Assembly: GCF_020991085.1 (NCBI RefSeq)
Contig: NZ_CP087719.1
Location: 1 to 64,000, forward strand
From: Roseomonas sp. OT10
GTDB taxonomy: Bacteria > Pseudomonadota > Alphaproteobacteria > Acetobacterales > Acetobacteraceae
Direction of reading: 5' to 3'
DNA: 64,000 nucleotides
The notes beneath the pieces are model-generated. The model worked only from the letters and a program-made list of their open reading frames with translations, searched no databases and had not been told where the DNA came from. Shown here piece by piece: positions 1 to 64,000 of this stretch; positions within the stretch are counted from its first letter, which is position 1, and each line of letters begins with the position of its first letter. The position numbers were made by a program, and so were the translations under genes.

Positions 1-888
1 ATGTCGTCCCGCCATCAACGCAGCGACGAGCGAGCGCAACTCGACCTCTTCCGGGCGCTGCCCGGTGACTTGGCGCCTCGCGATGCGCAGGACCTGATGG
101 CCTATCCGTTCTTCTCCCTCGCCAAGTCGAAGCGGCTTGCGCCGATCGACTTCAAGGCCGGATCGGTCAAGATCCGTGTCGAGGCAGTGCCCGAGCATGG
201 CATGGCGACGATCTGGGACGCCGACATCCTCATCTGGGCCGCCTCACAGATCGTCGAGGCTCGCGACGTGGGGCTCCAGCCGTCGCGGCTGATGGCCACG
301 ACCCCGTATGAAATCCTGAACTTCATCGGCCGCGGCGTATCGCTGCGTGATTACGATCGGCTCAAGGCCGCACTCGACCGACTGCAGTCGACTACCGTCG
401 CGACCTCGATCCGCCAGCCGACAGAGCGTCGGATGCACCGGTTCTCCTGGATCAACGAGTGGAAGGAACGAGCCGACCAACGCGGCAGGCCGCTCGGCCT
501 CGAACTCATCGTTCCCGACTGGTTTTACAGCGCGGTGCTCGACGACGCGCTGGTGCTCAGCATCGACCGCAACTACTTCGGCCTGACCGGAGGGCTGGAG
601 CGCTGGCTGTACCGCCTGGTGCGCAAGCACGGCGGCAAGCAGGAGTTCGGCTGGAGCTTCGACTTTCCGCACCTCCATGCAAAGTCTGGTAGCCTCTCGC
701 CGCTCAAGCACTTTGCCTACGACCTCCGCGAGATCGTCCGCCGGCAGCCGCTCCCCGGGTATCAGCTCACCATCGAGCAGTGCGTCGGCGGTCCCGACAT
801 CCTGTCCTTCGCACCCACCGATCCCGACGCGCTTGGCATTCCGCGCCGCCGTCGCCGCTCGAAAACTCGCCCTGGGGATAAGCTGTGA
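1..888 (+). CDS. repA: RPA-family replication initiator protein
   Basis: The 295-residue product matches the replication initiator protein A (RPA) family of alphaproteobacterial plasmids and plasmid-like ICEs. Diagnostic stretches are DLMAYPFFSLAKSKR near the N terminus, the TPYEILNFIGRG block, and FGLTGGLERWLYRLVRKHGG at about 190-215. It is expected to bind iterons and start replication; three iterons follow its stop codon. The C terminus is very basic (PRRRRRSKTR). The window starts exactly on an ATG, so an upstream start cannot be excluded. It stands first in a backbone block running into parA and the transfer genes. Confidence 0.9.
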   Translation: MSSRHQRSDERAQLDLFRALPGDLAPRDAQDLMAYPFFSLAKSKRLAPIDFKAGSVKIRVEAVPEHGMATIWDADILIWAASQIVEARDVGLQPSRLMATTPYEILNFIGRGVSLRDYDRLKAALDRLQSTTVATSIRQPTERRMHRFSWINEWKERADQRGRPLGLELIVPDWFYSAVLDDALVLSIDRNYFGLTGGLERWLYRLVRKHGGKQEFGWSFDFPHLHAKSGSLSPLKHFAYDLREIVRRQPLPGYQLTIEQCVGGPDILSFAPTDPDALGIPRRRRRSKTRPGDKL

Positions 889-894
889 ATCGTC

Positions 895-959
895 TCGTGC
901 TATCGGGGACCGGCACTATCGTGCCATCGGGGACCGAAGTCTCGTGCTATCGGGGACCG
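895..959 (+). repeat. Three 18-bp iterons (candidate replication origin)
   Basis: Three near-identical direct repeats TCGTGCTATCGGGGACCG begin at 895, 919 and 942. The middle copy has C for T at the seventh base. Starts are 24 and 23 bp apart, about two helical turns, as expected for iterons bound on one DNA face. They lie directly after repA, so they are probably the RepA binding sites of the origin, or sites where RepA represses parA. The repeat is seen directly; the function is inferred. Confidence 0.8.
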
Positions 960-1019
960 GATTCGACGAATCCTCGCGCTGAATCAGCGACTTGCAAGCC
1001 CTGTAACTTATCTAACCTA

Positions 1020-1034
1020 GATTCCTACGGAATC
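1020..1034. promoter_or_regulatory. Short palindrome upstream of parA
   Basis: GATTCC-TAC-GGAATC is a perfect 6-bp inverted repeat in the A+T-richer stretch between the iterons and parA. It lies about 60 bp before the chosen parA start. Partition operons are usually autorepressed, so this could be an operator. It could equally be a weak terminator for repA, although no T run follows. Confidence 0.4.
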
Positions 1035-1096
1035 TTTCTAACGCGACCGTGCTTTTCGGCCGCTGTGGACGAGTCCCCGATCGCCGGGAGACCGTC

Positions 1097-1735
1097 ATGA
1101 TCGTCGCGCTGCTCAACCAGAAGGGCGGCGTCGGGAAGACGACGCTCGCCCTGCACCTCGCCGGCGAATGGGCTCGCCGTGGACAGCGCGTGACGCTGAT
1201 CGACGCCGACCCCCAGGGTTCGGCGCTCGACTGGTCGCAGCAGCGCAGCCGAGAGGGGTTGGAGCGGCTGTTCGGTGTCGTCGGCCTGGCCCGTGACACG
1301 CTCCACCGCGAAGCGCCGGAGTTGGCCCGCGACGTTGACCATGTCGTCATCGACGGCCCGCCGCGCGTCGCTGGGCTGATGCGCTCGGCGCTGCTCGCGG
1401 CCGATCTCGTGCTCATTCCGGTGCAGCCGTCGCCGCTCGATGGCTGGGCCTCCGCCGAAATGCTCTCGCTGCTCGGCGAGGCACGCATCTACCGCCCGCA
1501 ACTCGCCGCCCGCTTCGTGCTGAACCGCTGCGCGGCTCGCACCGTGTTGGCGCGCGAGACCGCCGAAACGCTCGCGGATCACGACCCGCCCTTGCTCTCG
1601 ACCACGATCGGCCAGCGCATCGTCTTCGCCGATGTCGTGCAGACCGGCCGGCTCGCCGCCGAGCAGGACGAGGATTGCCCTGGCGCGCGCGAGATCGCCG
1701 CGCTCGCGGCGGAAGTCGCGAGGATCGGCGCATGA
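1097..1735 (+). CDS. parA: ParA-type partition ATPase
   Basis: A 212-residue Walker-type ATPase of the ParA/MinD superfamily. It opens MIVALLNQKGGVGKTT, with the deviant Walker A at residues 9-16 (KGGVGKTT); DADPQGSALDW and the VIDGPPR Walker B-like block follow. It segregates the replicon and, in ICEs, stabilises the excised circle. The ATG at 1097 is preferred over the in-frame ATG at 1049 because GGGAG lies 6 bp before it and the family starts right at the P-loop strand. Its stop overlaps the next start (ATGA at 1732). Confidence 0.93.
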   Translation: MIVALLNQKGGVGKTTLALHLAGEWARRGQRVTLIDADPQGSALDWSQQRSREGLERLFGVVGLARDTLHREAPELARDVDHVVIDGPPRVAGLMRSALLAADLVLIPVQPSPLDGWASAEMLSLLGEARIYRPQLAARFVLNRCAARTVLARETAETLADHDPPLLSTTIGQRIVFADVVQTGRLAAEQDEDCPGAREIAALAAEVARIGA

Positions 1736-1986
1736 GCGCGCGGTCCCCGAAACGCAGCTTCGCGGCGCGTCCGGCCGATCCGGAGAGCTGGATCAAGGCG
1801 CCCGAGCGCCACACCCCGCGCGCACAAGCCGGCGTGGACTTCTCGGCGCGACTGACGATCGACGTGACTGCGGATATGCGCGGCCGCATCAAGATCGCCG
1901 CCTTCCAGCGCGGGCAGACCGTCGCCGACATGCTGCGCGCGCTGTTCGAGCGCGAATTCCCACCCCCGTCAGGAGAAGGATCATGA
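1732..1986 (+). CDS. Small ParB/ParG-like partition partner
   Basis: An 84-residue basic protein overlapping the parA stop by 4 bp, so translation is coupled. The C-terminal half (about 40-75) reads FSARLTIDVTADMRGRIKIA, then QRGQTVADMLRALFEREF. This is a ribbon-helix-helix pattern, a beta strand followed by two helices, as in ParG-type centromere-binding proteins. The N terminus is polar and likely disordered. It probably binds a partition site and stimulates ParA; the site could lie in the 889-1096 spacer. Confidence 0.75.
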   Translation: MSARSPKRSFAARPADPESWIKAPERHTPRAQAGVDFSARLTIDVTADMRGRIKIAAFQRGQTVADMLRALFEREFPPPSGEGS

Positions 1987-2504
1987 CCGGCCATGTCGCC
2001 GCGCCAATGCGCTTCGGCCGCGCTGCCGCCGAGCCGCCGCCAGAAGCTTTCACCCAGGTCGAACTTACTTGGGTCGAGAAGCGAACGGAGCACTGGATAC
2101 GGTTCGGTCGCGAGATACGCGAACAGATCCTCGACCGGCGCCGACGCATCCTCTTCTTCCCTCCCGGAAGCATCTTTGCGCTGGTCCGATGGGCCGCGAA
2201 TGAGCATGGGACCGTGCTCTCGCGCCTCGACATCCTGCGCGCTGTTGAGCCTGCTGCGCCGTGCCAGACGATGCCGACCGTCACGCCCGGAGCGGACATC
2301 CTCCTGCGCGTCGACGGCTGGCCGAAGGTGGAGCGCATGCTCAAGCTCATCGACGCCATCGAGGCGCGTGGCATCGAGCCGATCGAGGTCTCGCCGGACC
2401 ATTGGCGCCACGTCCACAACCGAATGACCGCCGGCGAAACGCCACGCGCTTATGGTCTTCGGCAGCATCGCGCCTTTCTCCTGCGCGAGGAGATCGGCGC
2501 ATGA
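1983..2504 (+). CDS. DUF2840 domain protein
   Basis: A 173-residue protein of the DUF2840 family, found almost only between parA and traF in P-type conjugative elements. Recognisable stretches are TQVELTWVEKRTEHWIRFGRE, the FFPPGSIFALVRWAANEHGT block and RVDGWPKVERMLKLIDAIEARGI. It has no signal peptide or membrane segment. The start overlaps the upstream gene by 4 bp and its stop overlaps traF. The molecular role is unknown; context points to transfer or maintenance. Confidence 0.85.
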   Translation: MTGHVAAPMRFGRAAAEPPPEAFTQVELTWVEKRTEHWIRFGREIREQILDRRRRILFFPPGSIFALVRWAANEHGTVLSRLDILRAVEPAAPCQTMPTVTPGADILLRVDGWPKVERMLKLIDAIEARGIEPIEVSPDHWRHVHNRMTAGETPRAYGLRQHRAFLLREEIGA

Positions 2505-3046
2505 CGCGGCTCTCCTACGCCATCGCCACGACGGCGGCGGTGTCGCTTCTAGGCCTCGCCTCGATCGCCTCATTCGCGCCGCGCCTCATCTGGAACGCTT
2601 CAGCCAGCACGCCGGTCGGCTTCTACACGATCGGCGATGTAGGCGCCCTCGACGTGACCGATCTGGTGGCGGTCGACGCGCCCGAGCCGCTCGCGACATT
2701 CCTGTCCGATGGCGACTACCTGCCACGCGGCGTACCGCTCTTGAAGCGCGTCGCCGCGCTCCCGGGTCAGCGGGTTTGCCGGACCGGGCTCGCTATCACG
2801 GTCGACGGCGTGCCGATCGGCGACGCCCTCGATCGCGATCGTCGCGGTCGCCCGCTCCCCGTTTGGCAGGGCTGCCGCTTGGTCGCGGCTGGCGAGTTGT
2901 TCCTGATGAACTGGCAGGTCCGCGACAGCCTCGACGGCCGCTACTTCGGCCCGCTTCCGGCCACCGCCGTGATCGGCCGGGCCACCCCTCTCTACACCGA
3001 CGAGGACGGCGATGGCCGCTTCGTCTGGCGCGCGCCGACGCGGTGA
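2501..3046 (+). CDS. traF: TraF-like S26 signal peptidase
   Basis: A 181-residue serine protease of the S26 (signal peptidase I/TraF) family. One N-terminal membrane segment (about 8-25) is followed by the S-x-P-x-G-x-Y motif at residues 36-42, where Ser36 is the expected nucleophile. The general-base lysine lies in VPLLKRVAALPGQ. In RP4-type systems TraF matures and cyclises the TrbC pilin, and a TrbC gene is present downstream. The start overlaps DUF2840 by 4 bp. Confidence 0.9.
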   Translation: MTRLSYAIATTAAVSLLGLASIASFAPRLIWNASASTPVGFYTIGDVGALDVTDLVAVDAPEPLATFLSDGDYLPRGVPLLKRVAALPGQRVCRTGLAITVDGVPIGDALDRDRRGRPLPVWQGCRLVAAGELFLMNWQVRDSLDGRYFGPLPATAVIGRATPLYTDEDGDGRFVWRAPTR

Positions 3047-3092
3047 CGGCGCGCCCATGACCCTGTCCACCGCAATCTGAAGGAGACGACCA

Positions 3093-3440
3093 ATGCCCGT
3101 GATCGGTCAATTCATGCGCGAGAATGATGGCTTCATCGGCCATCTGACGACACTTTCCATACACCAGGACATCATCATCGTCGCGGCCGAGCCGTCCGAA
3201 GCTGAGAACGCGCCCGACTACCGCGTCCATGTGCTCGACACCATGAGCAACGAGACCGGCGCGGAGATCGGCGCGGGTTGGAAGCGCACCGGCGAGAAGG
3301 CCGGCGAATACGTCTCGCTGCAGCTTGACGATCCGACCTTCGAACATCCGATCCGCGCCAACCTGTTCCAGTCGGCCGACGACAAGTCCGCCTGGGGCCT
3401 GCACTGGAACCGTCCGCCAAAGCGCGGCGAGCGGGACTGA
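3093..3440 (+). CDS. DUF736 domain protein
   Basis: A 115-residue protein of the DUF736 family, common in alphaproteobacterial conjugative elements. It opens MPVIGQFMRENDGFIGHL, continues with PDYRVHVLDTMSNETGAEIGAGWKR (single block at about 45-70), and ends with FQSADDKSAWGLHWNR. GGAGA lies 7-12 bp before the ATG. It is cytosolic and of unknown function; position between traF and the transglycosylase makes a transfer-related role likely. Confidence 0.9.
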   Translation: MPVIGQFMRENDGFIGHLTTLSIHQDIIIVAAEPSEAENAPDYRVHVLDTMSNETGAEIGAGWKRTGEKAGEYVSLQLDDPTFEHPIRANLFQSADDKSAWGLHWNRPPKRGERD

Positions 3441-3443
3441 ACG

Positions 3444-4205
3444 ATGCCCGCCACACGCATCAAACCTGTCGTCGGAGGGAGGATCGCCCTCCGACGTGCA
3501 GCTCTCCTTCTCCTTTCCGGCCTGGTCCTCGCCGGATCCGCCGCGAGCACTGCATGCGCCCAGCAGGCGCAGGTCGAGCAGCCATCACGCAGCGATCCCT
3601 ATGGCGCGTACATCGCAGAGGCGTCTCAGCGGTTTGGCGTTCCAGAAACGTGGATACGTGCCGTCATGCGCGTCGAAAGCGCGGGCGATGTGCGCGCGAT
3701 CTCGTCGGCCGGCGCAATGAGCCTGATGCAAATCATGCCCGTCACGTGGGAGGAGTTGCGCGTCCGGCATCGGCTCGGCGGCAATCCCTACGACCCCCGG
3801 GACAACATTCTGGCGGGTGCTGCATATCTGCGCGAGATGCACGACCGCTACGGATCGCCGGGGTTTTTGGCGGCGTACAACGCGGGTCCGGGCCGCTACG
3901 AAGAGTATCTCGCCGGCCGCCCATTGCCGGCCGAAACGCGCGCCTATGTCGCGACGCTCGCCCCCATCGTGGGGGGCGGTGAACTCACCGGCCCTGTCAT
4001 GGTGGCGTCCGCCGATCCGCTGACCTGGACGAGAGCGCCGCTCTTCGTCGCACAGTCGGCCGGCAGAGAGTCTGTCGTGCCGTTGCAGTCTGAAGGCAAG
4101 TCGGACACCGCCACGGCGGCGGCACCGGTGCGCGATCAAGGCCCCGTGGCTTCGCCCACCGATGGCCTTTTCGTTGCGCGCAGCGTTTCCGGGGGACCGC
4201 GATGA
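3444..4205 (+). CDS. Lytic transglycosylase, SLT domain
   Basis: A 253-residue exported peptidoglycan lyase. A signal sequence covers about residues 18-39 (LLLLSGLVLAGSAASTACAQ). The SLT domain follows, with catalytic Glu78 in AVMRVESAGD, then ISSAGAMSLMQIMP and AYNAGPGRYEEYL. It opens the cell wall so that the mating-pair apparatus can be built, like VirB1. The C-terminal 80 residues are low-complexity and not part of the catalytic fold. It starts 3 bp after the DUF736 stop. Confidence 0.92.
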   Translation: MPATRIKPVVGGRIALRRAALLLLSGLVLAGSAASTACAQQAQVEQPSRSDPYGAYIAEASQRFGVPETWIRAVMRVESAGDVRAISSAGAMSLMQIMPVTWEELRVRHRLGGNPYDPRDNILAGAAYLREMHDRYGSPGFLAAYNAGPGRYEEYLAGRPLPAETRAYVATLAPIVGGGELTGPVMVASADPLTWTRAPLFVAQSAGRESVVPLQSEGKSDTATAAAPVRDQGPVASPTDGLFVARSVSGGPR

Positions 4206-4449
4206 CCGCGTTCGCACCCGTTCGTACCGTGGCGTGCCTTGGCGGGAGATGGGCAGTCTGCGGAGGGGGAGCAGTCAGCACAACCGAACGATGGCGAGAT
4301 AAAAGCCGGCGATGTGCGGCTTGGTGCGGTCGTGTGTTTTCAGGGACTTATGGCGCATTTGCGCGAGGTGCGCCTAACTGGCGCAGCCTGCGCTATCGCC
4401 ATTTTTCCAAGTGGTTCCTTCGCTTTGCGCGATGTGCGGAGCTTTGGCG
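4206..4449. other. Non-coding region before the relaxase; candidate transfer origin
   Basis: These 244 bp hold no convincing gene, although a short frame overlaps the transglycosylase stop. A perfect inverted repeat TGCGCC-TAACT-GGCGCA sits at 4369-4385, within a zone of repeated GCGC and TGCGC words. Transfer origins of this element type usually lie just upstream of the relaxase gene, so this is the best oriT candidate in the window. The nick site cannot be assigned by eye. Confidence 0.4.
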
Positions 4450-6189
4450 ATGAGCGGCGAGGACGATTTCCGCATCCGGCCTGGCCGCATCCGCTCGACC
4501 CGCGCGCAACAGGCACGGCCCTTCATCGCTCAGGCACTTGCGGCCGCACAGCGGGCTGGCGGCCGCGTCTCGCGATCCGGCCAGATCACCAAGAGCAATC
4601 GCTCGCGGTTCGGTCGCGGGCAGCGCGCGACAGTGCAGGCCAACCGGCTCCTGACCAGCCGGTCGCGCAACGTGGTTATCAAGACGCGCGTCGTGCGGCA
4701 CACCGCCAAGGCCGCGCCGCTTAGCGCCCACCTCAACTACCTCCGGCGCGAGGGTGTTACCCGGGACGGGGAGAAGGCCAAGCTGTTCGGTCCCGAGACC
4801 GGAGACGACGATCCCAAGGCCTTCGCTGAGCGAACCCAGGACGACCGCCATCATTTCCGCTTCATCGTCTCACCGGAGGACGCAACGGAGATGTCCGACC
4901 TCAAGACATACGCCCGCGACCTGATGGGGCAGATGGAAAAGGACCTCGGCACCAAGCTCGACTGGGTCGGCGTCGATCATTGGAACACCGACAATCCCCA
5001 TGTCCACATCATCCTGCGGGGACGTACCGACGACGGCCAGGACCTCGTAATCTCCCGCGACTACATCAAGGAGGGCATGCGCGCCCGCGCGCAGGACCTC
5101 GTCACCCAGGAACTGGGGCCCCGCACCGAGCAGGAGATCCGTCGTAACCTCGGACGTCAGGTCGAGGCGGAACGCTGGACCGATCTCGATCGGCAGATCT
5201 CCCGCGACAGCTATCGCACCGGCATCGTCGACCTCGCGCCACGTCCCGATCAGAAGCCTGACGAGTTCCACGCGTTGAAGGTCGGCAGGCTGCGCAAGCT
5301 GGAGACGCTTGGTCTCGCCGATCAGGTCGGTCCCGGTCAGTGGGTTGTGTCGGAGACTGCGGAGAAGACTCTACGCGCCCTCGGTGAACGCGGCGACATC
5401 ATCAAGCGCATCCATCGTGGCCTGACCGAGCGCGGCATCGAGCGTGGCGCCGCGAGCTATGTGCTCGCGGGCGAAAGCATCGATGACCCTGTCATCGGGC
5501 GTCTGGTCGATCGCGGTCTCGACGACGAACTGAAGGGCACGGCCTATGCCGTCGTCGACGGCACCGACGGGCGAACCCATCATATTAAGCTCCCCGATCT
5601 CGACGCGGCTGCCGACAGCGCGCCGGGTTCGATCGTCGAGCTGCGCAAGTTCGACGACGTGCAGGGCCGCCGCCGTGTCGCACTCGCTGTTCGATCCGAT
5701 CTCGATATCGAACAGCAGGTCCATGCGACCGGCGCCACCTGGCTCGACCGGCAGGCTATCGCCCGCGAACCGGTGGCTCTCGGTGGTGGCGGCTTTGGCG
5801 CGGAGGTGCGGCAGGCAATGGACCGACGCGCCGAGCATCTTATCCACCAAGGGCTCGCCGAGCGTCAGACCCGCGGCGTCAGCTTCTCGCCGGGGCTGAT
5901 CGAAACTTTGCGCCAGCGCGAGGTCGAAGCGCTCGGGGAGAAGCTCGCGGCCGAGACCGGCCGGCCATTCTCGAAGGCCGGAACGGGCGAGTATGTGGCG
6001 GGCACCTATCGCCAGCGCTTCGCGCTCGCCTCCGGCCGCTTCGCCATGATCGACGACGGGCTCGGCTTCCAGCTCGTGCCCTGGTCGCCGTCCCTCGAAC
6101 GTCAACTCGGCCAGCACGTCTCCGGGGTCTCGCGCGGGGGCGGCGGCGTCGACTGGAGCTTCGGCCGCAATCGCGGCCTCGGCATGTAG
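4450..6189 (+). CDS. Relaxase/mobilisation nuclease, DUF3363 family
   Basis: A 579-residue relaxase of the VirD2-like DUF3363 group. Motif III is visible in HWNTDNPHVHIILRGRTDDG (about 178-197), whose histidines bind the metal for transesterification at oriT. KTRVVRHTAKAAPLSAHLNYL precedes it. The C-terminal part (GTYRQRFALASGRFAMIDDG) is the DUF3363 signature. The ATG at 4450 was chosen; an in-frame ATG at 4411 would add 13 poorly matching residues. It should nick DNA and be carried to the recipient through TraG and the Trb channel. Confidence 0.92.
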   Translation: MSGEDDFRIRPGRIRSTRAQQARPFIAQALAAAQRAGGRVSRSGQITKSNRSRFGRGQRATVQANRLLTSRSRNVVIKTRVVRHTAKAAPLSAHLNYLRREGVTRDGEKAKLFGPETGDDDPKAFAERTQDDRHHFRFIVSPEDATEMSDLKTYARDLMGQMEKDLGTKLDWVGVDHWNTDNPHVHIILRGRTDDGQDLVISRDYIKEGMRARAQDLVTQELGPRTEQEIRRNLGRQVEAERWTDLDRQISRDSYRTGIVDLAPRPDQKPDEFHALKVGRLRKLETLGLADQVGPGQWVVSETAEKTLRALGERGDIIKRIHRGLTERGIERGAASYVLAGESIDDPVIGRLVDRGLDDELKGTAYAVVDGTDGRTHHIKLPDLDAAADSAPGSIVELRKFDDVQGRRRVALAVRSDLDIEQQVHATGATWLDRQAIAREPVALGGGGFGAEVRQAMDRRAEHLIHQGLAERQTRGVSFSPGLIETLRQREVEALGEKLAAETGRPFSKAGTGEYVAGTYRQRFALASGRFAMIDDGLGFQLVPWSPSLERQLGQHVSGVSRGGGGVDWSFGRNRGLGM

Positions 6190-6214
6190 CCCCACCAAGA
6201 AAGGAGTACCTGCC

Positions 6215-8200
6215 ATGTCGGCGACGAAAATCCTCTGGGGGCAGATCCTCACCGTTTTCCTGATCGTGTTGATGACGACCTGGGGCGCCACGCAATGGAC
6301 AGCCTACCGTCTCGGCTTCCAGCCCCAGCTCGGTCAGCCTTGGTTCGAACTGGCCGGATGGCCGATCTATTATCCCCCGGCCTTCTTCTGGTGGTGGTAT
6401 TTCTACGACGCCTATGCGCCGCCGATCTTTGTCGAGGGCGCCTATATCGCCGCGTCGGGTGGCTTCATCTCCATCGCCGTCGCGATCGGCATGTCGGTAT
6501 GGCGGGCGCGTGAAGCCAAGAACGTCGAGACCTATGGCTCGGCCCGCTGGGCGCGACCGGAAGAGGTGAAGGCGGCAGGACTGCTCGGCCCCGACGGAGT
6601 CGTACTCGGCAGGCATGAGCGCGAGTATCTTCGCCATGACGGTCCGGAGCATGTGCTGTGCTTCGCGCCGACCCGTTCCGGCAAGGGCGTTGGCCTGGTG
6701 GTGCCTTCGCTCTTGACCTGGCCGGGGTCAGCGATCGTCCACGACATCAAGGGCGAGAACTGGACGCTCACCGCCGGCTATCGCGCATGGCATGGCCGCG
6801 TGCTGCTCTTCGATCCGACGAACGCGAAGTCGGCGGCCTACAATCCGTTGCTTGAGGTGCGACGGGGCGAATGGGAAGTCCGCGACGTGCAGAACATCGC
6901 CGACATTCTCGTCGACCCGGAAGGCTCGCTCGAAAAGCGAAACCACTGGGAGAAGACATCGCACGCGCTTCTGGTCGGCGCGATCCTGCACGTCCTGTAC
7001 GCAGAGGCCGACAAGACATTGGCCGGCGTCGCCGCCTTCCTCTCCGATCCGAAGCGCCCGATCGAGTCGACGCTCGCGGCGATGATGAAGACCGCCCATC
7101 TCGGCGAGGCCGGTCCACATCCGGTGATTGCCAGCGCCGCCCGCGAGTTGCTCAACAAGTCCGATAACGAGCGCTCCGGGGTGCTGTCGACAGCGATGTC
7201 GTTCCTCGGCCTGTATCGCGATCCCGTGGTCGCGGAAGTTACCCGTCGGTGCGACTGGCGCATCGCCGACATGGTCGGCGGCAAGTATCCGACCACGCTC
7301 TACCTCGTGGTGCCGCCATCTGACATAAACCGGACCAAGCCGCTGATCCGCCTGATCCTTAATCAGGTCGGCCGCCGTCTGACCGAGGACCTCCAGGCGA
7401 AGGGCAATCGCCATCGGCTGCTGCTCATGCTCGACGAGTTTCCCGCGCTTGGGCGCCTGGACTTTTTCGAGAGCGCGCTCGCCTTCATGGCGGGCTACGG
7501 TCTGAAGGCGTTCCTCATCGCGCAATCGCTGAACCAAATCGAGAAAGCTTACGGTCCGAACAACTCGATCCTCGATAACTGCCATGTGCGCGTCAGCTTC
7601 GCCACCAACGACGAGCGAACTGCGAAGCGCGTTTCGGATGCGCTTGGAACCGCGACCGAAATGAAGGCCATGAAGAACTACGCCGGCCACCGGCTATCGC
7701 CCTGGCTCGGCCACCTGATGGTCTCGCGCTCGGAGACTGCTCGGCAACTGCTCACGCCGGGCGAGATCATGCAGCTCCCGCCGTCAGACGAGATCGTCAT
7801 GGTCGCCGGCATCCCGCCTATCCGCGCAAAGAAGGCCCGCTATTACGAGGATCGTCGGCTTCAGGAGCGCATCCTTACGCCTCCCGCACTCACGAAGCCC
7901 GCAAGCGCTCGAGCCGACGATTGGAGCGCGCTCGCCATACCGAAACCCCCCGTGCTGAGTGCGCCAGCTACGGCAGATAATCTGGCCGACGACGACCCGA
8001 CGGACTCCGAGCAACGGCATCAGCCTGAACTGAGCCGCACGAAAACCGTCGAACGCAAGGCGATCGTCGACAACGAATTCGAGATCGATCCTCGCGACGA
8101 CGTCGATGAGGATGCTGCGCGCCTCAGCCGCATGACGCAGACCATGCGCCAGGTCGCTCGGCAGGCATCGCTCGATCCTGGCGATGGCATCGAGCTGTAG
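6215..8200 (+). CDS. traG: TraG/VirD4-type coupling ATPase
   Basis: A 661-residue type IV coupling protein. Two N-terminal membrane segments lie at about 8-30 and 70-95. The nucleotide-binding domain has Walker A APTRSGKGVG with Lys157, and Walker B LLLMLDEFPALG. It links the relaxosome to the secretion channel and pumps DNA. The acidic C-terminal tail of about 90 residues may contact substrate. A clear AAGGAG lies 7-12 bp before the ATG. It sits between the relaxase and trb genes, the standard position. Confidence 0.95.
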   Translation: MSATKILWGQILTVFLIVLMTTWGATQWTAYRLGFQPQLGQPWFELAGWPIYYPPAFFWWWYFYDAYAPPIFVEGAYIAASGGFISIAVAIGMSVWRAREAKNVETYGSARWARPEEVKAAGLLGPDGVVLGRHEREYLRHDGPEHVLCFAPTRSGKGVGLVVPSLLTWPGSAIVHDIKGENWTLTAGYRAWHGRVLLFDPTNAKSAAYNPLLEVRRGEWEVRDVQNIADILVDPEGSLEKRNHWEKTSHALLVGAILHVLYAEADKTLAGVAAFLSDPKRPIESTLAAMMKTAHLGEAGPHPVIASAARELLNKSDNERSGVLSTAMSFLGLYRDPVVAEVTRRCDWRIADMVGGKYPTTLYLVVPPSDINRTKPLIRLILNQVGRRLTEDLQAKGNRHRLLLMLDEFPALGRLDFFESALAFMAGYGLKAFLIAQSLNQIEKAYGPNNSILDNCHVRVSFATNDERTAKRVSDALGTATEMKAMKNYAGHRLSPWLGHLMVSRSETARQLLTPGEIMQLPPSDEIVMVAGIPPIRAKKARYYEDRRLQERILTPPALTKPASARADDWSALAIPKPPVLSAPATADNLADDDPTDSEQRHQPELSRTKTVERKAIVDNEFEIDPRDDVDEDAARLSRMTQTMRQVARQASLDPGDGIEL

Positions 8201-8209
8201 GAGGCGGGG

Positions 8210-8641
8210 GTGACCAAGCCTTTGAAGAAGCAGCGGCTGTCGGTCTATCTCGACCCGGACGTCATGAAGGCGCTCGCAGCCCATGCTGCCCGGCGCGATC
8301 TGTCCCTGTCACTGGTAGCCGAGGCCGGTATCGCTTCATTCCTCTCGCCGGACGCTGCCGAGCGTCAGGAGGCCGCGACGACGAAGCGGCTTGACCAGCT
8401 CGACCGACGCATGGCGCGTATGGAGCGCGATCTGGGAATATCGGTCGAGACGCTCGCAGTGTTCATCCGCTTCTGGCTGACCTCCAACCCGCCGTTGCCG
8501 GAGCCGGCGCAGGTCGCGGCTCGCGCCAAAGCGTCGGAGCGCTACGAAGCCTTCGTGACCGCGCTCGGAAGACGACTCGCGCAAGGTCCGAAGCTCAGGC
8601 AGGAAATCGCGGAAGACATCCCCGCGCGCGACGCGGAATAA
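8210..8641 (+). CDS. CopG-family ribbon-helix-helix protein
   Basis: A 143-residue protein with a GTG start preceded by GGAGG. The N terminus KQRLSVYLDPDVMKALAAHA followed by RRDLSLSLVAEAGI is a CopG/RHH DNA-binding fold. The rest is mostly helical, with a coiled stretch (TTKRLDQLDRRMARMERDLG) and a hydrophobic helix near VETLAVFIRFWL. It stands between traG and trbB in most relatives of this element and may control the trb operon or take part in the relaxosome. Confidence 0.85.
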   Translation: MTKPLKKQRLSVYLDPDVMKALAAHAARRDLSLSLVAEAGIASFLSPDAAERQEAATTKRLDQLDRRMARMERDLGISVETLAVFIRFWLTSNPPLPEPAQVAARAKASERYEAFVTALGRRLAQGPKLRQEIAEDIPARDAE

Positions 8642-8810
8642 TCACTGTTTGACGCATCACAAGTATTCGACCGTTCCGCCGTTTCCCTGTCTTTGTACGC
8701 CACAGTACGACGGCCACATGATGGTTGTTGTCACGCCATGATTTCTGCCTCTTCTACTCATCCCCGATCCAGGGCCGCCCGCGGCGGTCCCGCAAAAGAA
8801 CGGGGACGAC
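8642..8810. promoter_or_regulatory. Probable trb operon leader/promoter region
   Basis: This 169-bp spacer is the only sizeable gap between traG-copG and the ten trb genes. It is less GC-rich than its surroundings up to about 8755. A GTAC-GCCACA-GTAC repeat lies around 8694-8707. No -35/-10 pair is compelling, so the promoter assignment rests on position only. Confidence 0.35.
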
Positions 8811-9791
8811 GTGACGGCAGCTCACCAGAAATCGGAGGCGATCCTTCGCGGGGCTCGGATGCTGCGCACTGCGCTCGGCCCGGCGATCGCCACGTTTTTG
8901 GAAGACCCCGCGATCGTCGAGGTGATGCTCAACCCCGACGGGCGGCTCTGGGTCGACCGGTTGTCGGAAGGTCTCTCCGACACCGGTGAACGCCTATCTC
9001 CAGCCGACGGCGAACGCATAGTTCGACTTGTCGCGCATCACGTCGGGGCCGAGGTTCATGCCGGGGCGCCTCGCGTCTCCGCCGAACTGCCTGAAACAGG
9101 GGAGCGGTTTGAGGGCCTTCTGCCGCCGGTGGTGTCCGCGCCGGCTTTCGCGATCAGGAAGCCAGCCGTCGCCGTGTTCACGCTCGATGACTATGTCGCG
9201 GCAGGCATCATGCTGTCCGACCAAGCCGAAACGCTGCGTCAGGCCGTTCTTCATAGGCGGAACATTCTCGTAGCCGGCGGCACCTCCACCGGTAAGACCA
9301 CGCTCACGAACGCCCTGTTAGCGGAGGTATCGAAGACTTCCGATCGCGTCGTGTTGATCGAGGACACCCGTGAACTGCAATGCGCCGCGCCAAACCTGGT
9401 CGCAATGCGCACGAAGGACGGCGTCGCTTCTCTCTCCGATCTTGTCCGTTCCTCGCTGCGTCTTCGTCCCGACCGCATCCCGATCGGCGAGGTGCGCGGT
9501 GCAGAGGCGCTCGATCTGCTGAAGGCCTGGGGCACTGGGCATCCCGGCGGCGTCGGCACGATCCACGCCGGCACCGCCATCGGCGCTCTTCGCCGGATGG
9601 AGCAACTCATCCAGGAAGCCGTCGTCACGGTTCCGCGCGCGCTGATCGCCGAGACCATTGATCTGGTTGCGGTGCTCTCCGGCCGCGGCTCCTCGCGCCG
9701 CCTGGCCGAGCTTGCCCGCGTCGAAGGCCTGGGCCCCGACGGTGACTACTGCGTCACTCCAACAATTCCGTCCATCTCAGGAGACAGGTAA
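8811..9791 (+). CDS. trbB: P-type conjugative transfer ATPase TrbB
   Basis: A 326-residue VirB11-like hexameric ATPase. The N-terminal domain runs to about residue 130; Walker A GGTSTGKT is at 156-163. [11 protein letters not shown] (Asp box), [15 protein letters not shown] (Walker B region) and [14 protein letters not shown] (His box) follow. It powers assembly and DNA transfer at the inner membrane. The start is GTG, read from the conserved [23 protein letters not shown] block. Its stop overlaps the trbC start by 1 bp. Confidence 0.95.
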
Positions 9792-10123
9792 TGATCAAGC
9801 ATGCCCTGCGCATCCGCCGTCACATCGCCACGGCGGCTTCCGTCACTTTCATTTCCATAGCCCTCGCACCTGCCGCTCATGCGTCCGGTTCGTCGATGCC
9901 ATGGGAAGCTCCCCTGCAGTCGATTCTCGAATCGATCGAGGGCCCGGTCGCAAAGATCATCGCGGTGATGATCATCATCATCACCGGCCTGACTCTCGCC
10001 TTCGGCGACACGTCGGGCGGAGCGCGCCGCCTGATCCAGATCGTGTTCGGCCTGTCGATCGCCTTCGCCGCGTCGAGCTTCTTCCTGTCGTTCTTCTCGT
10101 TCGGCGGCGGGGCGCTTGTCTGA
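9791..10123 (+). CDS. trbC: Conjugal transfer pilin TrbC
   Basis: A 110-residue pilin precursor. A signal-like N terminus ends near residue 35 (APAAHASGSSMPW). Two hydrophobic helices follow: IAVMIIIITGLTLAFG and FGLSIAFAASSFFLSFFSFG. In RP4 the mature product is cyclised by TraF, and a TraF gene is present upstream. It overlaps trbB and trbD by single bases, so expression is coupled. Confidence 0.93.
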   Translation: MIKHALRIRRHIATAASVTFISIALAPAAHASGSSMPWEAPLQSILESIEGPVAKIIAVMIIIITGLTLAFGDTSGGARRLIQIVFGLSIAFAASSFFLSFFSFGGGALV

Positions 10124-10404
10124 TGGCCGTTGGAGCGGATCATAGCGCGGACGTGCCGGGCTTTTCCGTGCCGGTTCATCGTGCGCTGACCGAGCACATC
10201 CTGCTCGGCGGTGCGCCGCGCTCGCTCGCGATCCTCAATGGCACCCTGGCCGCCGCGCTTGGCTTGGGCCTTCGCCTTTGGCTGGTCGGGCTGGCGCTAT
10301 GGGCAGTCGGCCACTTCGCCGCCGTCTGGGCGGCCAAACGTGATGCGCAATTTGTCGACGTCGTGCGCAAACATCTGCGCATCCCCGGCCACTTGGCGAC
10401 TTGA
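10123..10404 (+). CDS. trbD: Conjugal transfer protein TrbD
   Basis: A 93-residue VirB3-like inner-membrane protein. It opens MAVGADHSADVPGFSVPVHRAL and has one or two membrane helices in GTLAAALGLGLRLWLVGLALWAVGHF (given as a block at about 42-67). The C terminus VDVVRKHLRIPGHL is typical of TrbD. It pairs with TrbE, encoded next. The ATG overlaps the trbC stop by 1 bp. Confidence 0.92.
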   Translation: MAVGADHSADVPGFSVPVHRALTEHILLGGAPRSLAILNGTLAAALGLGLRLWLVGLALWAVGHFAAVWAAKRDAQFVDVVRKHLRIPGHLAT

Positions 10405-10418
10405 GGAGCCGGGCAGTG

Positions 10419-12869
10419 ATGAACCTATCCGAATACCGCAATCGGAATACCCGACTCGCCGACTTCCTACCCTGGGCGGCGCTCGCCGGCGAAGGCGTCG
10501 TCCTCAACAAAGACGGCAGCCTGCAGCGCTCGGCCCGCTTTCGCGGTCCTGACCTCGACAGCGCAGTGCCAGCCGAGCTCGTCGCCGTCGCTGGCCGGCT
10601 GAACAACGCCTTCCGTCGCCTCGGTTCCGGATGGGCCATATTCGTCGAAGCGCAGCGCCATGGCGCGGTGTCATATCCGGCAAGCACGTTTGCCGACAGC
10701 GCTTCGGCGCTTGTCGATGCCGAGCGCAAGGCAGACTTTGAAGAAGCCGGCGCCCATTTCGAATCCAGCTACTTCCTCACATTCCTTTATCTACCGCCAG
10801 CCGAGGATGCCGCCCGTGCCGAGACCTGGCTTTACGAGGGTCGGGACCATGCCGGCGTCGATGCGCGCGAAGTGCTCCGAAGTTTTGTCGATCGCACCGA
10901 CCGTATCCTCAACCTGATAGACGCCTTCATGCCGGAGTGCGTATGGCTCGATGACGCCGAAACGCTCACCTACCTGCATTCGACGATCTCGACGAAGCGC
11001 CATCGCGTCCGCGTGCCCGAAACGCCGATGTACCTCGACGCTTTGCTCGCCGATCAGCCGCTTACCGGCGGGCTGGAGCCCCGGCTTGGAGATGCGCACG
11101 TACGCATCCTCACTATCGTCGGCTTCCCGACCGCGACGACGCCCGGCATCCTCGACGAGCTGAACCGGCTCGCCTTTCCCTATCGCTGGTCGACCCGAGC
11201 GATCCTGCTCGACAAGACCGACGCGACCAAGCTGCTGACGAAGATCAGGCGGCAGTGGTTCGCAAAGCGCAAGTCGATCGCCGCCATTCTCAAAGAGGTG
11301 ATGACCAACGAGGCATCGGCGCTCGTTGACACTGACGCAGCCAACAAGGCCGCTGACGCTGATATGGCGCTGCAGGAACTGGGCGCCGACTATGCCGGCC
11401 AAGCCTACGTGACCGCGACCATCACCGTCTGGGACGATGATCCCCGCGTCGCGGCCGAGAAGCTCCGGCTGGTGGAAAAGGTCATTCAGGGCCGCGACTT
11501 CACGGCGATGACTGAGACCATCAATGCTGTCGACGCCTGGCTGGGCTCACTCCCCGGGCATGTCTACGCCAACGTCCGCCAGCCGCCCATCAGCACATTG
11601 AATCTCGCTCACATGATCCCGCTGTCAGCGGTGTGGGCGGGACCGGAACGGGACGAGCACTTCGATGCACCCCCACTGCTTTACGGCAGAACGGAGGGCT
11701 CGACCCCGTTCCGGCTTTCCATCCACGTCGGCGATGTCGGTCATACGCTGATCGTCGGGCCGACCGGCGCCGGTAAATCGGTGCTTCTCGCACTCATGGC
11801 GCTCCAGTTTCGCCGCTATGCACAATCTCAGGTCTTCGCCTTCGACTTCGGCGGATCGATCCGCGCCGCGGCGCTCGCCATGCAGGGCGACTGGCATGAT
11901 CTCGGCGGCGGTTTGACCGAGGGTTCCGAGGAGAGTGTGTCGCTCCAGCCGCTCGCCCGCATCGACGACGTCGCCGAGCGCGCCTGGGCCTCCGACTGGC
12001 TGATCGCGATCCTCTCCCGAGAGAGCGTGCCGGTCACGCCCGAGGTCAAGGAGCATCTGTGGTCAGCGCTTTCGTCGTTGGCGTCAGCGCCGGTCGCCGA
12101 GCGCACGTTGACCGGGCTGTCGGTACTTCTCCAGTCCAATGACCTGAAACAGGCGCTACGACCCTACTGCGTCGGCGGCCCCTATGGCCGGCTGTTGGAC
12201 GCTGAGGCCGAGCATCTCGGCGAGGCGCATGTCCAGGCTTTCGAGACCGAAGGTCTGATCGGCACCGGTGCAGCGGCAGCGGTGCTCGCCTATCTCTTCC
12301 ATCGCATCGAGGACCGCCTCGACGGCCGGCCAACACTCCTGATCGTGGATGAAGGTTGGCTCGCCCTCGACGACGACGGCTTCGCCGGACAACTCCGCGA
12401 ATGGCTGAAGACGCTGCGCAAGAAAAACGCCAGCGTCATCTTCGCCACCCAGTCGCTCTCCGACATCGACGGCTCTGCGATAGCGCCGGCCATCATCGAG
12501 AGCTGCCAAACGCGCATCCTCCTGCCGAACGAGCGCGCGGTCGAGCCGCAGATCACCGCGATTTATCGCCGCTTCGGTCTCAACGACCGGCAGATCGAAA
12601 TCCTCGCGCGGGCAACGCCCAAGCGAGACTATTACTGCCAATCGCGACGGGGCAATCGCCTGTTCGAGCTGGGCCTGTCGGATGTGGCGCTGGCGCTGTG
12701 CGCAGCCTCATCCAAACAGCATCAAGCGATGATCGCCGATGTCCACGCCCGAAGCGGCACCGAGGGGTTCCTCGCCGAGTGGCTGGCGGCCAACCGACTC
12801 GACTGGGCTGCCGACCTGATCACCGACCTCACCAACGTCAATCAACGAGACCCGGAGGCACGTCCATGA
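10419..12869 (+). CDS. trbE: Conjugal transfer ATPase TrbE
   Basis: An 816-residue VirB4-like ATPase, the largest motor of the channel. Walker A is GPTGAGKS at 447-454; Walker B is TLLIVDEGWLALDDD, followed by the conserved IFATQSLSDIDGSAI. The N-terminal CagE/VirB4 domain covers about 150-420. ATG 10419 is preferred over the TTG at 10401 because GAGGAG lies 11-16 bp upstream and the protein then begins MNLSEYRNRN. It energises pilus and channel assembly at the inner membrane. Confidence 0.95.
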   Translation: MNLSEYRNRNTRLADFLPWAALAGEGVVLNKDGSLQRSARFRGPDLDSAVPAELVAVAGRLNNAFRRLGSGWAIFVEAQRHGAVSYPASTFADSASALVDAERKADFEEAGAHFESSYFLTFLYLPPAEDAARAETWLYEGRDHAGVDAREVLRSFVDRTDRILNLIDAFMPECVWLDDAETLTYLHSTISTKRHRVRVPETPMYLDALLADQPLTGGLEPRLGDAHVRILTIVGFPTATTPGILDELNRLAFPYRWSTRAILLDKTDATKLLTKIRRQWFAKRKSIAAILKEVMTNEASALVDTDAANKAADADMALQELGADYAGQAYVTATITVWDDDPRVAAEKLRLVEKVIQGRDFTAMTETINAVDAWLGSLPGHVYANVRQPPISTLNLAHMIPLSAVWAGPERDEHFDAPPLLYGRTEGSTPFRLSIHVGDVGHTLIVGPTGAGKSVLLALMALQFRRYAQSQVFAFDFGGSIRAAALAMQGDWHDLGGGLTEGSEESVSLQPLARIDDVAERAWASDWLIAILSRESVPVTPEVKEHLWSALSSLASAPVAERTLTGLSVLLQSNDLKQALRPYCVGGPYGRLLDAEAEHLGEAHVQAFETEGLIGTGAAAAVLAYLFHRIEDRLDGRPTLLIVDEGWLALDDDGFAGQLREWLKTLRKKNASVIFATQSLSDIDGSAIAPAIIESCQTRILLPNERAVEPQITAIYRRFGLNDRQIEILARATPKRDYYCQSRRGNRLFELGLSDVALALCAASSKQHQAMIADVHARSGTEGFLAEWLAANRLDWAADLITDLTNVNQRDPEARP

Positions 12870-13636
12870 CACGTCTGATTCAAACCCACAGTCGCGCACT
12901 GCGCGTGACGGCCGCACTCCTCGCGGTCCCGCTCGCACTTTCACCGGTCCTCAGCACCCCGGCTGCCGCTCAGTGGATCGTCTACGACCCAACGAACTAT
13001 GCCCAGAACGTCCTCACTGCGGCGCGGACCCTCCAGCAGGTGAATCAGCAGATCACTCAGCTTCAGAACGAAGCTCAGATGCTGATCAATCAGGCGCGTA
13101 ATCTTGCCAGCCTCCCGCACTCTTCGCTTCAGCAGCTTCAACAGTCGGTTCAGCGGACGCAACAGCTTCTGAGCGAGGCGCAGGGGATAGCCCTTAACGT
13201 CCAACAGATCGACCGAGCATTCCAGACCACCTATGGCAATGCCTCGATGTCCGCCTCGGATCAGGCGCTCGTCACACAGGCGCGGGAGCGCTGGCAGAAC
13301 ACTGTCGGTGGTCTGCAGGACGCTATGCGAGTCCAGGCGGCTGTTGTCGGCAACATCGACACCAACCGTACGGAGATGTCAGCGCTTATCGGCCAAAGCC
13401 AGGGCGCGACGGGGGCGTTGCAGGCGACGCAGGCCGGCAATCAACTGCTCGCACTGCAGGCCCAACAGCTCGCCGACCTCACCGCCGTCGTCGCCGCTAA
13501 CGGGCGCGCTCAGAGCCTATCCGAAGCCGAGCGCGCCGCAGCGGCGGAACAGGGTCGTGAGCAGCGCCGTCGCTTTCTCACGCCCGGCAGCGGCTACCAG
13601 CCGGGCAATGCGCGCATGTTCCCGAACGGCAATTGA
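12866..13636 (+). CDS. trbJ: P-type conjugative transfer protein TrbJ
   Basis: A 256-residue periplasmic protein, VirB5-like, with a signal peptide ending near residue 36 (STPAAAQWIVYD). The conserved WIVYDPTNYAQNVLTAARTL is followed by long Gln-rich coiled coils at about 55-125 (QQVNQQITQLQNEAQMLI). It is thought to sit at the pilus tip. The ATG overlaps the trbE stop by 4 bp. Confidence 0.93.
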   Translation: MTRLIQTHSRALRVTAALLAVPLALSPVLSTPAAAQWIVYDPTNYAQNVLTAARTLQQVNQQITQLQNEAQMLINQARNLASLPHSSLQQLQQSVQRTQQLLSEAQGIALNVQQIDRAFQTTYGNASMSASDQALVTQARERWQNTVGGLQDAMRVQAAVVGNIDTNRTEMSALIGQSQGATGALQATQAGNQLLALQAQQLADLTAVVAANGRAQSLSEAERAAAAEQGREQRRRFLTPGSGYQPGNARMFPNGN

Positions 13637-13647
13637 GGGGACCGACC

Positions 13648-14034
13648 GTGGACGGCAAATTGGTCGCTCGGATGGGCGCGGTGATTTTCGTCGCGGTTGC
13701 GGTCACCGCGACCGCGATCGAGATGTCCCGGAAAGAGGAAGTGCCTGAGGCTTGGTCGTCCGGACGAACGCCTCAAGAAACTGCGGATCCCCTGCGCGAC
13801 GCGCTCATCCGCTGCCAGGCACTCGGCGAAGAAGGTCCGCGAGACCCCGCCTGCCGCCGGGCGTGGGCCGAGAACCGACACCGCTTTCTCGCGCCCGGTT
13901 CTCGTCCCGTCGAGCGCTTGCCGGACGTAGCATCACCCATCGGTGACGTCTTCAGCCCTCAACCACGAGGGACAGACGCGCAAGATCACGCGCCGACCGC
14001 GCCGAGCACGCCACAGATCAACGAAGCGCGATAG
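13648..14034 (+). CDS. TrbK-alt family putative entry-exclusion protein
   Basis: A 128-residue protein with a single N-terminal hydrophobic segment (ARMGAVIFVAVAVTATAIEM). A short Cys-containing repeat follows: DALIRCQALGEEGPRDPACRRAWAENRHRFL. That pattern marks the TrbK-alt family, which replaces lipoprotein TrbK between trbJ and trbL in alphaproteobacterial elements and is presumed to block redundant entry. The GTG at 13648 is preferred to the TTG at 13633 because GAGGGGA lies 7-13 bp upstream. Confidence 0.82.
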   Translation: MDGKLVARMGAVIFVAVAVTATAIEMSRKEEVPEAWSSGRTPQETADPLRDALIRCQALGEEGPRDPACRRAWAENRHRFLAPGSRPVERLPDVASPIGDVFSPQPRGTDAQDHAPTAPSTPQINEAR

Positions 14035-14038
14035 CATC

Positions 14039-15394
14039 ATGGGCAACACCGGGGTCATCGACCACTTCCTCGAGGTCTTCACTCGCTACATCGACAGCGG
14101 GTTCGGCCTGCTTAGCGGAGAGGTCGCCTTCATCGCCACGACCCTGATCGTCATCGACGTGACGCTCGCTGCACTGTTCTGGAGCTGGGGCGCCGACGAC
14201 GACATCATGGCGCGGCTGGTGAAGAAAACGCTCTTCGTCGGCGTCTTCGCCTACATCATCGGCAACTGGAACAACCTCGCACGTATCGTCTTCGAGAGCT
14301 TCGCCGGTCTCGGGCTGAAGGCGAGTGGCACCGGATTTTCAACTGCGGACCTCATGCGCCCGGGAAGAGTCGCGCAGACCGGCCTAGACGCCGGTCGACC
14401 ATTGCTCGACTCCATCTCCAGCCTGATGGGCTACTGGTCGTTCTTCGAGAACTTCATCCAGATTGCCTGCATGTTTCTTGCCTGGGCGCTGGTCCTGCTC
14501 GCCTTCTTCATTCTCGCCATCCAGCTGTTCGTCACCCTCATTGAATTCAAGCTGACGACGCTCGCCGGCTTCGTCCTGATCCCGTTCGGCCTGTTCGGCA
14601 AATCCGCGTTTATGGCCGAGCGCGTGCTCGGCAACGTCATCTCCTCCGGCATCAAGGTTCTGGTCCTCGCGGTCATCATCGGCATCGGGTCAACGCTCTT
14701 CTCAGAGTTCACTTCCGGTTTTGGCGGGCAGAATCCGTCGATCGACGAAGCCATGGCGATCGTGCTGGCCGCGTTGTCACTTCTCGGCCTCGGCATTTTT
14801 GGTCCCGGAATCGCCACCGGGCTCGTTTCTGGCGGCCCGCAGCTCAGTGCAGGCGCGGCGATAGGAACCGGCCTCGCAGCGGGCGGCGTGGTCGCTCTTG
14901 GCGCCGGCGCCGTCGGTGCAGCAGCCTCCGGCGGCGCGGCCTTGGCAGGCGGTGCGGCAGCCGCAGCTCGTGGTGGCGCCGCCATCGCGGGTGGAGCGTC
15001 CACAGCCTACAGCCTTGGCGCAGCCGGACAGTCCGGCGCGGCCGGGGTGGCCTCCGGCCTCGGAGGCGTTGCGCGTGCAGGCGGCAGCGCGGCTGTCTCA
15101 CCTCTGCGCCGTGCCGCATCGCGCGCTGCCGACACAATGAGGTCAAGCTTCAACGCAGGCGGCAAAGCGGCGTTCGAAGCGACAGGCGGAACGTCCACCA
15201 TGGGCTCGATAGGGGGTGATGCCGCCAGCGATGGCGCGGCGCCTGCGAGCGCTGGCGGGCCGCCGGCTTGGGCGCAGAGAATGCGCCGGTCCCAGCAAAT
15301 GACTCACGCCGCCCAGGCCACGGCTCATGCCGTCCGCTCTGGCGACGCCCATGGCGGCGGTTCCTCGGTAAATCTGACTCAAGGCGACCGCTAA
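14039..15394 (+). CDS. trbL: P-type conjugative transfer protein TrbL
   Basis: A 451-residue polytopic inner-membrane protein, VirB6-like. Five to six hydrophobic segments lie in residues 25-265. The last 180 residues are low-complexity Ala/Gly (GAGAVGAAASGGAALAGGAA and similar). The family start MGNTGVIDHFLEVFTRYID at ATG 14039 was chosen over an upstream frame opening at 13943. The protein forms part of the inner-membrane DNA path. Confidence 0.93.
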   Translation: MGNTGVIDHFLEVFTRYIDSGFGLLSGEVAFIATTLIVIDVTLAALFWSWGADDDIMARLVKKTLFVGVFAYIIGNWNNLARIVFESFAGLGLKASGTGFSTADLMRPGRVAQTGLDAGRPLLDSISSLMGYWSFFENFIQIACMFLAWALVLLAFFILAIQLFVTLIEFKLTTLAGFVLIPFGLFGKSAFMAERVLGNVISSGIKVLVLAVIIGIGSTLFSEFTSGFGGQNPSIDEAMAIVLAALSLLGLGIFGPGIATGLVSGGPQLSAGAAIGTGLAAGGVVALGAGAVGAAASGGAALAGGAAAAARGGAAIAGGASTAYSLGAAGQSGAAGVASGLGGVARAGGSAAVSPLRRAASRAADTMRSSFNAGGKAAFEATGGTSTMGSIGGDAASDGAAPASAGGPPAWAQRMRRSQQMTHAAQATAHAVRSGDAHGGGSSVNLTQGDR

Positions 15395-16077
15395 TGTTCA
15401 AACGACCATCCACTCACTACGGCAAGGCACCCGAGCCGGAGACGCCGTATCAACGTGCTGCCCAAGTCTGGGACGATCGGATCGGGGCCTCCAGGATCCA
15501 GGCGAAAAACTGGCGGCTGATGGCTTTCGGCTCGCTGATCCTTACGGCGGGGTTCGCCACCGCCCTCGTCGTGCAATCAGCTCGCGGGACCGTCGTGCCG
15601 TGGGTCGTGCAGGTCGATCGACTGGGTCAGTCCCAGGCGGTCGCACCCGCCGAGGCCGACTTCCGGCCCACCGATCCACAAATCGCCTTTCATCTCGCGC
15701 GCTTCATCGAACAGGTTCGCAGCATCCCGGCGGACGCGATCATCGTGCGCCAGAACTGGCTACGGGCGTACGACTTCACCACTGATCGCGGCGCCATGGC
15801 GCTCAACGACTATGCTCGCTCGAACGACCCGTTCACGCGGGTCGGCCGACAGCAGGTTGCTGTCGATGTCTCAAGCGTCATCCGCGCCTCGCCCGACAGC
15901 TTCCGCGTCGCCTGGGTCGAGCGCCGCTATGAGAACGGCCAGCTCGCCGAGACCACGCGCTGGACCGCGATCCTGACGATCGTCGTGCAGGTCCCCCGCA
16001 ACGCCGATCGGCTGAGGGCAAACCCGCTCGGCATCTATGTCAACGCCATCAATTGGTCACGGGAGCTTGGGCAATGA
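15394..16077 (+). CDS. trbF: Conjugal transfer protein TrbF
   Basis: A 227-residue VirB8-like assembly factor. Conserved N-terminal PYQRAAQVWDDRIGASRIQA precedes one membrane anchor at about 45-66 (LMAFGSLILTAGFATALVVQ). A periplasmic domain follows with RQNWLRAYDFTTDRGA. It bridges the inner-membrane motors and the outer-membrane core. The start overlaps the trbL stop by 1 bp and the stop overlaps trbG. Confidence 0.94.
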   Translation: MFKRPSTHYGKAPEPETPYQRAAQVWDDRIGASRIQAKNWRLMAFGSLILTAGFATALVVQSARGTVVPWVVQVDRLGQSQAVAPAEADFRPTDPQIAFHLARFIEQVRSIPADAIIVRQNWLRAYDFTTDRGAMALNDYARSNDPFTRVGRQQVAVDVSSVIRASPDSFRVAWVERRYENGQLAETTRWTAILTIVVQVPRNADRLRANPLGIYVNAINWSRELGQ

Positions 16078-17123
16078 AGCCGTCTTTCCGTAAAGCCGGA
16101 AACCCGGCTTCACACGCACTTGTAAACCCGGCTCTCCGCAGAGCCGCAATCCCGATGGTCCTGCTGGCGACAACTGCGCTCGCGGGCTGCGCCACCACGA
16201 ACCCACCGCCCGAGATCTCCTACGACAACGCGGCTCCCGCCGTGCAGACCGTCGATCCGCCAGCGCCTGTCACCGTGGTCGAACTGCCGCGGCCGCTGCC
16301 GCTACCCGGCCAGTTGCAGCGTGTGCCGGAGACGCGACGCGCGCCCGAGCCCGCCAACCCAACGGCGCGCGTCAACCAGGCTAATGAGGCGGCCCGCGTC
16401 CAGCCGGTGCGCGACGGCTTCATCAACTCCATGCAGGTCTATCCCTGGACGCAAGGCGCGCTCTATCAGGTATATACCGCTGTCGGTCAGATCACCGACA
16501 TTGCGCTTCAGCCCGGCGAACAGCTCGTCGGCGCAGGCCCTGTTGCGGCCGGGGACACGGTGCGCTGGATCATCGGCGACACCGAGAGCGGATCGGGCGC
16601 GACGCGCCAGATCCACATCCTCGTGAAGCCCACACGGGCCGACCTGATGACGAACCTGGTCATCAACACCAACATGCGCACCTATCACATGGAGTTGCGG
16701 TCGACAGAGCGAACCTACATGGCTTCAGTGTCCTGGCAGTATCCGCAGGATCAACTCATCGCGCTGCGCCGGCAGAATGCCGACGCGCAGGCCGCTCAAC
16801 CGGTTGCGAGCGGTGTCGATCTCGCGAACGTCAATTTCCGCTATGCCATCGAGGGTGACCGCGCTCCTTGGCGCCCACTGCGCGCCTTCGACGACGGTCG
16901 CCAGGTCTTCATCGAGTTTCCGCGAGGCATTGGTCAGGGCGAGATGCCGCCGCTGTTCGTCGTCGGGCCCGAGGGCAACACCTCAGAACTGGTGAACTAC
17001 CGCGTTCGCGGCCACCACATGATCGTCGATCGACTCTTCGCGGCGGCGGAACTGCGGTTCGGTTCCGGTCGCGAGCAGAAGCGCGTCAGGATCGTCCGAA
17101 CAGACGGGAGGCCCACCTCGTGA
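16074..17123 (+). CDS. trbG: Conjugal transfer protein TrbG (lipoprotein)
   Basis: A 349-residue VirB9-like outer-membrane core component. The N terminus carries a lipobox LAGC with Cys39, so it is predicted to be a lipoprotein. A Pro-rich linker precedes the VirB9 domain, visible in YPWTQGALYQVYTAVGQITD and FRYAIEGDRAPWRPLRAFDD. The last 75 residues bind TrbI in homologous systems. It overlaps trbF and trbI. Confidence 0.94.
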   Translation: MKPSFRKAGNPASHALVNPALRRAAIPMVLLATTALAGCATTNPPPEISYDNAAPAVQTVDPPAPVTVVELPRPLPLPGQLQRVPETRRAPEPANPTARVNQANEAARVQPVRDGFINSMQVYPWTQGALYQVYTAVGQITDIALQPGEQLVGAGPVAAGDTVRWIIGDTESGSGATRQIHILVKPTRADLMTNLVINTNMRTYHMELRSTERTYMASVSWQYPQDQLIALRRQNADAQAAQPVASGVDLANVNFRYAIEGDRAPWRPLRAFDDGRQVFIEFPRGIGQGEMPPLFVVGPEGNTSELVNYRVRGHHMIVDRLFAAAELRFGSGREQKRVRIVRTDGRPTS

Positions 17124-18340
17124 GCGCGAACTCGCCCCCAAATGAGGAAGTGCCAGACGATGATGCACAGCCCCTGACCGGTGAGCCGGTCGGGCCAGCG
17201 CCGATGCGTCTGCGCGCCGAACCGCCCCGCGTCACTCGACTATCGCGCAAGGTCCTCGCCGGCCTTGGTCTTGTCGCCAGCGTCGGCCTCGGCGGTGCAC
17301 TGCTCTACGCGCTGCAGACGCGCGACGCCGGTCGGCCCAACGACGAACTCTATTCGACCGAAAATCGCTCGACGGCTGACGGCTTGGCCGGCCTGCCGCG
17401 AGATTACAGTGGCGTGCCGCAGCTCGGTCCGCCCCTTCCCGGTGACCTCGGCCGGCCGATCCTCAGCACCCAGGATCGCAGACAGCCCGTGCCCGCACCC
17501 GGTATCGCCACGCCCAACCCCGGTATCAGCGCGGAAGAGCAACGCCGCCTTCAGGAAATCGAGACCGCACGCACCAGCCGTCTGTTTTCCGGATCGGAAA
17601 GCCGGGGCGCTCCCGCTGCAGCGGGAGCTGCCCCAGCACTCCCGTCCGCCCCGGATTTGGCGAGCCTCGGCCTCGCACCTCCGCCGGCCACCCCCTCCGC
17701 ACAGGAGCGTCAGAACGCTTTCCTGAACGCAGCGACCGATCGACGGACGGTGTCGCCCGATCGCGTCGTTGCTCCAGCGTCGCCAAATGTCCTTCAGGCC
17801 GGCGCAGTTATCGCAGCAGCTCTCATAACCGGCATCCGATCCGACCTTCCGGGCCAGATCACCGCTCAGGTGACCGAAAACATCTACGACAGCCCGACAG
17901 GGCGCATTCTGCTCGTGCCACAAGGCACGCGGGTTATCGGCCAGTACGATAACAATGTGCAATTCGGTCAAAGCCGCGTCCTGCTAGTCTGGAATCGACT
18001 GATTTTCCCAAATGGCCGTTCAATAGTGCTCGAGCGCCAGCCCGGCGCAGACGTCGAAGGCTATGCCGGCCTGCAGGATGGCGTCGATTACCACTGGTGG
18101 GATCTTGCCAAGGCCGCCGGCCTCTCGACTCTTCTCGGAGTCGGCGCCGAGCTCGCCGCCGACAATGACGACCGTCTCATCCAGGCGATCCGGAATGGCG
18201 GTCAAGACACGATCAACGATGCCGGTCAGCAGATCGTCAGACGGCAACTCAACGTGGCTCCAACATTGACGATCCGACCGGGATTTCCTGTGCGTGTTGT
18301 CGTGACCCGTGATCTCGTACTCGAACCTTATGGGGGCTGA
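17120..18340 (+). CDS. trbI: Conjugal transfer protein TrbI
   Basis: A 406-residue VirB10-like scaffold spanning both membranes. A cytosolic Pro/Glu-rich N terminus is followed by one membrane segment at about 43-62 (VLAGLGLVASVGLGGALLYA). A Pro-rich periplasmic region and the beta-barrel domain with YDSPTGRILLVPQGTRVIGQ complete it. It starts with GTG overlapping the trbG stop by 4 bp. It senses ATP use by the motors and opens the outer pore. Confidence 0.94.
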   Translation: MSANSPPNEEVPDDDAQPLTGEPVGPAPMRLRAEPPRVTRLSRKVLAGLGLVASVGLGGALLYALQTRDAGRPNDELYSTENRSTADGLAGLPRDYSGVPQLGPPLPGDLGRPILSTQDRRQPVPAPGIATPNPGISAEEQRRLQEIETARTSRLFSGSESRGAPAAAGAAPALPSAPDLASLGLAPPPATPSAQERQNAFLNAATDRRTVSPDRVVAPASPNVLQAGAVIAAALITGIRSDLPGQITAQVTENIYDSPTGRILLVPQGTRVIGQYDNNVQFGQSRVLLVWNRLIFPNGRSIVLERQPGADVEGYAGLQDGVDYHWWDLAKAAGLSTLLGVGAELAADNDDRLIQAIRNGGQDTINDAGQQIVRRQLNVAPTLTIRPGFPVRVVVTRDLVLEPYGG

Positions 18341-18579
18341 TGATGTCGAAGCTCAAGCTGGGGCCGATCGCCGACCAGAAGCCGATCAAGGTTCAGGTAG
18401 AGCTGCCGGCGGCTCTCCACCAAGACCTTTCTGATTACGCGGATTTGTTGGGACGCGAACAAGGCCTGCCTGCTGTCGAGCCCGCGCGGTTGATCGTACC
18501 GATGCTGCAGCGGTTCATCGCAACCGATCGAGGTTTCTCGAAGGCTAGGCGTACGAAGACCCAGAACGCCTCCGATTAG
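18340..18579 (+). CDS. DUF2274 domain protein
   Basis: A 79-residue protein of the DUF2274 family, regularly the last gene of trb operons of this type. KLGPIADQKPIKVQVELPAA and then HQDLSDYADLLGREQG look like a ribbon-helix-helix beta-helix start, so DNA binding is plausible. The start overlaps the trbI stop by 1 bp. The stop overlaps the convergent lysR stop by 4 bp. Confidence 0.85.
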   Translation: MMSKLKLGPIADQKPIKVQVELPAALHQDLSDYADLLGREQGLPAVEPARLIVPMLQRFIATDRGFSKARRTKTQNASD

Positions 18580-19478
18580 CTGGCGCTGCTCTGCTTGAAG
18601 GCTGGCAGGACATCGAAGCACTTCAGCAGCAGCGGCAGAGCCGGATTGTCGTTATCGCTCGACGAAATCATAGCCGCCGTCGGCGCGCGCGCTGGTGTGA
18701 GCGGAACCAATGCAATATCGGGCCGATGCACGACGCTCGTTATCGTCAGCCCGAAGCCTTGCTCGACCATGGTCAGAAGTGTTTCCCTGCTGACCTGCTG
18801 GATAGATAGTTGGATCGCCTCTTCGGCAGCGCCCAGCATCCGCCGGAGAATAGCTGCGAGTTCGCGCCCGGCACCATCTGAGCGGACAAGAAAGACTTCG
18901 TCGCAAATGTCCTCCCAGGCGAGCCGCGGTCGCGACGCGAGTTGGTGTATGGGTGATAGGGCAACGAAGAGGTCGGGTTCGCACAACCGTCGAATCTGAA
19001 ACGGAGGTCCCTTCGTTGCGCCCAGGCTGATCGCCGCGTCTAGCAGCCCGCGCTCCACGCCGAGGGTGTTCTGCTCTGACGTGCCTTCTTCGAGCTTCAC
19101 CTCGATCGTCGGGTATCGCTGTCTAAAGGTCGCCAAGAGGTCGATTATGGGACATGCCGGAAACGCCTCGAGCATCCCGAACCTGACTAGTCCAGTCGTA
19201 GGTTTACGGACCGATCGCATCTCAGTGGCGGCCTCGCGAAGATACCTCGCTCCGACCGCAGCTTGCTGCAGAAATCGCTCTCCTTCCGGCGTCAATCCAG
19301 CGCCCGATCGCGTGCGTTTGAACAGGGAAACGCCAAGCTGCCGTTCGAGCATCTGAACGCGGCGGCTGACCGTTGATTGCGATATCGAAAGGCGGTCCGC
19401 CGCCCTGCGGAAACTACCCGCTTCGGCGACATGGATAGCATACTTAAGGTATCGAAGATCGAGCGTCAGATCAGGCAT
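18576..19478 (-). CDS. LysR-family regulator adjoining the trb operon
   Basis: A 300-residue LysR regulator. The winged HTH is clear in LRYLKYAIHVAEAGSFRRAA and LSISQSTVSRRVQMLERQLG; a substrate-binding domain of about 210 residues follows. ATG 19478 is chosen because GGGGA lies 9 bp before it; an in-frame ATG at 19487 has no spacing. LysR genes at this spot are common in trb elements and may control transfer, but the divergent marR gene is an equally likely target. The effector is unknown. Confidence 0.9.
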   Translation of the reverse strand: MPDLTLDLRYLKYAIHVAEAGSFRRAADRLSISQSTVSRRVQMLERQLGVSLFKRTRSGAGLTPEGERFLQQAAVGARYLREAATEMRSVRKPTTGLVRFGMLEAFPACPIIDLLATFRQRYPTIEVKLEEGTSEQNTLGVERGLLDAAISLGATKGPPFQIRRLCEPDLFVALSPIHQLASRPRLAWEDICDEVFLVRSDGAGRELAAILRRMLGAAEEAIQLSIQQVSRETLLTMVEQGFGLTITSVVHRPDIALVPLTPARAPTAAMISSSDNDNPALPLLLKCFDVLPAFKQSSAS

Positions 19479-19627
19479 GACGCGCATTCCCCGTTCCCGG
19501 CTTCCGTTCACACGAGCAGCGCGCGACGCTCCAAAGCCTTTGCTGGAGGCCCCGCTTTTCGATCTCAGATGGGGAATCCAAGCCGAGCCCATCAGTGAGC
19601 ATGACCATCTCCGAATCCGTGATAGAT

Positions 19628-19679
19628 GTATGCGCCGGTCATACATATTCGGGCGCTTGATGTCTATGCGTGACGCATA
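19628..19679. promoter_or_regulatory. Operator pair upstream of marR1 (TATGCG-N3-CGCATA family)
   Basis: A perfect 15-bp palindrome TATGCG-TGA-CGCATA lies at 19665-19679, 12 bp before the marR1 start. A second, weaker dyad GTATG-CGCCGGT-CATAC lies at 19628-19644. The same palindrome recurs at 22748, 24310 and 31237, with degenerate copies at 25390 and 31197. It is probably an autorepression operator for the MarR proteins encoded here. Confidence 0.75.
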
Positions 19680-19691
19680 TATTCTTTCCGG

Positions 19692-20225
19692 ATGGAGCCC
19701 GAGGCCGCCAAATATCATTTTGGTGCACTTGCGCTCGCGGTAGCTGACAGCATCGCGAGCGCATCAGCCTCGCTTTCGCCGAGCGGCCCCGCGGCTGCAT
19801 TGATGGTTTTCCTTAGCTTCGAGCCGGGATTGCCTATCAGTGTCCTTGCGAGCCGGATCCGGCTTTCGCATGCGGGAACGGTCCGATTGATCGATAGGCT
19901 CGAATCCGATCACCTGGTGGAAAGGCGGCGACACACGGCGGACAAGAGGGCGCGCTTTATCCACTTGACCAATGCAGGTGTGAAAATGACCGGCGCTCTG
20001 CTCAGAGCGCGCGAACAAGTGATTGCAGCGTGTGTCTCGCCGCTGTCGCCGGCTGACCTGAACAAACTAGGCCGATTGTCCCAGCGGCTCCTTATCGCAA
20101 ACGGTTACGAGAAATCTGGTGTCGAGACTATGTGGCCCGTGGTTGGCTACCCGGGACAGACACCGGCTGAAAATCCATCTCAGCCCTCCCGCCAGCTGCG
20201 CCGGCGCCCTTCGCACAAGGGCTGA
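19692..20225 (+). CDS. MarR-family regulator (copy 1)
   Basis: A 177-residue winged-helix MarR protein. The recognition region reads LPISVLASRIRLSHAGTVRLIDRLESDHLVERRRH, seen at about 50-85, then an arginine-rich wing. It resembles the two other MarR proteins in the window but lacks their C-terminal cysteine cluster and ends in a Pro/Arg-rich tail. An operator palindrome lies 12 bp before its start. The next gene, a sulfur transporter, follows within 18 bp and is likely co-transcribed. Confidence 0.88.
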   Translation: MEPEAAKYHFGALALAVADSIASASASLSPSGPAAALMVFLSFEPGLPISVLASRIRLSHAGTVRLIDRLESDHLVERRRHTADKRARFIHLTNAGVKMTGALLRAREQVIAACVSPLSPADLNKLGRLSQRLLIANGYEKSGVETMWPVVGYPGQTPAENPSQPSRQLRRRPSHKG

Positions 20226-20243
20226 TGAGAAACCGAGGCAGGC

Positions 20244-21221
20244 TTGATATCTTTGGCATCGATCGCGTTCGACTTTCTCATATGCATACTGGCCTTCTGG
20301 TTCGGGTATTCTGCGAACCGAGGCGGCACGTGCTTGGTCGTAGCGGCTCATGAGTTGCAGCAACGGCGCCGACCAAGAATGTTCGTTGGATTTGTTGCGG
20401 CGTCTGCGGCTGCTGGCCTTATTGCGATACCGCTCGCCTGGTCGGGGACGCTGAACGCGACCCTCCCACTCTCGACGAGCGTCAACGGCCTCGTCATCAT
20501 CGGCGCCATCGCCTTCGGCCTCGGCGCGCTCATAAATGACACCTGCCTGCTAGGTTCACTGGCACGGTTAGGGGATGGAGAGATGCGGTTGCTCGCCCTT
20601 CCTGCCGGACTGGCAATCGGCATCTTGGCCGCTGATCTCGGCCGGTTTGGCCCCGTCGCGACATGGCCAAGTTTTATCGCTAGGCCGAGTGTCCCAGGGG
20701 GCGCGACGCTTCTCGCCTTAGGCGTGGTGCTCGGGCTAGCGGCGATTTTCGTGTCACGGAAGACCGCACCGCAAAGAAGGCAGAACTGGGCGTTTGGCGC
20801 TTCAATGATTGGCCTCGGTATGACTGGTGGGCTTCTCTACGCTCTTTCACCAGCATGGACATTCGCTGACCTCATCCAACGCGGCCTTCCTCTTCGAATG
20901 TCGCCGACAGGCGAGGTCGCACTGGTTGCGGTCATTGCCTCTGTTGCGGGAGCAATCACGGCATCCGTGCGTCAGGGTCGCTTGCGTTTCCAGCGACCGA
21001 CGCTCGCCGGCATCCTGCGGTCGATCGCCGGCGGCGCGTTGATGGGAATAGGCATCGGCCTGATACCCGGTGGCAACGACGCTTTAATCCTTGCCGCAAT
21101 GCCTACGCTTTCTCCGGGTGGCATTGTCGCCTACCTCGTGATGACGACCACGATCGTTTTTGGATTCGAAGCGCGTGACAGACTGGCCAGGAGCGGCGCG
21201 TCAGGCCAGGGGAAAAAGTAG
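20244..21221 (+). CDS. YeeE/YedE family sulfur (thiosulfate) transporter
   Basis: A 325-residue polytopic membrane protein of the YeeE/YedE family, with about nine hydrophobic segments. The two pore motifs are visible: RGGTCLVVAA near residue 28 and ALINDTCLLGSLARLGDGEM near 95-115, each with the conserved cysteine. GLIPGGNDALIL closes the set. Family members import thiosulfate or related sulfur species. The start is a TTG with GAGG upstream, since no ATG or GTG fits the frame. It follows marR1 and overlaps the convergent DUF6314 gene by 21 bp. Confidence 0.85.
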   Translation: MISLASIAFDFLICILAFWFGYSANRGGTCLVVAAHELQQRRRPRMFVGFVAASAAAGLIAIPLAWSGTLNATLPLSTSVNGLVIIGAIAFGLGALINDTCLLGSLARLGDGEMRLLALPAGLAIGILAADLGRFGPVATWPSFIARPSVPGGATLLALGVVLGLAAIFVSRKTAPQRRQNWAFGASMIGLGMTGGLLYALSPAWTFADLIQRGLPLRMSPTGEVALVAVIASVAGAITASVRQGRLRFQRPTLAGILRSIAGGALMGIGIGLIPGGNDALILAAMPTLSPGGIVAYLVMTTTIVFGFEARDRLARSGASGQGKK

Positions 21222-21680
21222 ACGGTCCGGCGTCGTTCGTGACACCTTTGAGTACCGGCTCCGCAGGTCGTACGCCTTTCGTGGACCAATGACCCTGATA
21301 ACTGTCTCGAAAGATCCTGCGTCGAGAATTCGGTAAAAAGCGTGATAGGCGTCGTCACCGCAGACGTGGGTGTCTGTTGCCTCGTACCCCCTATTCTTGC
21401 GCGAGAATTCAAGGTTGAGAAACAGCTTCCCGGTGTTCGGTCCGTCTGCGAACTGAACGTCTACTCGGTGGCCGACCGCGCAGTACCGATATTGCCGAGA
21501 CGCTGAGAGTTCGCGGCCATCCCGAAGCCGAAGTATCCCGCTTTCTCGATAGGTGAGCGCGGATTCACCTGTCGAAGCGAAATCCGCGTCGCCAATCAGT
21601 TGTTCGCCCGTCGGATCGACGTTGCGACGAAGCGCCCACTCTCCACGGAGCGTGTCCAAGACCATCGTGCCTATGCTCAC
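21201..21680 (-). CDS. DUF6314 family protein
   Basis: A 159-residue soluble protein matching the DUF6314 pattern. An opening LRGEWALRRNV is followed by ADFASTGESALTYRESGILRLRDG (about 31-54), RQYRYCAVGHRVDVQFADGP, and CGDDAYHAFYRI. It ends with VIRVIGPRKAYDLRSRYSK. This looks like a small lipocalin-like beta barrel. The function is unknown. It overlaps the upstream RclC-like gene by 4 bp, so the two are co-translated. Confidence 0.75.
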   Translation of the reverse strand: MSIGTMVLDTLRGEWALRRNVDPTGEQLIGDADFASTGESALTYRESGILRLRDGRELSASRQYRYCAVGHRVDVQFADGPNTGKLFLNLEFSRKNRGYEATDTHVCGDDAYHAFYRILDAGSFETVIRVIGPRKAYDLRSRYSKVSRTTPDRLLFPLA

Positions 21681-22183
21681 GACCGATCGGTGGTCATCGG
21701 CCCCAGGCGCTCATTTTTGGGTTGGACCGACGCAAGCAGCAGCACAAGTGATGCCGCCAGCAAGACTGCGTCCTTCAGCAGAAACTGGCCAGGAGCGGCA
21801 GATATCGCAGGAAAGCCTCCGGCGGTCGGCTCCCCGACCCCAGGCGTCGTAAAAAAGAAGGTTAGGGTGATGAAGTAGGTCGCCGCCGACATGAGCGCGC
21901 CAAGCGCTGAGAAGGATGCGCGGAAAGCCCCTAAGGCCAGCACGACTGCGGTCGACAGCTCGATGACGCCGACAAAGTAACTTTGGCCCTGTACCCCGAA
22001 CATACCCAGCCAACTCATGATCGGACTATGGCCGATGAAGGGGGCGATGCCATCGGCCTCGTAGGCCGTGAATTTCATCGCGCCGAACCAAGAGAAAACG
22101 ATCACGAGCGCCCATCTCAACAGCGCCAGTTCCTTCCGACTGCGCTCGGGCACAAGCAATTCATACCGATCGAAAATACTCAT
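21677..22183 (-). CDS. DUF417/RclC-like membrane protein
   Basis: A 168-residue membrane protein of the DUF417 (YkgB/RclC) family. Four hydrophobic helices are present, with hallmark FSWFGAMKFTAYEADGIAPF and HSPIMSWLGMFGVQG. In E. coli RclC belongs to the reactive-chlorine resistance operon, and other members relate to DoxX quinone-linked proteins. Here it sits between a MarR gene and DUF6314 in a minus-strand operon. A role in oxidant or hypochlorite resistance is inferred from family and context. Confidence 0.82.
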   Translation of the reverse strand: MSIFDRYELLVPERSRKELALLRWALVIVFSWFGAMKFTAYEADGIAPFIGHSPIMSWLGMFGVQGQSYFVGVIELSTAVVLALGAFRASFSALGALMSAATYFITLTFFFTTPGVGEPTAGGFPAISAAPGQFLLKDAVLLAASLVLLLASVQPKNERLGPMTTDRS

Positions 22184-22218
22184 ATCGAACTCCTCAAAAG
22201 GGGATGATCGTCAGGGCG

Positions 22219-22728
22219 TCACGGACGATGGTGGCCGACTGGGCAATCGGTACAGCGGGCCTGATCGCACAGACGACAGGTTGCCAAGCCGCCGTGGGGG
22301 TCCGAGAACAGCGACGACAGGATGTTGTCCGCGGCCCGCTCCAGCACGACGCGATCGTCAGCCGACACTTTGCTCAGCAGCTCGGACACCGCCGCGTTCC
22401 GCAGACCTAGCAGCTTGGCCCGCTCCACCTGACCACGCGAGGTCAGCGAGACATGAACTACCCGGCGGTCAGAGGGCGATGGCGATTTCGCCACCAGGCC
22501 TTGCTCGCCTAGCCTCTCGACGACGCGAACTGCACCTGCATGCGAAAGCCGGAGAGTTTGCCGTACCTGGCCGATCGACATTCCTGGCGCGTGACCGATC
22601 GCGATCAAAGCCGCGGCCGTCTCGCCCCCCGCATTGAATGCTTCAGCGATCGCCAAGCGCACGCGGTCAGACACCGCTTGAGACAGCGCGCCAAAGATGT
22701 TGATCAAGCGATCCGAGGGGTCATCCAT
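22219..22728 (-). CDS. MarR-family regulator with C-terminal Cys cluster (copy 2)
   Basis: A 169-residue MarR regulator. The HTH lies in MSIGQVRQTLRLSHAGAVRV and the wing in KSPSPSDRRVVHVSLTSRGQ. The C terminus ends CRLCDQARCTDCP, four cysteines as CxxC-N4-CxxC, which could bind zinc or act as a thiol switch. The related copy 3 keeps the same tail (CRLCCYEGCTNCP). A perfect operator palindrome lies 19 bp before the start, so autorepression is likely. It heads a minus-strand run with the RclC-like and DUF6314 genes. Confidence 0.9.
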   Translation of the reverse strand: MDDPSDRLINIFGALSQAVSDRVRLAIAEAFNAGGETAAALIAIGHAPGMSIGQVRQTLRLSHAGAVRVVERLGEQGLVAKSPSPSDRRVVHVSLTSRGQVERAKLLGLRNAAVSELLSKVSADDRVVLERAADNILSSLFSDPHGGLATCRLCDQARCTDCPVGHHRP

Positions 22729-22747
22729 CGCCGCGACTCACGCAATA

Positions 22748-22762
22748 TATGCGTCGCGCATA
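22748..22762. promoter_or_regulatory. Operator palindrome upstream of marR2
   Basis: TATGCG-TCG-CGCATA is a perfect 15-bp palindrome 19 bp before the marR2 start, inside an AT-rich context (ATATATGCG...GCATACAATAT). It is identical in the half-sites to the sites at 19665, 24310 and 31237. Confidence 0.8.
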
Positions 22763-22820
22763 CAATATCTGTGGGCCGGTGTCGAGCCTCGTGCCGGAGT
22801 ACAAGCGTTCGCTGGAAGGC

Positions 22821-23117
22821 TTAGACGTCGTCGGTGCCTACCGGCCCACCTTCGCCCTCCATCCGATTGATCGCACGCACATCCTTGGCGTTGAACTTGA
22901 GCCTCACGCCGAGCCCTCCACTATTGTCCTCGCCGATGAAGACCGCGCCGCCGCGTTCGAGCGCGTCCCGCAGCCGCGTCAGATCCGAGGCTGCAAACAC
23001 GCTGGCGCCGGCTTCGAATTGAGCTAGCGCCTCTTCCTCCAAGCCTGCGATCTTGGCGACATGTGATCGCGGCCACTGAATGAGCGCTCTCGCTGCACGT
23101 GCTAGTGGCCCATTCAT
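22821..23117 (-). CDS. XRE-like small regulator
   Basis: A 98-residue protein starting MNGPLARAARALIQWPRSHV. It matches a widespread alphaproteobacterial XRE-like family: an N-terminal HTH, then LRDALERGGAVFIGEDNSGG and GLGVRLKF. The canonical second and third HTH helices are eroded here (AKIAGLEEEALAQFEAGASV), so DNA binding may be altered. It has the same architecture as the XRE gene at 59757. It lies 66 bp downstream of the GAPDH gene on the same strand. Confidence 0.7.
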   Translation of the reverse strand: MNGPLARAARALIQWPRSHVAKIAGLEEEALAQFEAGASVFAASDLTRLRDALERGGAVFIGEDNSGGLGVRLKFNAKDVRAINRMEGEGGPVGTDDV

Positions 23118-23183
23118 GTTCAATGCCTCCGTTTCGCGAACGCATCTTGTCGCCAAGATCCGACTTTTCCCGCAACCGATCCG

Positions 23184-24191
23184 CTAGATGAGCTTCGCCA
23201 TCACCACGGCGACATCCGCCATGCGTGTCGCAAAGCTCCACTCGTTGTCGTACCAAGCAAGCACGCGAACCATCCGGCCATCGACGACATCGGTCTGGGG
23301 TAGCGCGACGATCGAGGATTCGGTCCGGTGGGTCAGATCCACAGACACCAATGGCTCTGTCGTGTAAGCGAGCACCCCACTCATAGGACCACTCGCAGCC
23401 TGACGAATGGCGTCGTTCACTTCGTCGATCGTGACCTCCCGGGATGCGGAAATAGCGAGATCGACGACCGATACGTTCGGCGTTGGCACGCGGATTGACG
23501 AGCCATGGAGCTTGCCTTTCAGTTCTGGCAGCACGCGTCCGATTGCGTTCGCGGCTCCGGTCGAGGTTGGGATCATCGACAGCGCGGCTGCCCGTGCGCG
23601 GTAGAGATCCTTATGCACCGTATCTAGCGTCGGTTGGTCACCGGTATAGGCGTGAACCGTGGTCATGTAGCCCCGCTCAATGCCACATAGATCGTTCAGG
23701 ATCTTCGCGACGGGGGCGAGGACATTCGTGGTGCATGAGCCATTCGATACGACGACATCATCGGTTGTCAGCGTTTCGTGATTGACCTTGAAGACGATCG
23801 TCTTGTCTGCCCCCTCGCTGGGCGCGGAGACGAGCACGCGCTTTGCTCCCGCACGGATGTGCGATTCAGCCTTCTCCCTGGAGGTAAACAGACCTGTGCA
23901 TTCGAGCGCTACGTCCACTCCAAGCTCATCATGCGGAAGCTTTGATGGATCGCGCTCTGAAGATACTTGGATTTTACCAGACCCGACGTCGATCCAGTCT
24001 TCGCCGGTGGCTATTGATCCTTGAAAGGGGCCGTGAACTGAATCGTATTTCAGGAGGTGCGCCAACGTAGCAACCGGCCCGAGGTCGTTGATCGCAACCA
24101 CCTCGATGTCCTCACGCCGTAGTTCGACGATCGACCTTAAAGCTAGTCGTCCGATCCGACCGAAACCGTTGATTGCGACCTTGACCGTCAT
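23184..24191 (-). CDS. gap: Type I glyceraldehyde-3-phosphate dehydrogenase
   Basis: A complete 335-residue GAPDH. The Rossmann start VKVAINGFGRIGRLALRS and catalytic SNGSCTTNVLAPVAKI with Cys153 are present, as is the C-terminal WYDNEWSFATRMADVA. It oxidises glyceraldehyde-3-phosphate to 1,3-bisphosphoglycerate with NAD(P). Housekeeping GAPDH is a classic target of H2O2 and HOCl, so a mobile spare copy beside redox genes may restore flux during stress. A MarR-type operator lies 119 bp upstream of its start. Confidence 0.95.
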   Translation of the reverse strand: MTVKVAINGFGRIGRLALRSIVELRREDIEVVAINDLGPVATLAHLLKYDSVHGPFQGSIATGEDWIDVGSGKIQVSSERDPSKLPHDELGVDVALECTGLFTSREKAESHIRAGAKRVLVSAPSEGADKTIVFKVNHETLTTDDVVVSNGSCTTNVLAPVAKILNDLCGIERGYMTTVHAYTGDQPTLDTVHKDLYRARAAALSMIPTSTGAANAIGRVLPELKGKLHGSSIRVPTPNVSVVDLAISASREVTIDEVNDAIRQAASGPMSGVLAYTTEPLVSVDLTHRTESSIVALPQTDVVDGRMVRVLAWYDNEWSFATRMADVAVVMAKLI

Positions 24192-24309
24192 GCCTGTGTC
24201 CCCTGGTTCGCCGAGATAGTTACGGCATATGCACTTCGCTCAGTGCCGACTGGCACCCGGAGGTGCACTCCGGCAGCGAAAGCTTGCCGATCAGACCATC
24301 CGCATTATG

Positions 24310-24324
24310 TATGCGTCACGCATA
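24310..24324. promoter_or_regulatory. Operator palindrome between gap and rpiA
   Basis: TATGCG-TCA-CGCATA is a perfect palindrome midway in the 258-bp divergent spacer, 118 bp from the gap start and 125 bp from the rpiA start. It belongs to the same family as the MarR operators, so one regulator could control both sugar-phosphate genes. No other strong signal was seen in this spacer. Confidence 0.7.
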
Positions 24325-24449
24325 GACCTATCCGTCTGCAGGCTGTAGGTCAACGAGGCAATGTCGGCATCGAGGATCAGATTTGCGCTGCCCAGTTTCA
24401 CAATCGACCTGGTGAAGGCACGCATACCGGCGAGATGAAGTGGCGTTAG

Positions 24450-25151
24450 ATGTTTTCCCAAGAAGCAGAGAAGAGGCTGGCTGCGGCCAGAGCAGTCGAC
24501 GAGATCGAAGATGGCATGTTCGTTGGCCTTGGGACCGGAAGCACAACAGCCTATGCCATTAAGAGCCTGAGCGACCGCATTCGGCAGGGCCTTCGCATCA
24601 CCGCTGTCGCCACCTCCCGAGCGACCGAAATGTTCGCTCGTCGTCTCGCGGTGCCGCTCGTTCCTTTTGAGCAGTTCAGTTCGGTAGACCTCACGATCGA
24701 CGGCGCTGACGAGATCGACTGCCACTTTCAGGCGATCAAAGGCGGCGGCGGCGCCTTGCTCCGAGAGAAGGTCGTGGCCGCCGCTTCTAGCCGGATGATC
24801 GTGATCGTAGACGCTAGCAAAGTCGTTCGACGACTCGGCGAGTTTCCTCTGCCGGTCGAAGTCGTGCCCTTCGCGAGCGAGTTCGTTCGAACGCATCTTG
24901 CCAAGCTCGGAGCCAGTGTGACGCTTCGCTCGGTCGGCGGAGAACCATTCATCACAGACCAGAGCAATCACATCTTGGATGCAGCCTTCGGCAAGGCCCT
25001 TCGGCCGATCGAGATCGCCGGAGCGATCGATGCCATCCCCGGCGTCATGGAGCACGGCTTGTTTCTTAGCGAGATTGACACTGTGGTGGTCGGACGCGGT
25101 GAGACGGTCGAGGTGCATCTCAGAAAGCAAGCCCCCGGATCCCTCCGTTAG
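24450..25151 (+). CDS. rpiA: Ribose-5-phosphate isomerase A
   Basis: A 233-residue RpiA. The conserved GLGTGSTTAYAIKSLSDRI, TIDGADEIDCHFQAIKGGGG and ALLREKVVAAAS blocks are intact. The C-terminal part (about 185-205) carries PIEIAGAIDAIPGVMEHGLF. It interconverts ribose- and ribulose-5-phosphate in the pentose phosphate pathway. With gap it would move carbon between glycolysis and the NADPH-yielding pathway. The chosen ATG is the usual family start; the spacer upstream holds a shared operator. Confidence 0.94.
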   Translation: MFSQEAEKRLAAARAVDEIEDGMFVGLGTGSTTAYAIKSLSDRIRQGLRITAVATSRATEMFARRLAVPLVPFEQFSSVDLTIDGADEIDCHFQAIKGGGGALLREKVVAAASSRMIVIVDASKVVRRLGEFPLPVEVVPFASEFVRTHLAKLGASVTLRSVGGEPFITDQSNHILDAAFGKALRPIEIAGAIDAIPGVMEHGLFLSEIDTVVVGRGETVEVHLRKQAPGSLR

Positions 25152-25217
25152 GTGCCGACGAGGGGTGGCACCTGGCGCAGGCGTGATGTGATTCGGCCGT
25201 CAGGCAGCCGAAATCAC
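25150..25217 (+). terminator. Two hairpins after rpiA
   Basis: A 7-bp stem AGGTGCC/GGCACCT (25150-25173) starts on the rpiA stop codon. A second stem GTGATTCGGC/GCCGAAATCAC with one bulged base lies at 25188-25217. Neither has a long T tail, so factor-independent termination is only possible, not certain. The remaining spacer up to 25389 shows no gene. Confidence 0.45.
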
Positions 25218-25389
25218 GACAGCCCACCCCGATCCATAGCCGCCAGGTATCGCCATTTTGTGTGACCCGACGATCGAAGTCCTGTATTTCAATCTTCCGC
25301 GCCATCCGCAGCGTATCCTAAACCACTGTAAAGGCGCGCCTTTCGGTTTGCCACAATCCCCCAGCGCCGCAGGGGTATGGCTTGCTGTC

Positions 25390-25406
25390 TATGCTTCGCG
25401 CACATA
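25390..25406. promoter_or_regulatory. Orphaned operator of the disrupted marR3 gene
   Basis: TATGC-TTCGCGC-ACATA is a degenerate copy of the MarR operator, 11 bp before the original marR3 ATG at 25418. The IS66 insertion now separates it from nearly all of the gene it would have controlled. Confidence 0.55.
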
Positions 25407-25417
25407 TAGATGGGGCA

Positions 25418-25428
25418 ATGGATGGACC
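25418..25428 (+). pseudogene. 5-prime fragment of split marR3
   Basis: ATG GAT GGA CC is the original start of the third marR gene, up to the IS66 insertion point. Joining it in frame to the sequence after 27914 gives MDGPRDRNIFGAFALMISDD, which aligns with the MarR copy 2 N terminus MDDPSDRLINIFGALSQAVS. The last 8 bases, GATGGACC, are the target duplication. Confidence 0.8.
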
Positions 25429-25513
25429 GTAAGCGTGGCCACGAGGCCCGTCTTCCGGCGCGGTTGGTGGATGTGCTGGGTCGGCTTGGAGCAGGGAGCT
25501 TCGGGCCGACATT

Positions 25514-25924
25514 ATGGTCGACATTAGTGGTGACGCGAAGGACGGCGGATATCGGCGTGTCGAGGTTCTGACCGGACCTGGCCGTCGGCGGAAGTGGTCG
25601 GACGACGACAAGGCACGGATCGTAGCGGAGACGCTGCGGCCCGGCACGGTGGTGGCCGAGGTGGCACGACGCTGGCAGGTCAGTTCGCAGCAGGTGTTCA
25701 CGTGGCGGCGGGAGATGCGGCGTGCTGCGGTGGCGCCGCTGAGCTTTGTGCCGATCGTGCCGGCGCCGTCGATGCCTGTGCCCGAGCCGACAACAGTCTC
25801 GTCGGCAGGTTCCTCGCCACCGATCGAGGTGGAACTGGCGGGAGCGGTGCTGCACGTGGTGCCTGGCACAGATGTGGACCTGCTGACGATGGTGCTGCGG
25901 GCGATCCGGACATCGGCGGCATGA
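25514..25924 (+). CDS. tnpA: IS66 accessory protein TnpA
   Basis: A 136-residue HTH protein of the IS66 TnpA (IS3/IS911 transposase-like) type. It contains RRRKWSDDDKARIVAETLRP and AEVARRWQVSSQQVFTWRRE. IS66 transposition requires it together with TnpB and TnpC. The stop overlaps the tnpB start by 4 bp. Confidence 0.9.
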   Translation: MVDISGDAKDGGYRRVEVLTGPGRRRKWSDDDKARIVAETLRPGTVVAEVARRWQVSSQQVFTWRREMRRAAVAPLSFVPIVPAPSMPVPEPTTVSSAGSSPPIEVELAGAVLHVVPGTDVDLLTMVLRAIRTSAA

Positions 25925-26277
25925 TCGCGCCCCCGGCTGGCGCGCGGATCCTGCTGGCGACGAAGCCGGTCGACTTCCGCAAGGGCGCGCACAGCCTGGC
26001 GGCGCTGGCCGCCGAGGTGCTGGGCGCAGATCCGTTCTCCGGGGCGGTGCTGGTGTTCCGTTCGCGCCGTGCCGACCGGATCAAGATCCTCCTCTGGGAC
26101 GGCGGCGGCCTGGTCCTGGTCTGGAAGCAATTGGAGGGAGGCGCGTTCCGCTGGCCGCCGGTGGTGGACGGCGTGCTGCGTCTGACGCCGGTGGAGTTCG
26201 CCGCGCTGTTCGACGGGATCGATTGGCGGCGCGTGCAAACGCTGCGGGAGATTCCCACGCCGAGCGCGCCGGCATAG
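25921..26277 (+). CDS. tnpB: IS66 accessory protein TnpB (Orf2)
   Basis: A 118-residue IS66 Orf2-like protein. Diagnostic blocks are ILLATKPVDFRKGAHSLAAL, FRSRRADRIKILLWDGGGLV and KQLEGGAFRWP. The ATG overlaps the tnpA stop; upstream in-frame residues belong to a shadow of tnpA. Confidence 0.93.
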   Translation: MIAPPAGARILLATKPVDFRKGAHSLAALAAEVLGADPFSGAVLVFRSRRADRIKILLWDGGGLVLVWKQLEGGAFRWPPVVDGVLRLTPVEFAALFDGIDWRRVQTLREIPTPSAPA

Positions 26278-26290
26278 AATCCGCGGCACG

Positions 26291-27865
26291 ATGCGCGCCG
26301 CGGGAGACGACAGGCCGACACTGCCGGAGGACCCCGCAGCCCTGCGCGCGCTTCTGCTCGAGACGCTGGTCGAGGTCGACACGCTGGTCGCCGAGCGTGA
26401 TGCGCTGACGGCGCAGAACGAGCGCCTCCAGCACCTGCTGCTGAAGCTGAAGCGCCGGCAGTTCGGGCAGAAATCCGAGAGGCTCCCCGAGGAGCAACTG
26501 CTGTTCGCCTTCGAGGAGATCGAGGCGACGCTGGCCGGGAACGCGGCCGAGGCCGGCAAGGCCTCTCCGGCGCTGCGCGACCAGCACAAGAAGCGCCGCC
26601 GGGCAGGCCGGGGCCGACTGCCGGCGCACCTGCCGCGCATCGAGCAGGTGCTGGCGCCCGAGGCGACGGTGTGCCCCTGCTGCCAGGGCCCGCTGGTCGA
26701 GATCGGCACCGATGCCGCCGAGCGGCTCGACGTGATCCCGGCGCGGTTCCGCGTCCTCGTCACGAAGCGGCCGAAGCTGGCCTGCCGGGCCTGCGCCGGC
26801 GTGGTGCTGCAGGCGCCCGCGCCGGCCCGCCTGATCGAGGGCGGGGTGCCGACCGAGGCAACGGTCGCCCACGTGCTGGTCTCTCGCTACGCCGACCATC
26901 TGCCCCTTTACCGCCAGGCGCAGATCCTGGCGCGGCAGGGGATCGAGATCGGCCGCGAGGTGCTGGCCGACTGGACCGGCACGGGGGCGCTGGAGATCAT
27001 CCCGGTGGTCCGGCGCATGCGGGAGATCCTGCTGGCCTCCTCGCGGCTGTTCGCCGACGAGACCACGATGCCGGTCCTCGACCCTGGACGTGGCAAGACC
27101 AAGAAGGGCTATGCCTGGGCGATCGCGCGCGACGACCGGCCCTGGGGCGGGACGGACCCGCCGGCGGTGGTGTTCCACTACGCGCCGGGCCGCGGCGCCG
27201 AGCACGCGAAGGCACTGCTGGGCGGCTATCGCGGCATCCTCCAGTGCGACGGCTACGGCGCTTACAAGACGCTCGCCGCGGCGAGCGAGGGCATCACGCT
27301 GGCATTCTGCTGGTCGCACCTGCGCCGGCAGTTCATCGAGCTAGCCAAGGGCAAGACCGCGCCGATCGCCACCGAGACGCTGCAGAGGATTGCCGCCCTC
27401 TACGCGGTCGAGGCGGAACTGCGCGGCAAGCCGCCCGACATCCGCCGCGCCGTCCGCCAGGAACGAAGCCGCCCCCTTGTCGAGGACCTGTTCGCCTGGT
27501 TCTCGGCGCACCTCGCGCGGCTGCCGGGCAGCAGTCCGACGGCAGAGGCCATCCGCTACGCGCTGAACCATCGCGACGGCCTGATGCGGGTCCTCAAGGA
27601 CGGTCGGATCGAGCTGGACACGAACACGGTGGAGCGCGCCATCCGACCGATCTGCCTCAGCCGCAAGAATGCGCTCTTTGCCTCCGGCGACGATGGCGGG
27701 GCCAGATGGGCGGCCGTGGCCTCGTTGGTGGAGACCTGCAAGCTCAACAGCGTCGACCCGCAGCGCTACCTCACCACAGTGCTGACGCGCCTGGTCAACG
27801 GCTGGCCCAACAGCCGCATCGACGAGCTCATGCCATGGCACTGCGCGGCCGACGAAAACAGCTGA
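26291..27865 (+). CDS. tnpC: IS66 transposase TnpC
   Basis: A 524-residue IS66 DDE transposase. An N-terminal coiled coil (VDTLVAERDALTAQNERLQH) is followed by a zinc-binding stretch CPCCQGPLVE...CRACAG. The catalytic domain has RLFADETTMPVLDPGRGKTK, ILQCDGYGAYKTL and the C-terminal NTVERAIRPICLSRKNALFA. It appears intact and potentially active. Confidence 0.95.
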   Translation: MRAAGDDRPTLPEDPAALRALLLETLVEVDTLVAERDALTAQNERLQHLLLKLKRRQFGQKSERLPEEQLLFAFEEIEATLAGNAAEAGKASPALRDQHKKRRRAGRGRLPAHLPRIEQVLAPEATVCPCCQGPLVEIGTDAAERLDVIPARFRVLVTKRPKLACRACAGVVLQAPAPARLIEGGVPTEATVAHVLVSRYADHLPLYRQAQILARQGIEIGREVLADWTGTGALEIIPVVRRMREILLASSRLFADETTMPVLDPGRGKTKKGYAWAIARDDRPWGGTDPPAVVFHYAPGRGAEHAKALLGGYRGILQCDGYGAYKTLAAASEGITLAFCWSHLRRQFIELAKGKTAPIATETLQRIAALYAVEAELRGKPPDIRRAVRQERSRPLVEDLFAWFSAHLARLPGSSPTAEAIRYALNHRDGLMRVLKDGRIELDTNTVERAIRPICLSRKNALFASGDDGGARWAAVASLVETCKLNSVDPQRYLTTVLTRLVNGWPNSRIDELMPWHCAADENS

Positions 27866-27906
27866 CGATCAAGCAAAGGCCGCAAGGGTCCGTAGACCTC
27901 GCTTAC

Positions 27907-28443
27907 GATGGACCTCGAGATCGAAATATCTTTGGGGCGTTCGCACTCATGATCAGCGACGACATCGTTCGCGCTAGTTCATCGCGGGCGCCAGAAGCTG
28001 GACCCGCCGCCTCGGCGCTTGCGTTGATTGCCCATAAGCCAGGGCTATCGATCCGCATGCTGTCAGTTGGGGTGGGACTTTCCCATGCCGCGACCGTCCG
28101 CTTGGTGGACCGTTTGTCGACGGAGGGATTGGTCGAGCGGCGTGAGCATTCGACTGACGGGCGCACGCGGTCCCTCCATCTTACAGAGGCTGGCAAGGTC
28201 GCGAGCGATGCGGTCTTGGCGTCGCGCGACAAGGTGATCGCTGAGGGACTATCGATCCTCACCCCTACCGAGTTGGACGCCCTTTACAGCATTGCTGAAC
28301 GCGTGCTGCGCGACCGCTTGGAAAACCTCGAGCATTCCTACCGCATCTGCCGTTTGTGCTGTTACGAGGGCTGCACGAATTGCCCGATCGATGCCGAATT
28401 GCACGAGCGCGGGGTAGATCGCGAGAACGGCGGCGAGGCTTAG
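27907..28443 (+). pseudogene. MarR-family regulator copy 3, 5-prime end cut off by IS66
   Basis: The frame open from the IS66 right end encodes nearly all of a MarR protein. The HTH reads LSIRMLSVGVGLSHAATVRL, the wing has EHSTDGRTRSLHLTEAG, and the tail CRLCCYEGCTNCP holds the same cysteine cluster as copy 2. The native start and operator lie left of the IS. Expression could restart at ATG 27949, losing 15 residues, or come from an IS-borne promoter. It is probably inactive or misregulated, but not proven so. Confidence 0.85.
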
Positions 28444-28463
28444 GGCTCCGGAATTCGCAGGTT

Positions 28464-29225
28464 TCAGTGTTGAGCGATGAGATACGCCGCCAGGAACCCC
28501 ACGACCGTGATCAGACCTATGAACGGCGGCGCCTTCTCGAAAGCCTCGGGGATCATGGCCTCCGCCAGCATCGCTATGACCGCGCCAGCTGCGAACGACA
28601 GAATGGCAGGGGCTTGAGTGGACGCCGAGCCGAGCAGAAGGTTTCCCGTACCGGCGGCGATGCAAACAAGTAGCGGAATACCGATCCAGACCGCGTAGAT
28701 ATAGCTTCGCGATCGGCCCGCGACCTTCATTCCGGAAGTGCTCGATAGACCCTGTGGCACATTAGCCAAAAAGAAGCCTGCCACTACTGCAAGGCTGATC
28801 TTGCCTCCGCCAGCCACGGACATCCCAATCACGAGGGCCTCTGGAATGCCGTCGAGAACGCTGCCGAGCGCAATCGCAGCACCGCTGCCGCGGTGCTCCT
28901 GTTCAGTGGCCTGCTCGGTGCATTCACCGCATCGCTTTCGATGCTTCGCGCCCCGCCGAGAGAGAAACCAGTTTGTGCCGCTGAAGATTGCGGCCCCTGC
29001 GAGCAGCGCAAAGATCGCCAAGGGTCCCATGCCAGCCGACACGCGATCACCTATGAGTTCGGTAGCGACCACGGCAATCAACACACCACCACCGAAGCCC
29101 ATCACCGCTGAGATCATGCGGTGAGTGAGTCGCCCGTACAGCACGTCCGCAAGTACCGCCCCCACCAGAAGTCCGCTTCCTGACAAAAGCCCCCACAAGC
29201 CGGCGATTGCGTATTCGGGTATCAT
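28464..29225 (-). CDS. ZIP-family metal transporter
   Basis: A 253-residue polytopic protein of the ZIP family. The metal-site helix GSVLDGIPEALVIGMSVAGG matches the HxxxE-type signature with substitutions (Asp-Gly-Ile-Pro-Glu). Seven or so hydrophobic helices surround a charged loop, RRGAKHRKRCGECTEQ, that could bind metal. It probably moves zinc, manganese or iron. It is the third gene of a minus-strand run after the OsmC-hydrolase and msrA genes. Confidence 0.82.
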   Translation of the reverse strand: MIPEYAIAGLWGLLSGSGLLVGAVLADVLYGRLTHRMISAVMGFGGGVLIAVVATELIGDRVSAGMGPLAIFALLAGAAIFSGTNWFLSRRGAKHRKRCGECTEQATEQEHRGSGAAIALGSVLDGIPEALVIGMSVAGGGKISLAVVAGFFLANVPQGLSSTSGMKVAGRSRSYIYAVWIGIPLLVCIAAGTGNLLLGSASTQAPAILSFAAGAVIAMLAEAMIPEAFEKAPPFIGLITVVGFLAAYLIAQH

Positions 29226-29301
29226 CGCAAGAACCCGGCTGACCTAGCGACGCGGGGCGAGCGCCATCGCGTGCGTATCGTTGATGACCGTCCCTGCGTG
29301 C

Positions 29302-29838
29302 TCATCGTTTCGCTCGGTCCAGTCGCCAGGCCGGTCGCTCGAAGTGGCAGCTATAGCCGCCGGGTCGACGCTGGAGGTACTGCTGATGCTCTGGCTCGGC
29401 CTCCCAGAACGGCTCTTCCGGGTTGATCTCTGACACGACAGGTCCCGGCCAGCGACCCGACGCTTCGATCTCGGCGATTGTCTCCAGAGCAACGTCCATC
29501 TGCTTTTCGGACGTGTAGAAAATCGCGGACCGATAGCTTGGTCCGACGTCGCTACCTTGTTGCTCGTATGTCGTCGGATCGTGGATTTGGAAGAAGAGTT
29601 CCAGGAGAGCACGATACGTCAGTATCGAAGGATCAAACGTGACCTCCACCGCTTCCGCATGACCATGGTGTCTCGTGTAAGTCGGGTCCGGCAGTTCGCC
29701 GCCGATGTAGCCCACACGCGTCGTCACGACGCCCTTCGCGCGGCGAAGTAAATCTTCGAGGCCCCAAAAACATCCACCCGCAAGTATCGCTCGCTCGGTT
29801 CGTGTCGGCGTTTGGTCAGTAGTGGGCAGACTCTGCAT
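29302..29838 (-). CDS. msrA: Peptide methionine sulfoxide reductase MsrA (copy 1)
   Basis: A 178-residue MsrA. The catalytic motif [20 protein letters not shown] holds Cys23, followed by [15 protein letters not shown] and the [18 protein letters not shown] block. [20 protein letters not shown] ends the fold, with a possible resolving Cys. It reduces the S-epimer of methionine sulfoxide. ATG 29838 is chosen; an earlier frame adds arginine-rich residues unlike the family. It is 28 bp downstream of the OsmC fusion gene. Confidence 0.94.
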
Positions 29839-29866
29839 CCGATCAACCTCCGCTATGTGCACCACA

Positions 29867-31093
29867 TCAGATCGCCGGCGCCGCACCTGCAGGCTGCGCA
29901 TTGTTCGAAAGTTGGGTCTGCACATCCGAGCCTCGGACGAGTGTCAGGTCGACCGGACACCGATCCGCGATTTCCAGTATGCGCGCCCGCTGTTCATCGT
30001 TGAGCGGCCCGTCGAGAAAGACGGTGCGCGTGAAGCGGTCGGGAGGCACCATGTCCGCCACTTTCTCGTGTCGCACGGTCGTCGTCGCTCGCTCCAGCGG
30101 AAAGCCTTTGCGGTTCGCGTAAAGACGCATTGTCATCACCGTGCAGGCGGCCAGTCCGGCCGACACCAGTTCGTAAGGAGACAGCCCGCTGCCGAGACCT
30201 CCGACCGATTCTGGTTCATCGGCGAACAGCGTGTGCCCGCCACTACGGACCGTGAGTTGGAACTTCCCCGCCAACGTTTCCGACGCCACGACTCCATTCG
30301 CTAACTCGACTTGTGGAAGGTCCGCCGCGAGCGGCGGCAGGAAGCGGCTTGCCCACGCTGCGACCATAGCTGAGACGTAATTCGCATCTTCGACATCGGT
30401 GAGAAGGTGATCGGCCGTGTCGAGCGAAACAAAGCTCTTGGGATGGCGCGACGCGACGAAGATGCGCGAGGCGTGCTCGATACCCACGACTTGATCCACC
30501 GGTGAATGCATCACAAGCACCGGACGTCGAAGGGCAGCGATAGACCTCTCGATGTCCACTTCGTCGACCGTTTCCAGGAAACTGCGGCGGATCAGGAAGG
30601 GCCTGCCAGCAATCTCCACAGATGCCTCGCCCTCGCTCGCTATCGCGTCTAGGTCGGCAGGTTGAAAGACGCGCAATATATGCTGAAGGTCAGCCGGGGC
30701 GCCGATCGTCACTACCGCCGCGATATCCGGCAAGTCGGCGGCGGCTACGATCGCAGCCGTGCCACCCAGGCTGTGTCCGACAAGGAGGGAGGGCGCCTTA
30801 CCGGCGACAGCCATGGCCTCCGCGGCGGCCTTAAGATCATCGACGTCGGAAGCGAAGCTTATCGCCTCATCCGCAGAACTCTCGATCCCTGTGCCGGCGA
30901 AGTCGAACCGCAAGACGCCGATGCCAGCCCGCGAGAGGGCGCGTGCGATGTACACGGCGGCGCGGCTGTCTTTCCCGCAAGTGAAGCAATGGGCGAAAAT
31001 AGCCCAGCCGCGAGGCGTACCTTCGGGCGCCTCCAAATACCCGGTTAGATCAGAGCCTCCACCACCGGGAAACGTGAACGGTGTTCCTGTCAT
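29867..31093 (-). CDS. Alpha/beta hydrolase fused to OsmC domain
   Basis: A 408-residue two-domain protein. The N-terminal hydrolase (about 1-255) has the elbow [12 protein letters not shown], acid region [18 protein letters not shown] and a histidine in [10 protein letters not shown]. The C-terminal OsmC domain (about 265-400) has [20 protein letters not shown], whose cysteine is the peroxidatic-type residue, and [12 protein letters not shown]. OsmC/Ohr proteins reduce organic hydroperoxides. The fusion is known in proteobacteria; its substrate is not. Two operator sites lie upstream of its start. Confidence 0.9.
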
Positions 31094-31196
31094 AAGCGTC
31101 GAGCCTCCCACGGCGACTTAGTGGGTGCACCGGAACCCTTGGGCCCTGGCGGAAGCGCCATCAGGCCCGGACTAGCCGTCCAAGACATTCTTTTTA

Positions 31197-31251
31197 TATG
31201 CGTGGTGCATATAGACAAGCCCCTAAAGCGTGATTATATGCGTCGCGCATA
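31197..31251. promoter_or_regulatory. Tandem operators between the OsmC fusion and lysR2
   Basis: Two copies of the MarR operator lie 40 bp apart. The first is TATGCG-TGG-TGCATA at 31197-31211, one mismatch in the right half. The second is TATGCG-TCG-CGCATA at 31237-31251, perfect. The 40-bp spacing, close to four helical turns, puts them on one DNA face. They probably control the minus-strand OsmC-msrA-ZIP run, the divergent lysR2, or both. Confidence 0.75.
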
Positions 31252-31319
31252 CTTCTGGTGGCGGTCGAAAAGACCGGTCCTGGAAGCGGCATCAGTCAGG
31301 GCGCGCAGGCCGAAGGGCT

Positions 31320-32195
31320 ATGGAACTCAATCAGGTCAGCTATTTCATCAACTTGGCCGAGACGCTGAATTTTACAGCAGCGGCGCGGTTGAGCGGTGTG
31401 TCCCAGCCAAGTCTGACACGCGCGATCCGCCGCTTGGAGGAAGAACTCGGCGGTCCGCTCATTTATCGCGATGGGAAGAACAGCCGTCTCACCGGCCTTG
31501 GCCAGGACGTGGAGGCTGAGTTTCGGCGCATGTTAGTCGCGATGAAAAGTGTTCGGCATCATTCTGAGAACTGGGCCATGGGAAGGCACCGGGTCTTGGA
31601 CGTAGCCGTCGCTCCGACCGTCGGGCCGAAGCTTTTCACGACTTTTTTCGAGAGCGCGTTGGCCGAGGTGCCATCGATCGAGATCAAGATGCATTCGCTT
31701 GGGGCGAGTGAAGACACATCGGAGGTGCTGTCGGGCAAGTATCACGCATGCATCCTGCCACGCGAGACGCGGCCGGACCGCAAGCTTGATGTGCGACCTC
31801 TGTTCCGCGAGCGCTTCGTGCTCGGCTGTTCCGCAAAGCACCCGCTCGCGGCGAGCGATATCGTGCGCGGCGAGGACCTGTTGGAGTTCCCGTTCGTCGA
31901 TCGTCTGAAGTGTGAGTTTCGCGAGCAGATCCTAGACCATTTCGCACGACGGGAGGTGCTGATGCGACCGCGCTTCCGGTCCGATCGTGACGATTGGGTG
32001 CAACGGGTCGTCGCCGAAGGCGAGGCCATATGCATCCTTCCGGAGCGGTCGGCTACAGCCCAAGGTCTGGTTACCCGCCCTATCGACGGGTTCGTCCTCG
32101 AACGAGAGGTCGTGATCGCGACGGTCTCCGGCTCCACGGTGCCGGTTGAGATCCGAAAGATCGCGCAGCTGGCGGCCAGATACGCGTGGAACTGA
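31320..32195 (+). CDS. LysR-family regulator (copy 2)
   Basis: A 291-residue LysR regulator. It begins MELNQVSYFINLAETLNFTA with the HTH in RLSGVSQPSLTRAIRRLEEE. The effector domain is full length. It has few cysteines (one in FVLGCSAKH, one in RLKCEFREQ, and others in ACILP and AICILP), so OxyR-like disulfide sensing cannot be asserted. It lies directly upstream of msrB-msrA on the same strand, separated by a hairpin and a 29-bp element. Confidence 0.9.
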   Translation: MELNQVSYFINLAETLNFTAAARLSGVSQPSLTRAIRRLEEELGGPLIYRDGKNSRLTGLGQDVEAEFRRMLVAMKSVRHHSENWAMGRHRVLDVAVAPTVGPKLFTTFFESALAEVPSIEIKMHSLGASEDTSEVLSGKYHACILPRETRPDRKLDVRPLFRERFVLGCSAKHPLAASDIVRGEDLLEFPFVDRLKCEFREQILDHFARREVLMRPRFRSDRDDWVQRVVAEGEAICILPERSATAQGLVTRPIDGFVLEREVVIATVSGSTVPVEIRKIAQLAARYAWN

Positions 32196-32198
32196 ACA

Positions 32199-32213
32199 CC
32201 GCTGACACAGCGG
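32199..32213 (+). terminator. Hairpin after lysR2
   Basis: CCGCTG-ACA-CAGCGG is a perfect 6-bp stem with a 3-base loop beginning 3 bp after the lysR2 stop. There is no T run, so it may act only as an mRNA stabiliser or weak terminator. Confidence 0.4.
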
Positions 32214-32215
32214 AG

Positions 32216-32244
32216 CTATCGAAACTATACGCACAGCGTATTGG
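32216..32244 (+). promoter_or_regulatory. 29-bp conserved promoter element, copy 1 (msrB)
   Basis: CTATCGAAACTATA, then CGC, ACAG, CGT and ATTGG. The invariant blocks match the copies at 40953 and 50638 base for base at identical spacing. A plausible TTGGAT -35 and GATAGT -10 follow with an 18-bp spacer. The element would then overlap the -35 region, as for a LysR-type activator such as OxyR. The msrB start is 98 bp downstream. Confidence 0.75.
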
Positions 32245-32341
32245 ATAAATATATTTGGCACTGCGATAGTCGAGGCGACCGTCAAGCAAGATAAGATGTC
32301 CGTAATGTGCCTGGCCCTGTAACCAAGTATTGGAGACGATC

Positions 32342-32785
32342 ATGAAGTTTGAAAAGTCTCAGGCAGCGATCGACCGCCTGACCCCCGAGCAACGCCGGAT
32401 CACTCAGGAAGACGGCACGGAGCGGGCCTTCACCGGTGAATACAACGACAACAAGGAACCGGGCATCTACGTCGATGTCGTGTCCGGCGAGCCGCTTTTC
32501 GCATCGACGGACAAGTTCGAGTCGAAATCCGGCTGGCCCAGCTTCACCAAGCCTATCGTCCCCGCGCACGTGAACGAGGTGCGGGACAGTTCTCACGGCA
32601 TGGTCCGGACGGAAGTTCGATCGGTCCATGGCGACAGCCATCTCGGCCACGTGTTCCCCGACGGTCCGGCCGACCGTGGCGGACTGCGGTATTGCATCAA
32701 CTCGGCCGCCCTTCGCTTCATCCCGCGCGATGAGATGGAAGCCGAGGGCTACGGCGAGTATCTCGATCAGGTGGAGGAGGCGTAA
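32342..32785 (+). CDS. msrB: Peptide methionine sulfoxide reductase MsrB
   Basis: A 147-residue Msr[15 protein letters not shown], then [20 protein letters not shown], hold the active site, with catalytic Cys118 in [11 protein letters not shown]. The two CxxC zinc pairs of many MsrBs are absent ([15 protein letters not shown] instead), so this is the zinc-free type. It reduces the R-epimer of methionine sulfoxide. The gene overlaps none but is 1 bp from msrA copy 2, forming a msrBA operon that covers both epimers. Confidence 0.95.
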
Positions 32786-32786
32786 C

Positions 32787-33326
32787 ATGCATCAGCGCGC
32801 TGTTCTCGCAGGCGGATGTTTTTGGGGCATGCAGGATCTGATCCGCAAGCAGCCCGGCATCGTGTCGACCCGCGTCGGATACACCGGTGGCGACGTCCCG
32901 AACGCCACCTATCGCAATCACGGCACTCACGCTGAAGGGATCGAGATCATTTTCGACCCGGCAGCGACAAGCTACCGCAACATCCTCGAATACTTCTTCC
33001 AGATCCACGACCCGACGACGAAAGATCGGCAAGGCAACGATCGCGGCCTCTCCTATCGATCAGGCATCTACTATGTCGACGAGGAGCAGAAACGGGTCGC
33101 CGAGGAGACGATCGCCGACGTCGACGCCTCCGGACTGTGGGACGGAAAAGTCGTCACCGAAGTCGAGCCCGTCGGCGATTTCTGGGAAGCGGAGCCGGAG
33201 CACCAAGACTATCTCGAGAAGCGCCCGGGCGGTTACACGTGCCATTTCCCGCGCGCGAATTGGGTGCTCCCCAAGCGTGACGACGCTGGTGCTACCCAGC
33301 CTACCACCGGAGCGGCAGCTGAATAG
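32787..33326 (+). CDS. msrA: Peptide methionine sulfoxide reductase MsrA (copy 2)
   Basis: A 179-residue MsrA. Catalytic Cys11 lies in [40 protein letters not shown] and [20 protein letters not shown] follow. It is about 50-55 percent identical by eye to copy 1, so it is a paralogue rather than a recent duplicate. It starts one base after the msrB stop with GGAGGAGG upstream and must be co-translated. Confidence 0.95.
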
Positions 33327-33370
33327 CTGCAGCGCCTATCGCGACATAGCGCTCTGCATCGCAAGCAATG

Positions 33371-33397
33371 GGACCGCATCGGCGAACGATGCGGTCC
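33371..33397 (+). terminator. 11-bp perfect hairpin after msrBA
   Basis: GGACCGCATCG-GCGAA-CGATGCGGTCC forms an uninterrupted 11-bp stem with a 5-base loop, 45 bp after the msrA copy 2 stop. No T run follows, but stem strength makes a terminator or 3-prime stabiliser likely. Confidence 0.6.
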
Positions 33398-33460
33398 TCG
33401 AACGGCCCCTCAAGCGGTCATGCCGCTTGCCGGCCATCGATTTGGTAGGATTGCCCCAGC

Positions 33461-34165
33461 ATGCCAGACCTTTCGTCATATCCGATCACCGAGCGCTGGC
33501 CTGCCTCCAATCCTGATCTCCTGCAACTCTATGCGGCGCCCACGCCCAACGGCGTCAAGGTGTCCATCATGCTTGAGGAGACCGGGCTGCCATACGAGCC
33601 GCACTTTATCGACATCAGCAAAAACGAGACCAAAGACCCCGCATTCGTGTCGCTGAACCCAAACGGGCGGATCCCTGCGATCATCGATCCGTCAGGCCCC
33701 GATGGTGAGCCGCTCGGGGTTTGGGAGTCCGGTGCGATCCTCGTTTACCTTGCCGAGAAGACGGGCCGGCTGATCCCACCGGGACAAGCCAGGCGCTATG
33801 AGGTGCTGAGCTGGGTATTCTTCCAGATGTCTGCGATCGGCCCGATGTTCGGTCAGCTGGGCTTCTTCCTGCGCTGGGGCGGAAAGGACTACGAAGACAA
33901 GCGGCCTCAGCAACGGTTCGCCGACGAGTCGAAGCGCCTGCTGGGAATCTTGGATCGCCAGCTTGATGGGCGCGAGTGGATCGTCGACGACTATTCCATC
34001 GCCGACATCGCGACGCTCGGCTGGGTCAATGCCCTGGTCGGCACCTATGACGCCGGCGACCTGTTGCGCATCGCCGATCATCGGAACGTCCGGGGTTGGT
34101 TGGATCGCGGCCTCGCTCGACCAGCCGTGCAGCGGGGCCTGGTCATCCCGGCGAGGCCCGCATGA
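33461..34165 (+). CDS. YghU/YfcG-like glutathione S-transferase
   Basis: A 234-residue GST of the nu class. The thioredoxin-fold start LQLYAAPTPNGVKVSIMLEE carries the TPNG signature of disulfide-bond oxidoreductases YfcG/YghU. NPNGRIPAIID and WESGAILVYLAEKTG bind glutathione. The helical C-terminal domain includes YSIADIATLGWVNAL. It probably handles GSH-dependent disulfide or peroxide reduction. It overlaps corA by 4 bp. Confidence 0.9.
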   Translation: MPDLSSYPITERWPASNPDLLQLYAAPTPNGVKVSIMLEETGLPYEPHFIDISKNETKDPAFVSLNPNGRIPAIIDPSGPDGEPLGVWESGAILVYLAEKTGRLIPPGQARRYEVLSWVFFQMSAIGPMFGQLGFFLRWGGKDYEDKRPQQRFADESKRLLGILDRQLDGREWIVDDYSIADIATLGWVNALVGTYDAGDLLRIADHRNVRGWLDRGLARPAVQRGLVIPARPA

Positions 34166-35130
34166 GCGTCATCGCCGCTTATTATTACAACGAGGGTCGC
34201 CGCATCCGCGAGGTCGCTATCGACGAGCGGATCGAACTCGACAAGAACCGATCTGGCTTCTGCTGGATCGGGCTCAGCGAGCCTTCGGTCAGCGAACTCA
34301 GGGCGCTTCAGGCGACCTACAATCTGCATCCATTGGCGATCGATAACGCGATGCACCCGATGTGCCCGCCGAAGCTCGAAGTCTATAACGGCGAGCTTTA
34401 CGTCGTCGCTCAGACGGCCGAGCTGGTCGGGGACCGCATACGCTACGGCAAGACGGCGATCTTCACTGGTCACAACCATCTGATCACCGTGCGTCACGGC
34501 AACGCCGGAGCGCTCGGCAATCTTCGCGAGCAGCTTGAGGGTTCGCCTGCTCAGTTTGGTAAGGGTGTCGATTACGTCCTGCACGCCATCCTTCACCGCA
34601 TCGTCGATCAGTATCTGCCGATCTTCGAAATGATCGAAGACGACGTCCTCGCGATGGAGAGGCGATCGCTCGACGACTTCCTGGGGCGGGAGGAGGTCGC
34701 GCGCATCTTCGGCTTGCGGTGCGAATTGACCCGTTTCCAGCGAACCCTTGGCGCTATGGCGGAACTGGTGCGCAAGCTTGTTCGCGGACATTTCCCGTGT
34801 ATCAGCGCTGAGGTGCGGCCGTATTTCAACGACGTTGCCGACCACGTCGACCGCGTCCAGTCCATGGTCGATGGCCTCCTCCAGGTGCTGTCCACGGTCT
34901 TCGAATTCAGCAGCCTTCTCGAGGCGCAAAGGACAGGCGTCATCACACGCCAACTCGCTGCATGGGCGGCGATACTCGCGGTCCCTACGGCTATCGCGGG
35001 GATATATGGAATGAACTTCAGGAACATGCCGGAGCTGGACACAGCGTACGGCTACTTCGTCGTGCTCGGCCTGATGCTGACGTTCTGTCTTTTCCTGTTC
35101 GTCCGCTTCAAGCGAGCCAAGTGGCTGTGA
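34162..35130 (+). CDS. corA: CorA-family magnesium/metal ion transporter
   Basis: A 322-residue CorA family channel. The N-terminal soluble domain carries LHPLAIDNAMHPMCPPKLEV; a long stalk helix follows. The first membrane helix ends in the selectivity signature IYGMNF (about 289-294), then NMPELDTAYGYF and a second helix. It imports Mg2+ or related ions at the inner membrane. ATG overlaps the GST stop (ATGA). Confidence 0.93.
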   Translation: MSVIAAYYYNEGRRIREVAIDERIELDKNRSGFCWIGLSEPSVSELRALQATYNLHPLAIDNAMHPMCPPKLEVYNGELYVVAQTAELVGDRIRYGKTAIFTGHNHLITVRHGNAGALGNLREQLEGSPAQFGKGVDYVLHAILHRIVDQYLPIFEMIEDDVLAMERRSLDDFLGREEVARIFGLRCELTRFQRTLGAMAELVRKLVRGHFPCISAEVRPYFNDVADHVDRVQSMVDGLLQVLSTVFEFSSLLEAQRTGVITRQLAAWAAILAVPTAIAGIYGMNFRNMPELDTAYGYFVVLGLMLTFCLFLFVRFKRAKWL

Positions 35131-35224
35131 TGGCGCTCCGCACCTTCCGTGCTGGTCGGTCACCGCGCCAATGCGCGCCTTCGGTCGGCGCGCAACCCTT
35201 ACAATCCGAACTCGAGGTGCGTTG

Positions 35225-35797
35225 ATGACAACTCAAGTGACAGACGTTCTGGACGCCGTGCAGTCTTTCGTGGCTAAGGGCTATGACCGAGAGTACCGTG
35301 TGAAGGACGGCGCTCTCGTCGATCTCGAGCTCGGATCGACCCTCGACGCATGCAGCATCCGTGTCGATGCCGCGGTACGCCTCGAAAGCGGCGATGGAGC
35401 CGAAGACGCATCGAACATCTACGCCATCACCGACCCGGCGACCGAGCACAAAGGTCTGCTGATCGATGCCTTCGATGTGTTCGACGAGATATGCCACCGC
35501 GACCTGTCCGAACGGCTTCTTGAGCATCGTGAAACATCTCCGGCCGGTGACGCGGACGTGCCGAGCAAGCATGGGCTGCGCAAGGTCTATAAAAGCGAGT
35601 TTGATCGCGACCCTGAGCGTTACGTTCTGCGGGAAGGCTTCCCAGACTTCCCGGCATGCCCGTTCGGGGGAGCCTTCAGCATCCTTGGCTTCGATACAGC
35701 AGAACAATCATACGTCTGGCTCGTGACGAGCATTATTCGGGATCCCCGGCTGATAAGGATTCCCTACCAGGGCGAAGACGTGATTCCCGACGAATGA
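35225..35797 (+). CDS. Unknown protein with PRPP-synthetase-annotated small domain
   Basis: A 190-residue soluble protein. The first 100 residues (VTDVLDAVQSFVAKGYDREY, then NIYAITDPATEHKGLLIDAFDVF) resemble a small conserved family often labelled phosphoribosylpyrophosphate synthetase-like, without PRPP-synthase catalytic motifs. The second half, including PACPFGGAFSILGFDTAEQS, is not recognised. The function is unknown. ATG 35225 was chosen since the upstream 18 codons are arginine-rich spacer. Confidence 0.6.
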   Translation: MTTQVTDVLDAVQSFVAKGYDREYRVKDGALVDLELGSTLDACSIRVDAAVRLESGDGAEDASNIYAITDPATEHKGLLIDAFDVFDEICHRDLSERLLEHRETSPAGDADVPSKHGLRKVYKSEFDRDPERYVLREGFPDFPACPFGGAFSILGFDTAEQSYVWLVTSIIRDPRLIRIPYQGEDVIPDE

Positions 35798-35878
35798 GGT
35801 CGGCGCAGCGTGCGGGAACAAATTGGACCCGAACGAAGGATGGGATTTCCCTTTCAGGTCAGCGATAACGAGGCAGAG

Positions 35879-36328
35879 ATGGACTGGAATAAGGACCACA
35901 TTCGCGAGACCATGCTGTCTCTTGAGACAGCGGCACTGAAAAGCGCTCGCGAGAAGTATCTGGATTACGTTTCCACCGCGCGCCTCGATCGCAGCGAGCC
36001 GATCGAGAACGACGAGCAGGCGCAAGCCGAGGTGGCGAGCGATTTCGCTGAGGCGCTCGATGACACTCTCGATGACTATGTTGATAAGCTCGACAAGCTT
36101 CGGACGATCGATTTTGGACCGAAGTCAGAAGTCTCGGAAGGCGCCGTCGTCAAGCTGTCCGGCAAGCACTTCGTCATTTCGGTCTCGACTGGCAGGTTCA
36201 TTTGTCATGGGCAGGAACTGATGGGCATCTCGACGATAGCCCCGATCTACGAGGCGATCGAAGGCGCGCGAGCCGGGGAAACGGTGCAGTTCAATGGCCG
36301 CGATTTGACCGTGGAGGCTGTTGCGTAG
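35879..36328 (+). CDS. GreA/GreB C-terminal-domain-like protein
   Basis: A 149-residue protein. The N-terminal 75 residues are helical and acidic (AEVASDFAEALDDTLDDYVD). The C-terminal 65 match a GreA/GreB C-terminal FKBP-like fold: GAVVKLSGKHFVISVSTGRF, then YEAIEGARAGETVQFNGRDL. This family includes Rnk-like factors that bind RNA polymerase. The coiled-coil finger of true GreA is missing. ATG 35879 was preferred over upstream GTG 35810. A role in transcription under stress is inference. Confidence 0.65.
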   Translation: MDWNKDHIRETMLSLETAALKSAREKYLDYVSTARLDRSEPIENDEQAQAEVASDFAEALDDTLDDYVDKLDKLRTIDFGPKSEVSEGAVVKLSGKHFVISVSTGRFICHGQELMGISTIAPIYEAIEGARAGETVQFNGRDLTVEAVA

Positions 36329-36434
36329 GCAAGGACCCGCGGTCCTCGGATCGTGAGTGCGGGCCATCGACGTTCGCAGCCTGACTGGACGACTGCTGGC
36401 CTCCCCATAGCTCCTTCTCGCAGATGATCGGCAC

Positions 36435-36731
36435 TTACGAGCCAAGCCACCCCAGACCTGCGTAGGCGAGCATTCCCAATACCATCGCCACGATGACCTG
36501 GTTCGTGGCGATCGCTGCACCCAGCGCGACACCGGCCGCGATCCAGGTTGGAGGTGGCTGACCGATCAACGACGAAGCGACCAAGCTGACCACGATCAGC
36601 CCAGGCAACTCGTCCAGAACCCAAGCCTGCCTGGAAACCCTAATTCGCTCACCGGCAATCAACCCGGCGACCCGGATCGCAAACGCAGCCACGACGAGCA
36701 AACCGACGACAGCCCAGTGCGAAGCGCTCAT
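36435..36731 (-). CDS. azlD: AzlD-family amino-acid export subunit
   Basis: A 98-residue membrane protein with four hydrophobic helices, typical of AzlD. Visible stretches are VVAAFAIRVAGLIAGERIRV and LDELPGLIVVSLVASSLIGQ. With AzlC it forms an exporter of branched-chain amino acids or related compounds. The start overlaps the azlC stop by 1 bp. Confidence 0.85.
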   Translation of the reverse strand: MSASHWAVVGLLVVAAFAIRVAGLIAGERIRVSRQAWVLDELPGLIVVSLVASSLIGQPPPTWIAAGVALGAAIATNQVIVAMVLGMLAYAGLGWLGS

Positions 36732-37465
36732 CAGGCTGCCGCCTCGATCCTGCGCTTCAAGGAGATCACCACCAAGCCGAAGAATGCGCCGACGATGATC
36801 CCGTAAGCTTTGGGCATGCCGAGCGAGATGACGGCCATGGTCGCTGCCGCGGCCATGGTCCATGGCAGGGCTTGGGAACGTCCCCGCCACAGACCTCGCG
36901 CCATTGCAATGAAGGCCGCCGTGAACGCGAAGCTCAGGCCAAAGCGTCCGAGATCGGGCAGCGCGGCGCCAAGCAAAGCCCCGAGCGTCGTGGAGGCTGT
37001 CCACATGGAGATATTCACCAGCCCTGAGCCTATGAGGAATGGTGCTCCGACATCGGGGGACTTTGCCCGCTCGGACATCGTCAAAGCCCAGTTCTCGTCG
37101 CCAGTAATGTGGATGGCGAAGAGCTTTTTCCTCAGCGACAAGCCGGCCAGCACCTCGGATAAAGAGGCGATGATGCCGACATAGCGCAGGTTCAGTGACG
37201 CACCGGCCAGAACCGCGCCCAACACGACACCTGTGGAAGCGAACTGCTCAACCGCGATGATCTGCGAAGAGCCCGCATGGGTAGAGGCGCTCATGATCGC
37301 GACGCCCCACCATGGGAAACCTACCTGTACGGCCAGGAAACCGAAGGCCAAGCCATACACGCTGGCCCCGAAGGCCAACGGGAGGATGGCGATCGCCCCC
37401 CGTTTAGCCTCGTATGCGTCTCTCGGGGCTGAAGCCTTCACGCCCTCATCCATGACGCGTTCCAC
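36731..37465 (-). CDS. azlC: AzlC-family amino-acid export subunit
   Basis: A 244-residue polytopic protein. AzlC hallmarks are AILPLAFGASVYGLAFGFLA, then SASTHAGSSQIIAVEQFASTG (about 59-79) and NLRYVGIIASLSEVLAG. It forms the large subunit of the AzlCD exporter. The in-frame M at residue 5 is an alternative start. The operon with azlD is compact. Confidence 0.9.
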   Translation of the reverse strand: MERVMDEGVKASAPRDAYEAKRGAIAILPLAFGASVYGLAFGFLAVQVGFPWWGVAIMSASTHAGSSQIIAVEQFASTGVVLGAVLAGASLNLRYVGIIASLSEVLAGLSLRKKLFAIHITGDENWALTMSERAKSPDVGAPFLIGSGLVNISMWTASTTLGALLGAALPDLGRFGLSFAFTAAFIAMARGLWRGRSQALPWTMAAAATMAVISLGMPKAYGIIVGAFFGLVVISLKRRIEAAA

Positions 37466-37529
37466 CTTGTTCTCAGCCAGGCTCCTCTAACAGCCGACTG
37501 GCAGTCCTTCGGTTATGGGCATCGTCGTC

Positions 37530-38801
37530 TCAGCGGCGCTGATCCGCCGGGGTTCGTATCATCGCGTCGAGCGACCCGGTTATCATCGCCGTGCTCGGGC
37601 AGCGTGTCGCTCTTGTCTTGACGGATCGGTCGGAGTGCCTACGCACACCGGCCAAGACCGCCAGGGCAGTCAGCAATGCCGCCGCGTAGAGGAACAGGCC
37701 GCCAGGACCGAGGAGGTCCATCACCAGGCCTCCGATGAGCGGCCCGGCGGCGGTTCCGATCCCGTTGAGTAGGAGAAGTCCGCGAGCGGTGCCCAGCAGC
37801 CGACCCGGAGGAAGGTCGTCGTTCGCAACGGCAAGGCATAGCGAATAGATGGGAATACCGAAGCCGCCGAACAGCGCGCCCGCCGCAAGTAGCACAGGCA
37901 GAGGCGCGTCCGCAGCCAGCGCTACGCCGATCGCGGCCGCCGCGGAAGCCAGGGCGGCGCCGGCAATGACGAGTGTCCGCGACACGCGGTCCGATAGCCA
38001 TCCCAATGGCCACTGCAGCACGAGCGTTCCACCAAGGACCGCAGCCATGAACGAAGAAATGCCGCCCACATCGAGGCCAATCCTCTGCGCAAAATTGGGC
38101 CCTAGTCCCCAGAAGCCGCCGATGGCCAGACCGGCTAGGAAAACGCCGACCGACGGAAGGGGCGAAATTGCAACGAGATCGCGAAAGGCGACGGGCTCCT
38201 GTTGAACCTCGGCCGGGGGATGACTGGGCAGTAGCGTGACGGGGACGACGGCCGCAGATATCAGCAGCGAGACGAACAGGAACAGCGTCACGTCTGCGGG
38301 TGGAGCGATGTTGAGAAGCGCTTGACCAAGGGCCCATGAACCCATCGAAACAACGCCGAAAATCGACAAAAGCTGACCGCGCGTGGATTGAATCGCGTGA
38401 GCGTTGAGCCAGCTCTCAGTCGCCAGGATCATGCCTGCATAGGCGAAACCGGTCACAAGGCGAAGCGGCATCCATACGTTCGCCTCCACGAATGCGACAT
38501 GAAGAAGAGCCGTCATCGAGGCGATCGCGGCGAAGCCAGCGAAAGTCCTCACATGACCGACGGACACGATCATCCTGGGCAGCGTGAGAGCGCCAATGGT
38601 GAAGCCCGCAAAGTATAGGGACATCATCGCGCTGATCGTTTGAGCGGAAAAGCCTTCCTCACCAGCCCTCACGATCAGAAGGGTACCCAATAGACCATTG
38701 CCCAAGAGCAAGGTGGCGACACTCAACAACAGCGCTGCGACCGGCGCCAGAACGAGCCCCCGCGCGCAGGCCGCCTTCACGCTATCCATCGCCTGACTCA
38801 T
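37530..38801 (-). CDS. MFS transporter (YcaD-like)
   Basis: A 423-residue major facilitator with 12 predicted helices. The loop after helix 2 (GALTLPRMIVSVGHVRTFAG) and helix-4 region ATESWLNAHAIQSTRGQLLS match the YcaD/CynX-like group. The second half has QWPLGWLSDRVSRTLVI. The substrate is unknown. ATG 38801 overlaps the DM13 gene stop by 4 bp, so it is the third gene of a minus-strand operon with DM13 and a thioredoxin-like protein. Confidence 0.88.
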   Translation of the reverse strand: MSQAMDSVKAACARGLVLAPVAALLLSVATLLLGNGLLGTLLIVRAGEEGFSAQTISAMMSLYFAGFTIGALTLPRMIVSVGHVRTFAGFAAIASMTALLHVAFVEANVWMPLRLVTGFAYAGMILATESWLNAHAIQSTRGQLLSIFGVVSMGSWALGQALLNIAPPADVTLFLFVSLLISAAVVPVTLLPSHPPAEVQQEPVAFRDLVAISPLPSVGVFLAGLAIGGFWGLGPNFAQRIGLDVGGISSFMAAVLGGTLVLQWPLGWLSDRVSRTLVIAGAALASAAAAIGVALAADAPLPVLLAAGALFGGFGIPIYSLCLAVANDDLPPGRLLGTARGLLLLNGIGTAAGPLIGGLVMDLLGPGGLFLYAAALLTALAVLAGVRRHSDRSVKTRATRCPSTAMITGSLDAMIRTPADQRR

Positions 38802-39289
38802 TTCCGAGCCTGGCGCGGCGGCTGATACGCCGCAGAACTGATGAACTGATCGAAGGCTTCGCACCAGATGACAACGGCACTGTAGTCGCGAACGTCGATG
38901 TCGGCGGGCACCTCCATAATGAAGCCGTTGAAGGCCCTCACATCGCCGACCCGAACGGACGCGGCCTTGATCGCGAGGAACGCTTCCTCGGTCTCTACGA
39001 AGTGCGGGGCGAGATAAAGCTTGTAGTCCGGCCCGGGAGAGAGACGGCCAATGTGCGCGATCCGGTGAGGCAGGATCTGCACTTCGCCTTCACCCCAGTG
39101 CAGCAGGTCGCTGCCGGCTAGATCACGAGAAAGCTTTCCCGAATAGAGCGCCTCAGGCGTCGAACTCCTCAACGCAGCTTCAGTGGGCGACGCCGGCGCG
39201 GTGAGGATAGGCAGCGTGTAGATGCCGGCAGCAAAGCCTGTGATGCCAACGACGAAGTGGGTGCAGGCTAGAATGAGCCACCGTGGCAT
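38798..39289 (-). CDS. DM13-domain secreted or membrane-anchored protein
   Basis: A 163-residue protein. An N-terminal hydrophobic segment (ACTHFVVGITGFAAGIYTLP) anchors or exports it. The DM13 domain covers about 50-155: HWGEGEVQILPHRIAHIGRL, GPDYKLYLAPHF and DYSAVVIWCEAFDQFISSAA. DM13 domains hold a conserved cysteine thought to work in redox or electron-transfer reactions. Here that cysteine is in VIWCEAF. It starts 3 bp after the thioredoxin-like gene. Confidence 0.85.
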   Translation of the reverse strand: MPRWLILACTHFVVGITGFAAGIYTLPILTAPASPTEAALRSSTPEALYSGKLSRDLAGSDLLHWGEGEVQILPHRIAHIGRLSPGPDYKLYLAPHFVETEEAFLAIKAASVRVGDVRAFNGFIMEVPADIDVRDYSAVVIWCEAFDQFISSAAYQPPRQARK

Positions 39290-39292
39290 GTT

Positions 39293-39766
39293 TCACGAGC
39301 TCTCCAAATTTGCCACCAAACGATCCGCGTCCAGGTGGAAATCCGAAAAGACGACGCAACCGTCGGCGTTGATGACCGTGAACCACGGCGTTCCCCGTGT
39401 CCGGTAATCCTCCATGAACGTTGGAAACGCAGCACCAGGCGGCGGTTCGTCGTGCCCGAAAGCGACGGGGAGACGGTACTCCACCTGATTGGTGCGCAAC
39501 TTGTCGAATGTATTTTCGTGCGCGCCTTCGAAGACCGTCTGGATCACTGCGAATCCGACGCCTCTGGACTCCAGCGCACCATGCAATTTCTGCAGTGTAG
39601 GAAACCCATGCAGATGGCAGCCCCTGCACCAATGCTGAAACGCGAAAAGGACCTTCGGCCCTACGCCAAGATCCGATAGCTTGATCGGCGCCTTAAGGTC
39701 GCTTCCATCCACGCCGATCCACCGATGAATGCGAAGCTCTGGCGCTTGACGATCGGCCGCGCTCAT
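39293..39766 (-). CDS. Thioredoxin-fold (TlpA/redoxin-like) protein
   Basis: A 157-residue thioredoxin-fold protein without an obvious signal peptide. The active site is FQHWCRGCHLHGFPTLQKLH, with Cys47 and Cys50. The cis-proline region is in TRGTPWFTVINADGCVV. The WCRGC motif differs from WCGPC of thioredoxins, so the redox potential may differ. It heads an operon with the DM13 and MFS genes. Confidence 0.85.
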   Translation of the reverse strand: MSAADRQAPELRIHRWIGVDGSDLKAPIKLSDLGVGPKVLFAFQHWCRGCHLHGFPTLQKLHGALESRGVGFAVIQTVFEGAHENTFDKLRTNQVEYRLPVAFGHDEPPPGAAFPTFMEDYRTRGTPWFTVINADGCVVFSDFHLDADRLVANLESS

Positions 39767-40000
39767 CCCTCTCTCCGAACACGAAGCATGTGCCCGACGT
39801 GCAGCGAAAACTCGCGAGCGCAGGGGAACTGCTATACTTCACCGCCCCACGGCCCGAGCGTCGAATAGTCGATAAGACCAGAATCCTGTCTAGACTATAC
39901 CCGACGAGGCCACGAGTTTACGTGGATGACTATGAATTCCAACGCCGGTCTTTTCCAATAGCGGCGTGACATAGTTTCTATGTCCTAGGCGGGAGCAAAT
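39767..40000. other. Intergenic region with a perfect 7-bp palindrome
   Basis: This 234-bp A+T-richer stretch lies upstream of the thioredoxin-DM13-MFS operon and downstream of nadE. A perfect palindrome GACATAG-TTT-CTATGTC sits at 39968-39984. On the minus strand around 39898-39873 there is a loose resemblance to the 29-bp element (TATAGTCTAGACAGG, then ATTCTGG). It probably holds the operon promoter and the nadE terminator. No gene was found. Confidence 0.5.
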
Positions 40001-40882
40001 TTAGCGTCCGTTCGACCCTTGCGGCGCCAGAAGCTGCACGTTGGAGGCCACAGGCAGCGCGCGCTTATGCGCGGTGGCTCGATACGCTCTTTGGATCGTC
40101 TCGACCGCCGCCTGGGCCACACCCCTTCCTTCGAGGTAATCGTCTATCTCATCATAGGTCACGCCGTAGGCGTCTTCGTCGGGGTGTAACGGCATCGCGT
40201 CATCCAAATCTGCCGTGGGAACCTTACTGATCAGTTCCGCCGGGGCGCCCAGATGAGACGCGATCGCGCGAACGCGCCGCTTATTGAGACCGGCGAGAGG
40301 GAGAACATCGGCCGCGCCATCGCCGAACTTTGTGAAGAAACCCATCACCGCTTCGGCTGCATGGTCCGTGCCAATCACAAGGCCGCCCAGGGTCCCCGCG
40401 AGAGCAAACTGGGCGACCATCCGTTGGCGTGCCTTGATGTTCCCGAGCACCGTACTGCGCAGGCCGGGGTCGGCGGACTCGTAATCGGAGCCTGTCATCC
40501 CGCTCCACAGCGCGTCGGTCGCGGGCTTTATATTGATCACGGCAACGCGGTCGGGCCTGATGGCTGACAAGGCAAGCTGAGCATCGCGCTCGTCCATCTG
40601 TTCGCCATAGGGCAGCCGCACCGCTACAAACTCGCATTCGTACCCGATCTGACGCAGATCCTTCACGGCCGATTGCGCGATTAGGCCCGCCGTCAGGGAA
40701 TCGACGCCGCCGCTGATTCCAAGCACATACGCTCGCTGCCCCGACGACCTAAGATAGTCGCGGAGGAAGGCGGCGCGTTCTGCCGCCTCGCGTCGGGCAT
40801 CGAACGACGCCGAAACGCCGAGCGCTGCGATAATCTCGTCTTGGATGGGAATGACGACCTCCTGGGCACGCCGCAGTCGCAT
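40001..40882 (-). CDS. nadE: Ammonia-dependent NAD+ synthetase
   Basis: A 293-residue NadE. The PP-loop reads VLGISGGVDSLTAGLIAQSA, with GTDHAAEAVMGFFTKFGDGA and KVPTADLDDAMPLHPDEDAYG (about 237-257) completing the active site. It amidates deamido-NAD to NAD+. The start MRLRRAQEVVIPIQDEIIAAL (first residues only) at 40882 fits the E. coli-type length; the open frame extends 50 residues upstream but those do not match. A 29-bp element lies 71 bp upstream. Confidence 0.94.
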   Translation of the reverse strand: MRLRRAQEVVIPIQDEIIAALGVSASFDARREAAERAAFLRDYLRSSGQRAYVLGISGGVDSLTAGLIAQSAVKDLRQIGYECEFVAVRLPYGEQMDERDAQLALSAIRPDRVAVINIKPATDALWSGMTGSDYESADPGLRSTVLGNIKARQRMVAQFALAGTLGGLVIGTDHAAEAVMGFFTKFGDGAADVLPLAGLNKRRVRAIASHLGAPAELISKVPTADLDDAMPLHPDEDAYGVTYDEIDDYLEGRGVAQAAVETIQRAYRATAHKRALPVASNVQLLAPQGSNGR

Positions 40883-40952
40883 GCTGGCGACCTCACCTCG
40901 CGAAGCTTCTCTGTCCCACGAGCCATAACGCTCACGCAACACCGATTCAAAG

Positions 40953-40981
40953 CTATCGAAACTATAGCGACAGGGCATTGG
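40953..40981 (+). promoter_or_regulatory. 29-bp conserved promoter element, copy 2 (nadE / molybdoenzyme)
   Basis: CTATCGAAACTATA, then GCG, ACAG, GGC and ATTGG, the same order and spacing as at 32216 and 50638. It lies in the 302-bp divergent spacer 40883-41184. Downstream on the plus strand, TATAGTCGAGGCG resembles ATAGTCGAGGCG after copy 1, so the similarity continues past the 29 bp. Which divergent gene it serves is not settled; orientation favours the plus-strand gene at 41185. No gene lies in the spacer. Confidence 0.7.
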
Positions 40982-41184
40982 GAAAGCAGTCTGATATAAA
41001 GCTATAGTCGAGGCGGGATTATCGCGAGTCATAGTGATGAATTGCGTGTCTCTACTGATTTAACACCCGGTTGTCTGAACATCAGCTTTGCGATCCGCTC
41101 GATATCTTTCCTTTGCGAGGGTCATCTACGCATTAGCCTGAGATGAAGTCGGTCGGTCCGTCGTGACGAGCAAGGGGGTTCGGC

Positions 41185-41790
41185 ATGGTCACCAGAGGTT
41201 TCACCGGCCGCGGTTCAGGCGGCGACCACGAGGGCCGTATTCCGCCAGGTCAACATCTCGTGGAGAACTTTCCCGTTCTTACCGCTGGGCCAACGCCTCG
41301 TATCGAGACGTCCGACTGGAAGTTCACGGTCAAGATCGGTCCGAGACCCGTGAAGGTCTGGAGTTGGAGTGAATTCAACGCCCTTCCAAAGACCAAAGTG
41401 ACCAAAGACATTCACTGCGTCACGTCCTGGTCCAAGCTCGACACGAAGTGGGAAGGCGTGCTGATCGAGGACATCCTCGCTGACGCTGAAGTTAAACAGC
41501 CAACAGACTTCGTTCTCGCGCACTGCTACGATGGCTATTCGACGAATGTTCCGCTCGCGGACATGTTGTCCGGCAAAGCTATGGTCGCGCTGAGCTACGC
41601 GGGCCAGCCGCTTCCCCGCGACCATGGCGGACCGGCGCGCCTTCTTGTTCCGCATCTCTACTTCTGGAAGTCCGCCAAGTGGGTGAATGCGCTGCAGTTC
41701 ACCACTCGCGACGAGGCCGGGTTCTGGGAGTTGCGCGGTTATCACATCTACGGTGATCCGTGGCGCGAGCAACGGTACACCCATGACTGA
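41185..41790 (+). CDS. Sulfite-oxidase-like molybdopterin oxidoreductase, cytosolic
   Basis: A 201-residue protein with the sulfite oxidase/YedY molybdopterin fold. The Mo-ligating cysteine is in DIHCVTSWSKLDTKWEGVLI. DFVLAHCYDGYSTNVPLADM and HGGPARLLVPHLYFWKSAKW follow. There is no Tat signal, unlike MsrP/YedY. Its stop overlaps a flavin reductase gene by 8 bp. The pair may reduce or oxidise a sulfur compound in the cytosol; sulfite oxidation or methionine sulfoxide reduction are both possible. Confidence 0.87.
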   Translation: MVTRGFTGRGSGGDHEGRIPPGQHLVENFPVLTAGPTPRIETSDWKFTVKIGPRPVKVWSWSEFNALPKTKVTKDIHCVTSWSKLDTKWEGVLIEDILADAEVKQPTDFVLAHCYDGYSTNVPLADMLSGKAMVALSYAGQPLPRDHGGPARLLVPHLYFWKSAKWVNALQFTTRDEAGFWELRGYHIYGDPWREQRYTHD

Positions 41791-42529
41791 GTTCGATGCG
41801 CAACCCGCGTCGTGGCAGTCAGGCGTGATCGACGAAATCGTCCAACAGACACCGAGTATCAAGAGCTTTTTCCTGCGGTTGCAGGAACCATTCGTCCATA
41901 CAGCAGGCCAGCACGTCGACGTCCGGCTGACCGCCCCAGACGGCTATCAGGCGATGCGCAGTTATTCGATCGCATCGTCGGCGGGCTCTTCACCGATCCT
42001 GGAACTCGCCATCGAGCGCCTGCCGAATGGCGAAGTTTCGCCATTCTTCCACGACGTCGCCGCAGCCGGCGACGAGATCGAACTCAGGGGACCGCTTGGA
42101 GGCCACTTTCTTTGGCCCGAGCCTACCGACAAGCCGGTGCTGCTGATCGGCGCAGGTTCAGGCGTGGTGCCGCTGATGGCGATGATCCGGCAGCGTCGGG
42201 CATCGGCACAGGCCGTTCCAGTCGCTCTGCTCTTGTCGGCGCGAACCGCTGAGGACGTGCTCTTCTCCAGCGAACTCCACTTAATCGAGATGAGCGATCC
42301 CACGTTCATCTTGACGCTCGCGATTACGCGAGAAGCGCCAAAGCGCGCCTCGGACTATGGCCGACGGATCGACGATGGGATGGTCCAGGCGACAATCGCA
42401 CGTCTCGGTCGCGACCCGGGCCACGTGTTCGTTTGCGGGTCGAACGGTTTCGTCAACATCGCGACGGACAGCGCATTGTCGGCAGGGCTGGGCGTCTCGA
42501 TCATCAAGACCGAGCGCTACGGTGGGTAG
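41783..42529 (+). CDS. Ferredoxin-NADP reductase-like flavoprotein
   Basis: A 248-residue FAD/NAD(P)-binding reductase. FAD motif MRSYSIASSAG, nucleotide motif LLIGAGSGVVPLMAMIRQRR and the terminal VFVCGSNGFVNIATDSALSA match the ferredoxin reductase family. No 2Fe-2S domain is attached. It overlaps the molybdoenzyme gene by 8 bp and is probably its electron donor or acceptor. Confidence 0.9.
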   Translation: MTEFDAQPASWQSGVIDEIVQQTPSIKSFFLRLQEPFVHTAGQHVDVRLTAPDGYQAMRSYSIASSAGSSPILELAIERLPNGEVSPFFHDVAAAGDEIELRGPLGGHFLWPEPTDKPVLLIGAGSGVVPLMAMIRQRRASAQAVPVALLLSARTAEDVLFSSELHLIEMSDPTFILTLAITREAPKRASDYGRRIDDGMVQATIARLGRDPGHVFVCGSNGFVNIATDSALSAGLGVSIIKTERYGG

Positions 42530-42601
42530 GGGCGGCCAGATGATCGCATCCCATCACGCGGGAGCGCCCAGCTCAAGCTCTGTCCGGGAAAGGCTTCGCC
42601 C

Positions 42602-43615
42602 ATGACCATCATGGCCCGTCAATTTCACCTTAAAAGTCGTCCCGAAGGGCTACCGCAGGCCAACAACTTCGAACTCGTCGAGCAGGATCTCCCCGCGCCA
42701 GAGCGAGGACAACTGCTCGTCGCCAACCGGTGGCTCTCCGTTGACCCTTACATGCGCGGCCGCATGACCGGTCGAGAAAGCTATATGCCGCCCTTCCAAG
42801 TTGGCGAGCCTCTCGATGGCGCCGCGATCGGCGTCATAGTCGAAAGCAAGGATGAACGGTTCAGCCCTGGCGAGGTTGTGAGCCACTTTGCCGGCTGGCG
42901 CGACCGCGCGATCATCGACGCCGCGTCCGCTACTAGGATCGATACGACGATTCCAGAGCAGGCGTATCTGGGCCCGCTCGGTTTCCCAGGCTTCGCCGCC
43001 TACATCGGCATGCTCCAGATCGGAAAGCCGCGAGCTGGCGAAACTGTGTTCGTGTCAGCAGCAGCGGGTTCGGTCGGATCGCTCGCTGTCCAAATCGCAA
43101 AGATCAAGGAATGCCGAGTCGTTGCGTCTGCGGGCGGCGAGGACAAATTGCGTTGGCTGCGCGAGGAAGCAGGCGCTGATGCCACGATAAACTACAAGAA
43201 TACGGACGACATGGTCGCAGCACTTCGCGAAGCTGCGCCTAAGGGTGTCGACATCTATTTCGACAACGTCGGTGGCACGCACCTGGAAGCCGCGCTTGAG
43301 GCGGCCAATGGCTTCGCACGCTTCGCTTTGTGCGGAATGATCGAGCAATACAACAGCGAGCCGGTCGGCCCCCGCAATATCTATGCGGTTATTGAGAAGA
43401 GCCTCCTGCTGCAAGGCTTCGTCACCATCCACAACATGTCGGTTTGGGAGGATTTCCAGCGCGACGTCACCCGGTGGATCGCCGATGGGAAGGTCAAATG
43501 GCAGGAGACGGTAGTTCACGGCCTCGAGAGAACCCCTTCGGCGTTCCTCGATCTGTTCGCCGGAAAAAACATCGGAAAAATGGTCATCGACCTCAGGGAT
43601 GGGGAGACGCCCTGA
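42602..43615 (+). CDS. NADP-dependent oxidoreductase, CurA/leukotriene-B4 reductase type
   Basis: A 337-residue zinc-free medium-chain reductase. It carries NRWLSVDPYMRGRMTG, then GPLGFPGFAAYIGMLQIGKP and the nucleotide loop AAAGSVGSLAVQIAKI. DIYFDNVGGTHLEAAL closes the cofactor domain. Members reduce double bonds of alpha,beta-unsaturated aldehydes and ketones, so a role in removing reactive electrophiles fits. The start at ATG 42602 follows the family N terminus. Confidence 0.92.
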   Translation: MTIMARQFHLKSRPEGLPQANNFELVEQDLPAPERGQLLVANRWLSVDPYMRGRMTGRESYMPPFQVGEPLDGAAIGVIVESKDERFSPGEVVSHFAGWRDRAIIDAASATRIDTTIPEQAYLGPLGFPGFAAYIGMLQIGKPRAGETVFVSAAAGSVGSLAVQIAKIKECRVVASAGGEDKLRWLREEAGADATINYKNTDDMVAALREAAPKGVDIYFDNVGGTHLEAALEAANGFARFALCGMIEQYNSEPVGPRNIYAVIEKSLLLQGFVTIHNMSVWEDFQRDVTRWIADGKVKWQETVVHGLERTPSAFLDLFAGKNIGKMVIDLRDGETP

Positions 43616-43690
43616 CGGCCGGCGCCTGCCGTCAGCGGACCGCACTACGCCACCTCGTCTAATTAGAATCTTTAGCTTTGGGAGATCACC

Positions 43691-44956
43691 GTGAGCCGCT
43701 TCGCCGAACCAGTTTTCATAGCCGCAGGCTTGCGGACACCATTCGGTCGTGGCGGAGGAGCGCTGGCAAATTATGACGCGGTCTCGTTGTCAGTGCCAGT
43801 CGTTGAAGAAATGGCGAAGCTTGCGGAGCCCGATCTGACGATCTGGGGAACCGTCATCCCGAACCTGGGCTGGAGCAACATCGCTCGCGAAATCTGGCTG
43901 GACGGGAAGCTCAACCCCAACGTTCCAGCATTCTCCGTAGTCCTAGCGTGCTCGACCAGCATGACCGCGAGCTTCGCCGCAGCCGGGATGCTCGGCGGCG
44001 GGCTCAACCTGATACTGGTCGGCGGGTCTGAGGTCATGAGCCGACCATCGCTCGCTCTCACCGCTGAGGCATCTAAACGACTCACCGATCTCTTCGCGCA
44101 GGATCCGGCCGCAGCACTTGCCGCCCTGGGGGCGTTGACCCCTCAAGACTATGTGCTCCCCACGAAGGGCTGGGCCAACCGCCTTACGGGCAGGACGATG
44201 GGCGATCACATGGAGGAGACCGCCAAGGCGTGGCGCATCTCGCGTGAGGCTCAGGATGACTGGGCTCTAAAAAGCCACCAGCGCGCCGTCGCCGGCTGGA
44301 ACGGCGGCTTCTTCGATGACCTCGTGATCTCGTTGCCGGAGCTTTCCCGCGATGCGAACCCGCGCGCGGACACATCCGCCGAACGTCTATCCGGTTTGAA
44401 GCCCGCCTTCGATCGTGAGAGCGGAATGGGTAGCCTGACAGCCGGCAACAGCTCCCCCATCACGGATGGGGCGGCCGGCTGTTGGGTGTCCAACGAGGAG
44501 GGTCTGAAGAGGCTGCCCGATGGCACGCCCTATGCGCGGATAATCGACTACGAAGTCTCGGCGGTCGACCTGCGCACGGAGGGGCTGCTGATGGCGCCGT
44601 CCTATGCCATTCCACGACTTCTGGCGCGCCATCACCTTGGCTTCGCCGACATCGCACTTTGGGAAATCCACGAGGCGTTCGCGGCACAGGTGCTGGCCAA
44701 CGTCGCGGCCATTACTGATCCGAACTGGGTCCGAGACAAGGCCGGTGTTTCGGAGGAGATGGGCAACTTCGATTGGGATCGCGTCAATCCCAACGGCGGC
44801 TCGGTAGCCATCGGACATCCCTTCGGCGCGACCGGCGCGCGCGATCTCAGCCAAGCTGTGAAAGAGCTATGGGCCATGCCGGTCGGATCTCGCGGGATCG
44901 TCAGCATCTGCGCCGATGGTGGTCAAGGCACTGTCGCCCTCCTCGAACGCGTCTGA
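43691..44956 (+). CDS. Acetyl-CoA C-acyltransferase (thiolase)
   Basis: A 421-residue thiolase of the FadI-like group. The acyl-enzyme Cys87 is in SVVLACSTSMTASFAAAGML; the His motif is GHPFGATGARDLSQAVK and the second catalytic Cys in SICADGGQGTVALLE. WEIHEAFAAQVLANVAAI replaces the usual NEAFA. It cleaves or forms 3-ketoacyl-CoA. The start is GTG with GGGAG upstream. It lies between two medium-chain reductase genes, perhaps one lipid-breakdown or detoxification unit. Confidence 0.92.
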   Translation: MSRFAEPVFIAAGLRTPFGRGGGALANYDAVSLSVPVVEEMAKLAEPDLTIWGTVIPNLGWSNIAREIWLDGKLNPNVPAFSVVLACSTSMTASFAAAGMLGGGLNLILVGGSEVMSRPSLALTAEASKRLTDLFAQDPAAALAALGALTPQDYVLPTKGWANRLTGRTMGDHMEETAKAWRISREAQDDWALKSHQRAVAGWNGGFFDDLVISLPELSRDANPRADTSAERLSGLKPAFDRESGMGSLTAGNSSPITDGAAGCWVSNEEGLKRLPDGTPYARIIDYEVSAVDLRTEGLLMAPSYAIPRLLARHHLGFADIALWEIHEAFAAQVLANVAAITDPNWVRDKAGVSEEMGNFDWDRVNPNGGSVAIGHPFGATGARDLSQAVKELWAMPVGSRGIVSICADGGQGTVALLERV

Positions 44957-44970
44957 TCGGAGGACGAAAA

Positions 44971-46041
44971 ATGAAAGCGATCCGCTTCCATGAGTTCGGC
45001 GCTCCTCATGTCCTTCGCTATGAGGAGGCGCCGACACCTGTGACAAAGCCGGGAGAGGTGCTCGTCCGTGTAAAAGCGGCAGGCCTCAACCCGCCCGACT
45101 GGTATCTCCGCGAGGGATACAAGGCTCTGCCGCCCGAGTGGCGGCCGTCGGTGACATTCCCCGCCATACCCGGCTCGGATGTCTCCGGGATCGTCGAGAA
45201 GGTCGCTGACGATGTGACGGCGTTCTCGGTCGGCGATGAAGTTTTTGGAATGATCCGCTTTCCCAGTTTCGGCGAGAGCTTGGGATACGCCGAGTATGTT
45301 TCCGCGCCTGCTTCCGACCTTGCGGCCAAGCCCCGACACCTGGACCACATTCATGCAGCCGCCGTTCCCATGTCGGGGCTGACCGCTTGGCAGTTCCTGA
45401 TCGAGCTAGGCCATAACGAGCAGAACCCGCTGCAGCCCGAGCGCCACAGCCCGGTCCCGTTGGCTGGGAAGAGCGTTATGATCAACGGGGCTGCGGGCGG
45501 TGTCGGTCATCTGGCATTGCAGTTGGCAAAGCACGAAGGCGCGCGTGTCATCGCCGTCGCTTCAACCCGGCACGAAGCGTTCCTTCGCGAACTGGGCGCC
45601 GACGAGTTCATCGACTACACGAAGACTAAACCCGAAGACGATGTGCGCGACATCGATCTTGTCGTCGATGCCGTCGGCGGTCCGGCCTCCGGCCGCTTCC
45701 TTCGGACCATACGTCGTGGCGGTGCGCTGTTCCCGATCTTTCCCCTTGGCTTTGCCGGACATGACGAGGCTGCCGACCGAGGAGTGACCGTTTCGGCGAC
45801 GCAGGTGCGTTCCAGCGGCGATCAGTTGGCCAAGCTAGCTCGCTTGCTCGACAGCGGTGAGGTCCGCGTCGCCGTCGATAGCACATATCCCCTTTCCGAA
45901 GCGGCCGTCGCTCACGAACGCGCAGAGGCAGGCCATATCCAGGGCAAGATCGTCCTCGCCGTCGGTGACGCCATCGCCGATCAGAGCGGCCAAGCGGGCG
46001 TGCCGTCAGCGCAGTGGCCGCCCCGCATGAGGGGGCACTGA
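44971..46041 (+). CDS. NADP-dependent quinone oxidoreductase-like protein
   Basis: A 356-residue medium-chain dehydrogenase/reductase without zinc ligands. MKAIRFHEFGAPHVLRYEEA and AAGLNPPDWYLREGYK start the GroES-like domain; the cofactor loop is INGAAGGVGHLALQLAKHEG. The C terminus extends about 25 residues beyond the family. It likely reduces quinones or enones. It starts 14 bp after the thiolase stop with CGGAGGA in between. Confidence 0.9.
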   Translation: MKAIRFHEFGAPHVLRYEEAPTPVTKPGEVLVRVKAAGLNPPDWYLREGYKALPPEWRPSVTFPAIPGSDVSGIVEKVADDVTAFSVGDEVFGMIRFPSFGESLGYAEYVSAPASDLAAKPRHLDHIHAAAVPMSGLTAWQFLIELGHNEQNPLQPERHSPVPLAGKSVMINGAAGGVGHLALQLAKHEGARVIAVASTRHEAFLRELGADEFIDYTKTKPEDDVRDIDLVVDAVGGPASGRFLRTIRRGGALFPIFPLGFAGHDEAADRGVTVSATQVRSSGDQLAKLARLLDSGEVRVAVDSTYPLSEAAVAHERAEAGHIQGKIVLAVGDAIADQSGQAGVPSAQWPPRMRGH

Positions 46042-46107
46042 CATGACGCGGGAAGCGCCGATGATCGGCCACGCTCGACCTTCGAGGCATCATCCAGGAG
46101 AACTGCG

Positions 46108-47712
46108 GTGAGCCTGAGCGCTGACAGAACCGATTTCGGGGCGGCACAGCGGGCGCGGGCGCTTGCAGACCTCATGGTGCTCGACACACCGGATGAGCAA
46201 GCCTTCGACGATCTCGTTTTTGTCGCCGCAAAGGCCTGTGACGTTCCCATCGCGCTCATCACCCTGCTGGATACTGACCGGCAATGGTTCAAAGCCAAGT
46301 ACGGGCTTGAGGTATGCGAGACGGAGATCGAACACTCGGTCTGTCGGATCGAGATCGATCAAGGCGATCTTCTAGAGATCGTCGATCTCACAAATGATGC
46401 GCGGACCAAGCGCAATCCGCTCGTCACGGGCGTCCGGCACTTTCGCGCCTACGCTGGCGCGCCGCTCGTCCTGCGATCGGGAGCGATCGTGGGTCGGCTG
46501 TGCGTCATCGATACCGTTCCGCGGCCTGAAGGGCTCAGCGAGATGGAAAAGGCGATGCTGCAAGCCCTTGCCCGTCTCGCCAGCGAAAATCTCGAACTCC
46601 GCCGGATCGCAAAGGCCAGTGAGCGCCTCACAGCCCTGCAGACAGCCTTGGTCGAAATCGGCGAGACCATTCGGAGCAGCCACGATACGGCAGAGATGGC
46701 TTCGGCGACCGCCGCCATTGTCGGCCGAACGCTCTCCGCTGACCGAGCCGGGTTCGGATCCGTCAACGAGGACGTCGATACGATTGACGTCGAAACCGAT
46801 TGGACGGCCCCGGGGGCGGTGAGCATTGCCGGGCGCCACCGTCTCGACGAGTACGGGAACTTGCGCGAGCCGCTCGTCGTTGGCGACCCTCTCGTTGTGT
46901 GGGACGCCCTGACCGACGATCGCACTCTGCACAATCTCGAGAGCGCAATGCGGGTCGGCGTTCGGTCGCTGGTCGACATGCCGGTTCGAGATCGTGGCAA
47001 AACCATCGCCGTTTTCTTCGTTCATTCGGCGCATCCCCGACCTTGGCCCGCAGAGGAAATCTCGTTCCTACGAAGTGCGGCAGACCGGCTCGAGGCAGGC
47101 GTCGCGAGGCATCGTACCGAGCAGCAGCAACTCATAGTGAACGGCGAAATCGCTCACCGCCTGAAGAACATGCTTACCATGGTGCAGGCCATCGCGAGCC
47201 AAACGCTGCGAAGCGTCACCGATCGCGAAGCGGTCTACGCCTTCGAGCGTCGGCTGATGGCTCTGAGCGCGGCGCACGACGCCTTGCACCAAATGAGTTG
47301 GACACAAGCTGATCTACAAGCTGTCGCAGCGACAGTGATCGACGCGATCGGGTTCTCAGATCGGGTCGACATGAGTGGGCCGGCGGTGGCGCTGGGACCA
47401 CGAGCGGCGCTCTCGTTTTCCCTCATCGTCCACGAGTTGCTGACAAACGCCTGCAAATACGGCGCGCTGACCAGTGACGACGGCCACGTCTCGCTGTCGT
47501 GGGATGTCGAAGTCGGCCAGGACGACGACCTTCTGCGCGTAACATGGCGAGAACGGGGTGGGCCTCCGGTTGTGCCGCCAACTCACCGAGGCTTTGGATC
47601 GAAGCTGATCAACATCGGCCTGGTCGGCACCGGAGGTGTCGATGTTCGCTACGAGCCCGCCGGGTTAACGGCCGATCTGCACGCCTCCATGCGTCACCTG
47701 GTTCAAGGTTGA
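46108..47712 (+). CDS. GAF-domain HWE/HisKA_2-type sensor histidine kinase
   Basis: A 534-residue cytosolic kinase. The first GAF domain covers about 25-160 (FDDLVFVAAKACDVPIALIT and FRAYAGAPLVLRSGAIVGRL). A second GAF-like domain covers about 190-335. The kinase core has phospho-acceptor His350 in NGEIAHRLKNMLTMVQAIAS, then the N box VHELLTNACKYGALTS and GFGSKLINIGLVG. HWE kinases are typical of alphaproteobacteria and often control the general stress response. The start is GTG. A response regulator follows 7 bp downstream. Confidence 0.92.
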   Translation: MSLSADRTDFGAAQRARALADLMVLDTPDEQAFDDLVFVAAKACDVPIALITLLDTDRQWFKAKYGLEVCETEIEHSVCRIEIDQGDLLEIVDLTNDARTKRNPLVTGVRHFRAYAGAPLVLRSGAIVGRLCVIDTVPRPEGLSEMEKAMLQALARLASENLELRRIAKASERLTALQTALVEIGETIRSSHDTAEMASATAAIVGRTLSADRAGFGSVNEDVDTIDVETDWTAPGAVSIAGRHRLDEYGNLREPLVVGDPLVVWDALTDDRTLHNLESAMRVGVRSLVDMPVRDRGKTIAVFFVHSAHPRPWPAEEISFLRSAADRLEAGVARHRTEQQQLIVNGEIAHRLKNMLTMVQAIASQTLRSVTDREAVYAFERRLMALSAAHDALHQMSWTQADLQAVAATVIDAIGFSDRVDMSGPAVALGPRAALSFSLIVHELLTNACKYGALTSDDGHVSLSWDVEVGQDDDLLRVTWRERGGPPVVPPTHRGFGSKLINIGLVGTGGVDVRYEPAGLTADLHASMRHLVQG

Positions 47713-47719
47713 TGGGAGT

Positions 47720-48088
47720 ATGGGTGGAATGGTGAAACCCGTGGTGCTCGTCGTCGAAGACGAACCACTTCTCCGACTGTTCGCGACGGACATGATCGAG
47801 GAGGCGGGCTTCGAAGTCTTGCAGGCGCCGAATGCATCCGCCGCGCTCATGACCCTGGAGGAACGACTGGATGTGCGCGTCGTGTTCACGGACGTGAACA
47901 TGCCCGGCGGGATCGATGGCATCATGCTCGCCATTTGCATCCGCCGGCGGTGGCCAACCATCCAGATCATAATCACGTCCGGGAGGCCTTGGCCTGACGA
48001 AGCCGTTGTTCCAGCGGACATTGTGTTCTTCGCCAAGCCATACCGGCAAGACCGGGTCTTGGACACGGTCCGAAAGATGGCGGCGTGA
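47720..48088 (+). CDS. Single-domain response regulator
   Basis: A 122-residue CheY-like receiver. Acidic pocket VVEDEPLL, phospho-acceptor Asp58 in VVFTDVNMPGGIDGIML, Thr/Ser switch in IIITSGRPW and Lys in FFAKPYRQDRVL are all present. There is no output domain. It is the evident partner of the kinase encoded just upstream and resembles FixJ-type receivers that feed alphaproteobacterial stress networks. Confidence 0.93.
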   Translation: MGGMVKPVVLVVEDEPLLRLFATDMIEEAGFEVLQAPNASAALMTLEERLDVRVVFTDVNMPGGIDGIMLAICIRRRWPTIQIIITSGRPWPDEAVVPADIVFFAKPYRQDRVLDTVRKMAA

Positions 48089-48219
48089 TGTCCAGCGCCT
48101 CGACCAACTCGGACGCCGGAGCTGCGCGGTCCACGAGACCCTGGGGCGCAAGCCTTTGCCTTCGGATGACCGCCGCGAATCCGGCCGGCCCATCACCCCT
48201 CAACGATTGGAGATGCAAC

Positions 48220-48492
48220 ATGAAGCCTGAAGTCCTCATCTACACCACGAGTTGGTGCCCGTTCTGCCGTCGTGCGAAGGCGCTCCTCAAAGAGAAGGGC
48301 GTGGCATTCACTGAGCTTGATATCGAAGCCGATCCTGCACACCGGAAGGCGATGATCGAGTCGTCGGGGCGAAGCACCGTGCCGCAGATCTTCATCAACG
48401 AGACGCATGTCGGCGGCTCCGACGATCTCGTTGCGCTCGATGCAGATGGCTCGCTCGACAAGCTGCTTGCCGGACAAACCACGGCAAACTGA
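48220..48492 (+). CDS. grxC: Glutaredoxin 3
   Basis: A 90-residue dithiol glutaredoxin. The active site is TTSWCPFCRRAKALLKEKGV with Cys13 and Cys16; GSH-binding STVPQIFINETHVGGSDDL follows. It reduces protein disulfides and mixed glutathione adducts. ATG 48220 is chosen over an upstream frame start at 48085 because the family begins MKPEVLIYTT. A GGAG lies about 9 bp before it. Confidence 0.95.
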   Translation: MKPEVLIYTTSWCPFCRRAKALLKEKGVAFTELDIEADPAHRKAMIESSGRSTVPQIFINETHVGGSDDLVALDADGSLDKLLAGQTTAN

Positions 48493-48556
48493 TTTGTCCC
48501 GCCCGACAGGGCCACTTGTCGATGGAAGTGGCTGAACGACGAGAGAGGAGTCCGGT

Positions 48557-48838
48557 TTGGTCTCAGCAGTTTGGAACGATGTCACCCTCGCGGTAAGCGA
48601 CGAGACTATGGTTGTGGATGGAAACCATTATTTCCCGCCTCACTCGGTTGACCGGCAGTATCTGGAACCGAGCGAGCACACGTCTGTCTGTCCCGTGAAG
48701 GGGACGGCCCAATACTTCCATCTCCGGGTCGGGGACCGGCGCAACGCAAACGCTGCGTGGACCTATGCCGACCCTTCTCCGGCGGCCCATTCCATCAAGG
48801 ATCACATCGCCTTCTGGAAAGGCGTCAACGTCGCGTAG
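48557..48838 (+). CDS. DUF427 domain protein
   Basis: A 93-residue protein of the DUF427 family. Hallmarks are VVDGNHYFPPHSVDRQYLEP, then TSVCPVKGTAQYFHLRVGD and DHIAFWKGV. The fold is a small beta barrel of unknown function; family members are widespread and often near redox genes. The start is TTG at 48557 with GAGAGGAG upstream. Confidence 0.85.
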   Translation: MVSAVWNDVTLAVSDETMVVDGNHYFPPHSVDRQYLEPSEHTSVCPVKGTAQYFHLRVGDRRNANAAWTYADPSPAAHSIKDHIAFWKGVNVA

Positions 48839-48876
48839 CCGTCCGCCGGCAATTAGATTTCAGAAAGGAACCGCCG

Positions 48877-49632
48877 ATGTCGAAAGTTTTGGACGGCAAA
48901 GTCGCTATCATCACGGGTGGCTCTCGAGGCCTTGGCGCCGTGCTGGCGGCGACGCTCGCCGATCAGGGAGCCGATATTGCTATCACCTACGCTGCGTCGG
49001 CCGATAAAGCCGAGTCCGTCGCCGAGGTGGTGAGGGCCAAAGGCGTTCGCGCTCTCGCAATTCGATGCGATCAAGCGGATACGTCCGCCGCCAAGCCGAT
49101 GGTCGAGCAGGTCGTAGCTGAACTCGGCAAGCTCGACATCTTGATCAACAACGCCGCAATCGCCGTCCAAGGAAAATTGGTTGACGATCCGACGCTCGAT
49201 TCCGCCGCGTTCGACAGGCAGTGGATGGTCAATGTCATGGGCACCGTGGCGATCACGCGTGCGGCGGCGCAGAAAATCTCTGACGGTGGCCGCATTGTCT
49301 TCATCGGTTCCGGCCTGGGCACCCGAGCGATCGTGCCGGGAATTGCCGACTACGCAGGAACCAAGGCAGCGATCGCAGGATATGCCCGTGGGGTGCAACG
49401 CGATCTTGGCCCACGCAACATTACCGTCAACGTGGTCCAACCTGGCATCATGCCAACCGACATGACCGGGGAAGTTGCTGAGAATTTTCCGCAGGCCGTC
49501 ATCGATATGCATCCCATCCGTCGGATCGCCACGATTGAGGAAGTGGCGGGCGCCGTCAGTTACCTCGTTAGTCCCGCTGCAAGCTACACAGCTGGCGCGG
49601 TGATAGATGTGTCAGGGGGCGTCCTGGTCTGA
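48877..49632 (+). CDS. Short-chain dehydrogenase/reductase (SDR)
   Basis: A 251-residue classical SDR. Cofactor loop TGGSRGLGAVLAATLADQGA, NNAAI, catalytic Ser in FIGSGLGT, YAGTK (Tyr and Lys) and the tail SPAASYTAGAVIDVSGGVLV are all present. It resembles FabG-like 3-oxoacyl reductases, but the substrate cannot be set. AAAGGAA lies 7-13 bp before the ATG. Confidence 0.92.
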   Translation: MSKVLDGKVAIITGGSRGLGAVLAATLADQGADIAITYAASADKAESVAEVVRAKGVRALAIRCDQADTSAAKPMVEQVVAELGKLDILINNAAIAVQGKLVDDPTLDSAAFDRQWMVNVMGTVAITRAAAQKISDGGRIVFIGSGLGTRAIVPGIADYAGTKAAIAGYARGVQRDLGPRNITVNVVQPGIMPTDMTGEVAENFPQAVIDMHPIRRIATIEEVAGAVSYLVSPAASYTAGAVIDVSGGVLV

Positions 49633-49792
49633 ATCGATGCTCGACGGGCGTGTCACGCGGATAACTGAAGGACGATCACTTCCGCACCTCAGCGCTCCGT
49701 TGAATTCCGGGCAGCAGACCGGCTGATCCTGCAGGGCCCATTATTCTCGAAGCAATAGCGGATAAAGCTTCCGCATCTCAGGAGTTCATAGA

Positions 49793-50239
49793 GTGCCGAA
49801 TGCAGAGGTGACCCAAGACCGCATCGCCGTCGCCACCGACTATTTCCGGAAAATCGACAGTGGCGATCCCACCATCCTCGACATTCTGACTGACGATGTC
49901 GTGACGTACTTCCCGAAGTTCGGAGTTGGATATGGCAAAGCCGAATTCATGGAAGTCGCCAAGGGTCTGTTGGGGTCGCTTCAGCGGATCGAGCACGATT
50001 TCGATCGCATGACCTTCCACGTAGCCGGCGACCACGTGATTGTGGAAGGCTTTGAAGGTGGCGTTATGGCTGACGGCACGGCGTGGCCGGTTGAAGGCCG
50101 GTCCGAAGGCCGTTTCGCCAACGTATTCGAGTTCGACGGCGCGCTTATCAAGCGTGTTTTCATCTACGTGGACCCGGACTTCGCTAGCGCTAATGACGCG
50201 GGGTTTCTTTGGGGCCGCAACGTCAGACTGACGCGATGA
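49793..50239 (+). CDS. SnoaL/NTF2-like protein
   Basis: A 148-residue protein of the NTF2-like superfamily. It has ATDYFRKIDSGDPTILDILT, TYFPKFGVGYGKAEFMEVAK and FANVFEFDGALIKRVFIYVD. Such cone-shaped folds act as small hydrolases, isomerases or binding proteins. The start is GTG at 49793, following AGGAG. The specific function is unknown. Confidence 0.8.
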   Translation: MPNAEVTQDRIAVATDYFRKIDSGDPTILDILTDDVVTYFPKFGVGYGKAEFMEVAKGLLGSLQRIEHDFDRMTFHVAGDHVIVEGFEGGVMADGTAWPVEGRSEGRFANVFEFDGALIKRVFIYVDPDFASANDAGFLWGRNVRLTR

Positions 50240-50301
50240 CCCCAATCGCATGGCGCAGCACTCACGTTCGCAGGGCGAAGGCCGATTGGCGGTGATGCAG
50301 A

Positions 50302-50568
50302 ATGGACCATCCAGAATTCGATACGGCTTTCGAGCGTCTGCCTGAGGGGTATAGCGAAGGCGCTTACGAAGGCAGGCGTTTCGGCGTGACGGTTCGTCGG
50401 TCGGAGGATGGACGGAGGAACAGCCTTTTTGCTCGAGAACTAGCCGGGAACGACATCGTCAGCTTCAATCTGTATCGCGTTGCTTCGGGCAGTGCGTCGC
50501 TGAAGCCGTGCGAGATGTCCTCGGAGAAGGTTATCGCTTTCGTATTGGGCTATCAGCCGAATGCCTGA
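50302..50568 (+). CDS. Conserved small hypothetical protein
   Basis: An 88-residue soluble protein not recognised beyond appearing well formed. It reads EGAYEGRRFGVTVRRSEDGR, then NIVSFN-like NDIVSFNLYRVASGSASLKP and a closing CEMSSEKVIAFVLGY. The regular alternation suggests a compact alpha/beta fold. Codon use and a clear GTGATG context support a real gene. It lies 70 bp upstream of the dps promoter element. Confidence 0.6.
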   Translation: MDHPEFDTAFERLPEGYSEGAYEGRRFGVTVRRSEDGRRNSLFARELAGNDIVSFNLYRVASGSASLKPCEMSSEKVIAFVLGYQPNA

Positions 50569-50637
50569 TGAGCATGTGGGGTTCGCTGCCTTCCCATTTT
50601 CCCGTGCCGCTCCAAGCGCCCCTTCTGGTCGCCAGAA

Positions 50638-50666
50638 CTATCGAAACTATAGACACAGGCCATTGG
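50638..50666 (+). promoter_or_regulatory. 29-bp conserved promoter element, copy 3 (dps)
   Basis: CTATCGAAACTATA, then GAC, ACAG, GCC and ATTGG, with the same spacing as the copies at 32216 and 40953. It lies 96 bp before the dps start. Dps is a classic OxyR target, which makes a peroxide-responsive activator a reasonable reader of this element. No oxyR gene was recognised in the window. Confidence 0.75.
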
Positions 50667-50761
50667 ACTTCGATCTGAGGTAAATTCATCTTCTATACCT
50701 CAGCGTTCCAGAGAATCGGCGCTGATCTTTTGCGCAAGCCTTCATCGAGGAAGTTCACGCG

Positions 50762-51256
50762 ATGACAAACTCCAGTGCTGCAACCGTGCCTTCACCATCT
50801 GACCTCGACGAGAACGCGACCATGACGGTCGCGGATGCGTTGAAGATCATTTTGGCGAACAGCTATGCGGTCTACCTCAAGACCAAGAACTTTCACTGGC
50901 ATGTCTCGGGCCCGTACTTCAGGGACTACCATCTCCTTCTCGATGAGCAAGCTGCGGAAATCCTCGCAGCGACCGATGCGATGGCGGAGCGCGCCCGGAA
51001 GACCGGAAATACGACCATACGATCGATCGGCGATATCGCCAGCCACCAGACGATCAAGGACAACGACGCTGAGTTCGTCACGCCGCAGGACATGCTGGCG
51101 GAGCTGCGCGCCGATAATCTTCACATGGTCGAGTCGCTGCGCCGCGCAAAGGAAGTCGCCGACGAGGCGAAGGACAACGCGACCTCCGGCCTGATCGATA
51201 CCTGGACCGACGAAGCGGAACGCCGAGCGTGGTTCCTTTTCGAAGTCAGCCGATAG
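50762..51256 (+). CDS. dps: Dps-family ferritin-like DNA protection protein
   Basis: A 164-residue Dps. The ferroxidase region KTKNFHWHVSGPYFRDYHLL and DEQAAEILAATDAMAERARK holds the shared His, Asp and Glu metal ligands. A 20-residue flexible N terminus could bind DNA. It stores iron and consumes H2O2 to protect DNA. The 29-bp element lies in its promoter. Confidence 0.94.
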   Translation: MTNSSAATVPSPSDLDENATMTVADALKIILANSYAVYLKTKNFHWHVSGPYFRDYHLLLDEQAAEILAATDAMAERARKTGNTTIRSIGDIASHQTIKDNDAEFVTPQDMLAELRADNLHMVESLRRAKEVADEAKDNATSGLIDTWTDEAERRAWFLFEVSR

Positions 51257-51285
51257 GTCTGCTGCTCAACGGATCGGATCGTTTC

Positions 51286-52140
51286 ATGGCGCCTAACGAT
51301 GTGCAGACCCAGTTCCTTCAGACAGAGGGCGGTAGGATAGCCTTCGACGATACGGGTGGAACCGGACCTCTCGTCGTAGGCATCCCAGGAATGGGAGACC
51401 TGCGCTCCGAGTATCGGCTCATCAAGCCCATGCTGCAGCATGCGGGATGCCGAGTGGTGACGATGGACGTCCGCGGATTCGGCCAATCGTCGCCGGAGTG
51501 GTCGGATTACTCCGCGCGAGCGGTCGGCCGTGACGCCGTCGCCATCCTCCGACAGTTGGCTGACGGGCCAGCCGTGATCATGGGCAACTCGTTCGCAGCC
51601 GGCTCCGCGCTTTGGGCTGCCAAGGAAGCTCCTAGTCACGTCAACGGGGTGGTGCTGCTCGGTCCGATCGTTCGCGATCTTCCCTTCACGACGATCCAGA
51701 AACTTGTCCTTGGGCTCGGATTCGCGGGGCCATGGCGAACCTGGTTCTGGACCACTTACTGGAGCAGCCTATTCCCGACGAAACCGGCGCCGGATCATGC
51801 TGAGGTAAAAGCGGCGATTGCTGCAAACCTCAGGGAGCCAAAGCGCATGCAGGCTCTCTTGACGATGCTCTCATTGTCGAAGTCCGACACCGCAGCGATC
51901 TTGGACGAGATCTCTGTGCCGAGCCTCATCGTCATGGGCACAAAGGATCCCGACTTCACGGACCCTGTCGAAGAAGCCCGAAGCTTGGCTTCGAGGCTCC
52001 ATGCCGAAACCATGATTGTCGAGGGCGCTGGGCACTACCCTCATGTCGAAATGGCGAACGATGTCGGACAGCGGATCATCGCGTTCGTCCGCCAGCTCGA
52101 TAAGTCTGGCCCGGCCGTTGTGCCTTTGCGCAGGAGCTAA
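51286..52140 (+). CDS. Alpha/beta hydrolase
   Basis: A 284-residue alpha/beta hydrolase. Oxyanion region GIPGMGDLRSEYR, nucleophile Ser in VIMGNSFAAGSALWAAKEAP, acid region VMGTKDPDFTDPVEEAR and histidine in VEGAGHYPHVEM form the triad. A lid of Trp-rich sequence (GPWRTWFWTTYWSSLF) may bind a hydrophobic substrate. Start ATG 51286 was taken; the frame opens 57 bp earlier inside dps. It ends 2 bp before the msrA-like gene. Confidence 0.9.
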   Translation: MAPNDVQTQFLQTEGGRIAFDDTGGTGPLVVGIPGMGDLRSEYRLIKPMLQHAGCRVVTMDVRGFGQSSPEWSDYSARAVGRDAVAILRQLADGPAVIMGNSFAAGSALWAAKEAPSHVNGVVLLGPIVRDLPFTTIQKLVLGLGFAGPWRTWFWTTYWSSLFPTKPAPDHAEVKAAIAANLREPKRMQALLTMLSLSKSDTAAILDEISVPSLIVMGTKDPDFTDPVEEARSLASRLHAETMIVEGAGHYPHVEMANDVGQRIIAFVRQLDKSGPAVVPLRRS

Positions 52141-52142
52141 GT

Positions 52143-52628
52143 ATGGCACAGGTGGGCTTTGGAGGAGGTTGCCACTGGTGCACCGAGGGCGTTTTCCAAG
52201 CGTTGCGCGGCGTCACGCAGGTCCACCAGGGCTTTCTACAATCGGCCGCCCCGGCGGACACCTGGGCCGAGGGGGTGATTGTAACGTTCGAACCCTCCGT
52301 TATCGGACTGGAGACACTGTCCGAGGTGCACCTGCGCACACACTCCGCCACTCGTGCGCGCTCGGTTCAAAACAAGTACCGAAGCGCGATCTATATCTTC
52401 GACGAGATTCAGCGAGCCGAAGCCGATGAGGCGATACGCGGATACGCTGCGGAGACCGGCAAGCCGGTCCACACCCTCGTCCTACCATTCGCGGGCTTCA
52501 AAGCTTCGGACGAGCGATATCAGAACTATTATCGCACCGACCCGAACAGGCCTTTTTGTCGGCGATACATCGATCCCAAGCTCGACTTCATCCGCGAGCA
52601 TTTTTCGGAGAACGCGCTAGAGCGTTAG
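52143..52628 (+). CDS. Divergent MsrA-family protein (copy 3)
   Basis: A 161-residue MsrA-fold protein. The catalytic motif is altered: VGFGGGCHWCTEGVFQALRG has Cys10 followed by His-Trp-Cys13 instead of the usual FWG. VTFEPSVIGLETLSEVHLRT and RSVQNKYRSAIYIFDEIQRA keep the rest of the family pattern. The CxxC could let it work as a disulfide oxidoreductase or use a new resolving cysteine. It follows the hydrolase gene by 2 bp and is likely co-expressed. Confidence 0.82.
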   Translation: MAQVGFGGGCHWCTEGVFQALRGVTQVHQGFLQSAAPADTWAEGVIVTFEPSVIGLETLSEVHLRTHSATRARSVQNKYRSAIYIFDEIQRAEADEAIRGYAAETGKPVHTLVLPFAGFKASDERYQNYYRTDPNRPFCRRYIDPKLDFIREHFSENALER

Positions 52629-52664
52629 TCGTACATGTGGAGTAACGCCGGAGTATCTCCGACG

Positions 52665-54455
52665 TTAGTCAGAACGCACTTCTCCCGGTTGCCCCTCATC
52701 CGACTCCGGTCGGTGGCTGGCAGTCGACGCTGCTCCAATAAACTCCGCCTCGCCGAGCACGAAGCGACCGAGATTCAGTACAGGGTCCTCACCGCGTTCG
52801 ATCGCCTGTTCGAACTCGATCAGGGGAGCAAGTCCGGGAACAGTCTCGACCGCACGACCGAGCTCACCCAGCGCCTTAGTTTTGCTGCCCTCGTGCAAGA
52901 GCCGGTCTGCGAGCAGGATGTGGAGAGCCGCATCAACTCGCATCGGAAGAGGGGCGGGTTTGTTGCCTAACCGCTCTTTCCAGCGGGCGTCGGAAAGCAA
53001 CTGCATATCTTCGGTCGACCATTCAATCGGCCGTCCGAGCACCATTCCGATTGCGAAGCTCACCATGCTCGGTTCCGCCAAGTCGGCCTCAAACCGCTTG
53101 GCGAGCTTCGGCTTGAGCCTGCGACGACGGTCCGGGGGAGCGACCGTGTTCCAGACCGTCATGATCCCGGCCATCGCAAGGCGATCCTCTCGTTTGGAAA
53201 GGCCGAGCGCCGTGCCCTCGATGGATTCTAGAACAGGGCTCATATCGACAAGACCCGTCTCGCTACGCTTTGATAGCCCCTCGATCAGATATGTTAGCAT
53301 TCCATCGAAATACTCGGCAGCGGTATCACGATTGAACCCCTCGGCCCGTCCGATCCAATATTGCGCTGCCCAGCGGCCCGGCATGATTCCGGGTAGTGCT
53401 GAGCGGTAGTTGAATGTCGAATCGACACCTTGAGGAGCACGCTCAACGAAGCGCCGCACCACATGACGGCTCAGGCGTGACAGTCCTTCCAAACTTAGGA
53501 CAATGCCGGTGTCTAGCAATGCCGTATCGGCACGATCGCCTGCCATCCAAACCTCCCGAGCCAAGCGCTCCAAAGCGTGAACGGTTCGCGAGCGGATAGA
53601 ATAGGCTTGGCGCAGCGCGTTTGGGAGCTCGGTAGTCTTGATTGGTCGGATCGCGCCAACAGCTTCGTTCCGATAGAAGGAGGGCTCAACGTGATCTAGC
53701 ACAAAGGCGACGAACTGCCGCTGAAGACCATGATGCTCATTTGCAAGCACGGCGCTCTCGATCCGCGCGCGGACAACGTCGTCAAGTCCTTGGGTGGCTG
53801 CGTCTATCCGATGTCGTTTCGACGGATCGTAGTCCTCCCAGACAGCGGGTTCGCTTTCGGACGCTTGGCCGAGTGATTCTAGAGCCGCCACCATCAATGT
53901 ATATGCTAATGCGGCGTCTTCATCGACGATAAGCGTCGCATCGACGATCTGGCGTATGGCCCTGATGACCGCCTCGTAGCTCTTGCGCTGTAGCCCGAGG
54001 AGTGAGCGCGTGAAGCGTTCAAGGTCCGCTACACCCTCGTCCGTGAGGATAACCGTTGCGTCGAAGGTCTGGCGCAATAGGCTCGCGGGACCGCGGCGAT
54101 TTCTTTCCTCGCCTTGTTGAGCAGAAATCAGCCGGCGCGCCATGTCATGGTCGCGGACGCAAGTGGCTTTGGTACAGAAGGCGACTACTGCGGCAACCTC
54201 GTCGAGCAACTGGTCGCCACTGGTGGCGGCGAGGACTTCAAGCGTCCCGGAGGGGCTCTGGGCTTCCAGCTGCTCTCGCGCTTCGACCGTGAAGGTGCGC
54301 GGACCATCAAATGTCGTCGAAGGCAGCAGCCTCCCAAAAACGAAGGTCAGTGTCTGCTCACGAAAGGCGCGCAGGTTTGTATAAAAAATACCCCGGTGTA
54401 GCGTGTCCGTGAGCGGTACCGGCCGGAAATACATGCCTTGCACGATCTGTAGCAT
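52665..54455 (-). CDS. Large protein of unknown function with HEPN-like motif
   Basis: A 596-residue, mostly helical soluble protein. AYTLMVAALESLGQASESEP and, at 288-293, the motif RSRTVH within AYSIRSRTVHALERLAREV resemble an ApeA-like HEPN domain (R-x4-H). HEPN proteins are often RNases in antiviral defence. The remaining parts were not recognised. Its codon use is a little less GC-biased than the cargo, and it lies between the stress genes and the tRNA junction, a common spot for defence genes. Confidence 0.6.
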   Translation of the reverse strand: MLQIVQGMYFRPVPLTDTLHRGIFYTNLRAFREQTLTFVFGRLLPSTTFDGPRTFTVEAREQLEAQSPSGTLEVLAATSGDQLLDEVAAVVAFCTKATCVRDHDMARRLISAQQGEERNRRGPASLLRQTFDATVILTDEGVADLERFTRSLLGLQRKSYEAVIRAIRQIVDATLIVDEDAALAYTLMVAALESLGQASESEPAVWEDYDPSKRHRIDAATQGLDDVVRARIESAVLANEHHGLQRQFVAFVLDHVEPSFYRNEAVGAIRPIKTTELPNALRQAYSIRSRTVHALERLAREVWMAGDRADTALLDTGIVLSLEGLSRLSRHVVRRFVERAPQGVDSTFNYRSALPGIMPGRWAAQYWIGRAEGFNRDTAAEYFDGMLTYLIEGLSKRSETGLVDMSPVLESIEGTALGLSKREDRLAMAGIMTVWNTVAPPDRRRRLKPKLAKRFEADLAEPSMVSFAIGMVLGRPIEWSTEDMQLLSDARWKERLGNKPAPLPMRVDAALHILLADRLLHEGSKTKALGELGRAVETVPGLAPLIEFEQAIERGEDPVLNLGRFVLGEAEFIGAASTASHRPESDEGQPGEVRSD

Positions 54456-54760
54456 TGGCTAGCCCCCCTTCGCGCTAGCTTGATCAGGAACAGCGCTACG
54501 CTCCCTGCTAGATCAATCAACAGTGCGGCATCTGAGCACCCCTTTGAATGTCGGCGTCCGACAATAGCTGTCGGATGCCAAAACACTCGTGAACGGCGAG
54601 AAGTCGCAGGTAAGTTCTGCCATTACGCGTGCCGCTTGCGAGCGATGCTGGTCAAGTCCCGCAGGGCTTGGAGGTATTCGCAGCGTCACAACGGCGCCAT
54701 CAGCTCCGCCCAGTTCCTCATGAAGGAGCCTGAAAGCGATCGTACTGTCTGTCTGAGAGA
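54456..54760. other. Intergenic region between the HEPN-like gene and tRNA-Arg
   Basis: About 305 bp without a convincing gene. Only short frames with poor codon use are present. It probably holds the promoter of the minus-strand HEPN-like gene, and its right edge is the 3-prime side of the tRNA, where the end of an integrated element would be expected. Confidence 0.4.
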
Positions 54761-54837
54761 TGGCGCACCCATCAGGATTCGAACCTGAGACCTCTACCTT
54801 CGGAGGGTAGCGCTCTATCCAGCTGAGCTATGGGTGC
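54761..54837 (-). tRNA. tRNA-Arg(CCG), CCA encoded
   Basis: Read on the minus strand, GCACCCA pairs with TGGGTGC as a 7-bp acceptor stem. The D arm is GCTC-AGCTGGATA-GAGC, the anticodon stem-loop CTACC-CTCCGAA-GGTAG with anticodon CCG, and the T arm TCAGG-TTCGAAT-CCTGA. Discriminator G and CCA are encoded. All stems pair, so the gene looks intact. tRNA-Arg(CCG) genes are frequent integration targets, and an integrase gene lies 300 bp away. Confidence 0.95.
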
Positions 54838-54954
54838 CTGTTGCTTACGCAGTGCTTACGCGGAAAACCTGTAGGGTGGAAGCCTCAACGGTAACTCCCG
54901 CAAACCTTTGTAAACAATCTCCTTTTCTACGTCTCTCACAAACCAGCAGCCCTT

Positions 54955-54975
54955 GACCTCTGCCTTCGGAGGGCA
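54955..54975 (-). repeat. Partial copy of the tRNA-Arg anticodon arm
   Basis: GACCTCTGCCTTCGGAGGGCA matches 54789-54809 of the tRNA at 19 of 21 positions, the two changes being compensatory in the anticodon stem (T-A to C-G type). It covers the anticodon stem-loop and adjoining variable-arm bases. Such a fragment between a tRNA and an integrase is typical of an attachment-site remnant; which element made it is not clear. Confidence 0.55.
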
Positions 54976-55101
54976 AAGGATAGCGTTCTGATAGGCTCTC
55001 TCAGCTTCTCACGAACCAATCAAGCTTCTGAAATTACTCAACTAATGTTCTCGCGGCTTCTCGCAGACCCTTTTAGCTTCCCGCCATCTTGCTACCTTGG
55101 T

Positions 55102-55124
55102 GTTACCTTGGAAGCCAAGGTAAC
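55102..55124. promoter_or_regulatory. 10-bp palindrome upstream of the integrase
   Basis: GTTACCTTGG-AAG-CCAAGGTAAC is a perfect 10-bp inverted repeat ending 19 bp before the integrase ATG. A third, direct half-site GCTACCTTGG precedes it at 55091-55100. This layout suggests an operator or arm-type integrase/excisionase binding sites that keep integrase expression low. The surrounding 54838-55142 region shows no gene. Confidence 0.65.
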
Positions 55125-55142
55125 AGCGCGGGGTACGGGGCG

Positions 55143-56453
55143 ATGGCGGAACCCAACAAGCGAGCGAAAATCGGGAAGAAGCACGTCGCGGACCTACCCG
55201 AGAGCAGCGTTCTATTCGATGGCGGGCCTGGATCGGTGCCCGGCTTCCACATCCGCCGCCAGTCAGGCGACGTGGTGAGCTTCTGTCTCCTCTATCGGAA
55301 TGAGGGGCACCGCCAGCGGCGCTACACAATCGGCAAGGCGGGGGCTCCATGGACCCCGGAGACGGCGCGGGAGAAGGCTCGCATCCTGCTGGGAGAGATC
55401 ACCAAGGGACAGGACCCCGCTGCGGAGCGCCGGGCCTCCCGCGAGGCCGCCACCGTGGCGGACCTCTGCGACGCCTATCTGGAAGCCGCCGAAGCGGGGA
55501 CCCTTCTGACCGCCAGAGGCAAGGCGAAGAAGGCTTCGACCCTCACAACCGACCGAAGCCGCATCACAGCCCATATCAAGCCGCTGATCGGCTCCTTGAA
55601 GGTGCGGGCCGTCACCACGCAGGACTGTCGCAGCTTCATGGCGGGGGTGATGCAGGGCAAGGCCGCCAAGCGTGTCGCCACCGGCAAGGCGCGGGGACTG
55701 TCCAATGTGCGGGGAGGGAAAGGGGCTGCCGCCCGCACAATGGGCCTTCTCGGAGCAATCTTCACCTTTGCCGTGCAGCAGGACCATCGGGCCGATAACC
55801 CCGTGACCGGCATCACCCGCCCCGCCGATGGCGTCCGTTATCGTCGCCTGTCCGGAGAGGAATACGCGGCGTTCGCTGTAGGGCTGAAAGCAGTGGCTAC
55901 CCCGCGCTCCCGGCAGGATGGCAAGCAAGGTTCCTCCATGTGGCCTTACGCGGTGGCGGCTGCCCGTTTCCTGGCGCTGACCGGCTGGCGCATGGGAGAG
56001 GCCCTGGCGCTGCGATGGGGCGACGTTGACACGATCACCCGGACGGCTTGGCTACCTGATTCGAAGACAGGCCGCTCCATGCGTCCGCTTTCCCGCGCCG
56101 CCACTGACCTACTTCGCGATCTCGGGGGAGGATCGTCGGGCGCGCTGGTGTTCCCCCCGGAGCGGGGTGACAGACTGATGGCGGGATTCCCCAAGATGCT
56201 AGAGCGCATCATGAAGGAAGCTAAGTTGGAAGGCGTGACAGCCCATGTCCTCCGTCACTCCTTCGCTAGTGTCGCGGGGGACCTCGGCATGTCCGAACTC
56301 ACCATCGGGAGCCTGATCGGTCACAAGGGCGTCAGCGTGACGGCGAAGTATGTGCATCACGCTGACGCCGTGCTTCTGGCTGCTGCGGATCAGGTGGCGG
56401 ACGCCATCATGGAGCAGATGGACGGGTTGCAAGTTAGTTCTGATGCTGACTGA
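55143..56453 (+). CDS. int: Tyrosine recombinase integrase with DUF4102-like N-terminal domain
   Basis: A 436-residue site-specific integrase. The N-terminal DUF4102-like part (LPESSVLFDGGPGSVPGFHI, then RRYTIGKAG) and SAM-like core-binding domain precede the catalytic domain. The tetrad is visible: Arg at about 283 in LTGWRMGEALALRW, His368-x-x-Arg371-His in AHVLRHSFASVAG, and Tyr403 in AKYVHHADAVLL. ATG 55143 is preferred since codons from 55089 run through the palindrome. It is oriented away from the tRNA and stands on the tRNA 5-prime side. Confidence 0.93.
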   Translation: MAEPNKRAKIGKKHVADLPESSVLFDGGPGSVPGFHIRRQSGDVVSFCLLYRNEGHRQRRYTIGKAGAPWTPETAREKARILLGEITKGQDPAAERRASREAATVADLCDAYLEAAEAGTLLTARGKAKKASTLTTDRSRITAHIKPLIGSLKVRAVTTQDCRSFMAGVMQGKAAKRVATGKARGLSNVRGGKGAAARTMGLLGAIFTFAVQQDHRADNPVTGITRPADGVRYRRLSGEEYAAFAVGLKAVATPRSRQDGKQGSSMWPYAVAAARFLALTGWRMGEALALRWGDVDTITRTAWLPDSKTGRSMRPLSRAATDLLRDLGGGSSGALVFPPERGDRLMAGFPKMLERIMKEAKLEGVTAHVLRHSFASVAGDLGMSELTIGSLIGHKGVSVTAKYVHHADAVLLAAADQVADAIMEQMDGLQVSSDAD

Positions 56454-56472
56454 ACTTTGGGTGGAGCAATAT

Positions 56473-57447
56473 TCATAATGACTGAAATGGAATGGGTGAC
56501 ATATCGACGGTTACGCGATCTTCGTAACCTGAGGAAAGTAGTAAATCTTGGACACTAATTAATGAGACTTCTTTATGGCGGGAGGGGCCAACTCGAATGT
56601 GATTTATGGGCAGAATATTGCATTCCCGCTGATCCGGTGGCGGAAACCGCAACGGAAAATGCCTTGCCATCATAGAGCGTCGTTGCCGAAAAACCAATTG
56701 CGAGCGATCTTCTGATCTAAGGCGATGCACAAAGCGCCATTCGTTCTCTCCATAGAAAGATGGATGTTTTACTACAGGACCAAGTTGAGTGATAGCATTG
56801 ACCCATATTGGAAGAAATGCTTCGGCCCAGTCTCTTGGCGAGACGCCAGGGCGAATATCAAGCCCATTCTGAAAATAAGTTTCGGTATGAAGCGCCACAC
56901 GATCAGCTAAATGTCTGTGTTGTTCATGATCGTATGACATTTTATAGATAACCTTTGGATCGTGTAAAAAACCTTGCAGTAGCCAACTGGGCTCAAAGCC
57001 TATCGCGTATCCACCCTCGCCCCCGCCGTATCCGCGCCATTGAGACAGATCATCACCATTCTCAGTAAAGCAAGCGACAAAAAACGGGCTGATAATTGAG
57101 CTGCTGACTTTTGATGGGGTGTCGATAACTGTGTGTAGAACTGATTTTGGTGATTGCGGGTAGTGCTGGCTCGCGCGCATTTTTAGCGATTGCAGTAATA
57201 AATTGCTGGCGTAATTTAGCTCTGCGCTGTCATTCAAGCACGAAATATGCGTTGAAAACAATGAGCCGGACTGGACGATTCCTATCAAACCCTCGCCACT
57301 AGTGTAATGCCATAGGGTTTTGGGAAGGGTTGTGGCAAAAGGTTTCAACTCTGATGCGACAAATTCCCAGTATCTTTCTATTTCCTCCGAGGAAGGAAAT
57401 ATTTCGGGCCGCACATGAGGCGAGGCAGTCAGATCGTTCAACGACAA
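56473..57447 (-). CDS. DUF2971 domain protein
   Basis: A 324-residue protein of the DUF2971 family. LWHYTSGEGLIGIVQSGSLF, then THISCLNDSAELNYASNLL and SQWRGYGGGEGGYAIGFEPS are the family blocks; PSFYGENEWRFVHRL and later parts vary. The function is unknown; homologues are common in islands and near defence genes. Its GC content is clearly lower than its neighbours, a sign of separate transfer. IS1182 begins 14 bp upstream of its start and has removed its native promoter. Confidence 0.85.
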   Translation of the reverse strand: MSLNDLTASPHVRPEIFPSSEEIERYWEFVASELKPFATTLPKTLWHYTSGEGLIGIVQSGSLFSTHISCLNDSAELNYASNLLLQSLKMRASQHYPQSPKSVLHTVIDTPSKVSSSIISPFFVACFTENGDDLSQWRGYGGGEGGYAIGFEPSWLLQGFLHDPKVIYKMSYDHEQHRHLADRVALHTETYFQNGLDIRPGVSPRDWAEAFLPIWVNAITQLGPVVKHPSFYGENEWRFVHRLRSEDRSQLVFRQRRSMMARHFPLRFPPPDQRECNILPINHIRVGPSRHKEVSLISVQDLLLSSGYEDRVTVDMSPIPFQSL

Positions 57448-57461
57448 ATCCTTCTAGCTAG

Positions 57462-58937
57462 GAGCCCGTCTCGGTAACCACTTTTCGGGCTGACATTGTG
57501 GAACGTTGAGCGGCGCCCGTGGTGCGCCAGCTTGCAGCGCGGGTCATCCTGTTGGTGCCTTGGCGAGCTTGGTGAGGTTGTGGGCGGTGCAGACCAACGC
57601 CCACTCGTGTTTTACCTTCTCGAGGCCGCGGAGGAGGAGTTGTCGGAACCCTCGTGCTTGCTTGATCTGTCCAAAGACGGGTTCGACGACCTGCTTGCGT
57701 AACCGGTAGCGGCTGCGCCGGCCGGCACGCCTGAGCCGCTGCCGCATGGCTGAAACCAGTGGGCCTCTGCGACGGTCCTCGCCGCCATCGGGGTGCTTGG
57801 CGCGACCGGTGGCGACGTAGCCGCGGATCTTGCGCCGGTCGAGGTCGGCCAGGTTGGCCTCCGAGCAATAGCCGCTGTCGGCGGAGACCTCGGTGGGCGT
57901 GACGCCGGTGTTGGCCGTGACCGCGTCGAGCAGCGGTCCCAAGGCGTCCTGGTCGGAGGCGTTGTTGGTCAGGTGATGCGCCACGATCACCTGTGCCGTC
58001 GCGTCCACCGCGGCCCCAGCGTTGTAGGCCTGCACGAAGCCGTCGCGACCCTTCATGATCCGGCTCTCCGGATCGGTGAAGTTGCGCTGTGCCGTGGGCC
58101 TGGGCTCGCAAGGCGGATGCTTCGGCTTGCGTCCGCGACGCCCACGCGGCGAGCCGTCGGCCTTCGTTCCCGGATCCGGCTGGGAGGCCGCAGCAGCAAG
58201 CGCCTCGGCCTCCAACTCCGCCTTCGCAGCACGGATCCGCTCCAGGCGGTGCCTCTTGTCGCGCATCCAGTCCGGCATCTCGTCGCCGCGCCGCTCGTCC
58301 CCGAGAGTGGCGTCTTCTTCGGCGTCGGCTCCCTCCGCCTGCGCCAGCCATCCCTCGACCTCGGCCGCCAGTTCGGCCTCGGCCGGGCTCATCCGGGCGT
58401 AGCTCATCGCCTTGTGCTTGGAGGCATTGGCCCGCAGCTTGGTGCCGTCCACCGCGACATGGCCAAGGCCGACCAGGCCGGCGCGTCGGCACAAGGTGAG
58501 CACCTGCACGAAGAGCGCAGCCAGTGCCGGCAGGTGACGCCGGCGGAACTCGCTGATGGTGCGGAAGTCCGGCCTGTTCAGCGCCGTTACTGCCTGGAAG
58601 TCGAGCCGTTCCTCGCAGGCGCGCGCGATCCGCCGCGACGAATAGACGCCTCGGCTGTAGGCGTAGAGCAGCAGCGCCACCATCATCGCCGGGTGGTACG
58701 GCGGATAGCCACGGGGCTCCGTGTAGGCCGAAAGAATGGCCGAGAGATCGAGTTCCTCCGCCACGATGTCGCGGACCAGATGCGCTGGATGCCCCTGGGG
58801 CACGAACTCCTGCACCGAGGGCGGCAGCAGCCAGACCTCGTCCACCTTCCAGGGCCGAAAGCTCTTCGTCATGCCGGCGAGCGAATCACCACCCAACCCA
58901 CCTGTCGAGCCTATTCAGCCGTTACCGGGACACGCTC
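57462..58937 (-). mobile_element. IS1182-family insertion sequence
   Basis: A 1476-bp element. Imperfect terminal repeats read GAGCCCGTCTCGGTAAC on the left and, inverted, GAGCGTGTCCCGGTAAC on the right, 14 of 17 matching. It is flanked by a 4-bp target duplication CTAG (57458-57461 and 58938-58941), as known for IS1182 relatives, which prefer palindromic targets. It carries one intact transposase gene on the minus strand. Confidence 0.9.
57544..58872 (-). CDS. IS1182-family transposase
   Basis: A 442-residue transposase. The N-terminal DUF772 region has HPAHLVRDIVAEELDLSAIL and RGVYSSRRIARACEERLDFQ. The DDE core includes GHVAVDGTKLRANASKHKAM, VQAYNAGAAVDATAQVIVAH and SADSGYCSEANLADLDRRKI, ending VVEPVFGQIKQARGFRQLLL. 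ATG 58872 fits MTKSFRPWKVDEVW. It looks complete. Confidence 0.95.
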   Translation of the reverse strand: MTKSFRPWKVDEVWLLPPSVQEFVPQGHPAHLVRDIVAEELDLSAILSAYTEPRGYPPYHPAMMVALLLYAYSRGVYSSRRIARACEERLDFQAVTALNRPDFRTISEFRRRHLPALAALFVQVLTLCRRAGLVGLGHVAVDGTKLRANASKHKAMSYARMSPAEAELAAEVEGWLAQAEGADAEEDATLGDERRGDEMPDWMRDKRHRLERIRAAKAELEAEALAAAASQPDPGTKADGSPRGRRGRKPKHPPCEPRPTAQRNFTDPESRIMKGRDGFVQAYNAGAAVDATAQVIVAHHLTNNASDQDALGPLLDAVTANTGVTPTEVSADSGYCSEANLADLDRRKIRGYVATGRAKHPDGGEDRRRGPLVSAMRQRLRRAGRRSRYRLRKQVVEPVFGQIKQARGFRQLLLRGLEKVKHEWALVCTAHNLTKLAKAPTG

Positions 58938-58941
58938 CTAG

Positions 58942-59083
58942 GCGGGAATAAATCCGTGCCGTCTGTATATTTTTAAAAATAATCGTAAATTTGTTTGAAT
59001 GATGATATCGAGGGAGTGGAGATTTAATAATCTTGCCGCTTACCCTTTAAGGTGAGATATCGGGTTTTGGCCGAGGGATTGGC
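58942..59083. other. AT-rich spacer right of IS1182
   Basis: A short AT-rich stretch with a perfect palindrome TATTTTTAAAAATA at 58968-58981. Its composition matches the DUF2971 gene rather than the GC-rich genes beside it, so it is probably the original promoter region of that gene, displaced by IS1182. Confidence 0.45.
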
Positions 59084-59248
59084 CTATTCGACGAGATGGG
59101 TTTCCAGCCTATCCCTGATCCAGCGCAATCCGCCTCCAAGGCGATCCACCTTCCGGGATAGAGAGGCGGACCCCTCTTCCAGCCGGCCAACCAATTCCTT
59201 CAACTCCTGCATGTCCTGCCGAAGCTGTTTGGCATCGTCAGCCAGCAA
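59084..59248 (-). CDS. Small coiled-coil protein
   Basis: A 54-residue frame starting at TTG reads LADDAKQLRQDMQELKELVG, then RLEEGSASLSRKVDRLGGGL and RWIRDRLETHLVE. Leucines at heptad positions make a strong coiled coil. It fits a small helical accessory or antitoxin-like protein. The start is uncertain; an internal ATG (QDM) would give 43 residues. No family was recognised. Confidence 0.5.
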   Translation of the reverse strand: MLADDAKQLRQDMQELKELVGRLEEGSASLSRKVDRLGGGLRWIRDRLETHLVE

Positions 59249-59294
59249 GTGGCCATCGCGATTAGCTGGTCATCCAAACTAGTAGGCATCCAGG

Positions 59295-59513
59295 CTACTT
59301 CGCAGCTTGGGCAGGTATGCCGCCAGCCGGCAGGCGCGCACTGGCATCCAAAACCTCCATGCCAAGTAGCTTTCCCTCTGCATCGAAGTCCAAGAACACT
59401 CCGGGCGCGACCTCTCGGGTTTCCGCCACCGCGCCAGGGGCGATAGGGGCAAGGGAGACATAGAGGGCATCCGCCGCCGGATCGTAGGTGGTTCGGTTCG
59501 GTTCGGCGTTCAT
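59295..59513 (-). CDS. DUF2283 family protein
   Basis: A 72-residue DUF2283 protein. YDPAADALYVSLAPIAPGAV, then EVAPGVFLDFDAEGKLLGME and VLDASARL form the family beta-strand pattern. It overlaps the DUF4258 gene by 4 bp. DUF4258-DUF2283 pairs recur in bacteria and behave like toxin-antitoxin modules by context; DUF2283 would be the antitoxin-like partner. That role is inference. Confidence 0.85.
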   Translation of the reverse strand: MNAEPNRTTYDPAADALYVSLAPIAPGAVAETREVAPGVFLDFDAEGKLLGMEVLDASARLPAGGIPAQAAK

Positions 59514-59722
59514 GGCGTCTTGTGTCCTCGGTCGAGGAAGGCGGTTATCACCACGATATCGGGACCGTCCGCCCGATGCACCACCCGCAACGCCCGCCCC
59601 CCTGCCGCTGCCAGCGCGCGCCAGGTCCGAAGCAGGCCGCCGCCGCGAGGGTCGGGTTCCGTCGCATCCGGCGCTGACAGAGCCTCCCGCATCCACGCTT
59701 CTGGGATGCCCCGCCGCTCCAT
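59510..59722 (-). CDS. DUF4258 family protein, start uncertain
   Basis: From the first ATG this is a 70-residue protein: MERRGIPEAWMREALSAPDA, then LLRTWRALAAAGGRALRVVH and IVVITAFLDRG. The usual DUF4258 start (HALERMxeRGI) continues upstream in frame as TSHALEFMERRGI, but no ATG, GTG or TTG occurs before the upstream stop. Either a rare start codon is used or the gene is 5-prime damaged. The family has a small RNase-like barrel fold. Confidence 0.75.
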   Translation of the reverse strand: MERRGIPEAWMREALSAPDATEPDPRGGGLLRTWRALAAAGGRALRVVHRADGPDIVVITAFLDRGHKTP

Positions 59723-59756
59723 GAATTCCAGAGCGTGCGATGTCGAAGGGATAGCG

Positions 59757-59999
59757 TCAAGGCTGGCCCTTCTTCAGCCGCAGCCCGGCACCACCCCCGT
59801 TCTCGGGGATGAAGATCACCCCGGCTGCCTCTAAGGCACCCTGGATCGCGGCGAGGTTGTTCGGCACGGGGACGGACCTCCCCGCCTCATAGTTGCGGAC
59901 GGTGGAGGGTCCGACATTCGCCTCCTTCGCCAGCCGTTCAATCGACCAATCGACCAGCCCTCGGGCTGCCCGACATGTTGCAGGGGTGATGGCGCTCAT
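59757..59999 (-). CDS. XRE-family regulator
   Basis: An 80-residue helix-turn-helix protein. [20 protein letters not shown] and [18 protein letters not shown] form the [23 protein letters not shown] and AGLRLKKG the conserved tail. It probably represses the DUF4258/DUF2283 genes that follow on the same strand, and itself through the palindromes upstream. It belongs to the same family as the gene at 22821. Confidence 0.88.
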
Positions 60000-60033
60000 G
60001 CCTCATCTTACCACTTGCACGAAAATCGTCCAC

Positions 60034-60088
60034 GATAACGTTTTTCGTTTCTCTTCCTTCGCTGTCGCTGTATAACGATTTTCGTTAT
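60034..60088. promoter_or_regulatory. Operator-like palindromes before the XRE gene
   Basis: ATAACGA-TTT-TCGTTAT at 60072-60088 is a perfect 7-bp inverted repeat. A degenerate copy, ATAACGTTTTTCGTTTC, lies near 60034-60050. The two are about 38 bp apart, between the minus-strand XRE gene and plus-strand small frames, so they are likely its binding sites. Confidence 0.65.
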
Positions 60089-60239
60089 GATGGAGCGGGC
60101 GATGAAGGCCAAAGGACTGATCGGCTGCCGAGACTTTCGGGCCGCCATGCACGAGACCTGCGTGCCCTGGCACATCGCCCCGAAGCCACCGCTATGGAGA
60201 GGATCACCCGCCATCGCGCCAACGCAGCGCATCACCTGA
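60087..60239 (+). CDS. Possible small protein (50 residues)
   Basis: ATG at 60087 opens a 50-codon frame: MMERAMKAKGLIGCRDFRAA, then MHETCVPWHIAPKPPLWRG. Its start lies on the edge of the operator palindrome, which argues for regulated expression. It overlaps the next frame by 46 bp, and codon use is not decisive. No family was recognised. Confidence 0.3.
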   Translation: MMERAMKAKGLIGCRDFRAAMHETCVPWHIAPKPPLWRGSPAIAPTQRIT

Positions 60240-60442
60240 CGATAGCCCGTTCGGACATGGCACGGGTCTACGCCATCGTACGCCGCTATAGCGGGGATCG
60301 CCGTTGGGGCCGTGTTGACCAGAACCCCGAGGCCCGTCCTGTGCTGGCGGAACTCCGTCGCCGCCTGCGCCATGCCCGCACAGAACTCCGGGCGGCGGAA
60401 GCCCTGGAAGACCTGCTGACGCAGCTTCGCGAGGCGGCCTGA
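60194..60442 (+). CDS. Small hypothetical protein
   Basis: An 82-residue basic protein: MARVYAIVRRYSGDRRWGRV, then RPVLAELRRRLRHARTELRA and ALEDLLTQLREAA. The C-terminal half is strongly helical. No family was recognised. The third-codon GC pattern of the C-terminal half supports coding, more so than the opposite-strand frame over the same DNA. Confidence 0.45.
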   Translation: MERITRHRANAAHHLTIARSDMARVYAIVRRYSGDRRWGRVDQNPEARPVLAELRRRLRHARTELRAAEALEDLLTQLREAA

Positions 60443-60589
60443 CCGGACCCCGCCAGCCCCCGGCGGGATATCCGGGGGCACCATCTCCTTGCGTTGTCAT
60501 GAAAAGCACCCGGCTGCACAGTTTCCGGGAGAATGACCGCGAGGCCCGACCGTCAATCTGACGCGCGGGACCACCGAAGAGGACGACCG

Positions 60590-60826
60590 ATGATCGGACG
60601 ACCGCTGCCCAACACCATCACCCATTCCGGGATCAACTGGACCCTCATCCCTGGGGCGGTGGCGGGGAACGTCATCGCGGAGGTTCCCGAAGGCGGGATC
60701 GGGGTGCTTCTGCGCCTCTCCACGGATCAGGCGGCCAGCCCCCTGGCGCTGAGCCTCCATCTCGCCAGCGCCCTGGAAGAGCAGCGCCACAACCTGACCG
60801 CCAATGGCGTTCCGCTCGCCGCCTGA
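60590..60826 (+). CDS. Small hypothetical protein
   Basis: A 78-residue protein: MIGRPLPNTITHSGINWTLI, then AEVPEGGIGVLLRLSTDQAA and LHLASALEEQRHNLTANG. GAGGACGA precedes the ATG. It looks like a small beta/alpha domain of unknown function. IS3 begins 36 bp after its stop. Confidence 0.55.
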   Translation: MIGRPLPNTITHSGINWTLIPGAVAGNVIAEVPEGGIGVLLRLSTDQAASPLALSLHLASALEEQRHNLTANGVPLAA

Positions 60827-60912
60827 GAACCCACCATGACAGGGTATGGCAAGAAGAAGGGGTGAACCGCGCCGGGTTTGGCGGAGGCTCCAACCGTTGA
60901 GAGGATGGAGCG

Positions 60913-61245
60913 ATGACGGCGAAGAAGACGGCGGCGAGCTACTCGCCTGAGGTTCGGGAGCGGTCGGTGCGGCTGGTGCTGGACGGCGCCGGGGAGCATG
61001 GCTCGCAATGGGCGGCGATTGGCTCGATCGCGGCGAAGATCGGCTGCACGGCGGAGACGCTGCGTCGCTGGGTCCGGCAGGCCGAGCGTGACCGCGGCAA
61101 GCGTGCCGGGCCCACGAGCGAGGATCGGGATCGCATCAAGGCGCTGGAGCGGGAGAACCGCGAGCTGCGCCAGGCGAACGAGATCCTGCGCAAGGCATCA
61201 GCGTATTTTGCCCTGGCGGAGCTCGACCGCCGGTCGAAGCCATGA
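60913..61245 (+). CDS. IS3 transposase OrfA
   Basis: A 110-residue HTH protein. [20 protein letters not shown] and [20 protein letters not shown] form the HTH; the leucine zipper is in [20 protein letters not shown]. It overlaps orfB as ATGA at 61242-61245. No A-rich slippery site was seen, so coupling by reinitiation is more likely than frameshifting. Confidence 0.93.
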
Positions 61246-62147
61246 TCGCCTTCATCGACGATCATCGGGGCGTGTACGGGGTCGAGTCGATCTGCCGGGT
61301 TCTGCCGATCGCCCCGTCCACCTACCACGCCCATGCCGCGCGCCGCGCCGATCCCACTCTGGGCTCGGCCAGGTCGCAGCGGGACAGCATGCTGCGGGCG
61401 GAGGTGCGGCGGGTCCACGCCGAGAACTTCGGCGTCTACGGCGTGCGGAAGGTCTGGCGCCAGCTCGGCCGCGAGGGGACGTCGGTCGCCCGCTGCACGG
61501 TGGCGCGGCTGATGCGCCAGATGGGCCTGCGCGGCGTGGTGCGTGGCAAGGAGACCAGGACGACGGTGCCCGACAAGGGCGCGCCATGCCCGGCCGACCG
61601 GGTAAACCGGCAGTTCCTGGCGCCGCGGCCGAACCTGCTCTGGGTGTCGGACTTCACCTACGTCGCGACCTGGCAGGGCTTCGTCTACGTCGCCTTCGTC
61701 ATCGACACCTTCGCGCGGCGGATCGTCGGCTGGCGGGTGTCGCGCACCTCCCATGCTGGCTTCGTCCTGGATGCCCTGGAGCAGGCGCTGCATGACCGGC
61801 GGCCTGTCCAGGGCATGGGGCTGATCCATCACAGCGATCGCGGGGTCCAATACGTGTCTATCCGCTACACCGAGCGCCTGGCGGAAGCGGGCATCGAGCC
61901 GTCGGTCGGCAGCGTCGGCGACAGCTACGACAACGCGCTGGCCGAGAGCGTCATCGGCCTGTTCAAGACCGAGGTCATTCGGCGCCGCGGCCCGTGGCGC
62001 AGCCTGGAGGGCGTCGAGTTCGCCACCCTCGAATGGGTGGACTGGTTCAACAACCGCCGCCTCCTCGAGCCGATCGGAAACATCCCGCCCGCCGAGGCGG
62101 AGGCGCGCTACTATGCCGCCCAGGAGGCCATAGCCCTGGCGGCCTGA
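61242..62147 (+). CDS. IS3 transposase OrfB
   Basis: A 301-residue DDE integrase-type transposase. It opens [20 protein letters not shown]. The rve core shows [20 protein letters not shown] (first Asp), [20 protein letters not shown] (second Asp) and [17 protein letters not shown] (Glu). It appears complete. Confidence 0.95.
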
Positions 62148-62186
62148 CTCACGCCAAACAGCCTCCGCCAAACCCGGCGCGGTTCA

Positions 62187-62404
62187 GCCGGCGCTCCCGC
62201 CGCCGAGCGTCCCGCCCGCGGCCGTGCCCGGGGTGGCCAAGCCCCCGCCCCCGTCGGGGCGACCGCCGGCGACCTGGGCGACGACGTGCCGTTCTGAGCG
62301 GCCCGACCAGGTGCCCTACGGGCACCCGGCGGCCGTCCTCCCCTTCCATCCCCTCCTTGCCCGGGCGGCTCCGCAGCCGCGCCGGCCCACGAGGATTCCA
62401 GCCC
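62187..62404. other. Spacer right of IS3
   Basis: A 218-bp very GC-rich stretch with no convincing gene. Proline- and arginine-rich frames on both strands are shadows of high GC. It probably holds the leader of the gene starting at 62405. Confidence 0.3.
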
Positions 62405-62668
62405 ATGCCGAACGTCCTGACGCGTCCGCCCGCGCTCACCACCATCGTCTTCGAGGACATTCACGAGGAGGGCATCATCGGCAGCTACGGACGCTGCCAC
62501 CTCCTGACCACCTGCCATCCATACCGCTTCGTCTCTCGCCAAGCGGCCGGCCGCTTCGCGACGGTTCTGTGCGAACGCGGTCATTGCGACGGCTTCCGCC
62601 TCCACACCCCGGGCTTCGTGCCGCCGAAGCCGCTGCACACCTTCGACGACAGCGAGATCCCCTTCTGA
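62405..62668 (+). CDS. Small hypothetical protein with Cys/His residues
   Basis: An 87-residue protein: MPNVLTRPPALTTIVFEDIH, then IIGSYGRCHLLTTCHPYRFV and FATVLCERGHCDGFRLHTPG. The paired Cys/His residues could bind a metal. No family was recognised. Its stop (TGATG) overlaps the next start by 1 bp, so the two form an operon. Confidence 0.6.
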   Translation: MPNVLTRPPALTTIVFEDIHEEGIIGSYGRCHLLTTCHPYRFVSRQAAGRFATVLCERGHCDGFRLHTPGFVPPKPLHTFDDSEIPF

Positions 62669-63053
62669 TGCTGCGCCAGTACCACGCCCCGCGCCGCCTC
62701 GGCGGTGACAACCCCCTCGGCGTCGGCACAGTCGCCATCGGCGCCGTCTTCTACCTCCAGGACGATGGCCACTGGCACGACCGCACCCGCGGCGGCGCCA
62801 TCTGCCGCGCCCCTGGATCGTCGAGGCCTTCCTCAACGGCGAGTACCACGCCGCCCGGCACGATCCCGCCACCGGGCGCTGGCTCGGCCTCGCGGTCGCC
62901 AACCGCACCGACCTCGCCCTGGTCCGCTCGCTGCGCGACGGCCGCCGCGCCACGGTCGCGATCCGCACCCTGCAGTTGTACGACAACGAGGGGCTCGCCT
63001 GGCCCGACAATCCACGGCCCCGTCTGCCCGCGCTCCTGCCGCACCACGCCTGA
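62668..63053 (+). pseudogene. Small gene with a 1-bp frameshift
   Basis: The first 48 or so codons read MLRQYHAPRRLGGDNPLGVG, then TVAIGAVFYLQDDGHWHDRT and RGGAICR. Coding sense then continues one base earlier in frame as PWIVEAFLNGEYHAARHDPA, TGRWLGLAVANRTDLALVRS and ends LPALLPHHA with TGA at 63051. The switch is at a C run (GCGCCCCTGG, near 62809-62818), fitting loss of one C. Either the gene is broken or this is a sequence error. The function is unknown. Confidence 0.65.
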
Positions 63054-63104
63054 TCGCCGCACGGCCAGTCGCCGCCGGCGTCACCTAGACCCTCGGAGGA
63101 CCCC

Positions 63105-63323
63105 ATGTCGACCGCACCCCATCACGGGCAGCCCGACCCGCTTGCCGTCACCAGCTGTCTCGCCTCCGTCCTGGGCGAGCACGCCGAGGCACCACGCCTG
63201 ACCCCTACCGAGCGCAGGTCCCTCCTGCGCGGCGCCGTTGCCGCCGACCGCCAGGCCGAGTTCTGGCTTGCCGGCTGCCGCCAGGTGGCAGTCCTCAGCC
63301 CCCAGGCCGACCCGTGGCGCTGA
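63105..63323 (+). CDS. Small hypothetical protein
   Basis: A 72-residue protein: MSTAPHHGQPDPLAVTSCLA, then PRLTPTERRSLLRGAVAADR and QAEFWLAGCRQVAVLSPQ. Helical and unrecognised. GGAGGA lies 7-12 bp before the ATG. It overlaps the convergent gene at 63295 by 29 bp. Confidence 0.55.
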   Translation: MSTAPHHGQPDPLAVTSCLASVLGEHAEAPRLTPTERRSLLRGAVAADRQAEFWLAGCRQVAVLSPQADPWR

Positions 63324-63888
63324 CCTTCACGGTCGCCTGCTGCACCGGCTGCGCCCAGGACAGGTCGTCCACCGCCTGCGCCGGCCAGGGCCGCCACGCC
63401 TCGCCTCGGCGCGCCAAGCCCACTACCGTCGCCGCCGCCGAGGCCTGCACAGACAGCTCGTAGGCCTCCAGCAGCAGCCGCGCCGCCTCGCCGCTCATTT
63501 CGTCCGCCCGGCGCCGCAGCACCTCCATCCCGCTGTCACCGCGATGCTGCGACAGCTCCACCACCCGCGCCTGCGCCGCCTCGGCCGCCGCCCAGGCCTC
63601 GTCCGACACCTGCCGCGCCGCCGTCGCCCGGTTGGTATAGTCCGCGAGCAGATCCCTCAGCGCGGCCTCCCGGCGGGCGCCACGCTCCGGCGGGACACTC
63701 GCCTCCACATGCGCCGTGACTGCCGCCTCCGTCTGCTCCCGCAGCGCGCGCCACGGCGTCTCCAGCTGGAACGCCTCCGCCACCTGCAGCACCACCCGCA
63801 CGTCCGGCACCGTCGCGTGCGCGGCGTCTTCCTGTGCCGGTAGCGCCCGCAGCAGCGGGAAGCGCACCACCTTCGCATCGTGGGTCAT
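63295..63888 (-). CDS. Hypothetical helical protein
   Basis: A 197-residue Ala-rich, helical protein with long predicted coiled coils at about 60-150 (ARQVSDEAWAAAEAAQARVV, RRRADEMSGEAARLLLEAYE). It starts MTHDAKVVRFPLLRALPAQE, with GGAG about 10 bp upstream. No family was recognised. The ATG at 63888 is preferred; the frame extends 18 codons further upstream. Confidence 0.55.
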   Translation of the reverse strand: MTHDAKVVRFPLLRALPAQEDAAHATVPDVRVVLQVAEAFQLETPWRALREQTEAAVTAHVEASVPPERGARREAALRDLLADYTNRATAARQVSDEAWAAAEAAQARVVELSQHRGDSGMEVLRRRADEMSGEAARLLLEAYELSVQASAAATVVGLARRGEAWRPWPAQAVDDLSWAQPVQQATVKVSATGRPGG

Positions 63889-64000
63889 CGTTCCCACTCC
63901 TCTGCTCACGGAGAGGAGTCTAAGCCCGAACGGACATTTCATCCAACATATACTATTGTTATTGCTGTATAATTTCTGCGGATGGGCGTTGGAGGAAGCC
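63889..64000. other. Right-edge intergenic sequence
   Basis: The last 112 bp contain an AT-rich segment around 63945-63980 with a TATAAT hexamer on the plus strand. It is probably a promoter region for the minus-strand gene and for whatever lies to the right of the window. No gene is visible. Confidence 0.3.

Follow-up and report, generated by a model that had tools for sequence, protein, structure and literature searches.

The rcrARB system of uropathogenic Escherichia coli resembles the circuit proposed below for the island in that a repressor, RcrR, controls a DUF417 gene; E. coli CFT073 requires the product of this gene, RcrB, to resist HOCl, and HOCl inactivates RcrR by cysteine oxidation (PMC9600549). 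The direct targets of RcrR given in that report are rcrA, rcrR and rcrB, without the spread of identical operators seen in the island. The RclR regulon (rclABC) of E. coli, described there as a reactive-chlorine response, also includes a DUF417 relative, RclC, but RclR is a transcriptional activator, unlike the MarR repressors proposed below (PMC9600549). SydR of Sinorhizobium meliloti is a MarR-type repressor, as proposed for the island MarRs, and is freed from its operator by NaOCl; it differs in being OhrR-like, with a sensing C16 near the N-terminus acting with C114 (PMC11633110), whereas the island family carries a C-terminal cysteine tetrad. The right part of the island shares its msrB-msrA-GST(yfcG)-corA order with the blaAFM platform ISCR27-msrB-msrA-yfcG-corA, which its report presents as the mobile context of a resistance gene, with no operator or regulon in the account given of the platform (PMC9984417). 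Among the literature matches listed, we found no published description of the palindromic operator or regulon considered here, and six of its 15-mers did not occur in the literature texts searched.

In the 64-kb window, by which we mean the whole stretch of DNA analysed, the palindrome TATGCG-N3-CGCATA is, with a probability of about 0.8, the operator of a MarR-type subfamily, defining a self-contained regulon in which three MarRs would share one operator. It is probable that a private control circuit travels with the island, because the palindrome recurs before island genes and beside related repressor genes elsewhere.

Gene content of the island

Judged by gene content, a trb-type conjugative element, possibly Tn4371-like, carries the operator-bearing stretch as cargo. 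Matches to RPA, DUF3363, T4SS-DNA_transf, CagE_TrbE_VirB, TrbI, DUF2274 and phage integrase were found, so that relaxase, coupling protein, trb genes, RepA and integrase are all represented, with the Relaxase model scoring the DUF3363 protein at 24.4 bits, just under its cut-off of 24.6.

The left part of the cargo begins with a LysR-type regulator, LysR1 (18576..19479, minus strand; Pfam, start picked by eye), followed on the plus strand by MarR1 (19692..20225; Pfam and alignment) and a YeeE/YedE-type sulfur transporter (20244..21221; Pfam Sulf_transp). On the minus strand lie a DUF6314 protein (21201..21680; Pfam), a DUF417 membrane protein (21677..22183; Pfam and NCBIfam), MarR2 (22219..22728; Pfam, alignment and predicted structure) and a GAPDH with CTTNV replacing CTTNC (23184..24191; Pfam and sequence). 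We call the DUF417 protein RclC-like because RclC is the sole NCBIfam model that it matches at E 1e-5, albeit at 84.9 bits, under the cut-off of 275. Ribose-5-phosphate isomerase A (24450..25151, plus strand; Pfam) is followed by a 2,478-bp IS66-family element (25429..27906, plus strand) flanked by the 8-bp target duplication GATGGACC, which splits off the marR3 operator together with the first codons of the gene. The gene body of MarR3 lies at 27919..28443 (plus strand; Pfam and alignment), and its likely original start is to the left of the element; marR3 is uninterrupted in another genome (G004).

Further right, the minus strand encodes a ZIP-like metal transporter (28464..29225), MsrA (29302..29835; profile match) and an alpha/beta-hydrolase-OsmC fusion (29867..31093). 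The ZIP-like assignment is weak, resting on a homologue annotated as ZIP, with no Pfam match at E 0.001 and the ZupT model below its cut-off. The plus strand then carries LysR2 (31320..32195; profile match, homologues annotated LysR), MsrB with a second MsrA (32342..33326) and a GST-like protein with a CorA-like transporter (33461..35130), the last two pairs identified by homology to annotated proteins.

Operator sites in the window and the genome

Scanning of the window revealed exact palindromes upstream of marR1 (operator 1, 19665..19679), upstream of marR2-DUF417-DUF6314 (operator 2, 22748..22762), in the divergent gap/rpiA spacer (operator 3, 24310..24324) and in the divergent OsmC/lysR2 spacer (operator 4b, 31237..31251), the last 40 bp from a copy with one mismatch (operator 4a, 31197..31211). 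All five were recovered in the genome scan as well, and they reproduce the positions and both spacer locations of the initial annotation. Of the two degenerate copies that it listed, the one upstream of what was probably the original start of marR3 (25390..25404, two mismatches) stands, while the other, also with two mismatches and 36 bp from operator 1, is real but occupies 19629..19643 rather than starting at 19628. Additional two-mismatch matches, absent from that annotation, lie at 23220, 30107 and 46313. The sites precede the starts of MarR1, MarR2 and MarR3 by 12, 19 and 13 bp (for MarR3, the likely original start), within the 11–19 bp previously claimed.

At a subset of sites the palindrome overlaps a promoter. 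Operator 1 lies between TTGATG and TATTCT, which have 17-bp spacing, and among 63 distinct sites TTG is found at −8 in 11 (shuffled mean 1.7, maximum 6 in 1,000) and is missing from 52. Paired sites are 35–45 bp apart with no single fixed phase. Alignment of the sites, each oriented by a promoter score that counts the +16 base, yielded the extended consensus TNTATGCG-YSR-CGCATANA, that is, T-N-TATGCG-YSR-CGCATA-N-A; the outer T/A is present at 117 of 126 positions with both sides pooled, a count independent of orientation.

Across the whole genome (5,689,429 bases) there are four exact palindromes, every one inside the same 11.6 kb of the window. Allowing one mismatch gives five sites in this stretch and three elsewhere, against one for a reversed-pattern control. 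The Poisson probability of at least five sites per 11.6 kb at the outside rate is about 7e-14, a post hoc figure since the stretch was delimited by the sites themselves. The motif is thus near absent outside the island, and not equally common at random positions, the outcome that the initial annotation had named as speaking against a regulon. An off-island regulon in the same genome was considered and rejected, as the three outside sites look like chance: two fall within long GC3-rich ORFs and one in no ORF longer than about 130 aa. The genome contains 18 further MarR-like matches, and the five of these loci that were checked have no site within two mismatches. At three mismatches the window shows no enrichment (21 matches; shuffle mean 25.3), and the signal is therefore confined to near-perfect sites.

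Conservation in other islands and upstream of MarR relatives

The stretch is common to other alphaproteobacteria, and a related form is found on Enterobacteriaceae plasmids. The motif occurs at corresponding positions in plasmids of Klebsiella, Sphingomonas and Rhizobium and in other alphaproteobacterial islands, where operator 2 is retained; the pairing of operator 4 recurs in two loci (L001 and L002). Every one of the 15 gap-holding loci, many of which are near-copies, has a site no more than 200 bp upstream of gap. In some of the other islands the marR3 position is taken by a TGTGCG half-site.

Relatives of the MarRs were the best 80 of 266 fetched by a peptide pattern within the recognition helix, and helix conservation among them is therefore by construction. 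The upstream count took 115 of 117 MarR ORFs, leaving out L056:30, whose upstream region is too short, and a frame-broken piece in L016. A motif with at most one mismatch was found just upstream in 13 of 25 MarR clusters, compared with 0.27% of 7,500 control windows drawn from the same loci and including other island sites. Ten clusters have no upstream site within two mismatches. They include the IS-split MarR3 of the window, which counts as a miss because any cluster that included a gene of the window was represented by that gene; five others have variant palindromes (L081, L084, L029, L078 and L021), and four show no clear palindrome (L064, L053, L058 and L056), although in L058 an exact palindrome lies some 670 bp upstream. 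Candidate variant operators read TATGAn...nTCATA and TGTGCG...CGCACA. A de novo palindrome scan of the 22 clusters without window genes recovered the same motif.

Among 398 genomes the extended motif was found in one foreign genome, which also holds MarR3, DUF417, YeeE, OsmC and a piece of LysR2. In evenly drawn genomes it was no commoner than the reversed control (0 vs 2 and 1 vs 2 genomes, in two overlapping sets kept separate). Four exact hits from related genomes (L087, L090, L091 and L092) have no family gene in their 3-kb stretches, and all four depart from the YSR centre.

The MarR proteins

All three proteins score above the Pfam MarR/MarR_2 cut-off and have the winged-helix MarR domain; RcrR, unlike them, is a TetR-type protein. 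The predicted model of MarR2 (pLDDT 88.3) has the MarR fold and matches solved MarR structures. The C-terminal four-cysteine motif CRxC-x4-C-x2-CP is kept in 105 of the 117 ORFs, reads CRLC-x4-C-x2-CP in MarR2 and is absent from MarR1. No conserved N-terminal cysteine of the OhrR type is present in alignments A1 and A2, the conserved cysteines being C-terminal. The tree revealed a well-supported split between MarR2 and MarR1/MarR3, with motif-bearing relatives on both sides and MarR1 on a long branch. The initial annotation did not include the cysteine tetrad, nor did it give the extended consensus, the position of some sites in promoter spacers or the wider taxonomic spread.

Discussion

The comparison lends support to the earlier idea that several MarR paralogues read one site within a single mobile regulon, through matching sites in islands, the motif upstream of MarR relatives, its de novo recovery and its scarcity in the genome. 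In the circuit that we propose, a MarR dimer would occupy the palindrome, at some promoters exactly within the −35/−10 spacer, and the three diverged members on the conjugative element would use an identical operator. The repressed set would comprise their own marR genes, gap, rpiA, the sulfur transporter gene, lysR2 with msrBA and two putative operons, DUF417/DUF6314 and OsmC-MsrA-ZIP. A thiol-attacking oxidant, most likely reactive chlorine, may alter the C-terminal tetrad and release the repressor, so that the island repair set would be switched on together; the tetrad-less MarR1 may respond to a different signal, or it may provide a basal floor. The proposed oxidant link draws on the below-cut-off RclC match of the DUF417 protein and on the part that RcrB, also a DUF417 protein, plays in HOCl resistance.

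A single MarR (MarR2 or MarR3) might instead act via the sites, the others being decaying copies or copies for other signals. The missing tetrad and long branch of MarR1 fit this idea, as do the IS66-family element between MarR3 and its operator and the lack of an exact site directly before marR3 in any of the plasmid or alphaproteobacterial islands compared. We nevertheless think it unlikely, though to be taken seriously, since marR1 keeps an exact operator here and a one-mismatch operator in the island of Klebsiella, each accompanied by near-consensus promoter boxes, and since L007–L013 and L016 retain all three marR genes along with the sites of marR1, marR2 and gap. A somewhat smaller chance attaches to a real regulon with a non-oxidant signal, where zinc, another metal or a sulfur species would be bound by the tetrad: a four-cysteine tail could hold metal, and ZIP-like, CorA-like and YeeE genes belong to the set, yet MsrA, MsrB, OsmC, GST and the RclC-like protein are prominent in it, and metal regulons, to our knowledge, usually lack protein-repair genes.

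That LysR1 or LysR2 binds the palindrome appears very improbable. LysR genes flank two site clusters and LysR-type sites are often interrupted palindromes, but this one does not yield the T-N11-A of the LysR site rule; moreover, L003 has the motif upstream of marR with no LysR annotated, and L054, L057, L060 and L067 combine motif and marR with no LysR1/2 homologue at E 1e-8 in the stretch. Hardly any weight falls on the palindromes being a mobile or structural repeat of the element with no regulatory role, as their confinement to the island within the genome might suggest, because centres and flanks differ among sites, some sites occupy promoter spacers, and sites accompany marR genes in unrelated taxa.

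Extending the shared-operator regulon beyond the island is more tentative, and we put it at somewhat under an even chance: proteins with CRxC-x4-C-x2-CP and the TNTATGCG-YSR-CGCATANA operator may form an undescribed oxidant-sensing MarR class across several bacterial phyla, and diverged paralogues that mobile elements have stacked on one operator may constitute a self-contained, transferable, multi-input chlorine-stress circuit. If the regulon proposed for the island holds, a whole oxidant-defence programme would transfer between bacteria together with its private regulation, and in related form also on plasmids of Enterobacteriaceae; the signature would serve to find further members, and the island would offer a simple setting in which to study the sharing of a single DNA site among several related repressors.

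Additional motif places were also seen. One genome (G102) has three: an exact site on C4 (L115) has no family gene within the fetched stretch, another place lies beside a MarR2-DUF417 pair, and another is beside LysR2-MsrB-MsrA, with MarR3 near. One further exact site is located at G107 C33:43924, and in a motif-led search a Sphingomonas paucimobilis plasmid was found to carry an extra exact site that lies some 160 bp upstream of a separate DUF417 gene.

Palindrome sites within the cargo of a conjugative element

The first contig of the host genome (5.69 Mb, three contigs) opens with the 64-kb window, which encodes genes of a trb-type conjugative element (a RepA-like initiator, a DUF3363 relaxase-like protein, a coupling protein, and TrbE-like, TrbI-like and DUF2274 proteins) together with a phage-type integrase (55089-56453). 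The cargo occupies roughly 18.6-35.1 kb and comprises two LysR and three MarR regulators, a YeeE-type transporter, DUF6314, RclC-like DUF417, GAPDH, RpiA and ZIP-like proteins, two MsrA, MsrB, an OsmC fusion, GST and a CorA-like protein; some of these names were taken from annotated homologues. By eye, a Dps-like protein and a further MsrA-like protein were seen at 50762-52628, beyond the operator-bearing stretch of the element.

All seven copies of the palindrome TATGCG-N3-CGCATA proposed in the initial annotation were recovered, one of them displaced by a single base: four are exact, one has one mismatch and two have two mismatches. The count that it had called for across the host genome placed all four exact copies in the window, and at up to one mismatch five sites fall within the stretch versus three in the remaining host genome (P about 7e-14 for the clustering, post hoc). 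With three mismatches allowed, the palindrome was not enriched in the window.

An IS66-family element of 2,478 bp (25429-27906), with an 8-bp target duplication, was inserted within the first codons of marR3 and thereby separates MarR3 from its candidate operator in the window; marR3 is uninterrupted in a same-genus genome (G004). Between marR2 and gap lies a 111-residue open reading frame (22821-23156), by eye resembling a small HTH protein, for which Pfam and NCBIfam searches gave no matches.

Site conservation and promoter overlap

MarR relatives were the best 80 of 266 loci from one genome scan and were retrieved with a recognition-helix pattern, so conservation of that helix is by construction. 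Clustered at 70% identity, the MarRs formed 25 clusters, with an upstream site that was exact in eight, had one mismatch in five and two in another two, and was absent at up to two mismatches in the other 10; among 7,500 control windows, 0.27% held a site at up to one mismatch. Each of the 15 loci that contain a gap homologue, many of them near-copies, also has such a site within 200 bp before that gene. A de novo scan of 22 MarR clusters (six-base half-sites, gaps of 0-8, window genes excluded) ranked registers of the same palindrome highest: TATATG-N7 and TGTATG-N7 (14/22 each), ATATGC-N5 and TATGCG-N3 (11/22 each). Variant palindromes (TGTGCG..CGCACA; TATGAn..nTCATA) were seen upstream of MarR relatives in five loci without the standard site (L081, L084, L029, L078 and L021), and L026 is intermediate.

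The 126 sites collapse to 63 distinct ones; position -2 is T in 56 of these and position +16 is A in 61, and the central triplet is mostly YSR. TTG occurs 8 bp before the palindrome in 11/63 (shuffled mean 1.7, maximum 6), which places these palindromes in a -35/-10 spacer; the other 52 have no TTG at that spacing. Overlap is clearest at marR1 (TTGATG-17-TATTCT). Paired sites are spaced 35-45 bp apart.

MarR regulators and the candidate signal

Identity to MarR2 is 27% for MarR1 and 32% for MarR3, and a midpoint-rooted tree set MarR2 and 27 rows against MarR1, MarR3 and 14 rows (support 99/98), with MarR1 a long branch of unsure placement. Matches of the MarRs to NCBIfam models were below cut-off only. 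For MarR2, AlphaFold predicted a MarR fold (mean pLDDT 88.3, lower confidence over the tail), and Foldseek matched this model to MarR structures. Near the C-terminus, CR[LFYM]C-x4-C-x2-CP is found in 105 of 117 MarR ORFs, the exceptions being 10 MarR1 copies, L056:30 and L064, whose ORF reaches the contig end.

The DUF417 relatives RclC and RcrB are parts of reactive-chlorine responses, CFT073 without rcrB being highly susceptible to HOCl (PMC9600549), and NaOCl is reported to detach a Sinorhizobium meliloti MarR from DNA (PMC11633110). The island GAPDH (23184-24191) has the active site CTTNV, without the second active-site cysteine, as do all 20 homologue matches (15 loci and five re-fetched stretches of the host and G004); the chromosomal copy (G000:C1:270592) has CTTNC. 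Such an island enzyme would fit an oxidant-tolerant spare. We therefore favor a thiol-oxidant signal for the candidate regulon over metals, the main rival.

Related islands and motif searches

Two plasmids, one of Klebsiella (IncR/IncU) and one of Sphingomonas paucimobilis, carry related islands, and plasmids of Sphingomonas sp. NIC1 and Rhizobium leguminosarum carry smaller MarR-DUF417 sets, in each case with sites at matching places; two further plasmids with a MarR relative (L004, L005) have no clear site at marR. A megablast search with 15 kb of cargo matched 382 plasmid records, none covering >80% of it (best 40% coverage, 77.9% identity). Cargo proteins 100% identical to those of the window occur in Roseomonas mucosa and Sandaracinobacter neustonicus (L007, L008), suggesting that the cargo was recently transferred among distant alphaproteobacteria.

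The extended motif (outer T and A, YSR centre) matched 1/385 genomes of the class, the host's own, and 2/398 of the phylum, the sole foreign match (G783) carrying another island. Since the reversed-motif control matched two genomes in each search, the extended motif is no commoner than chance across genomes, and its meaning is in where the sites fall. Of three extra places in genome G102, one has no related gene beside the site, another adjoins a MarR2-DUF417 pair and another a LysR2-MsrB-MsrA set with MarR3 near. On the S. paucimobilis plasmid, a separate DUF417 gene is preceded, at a distance of about 160 bp, by an extra exact site.
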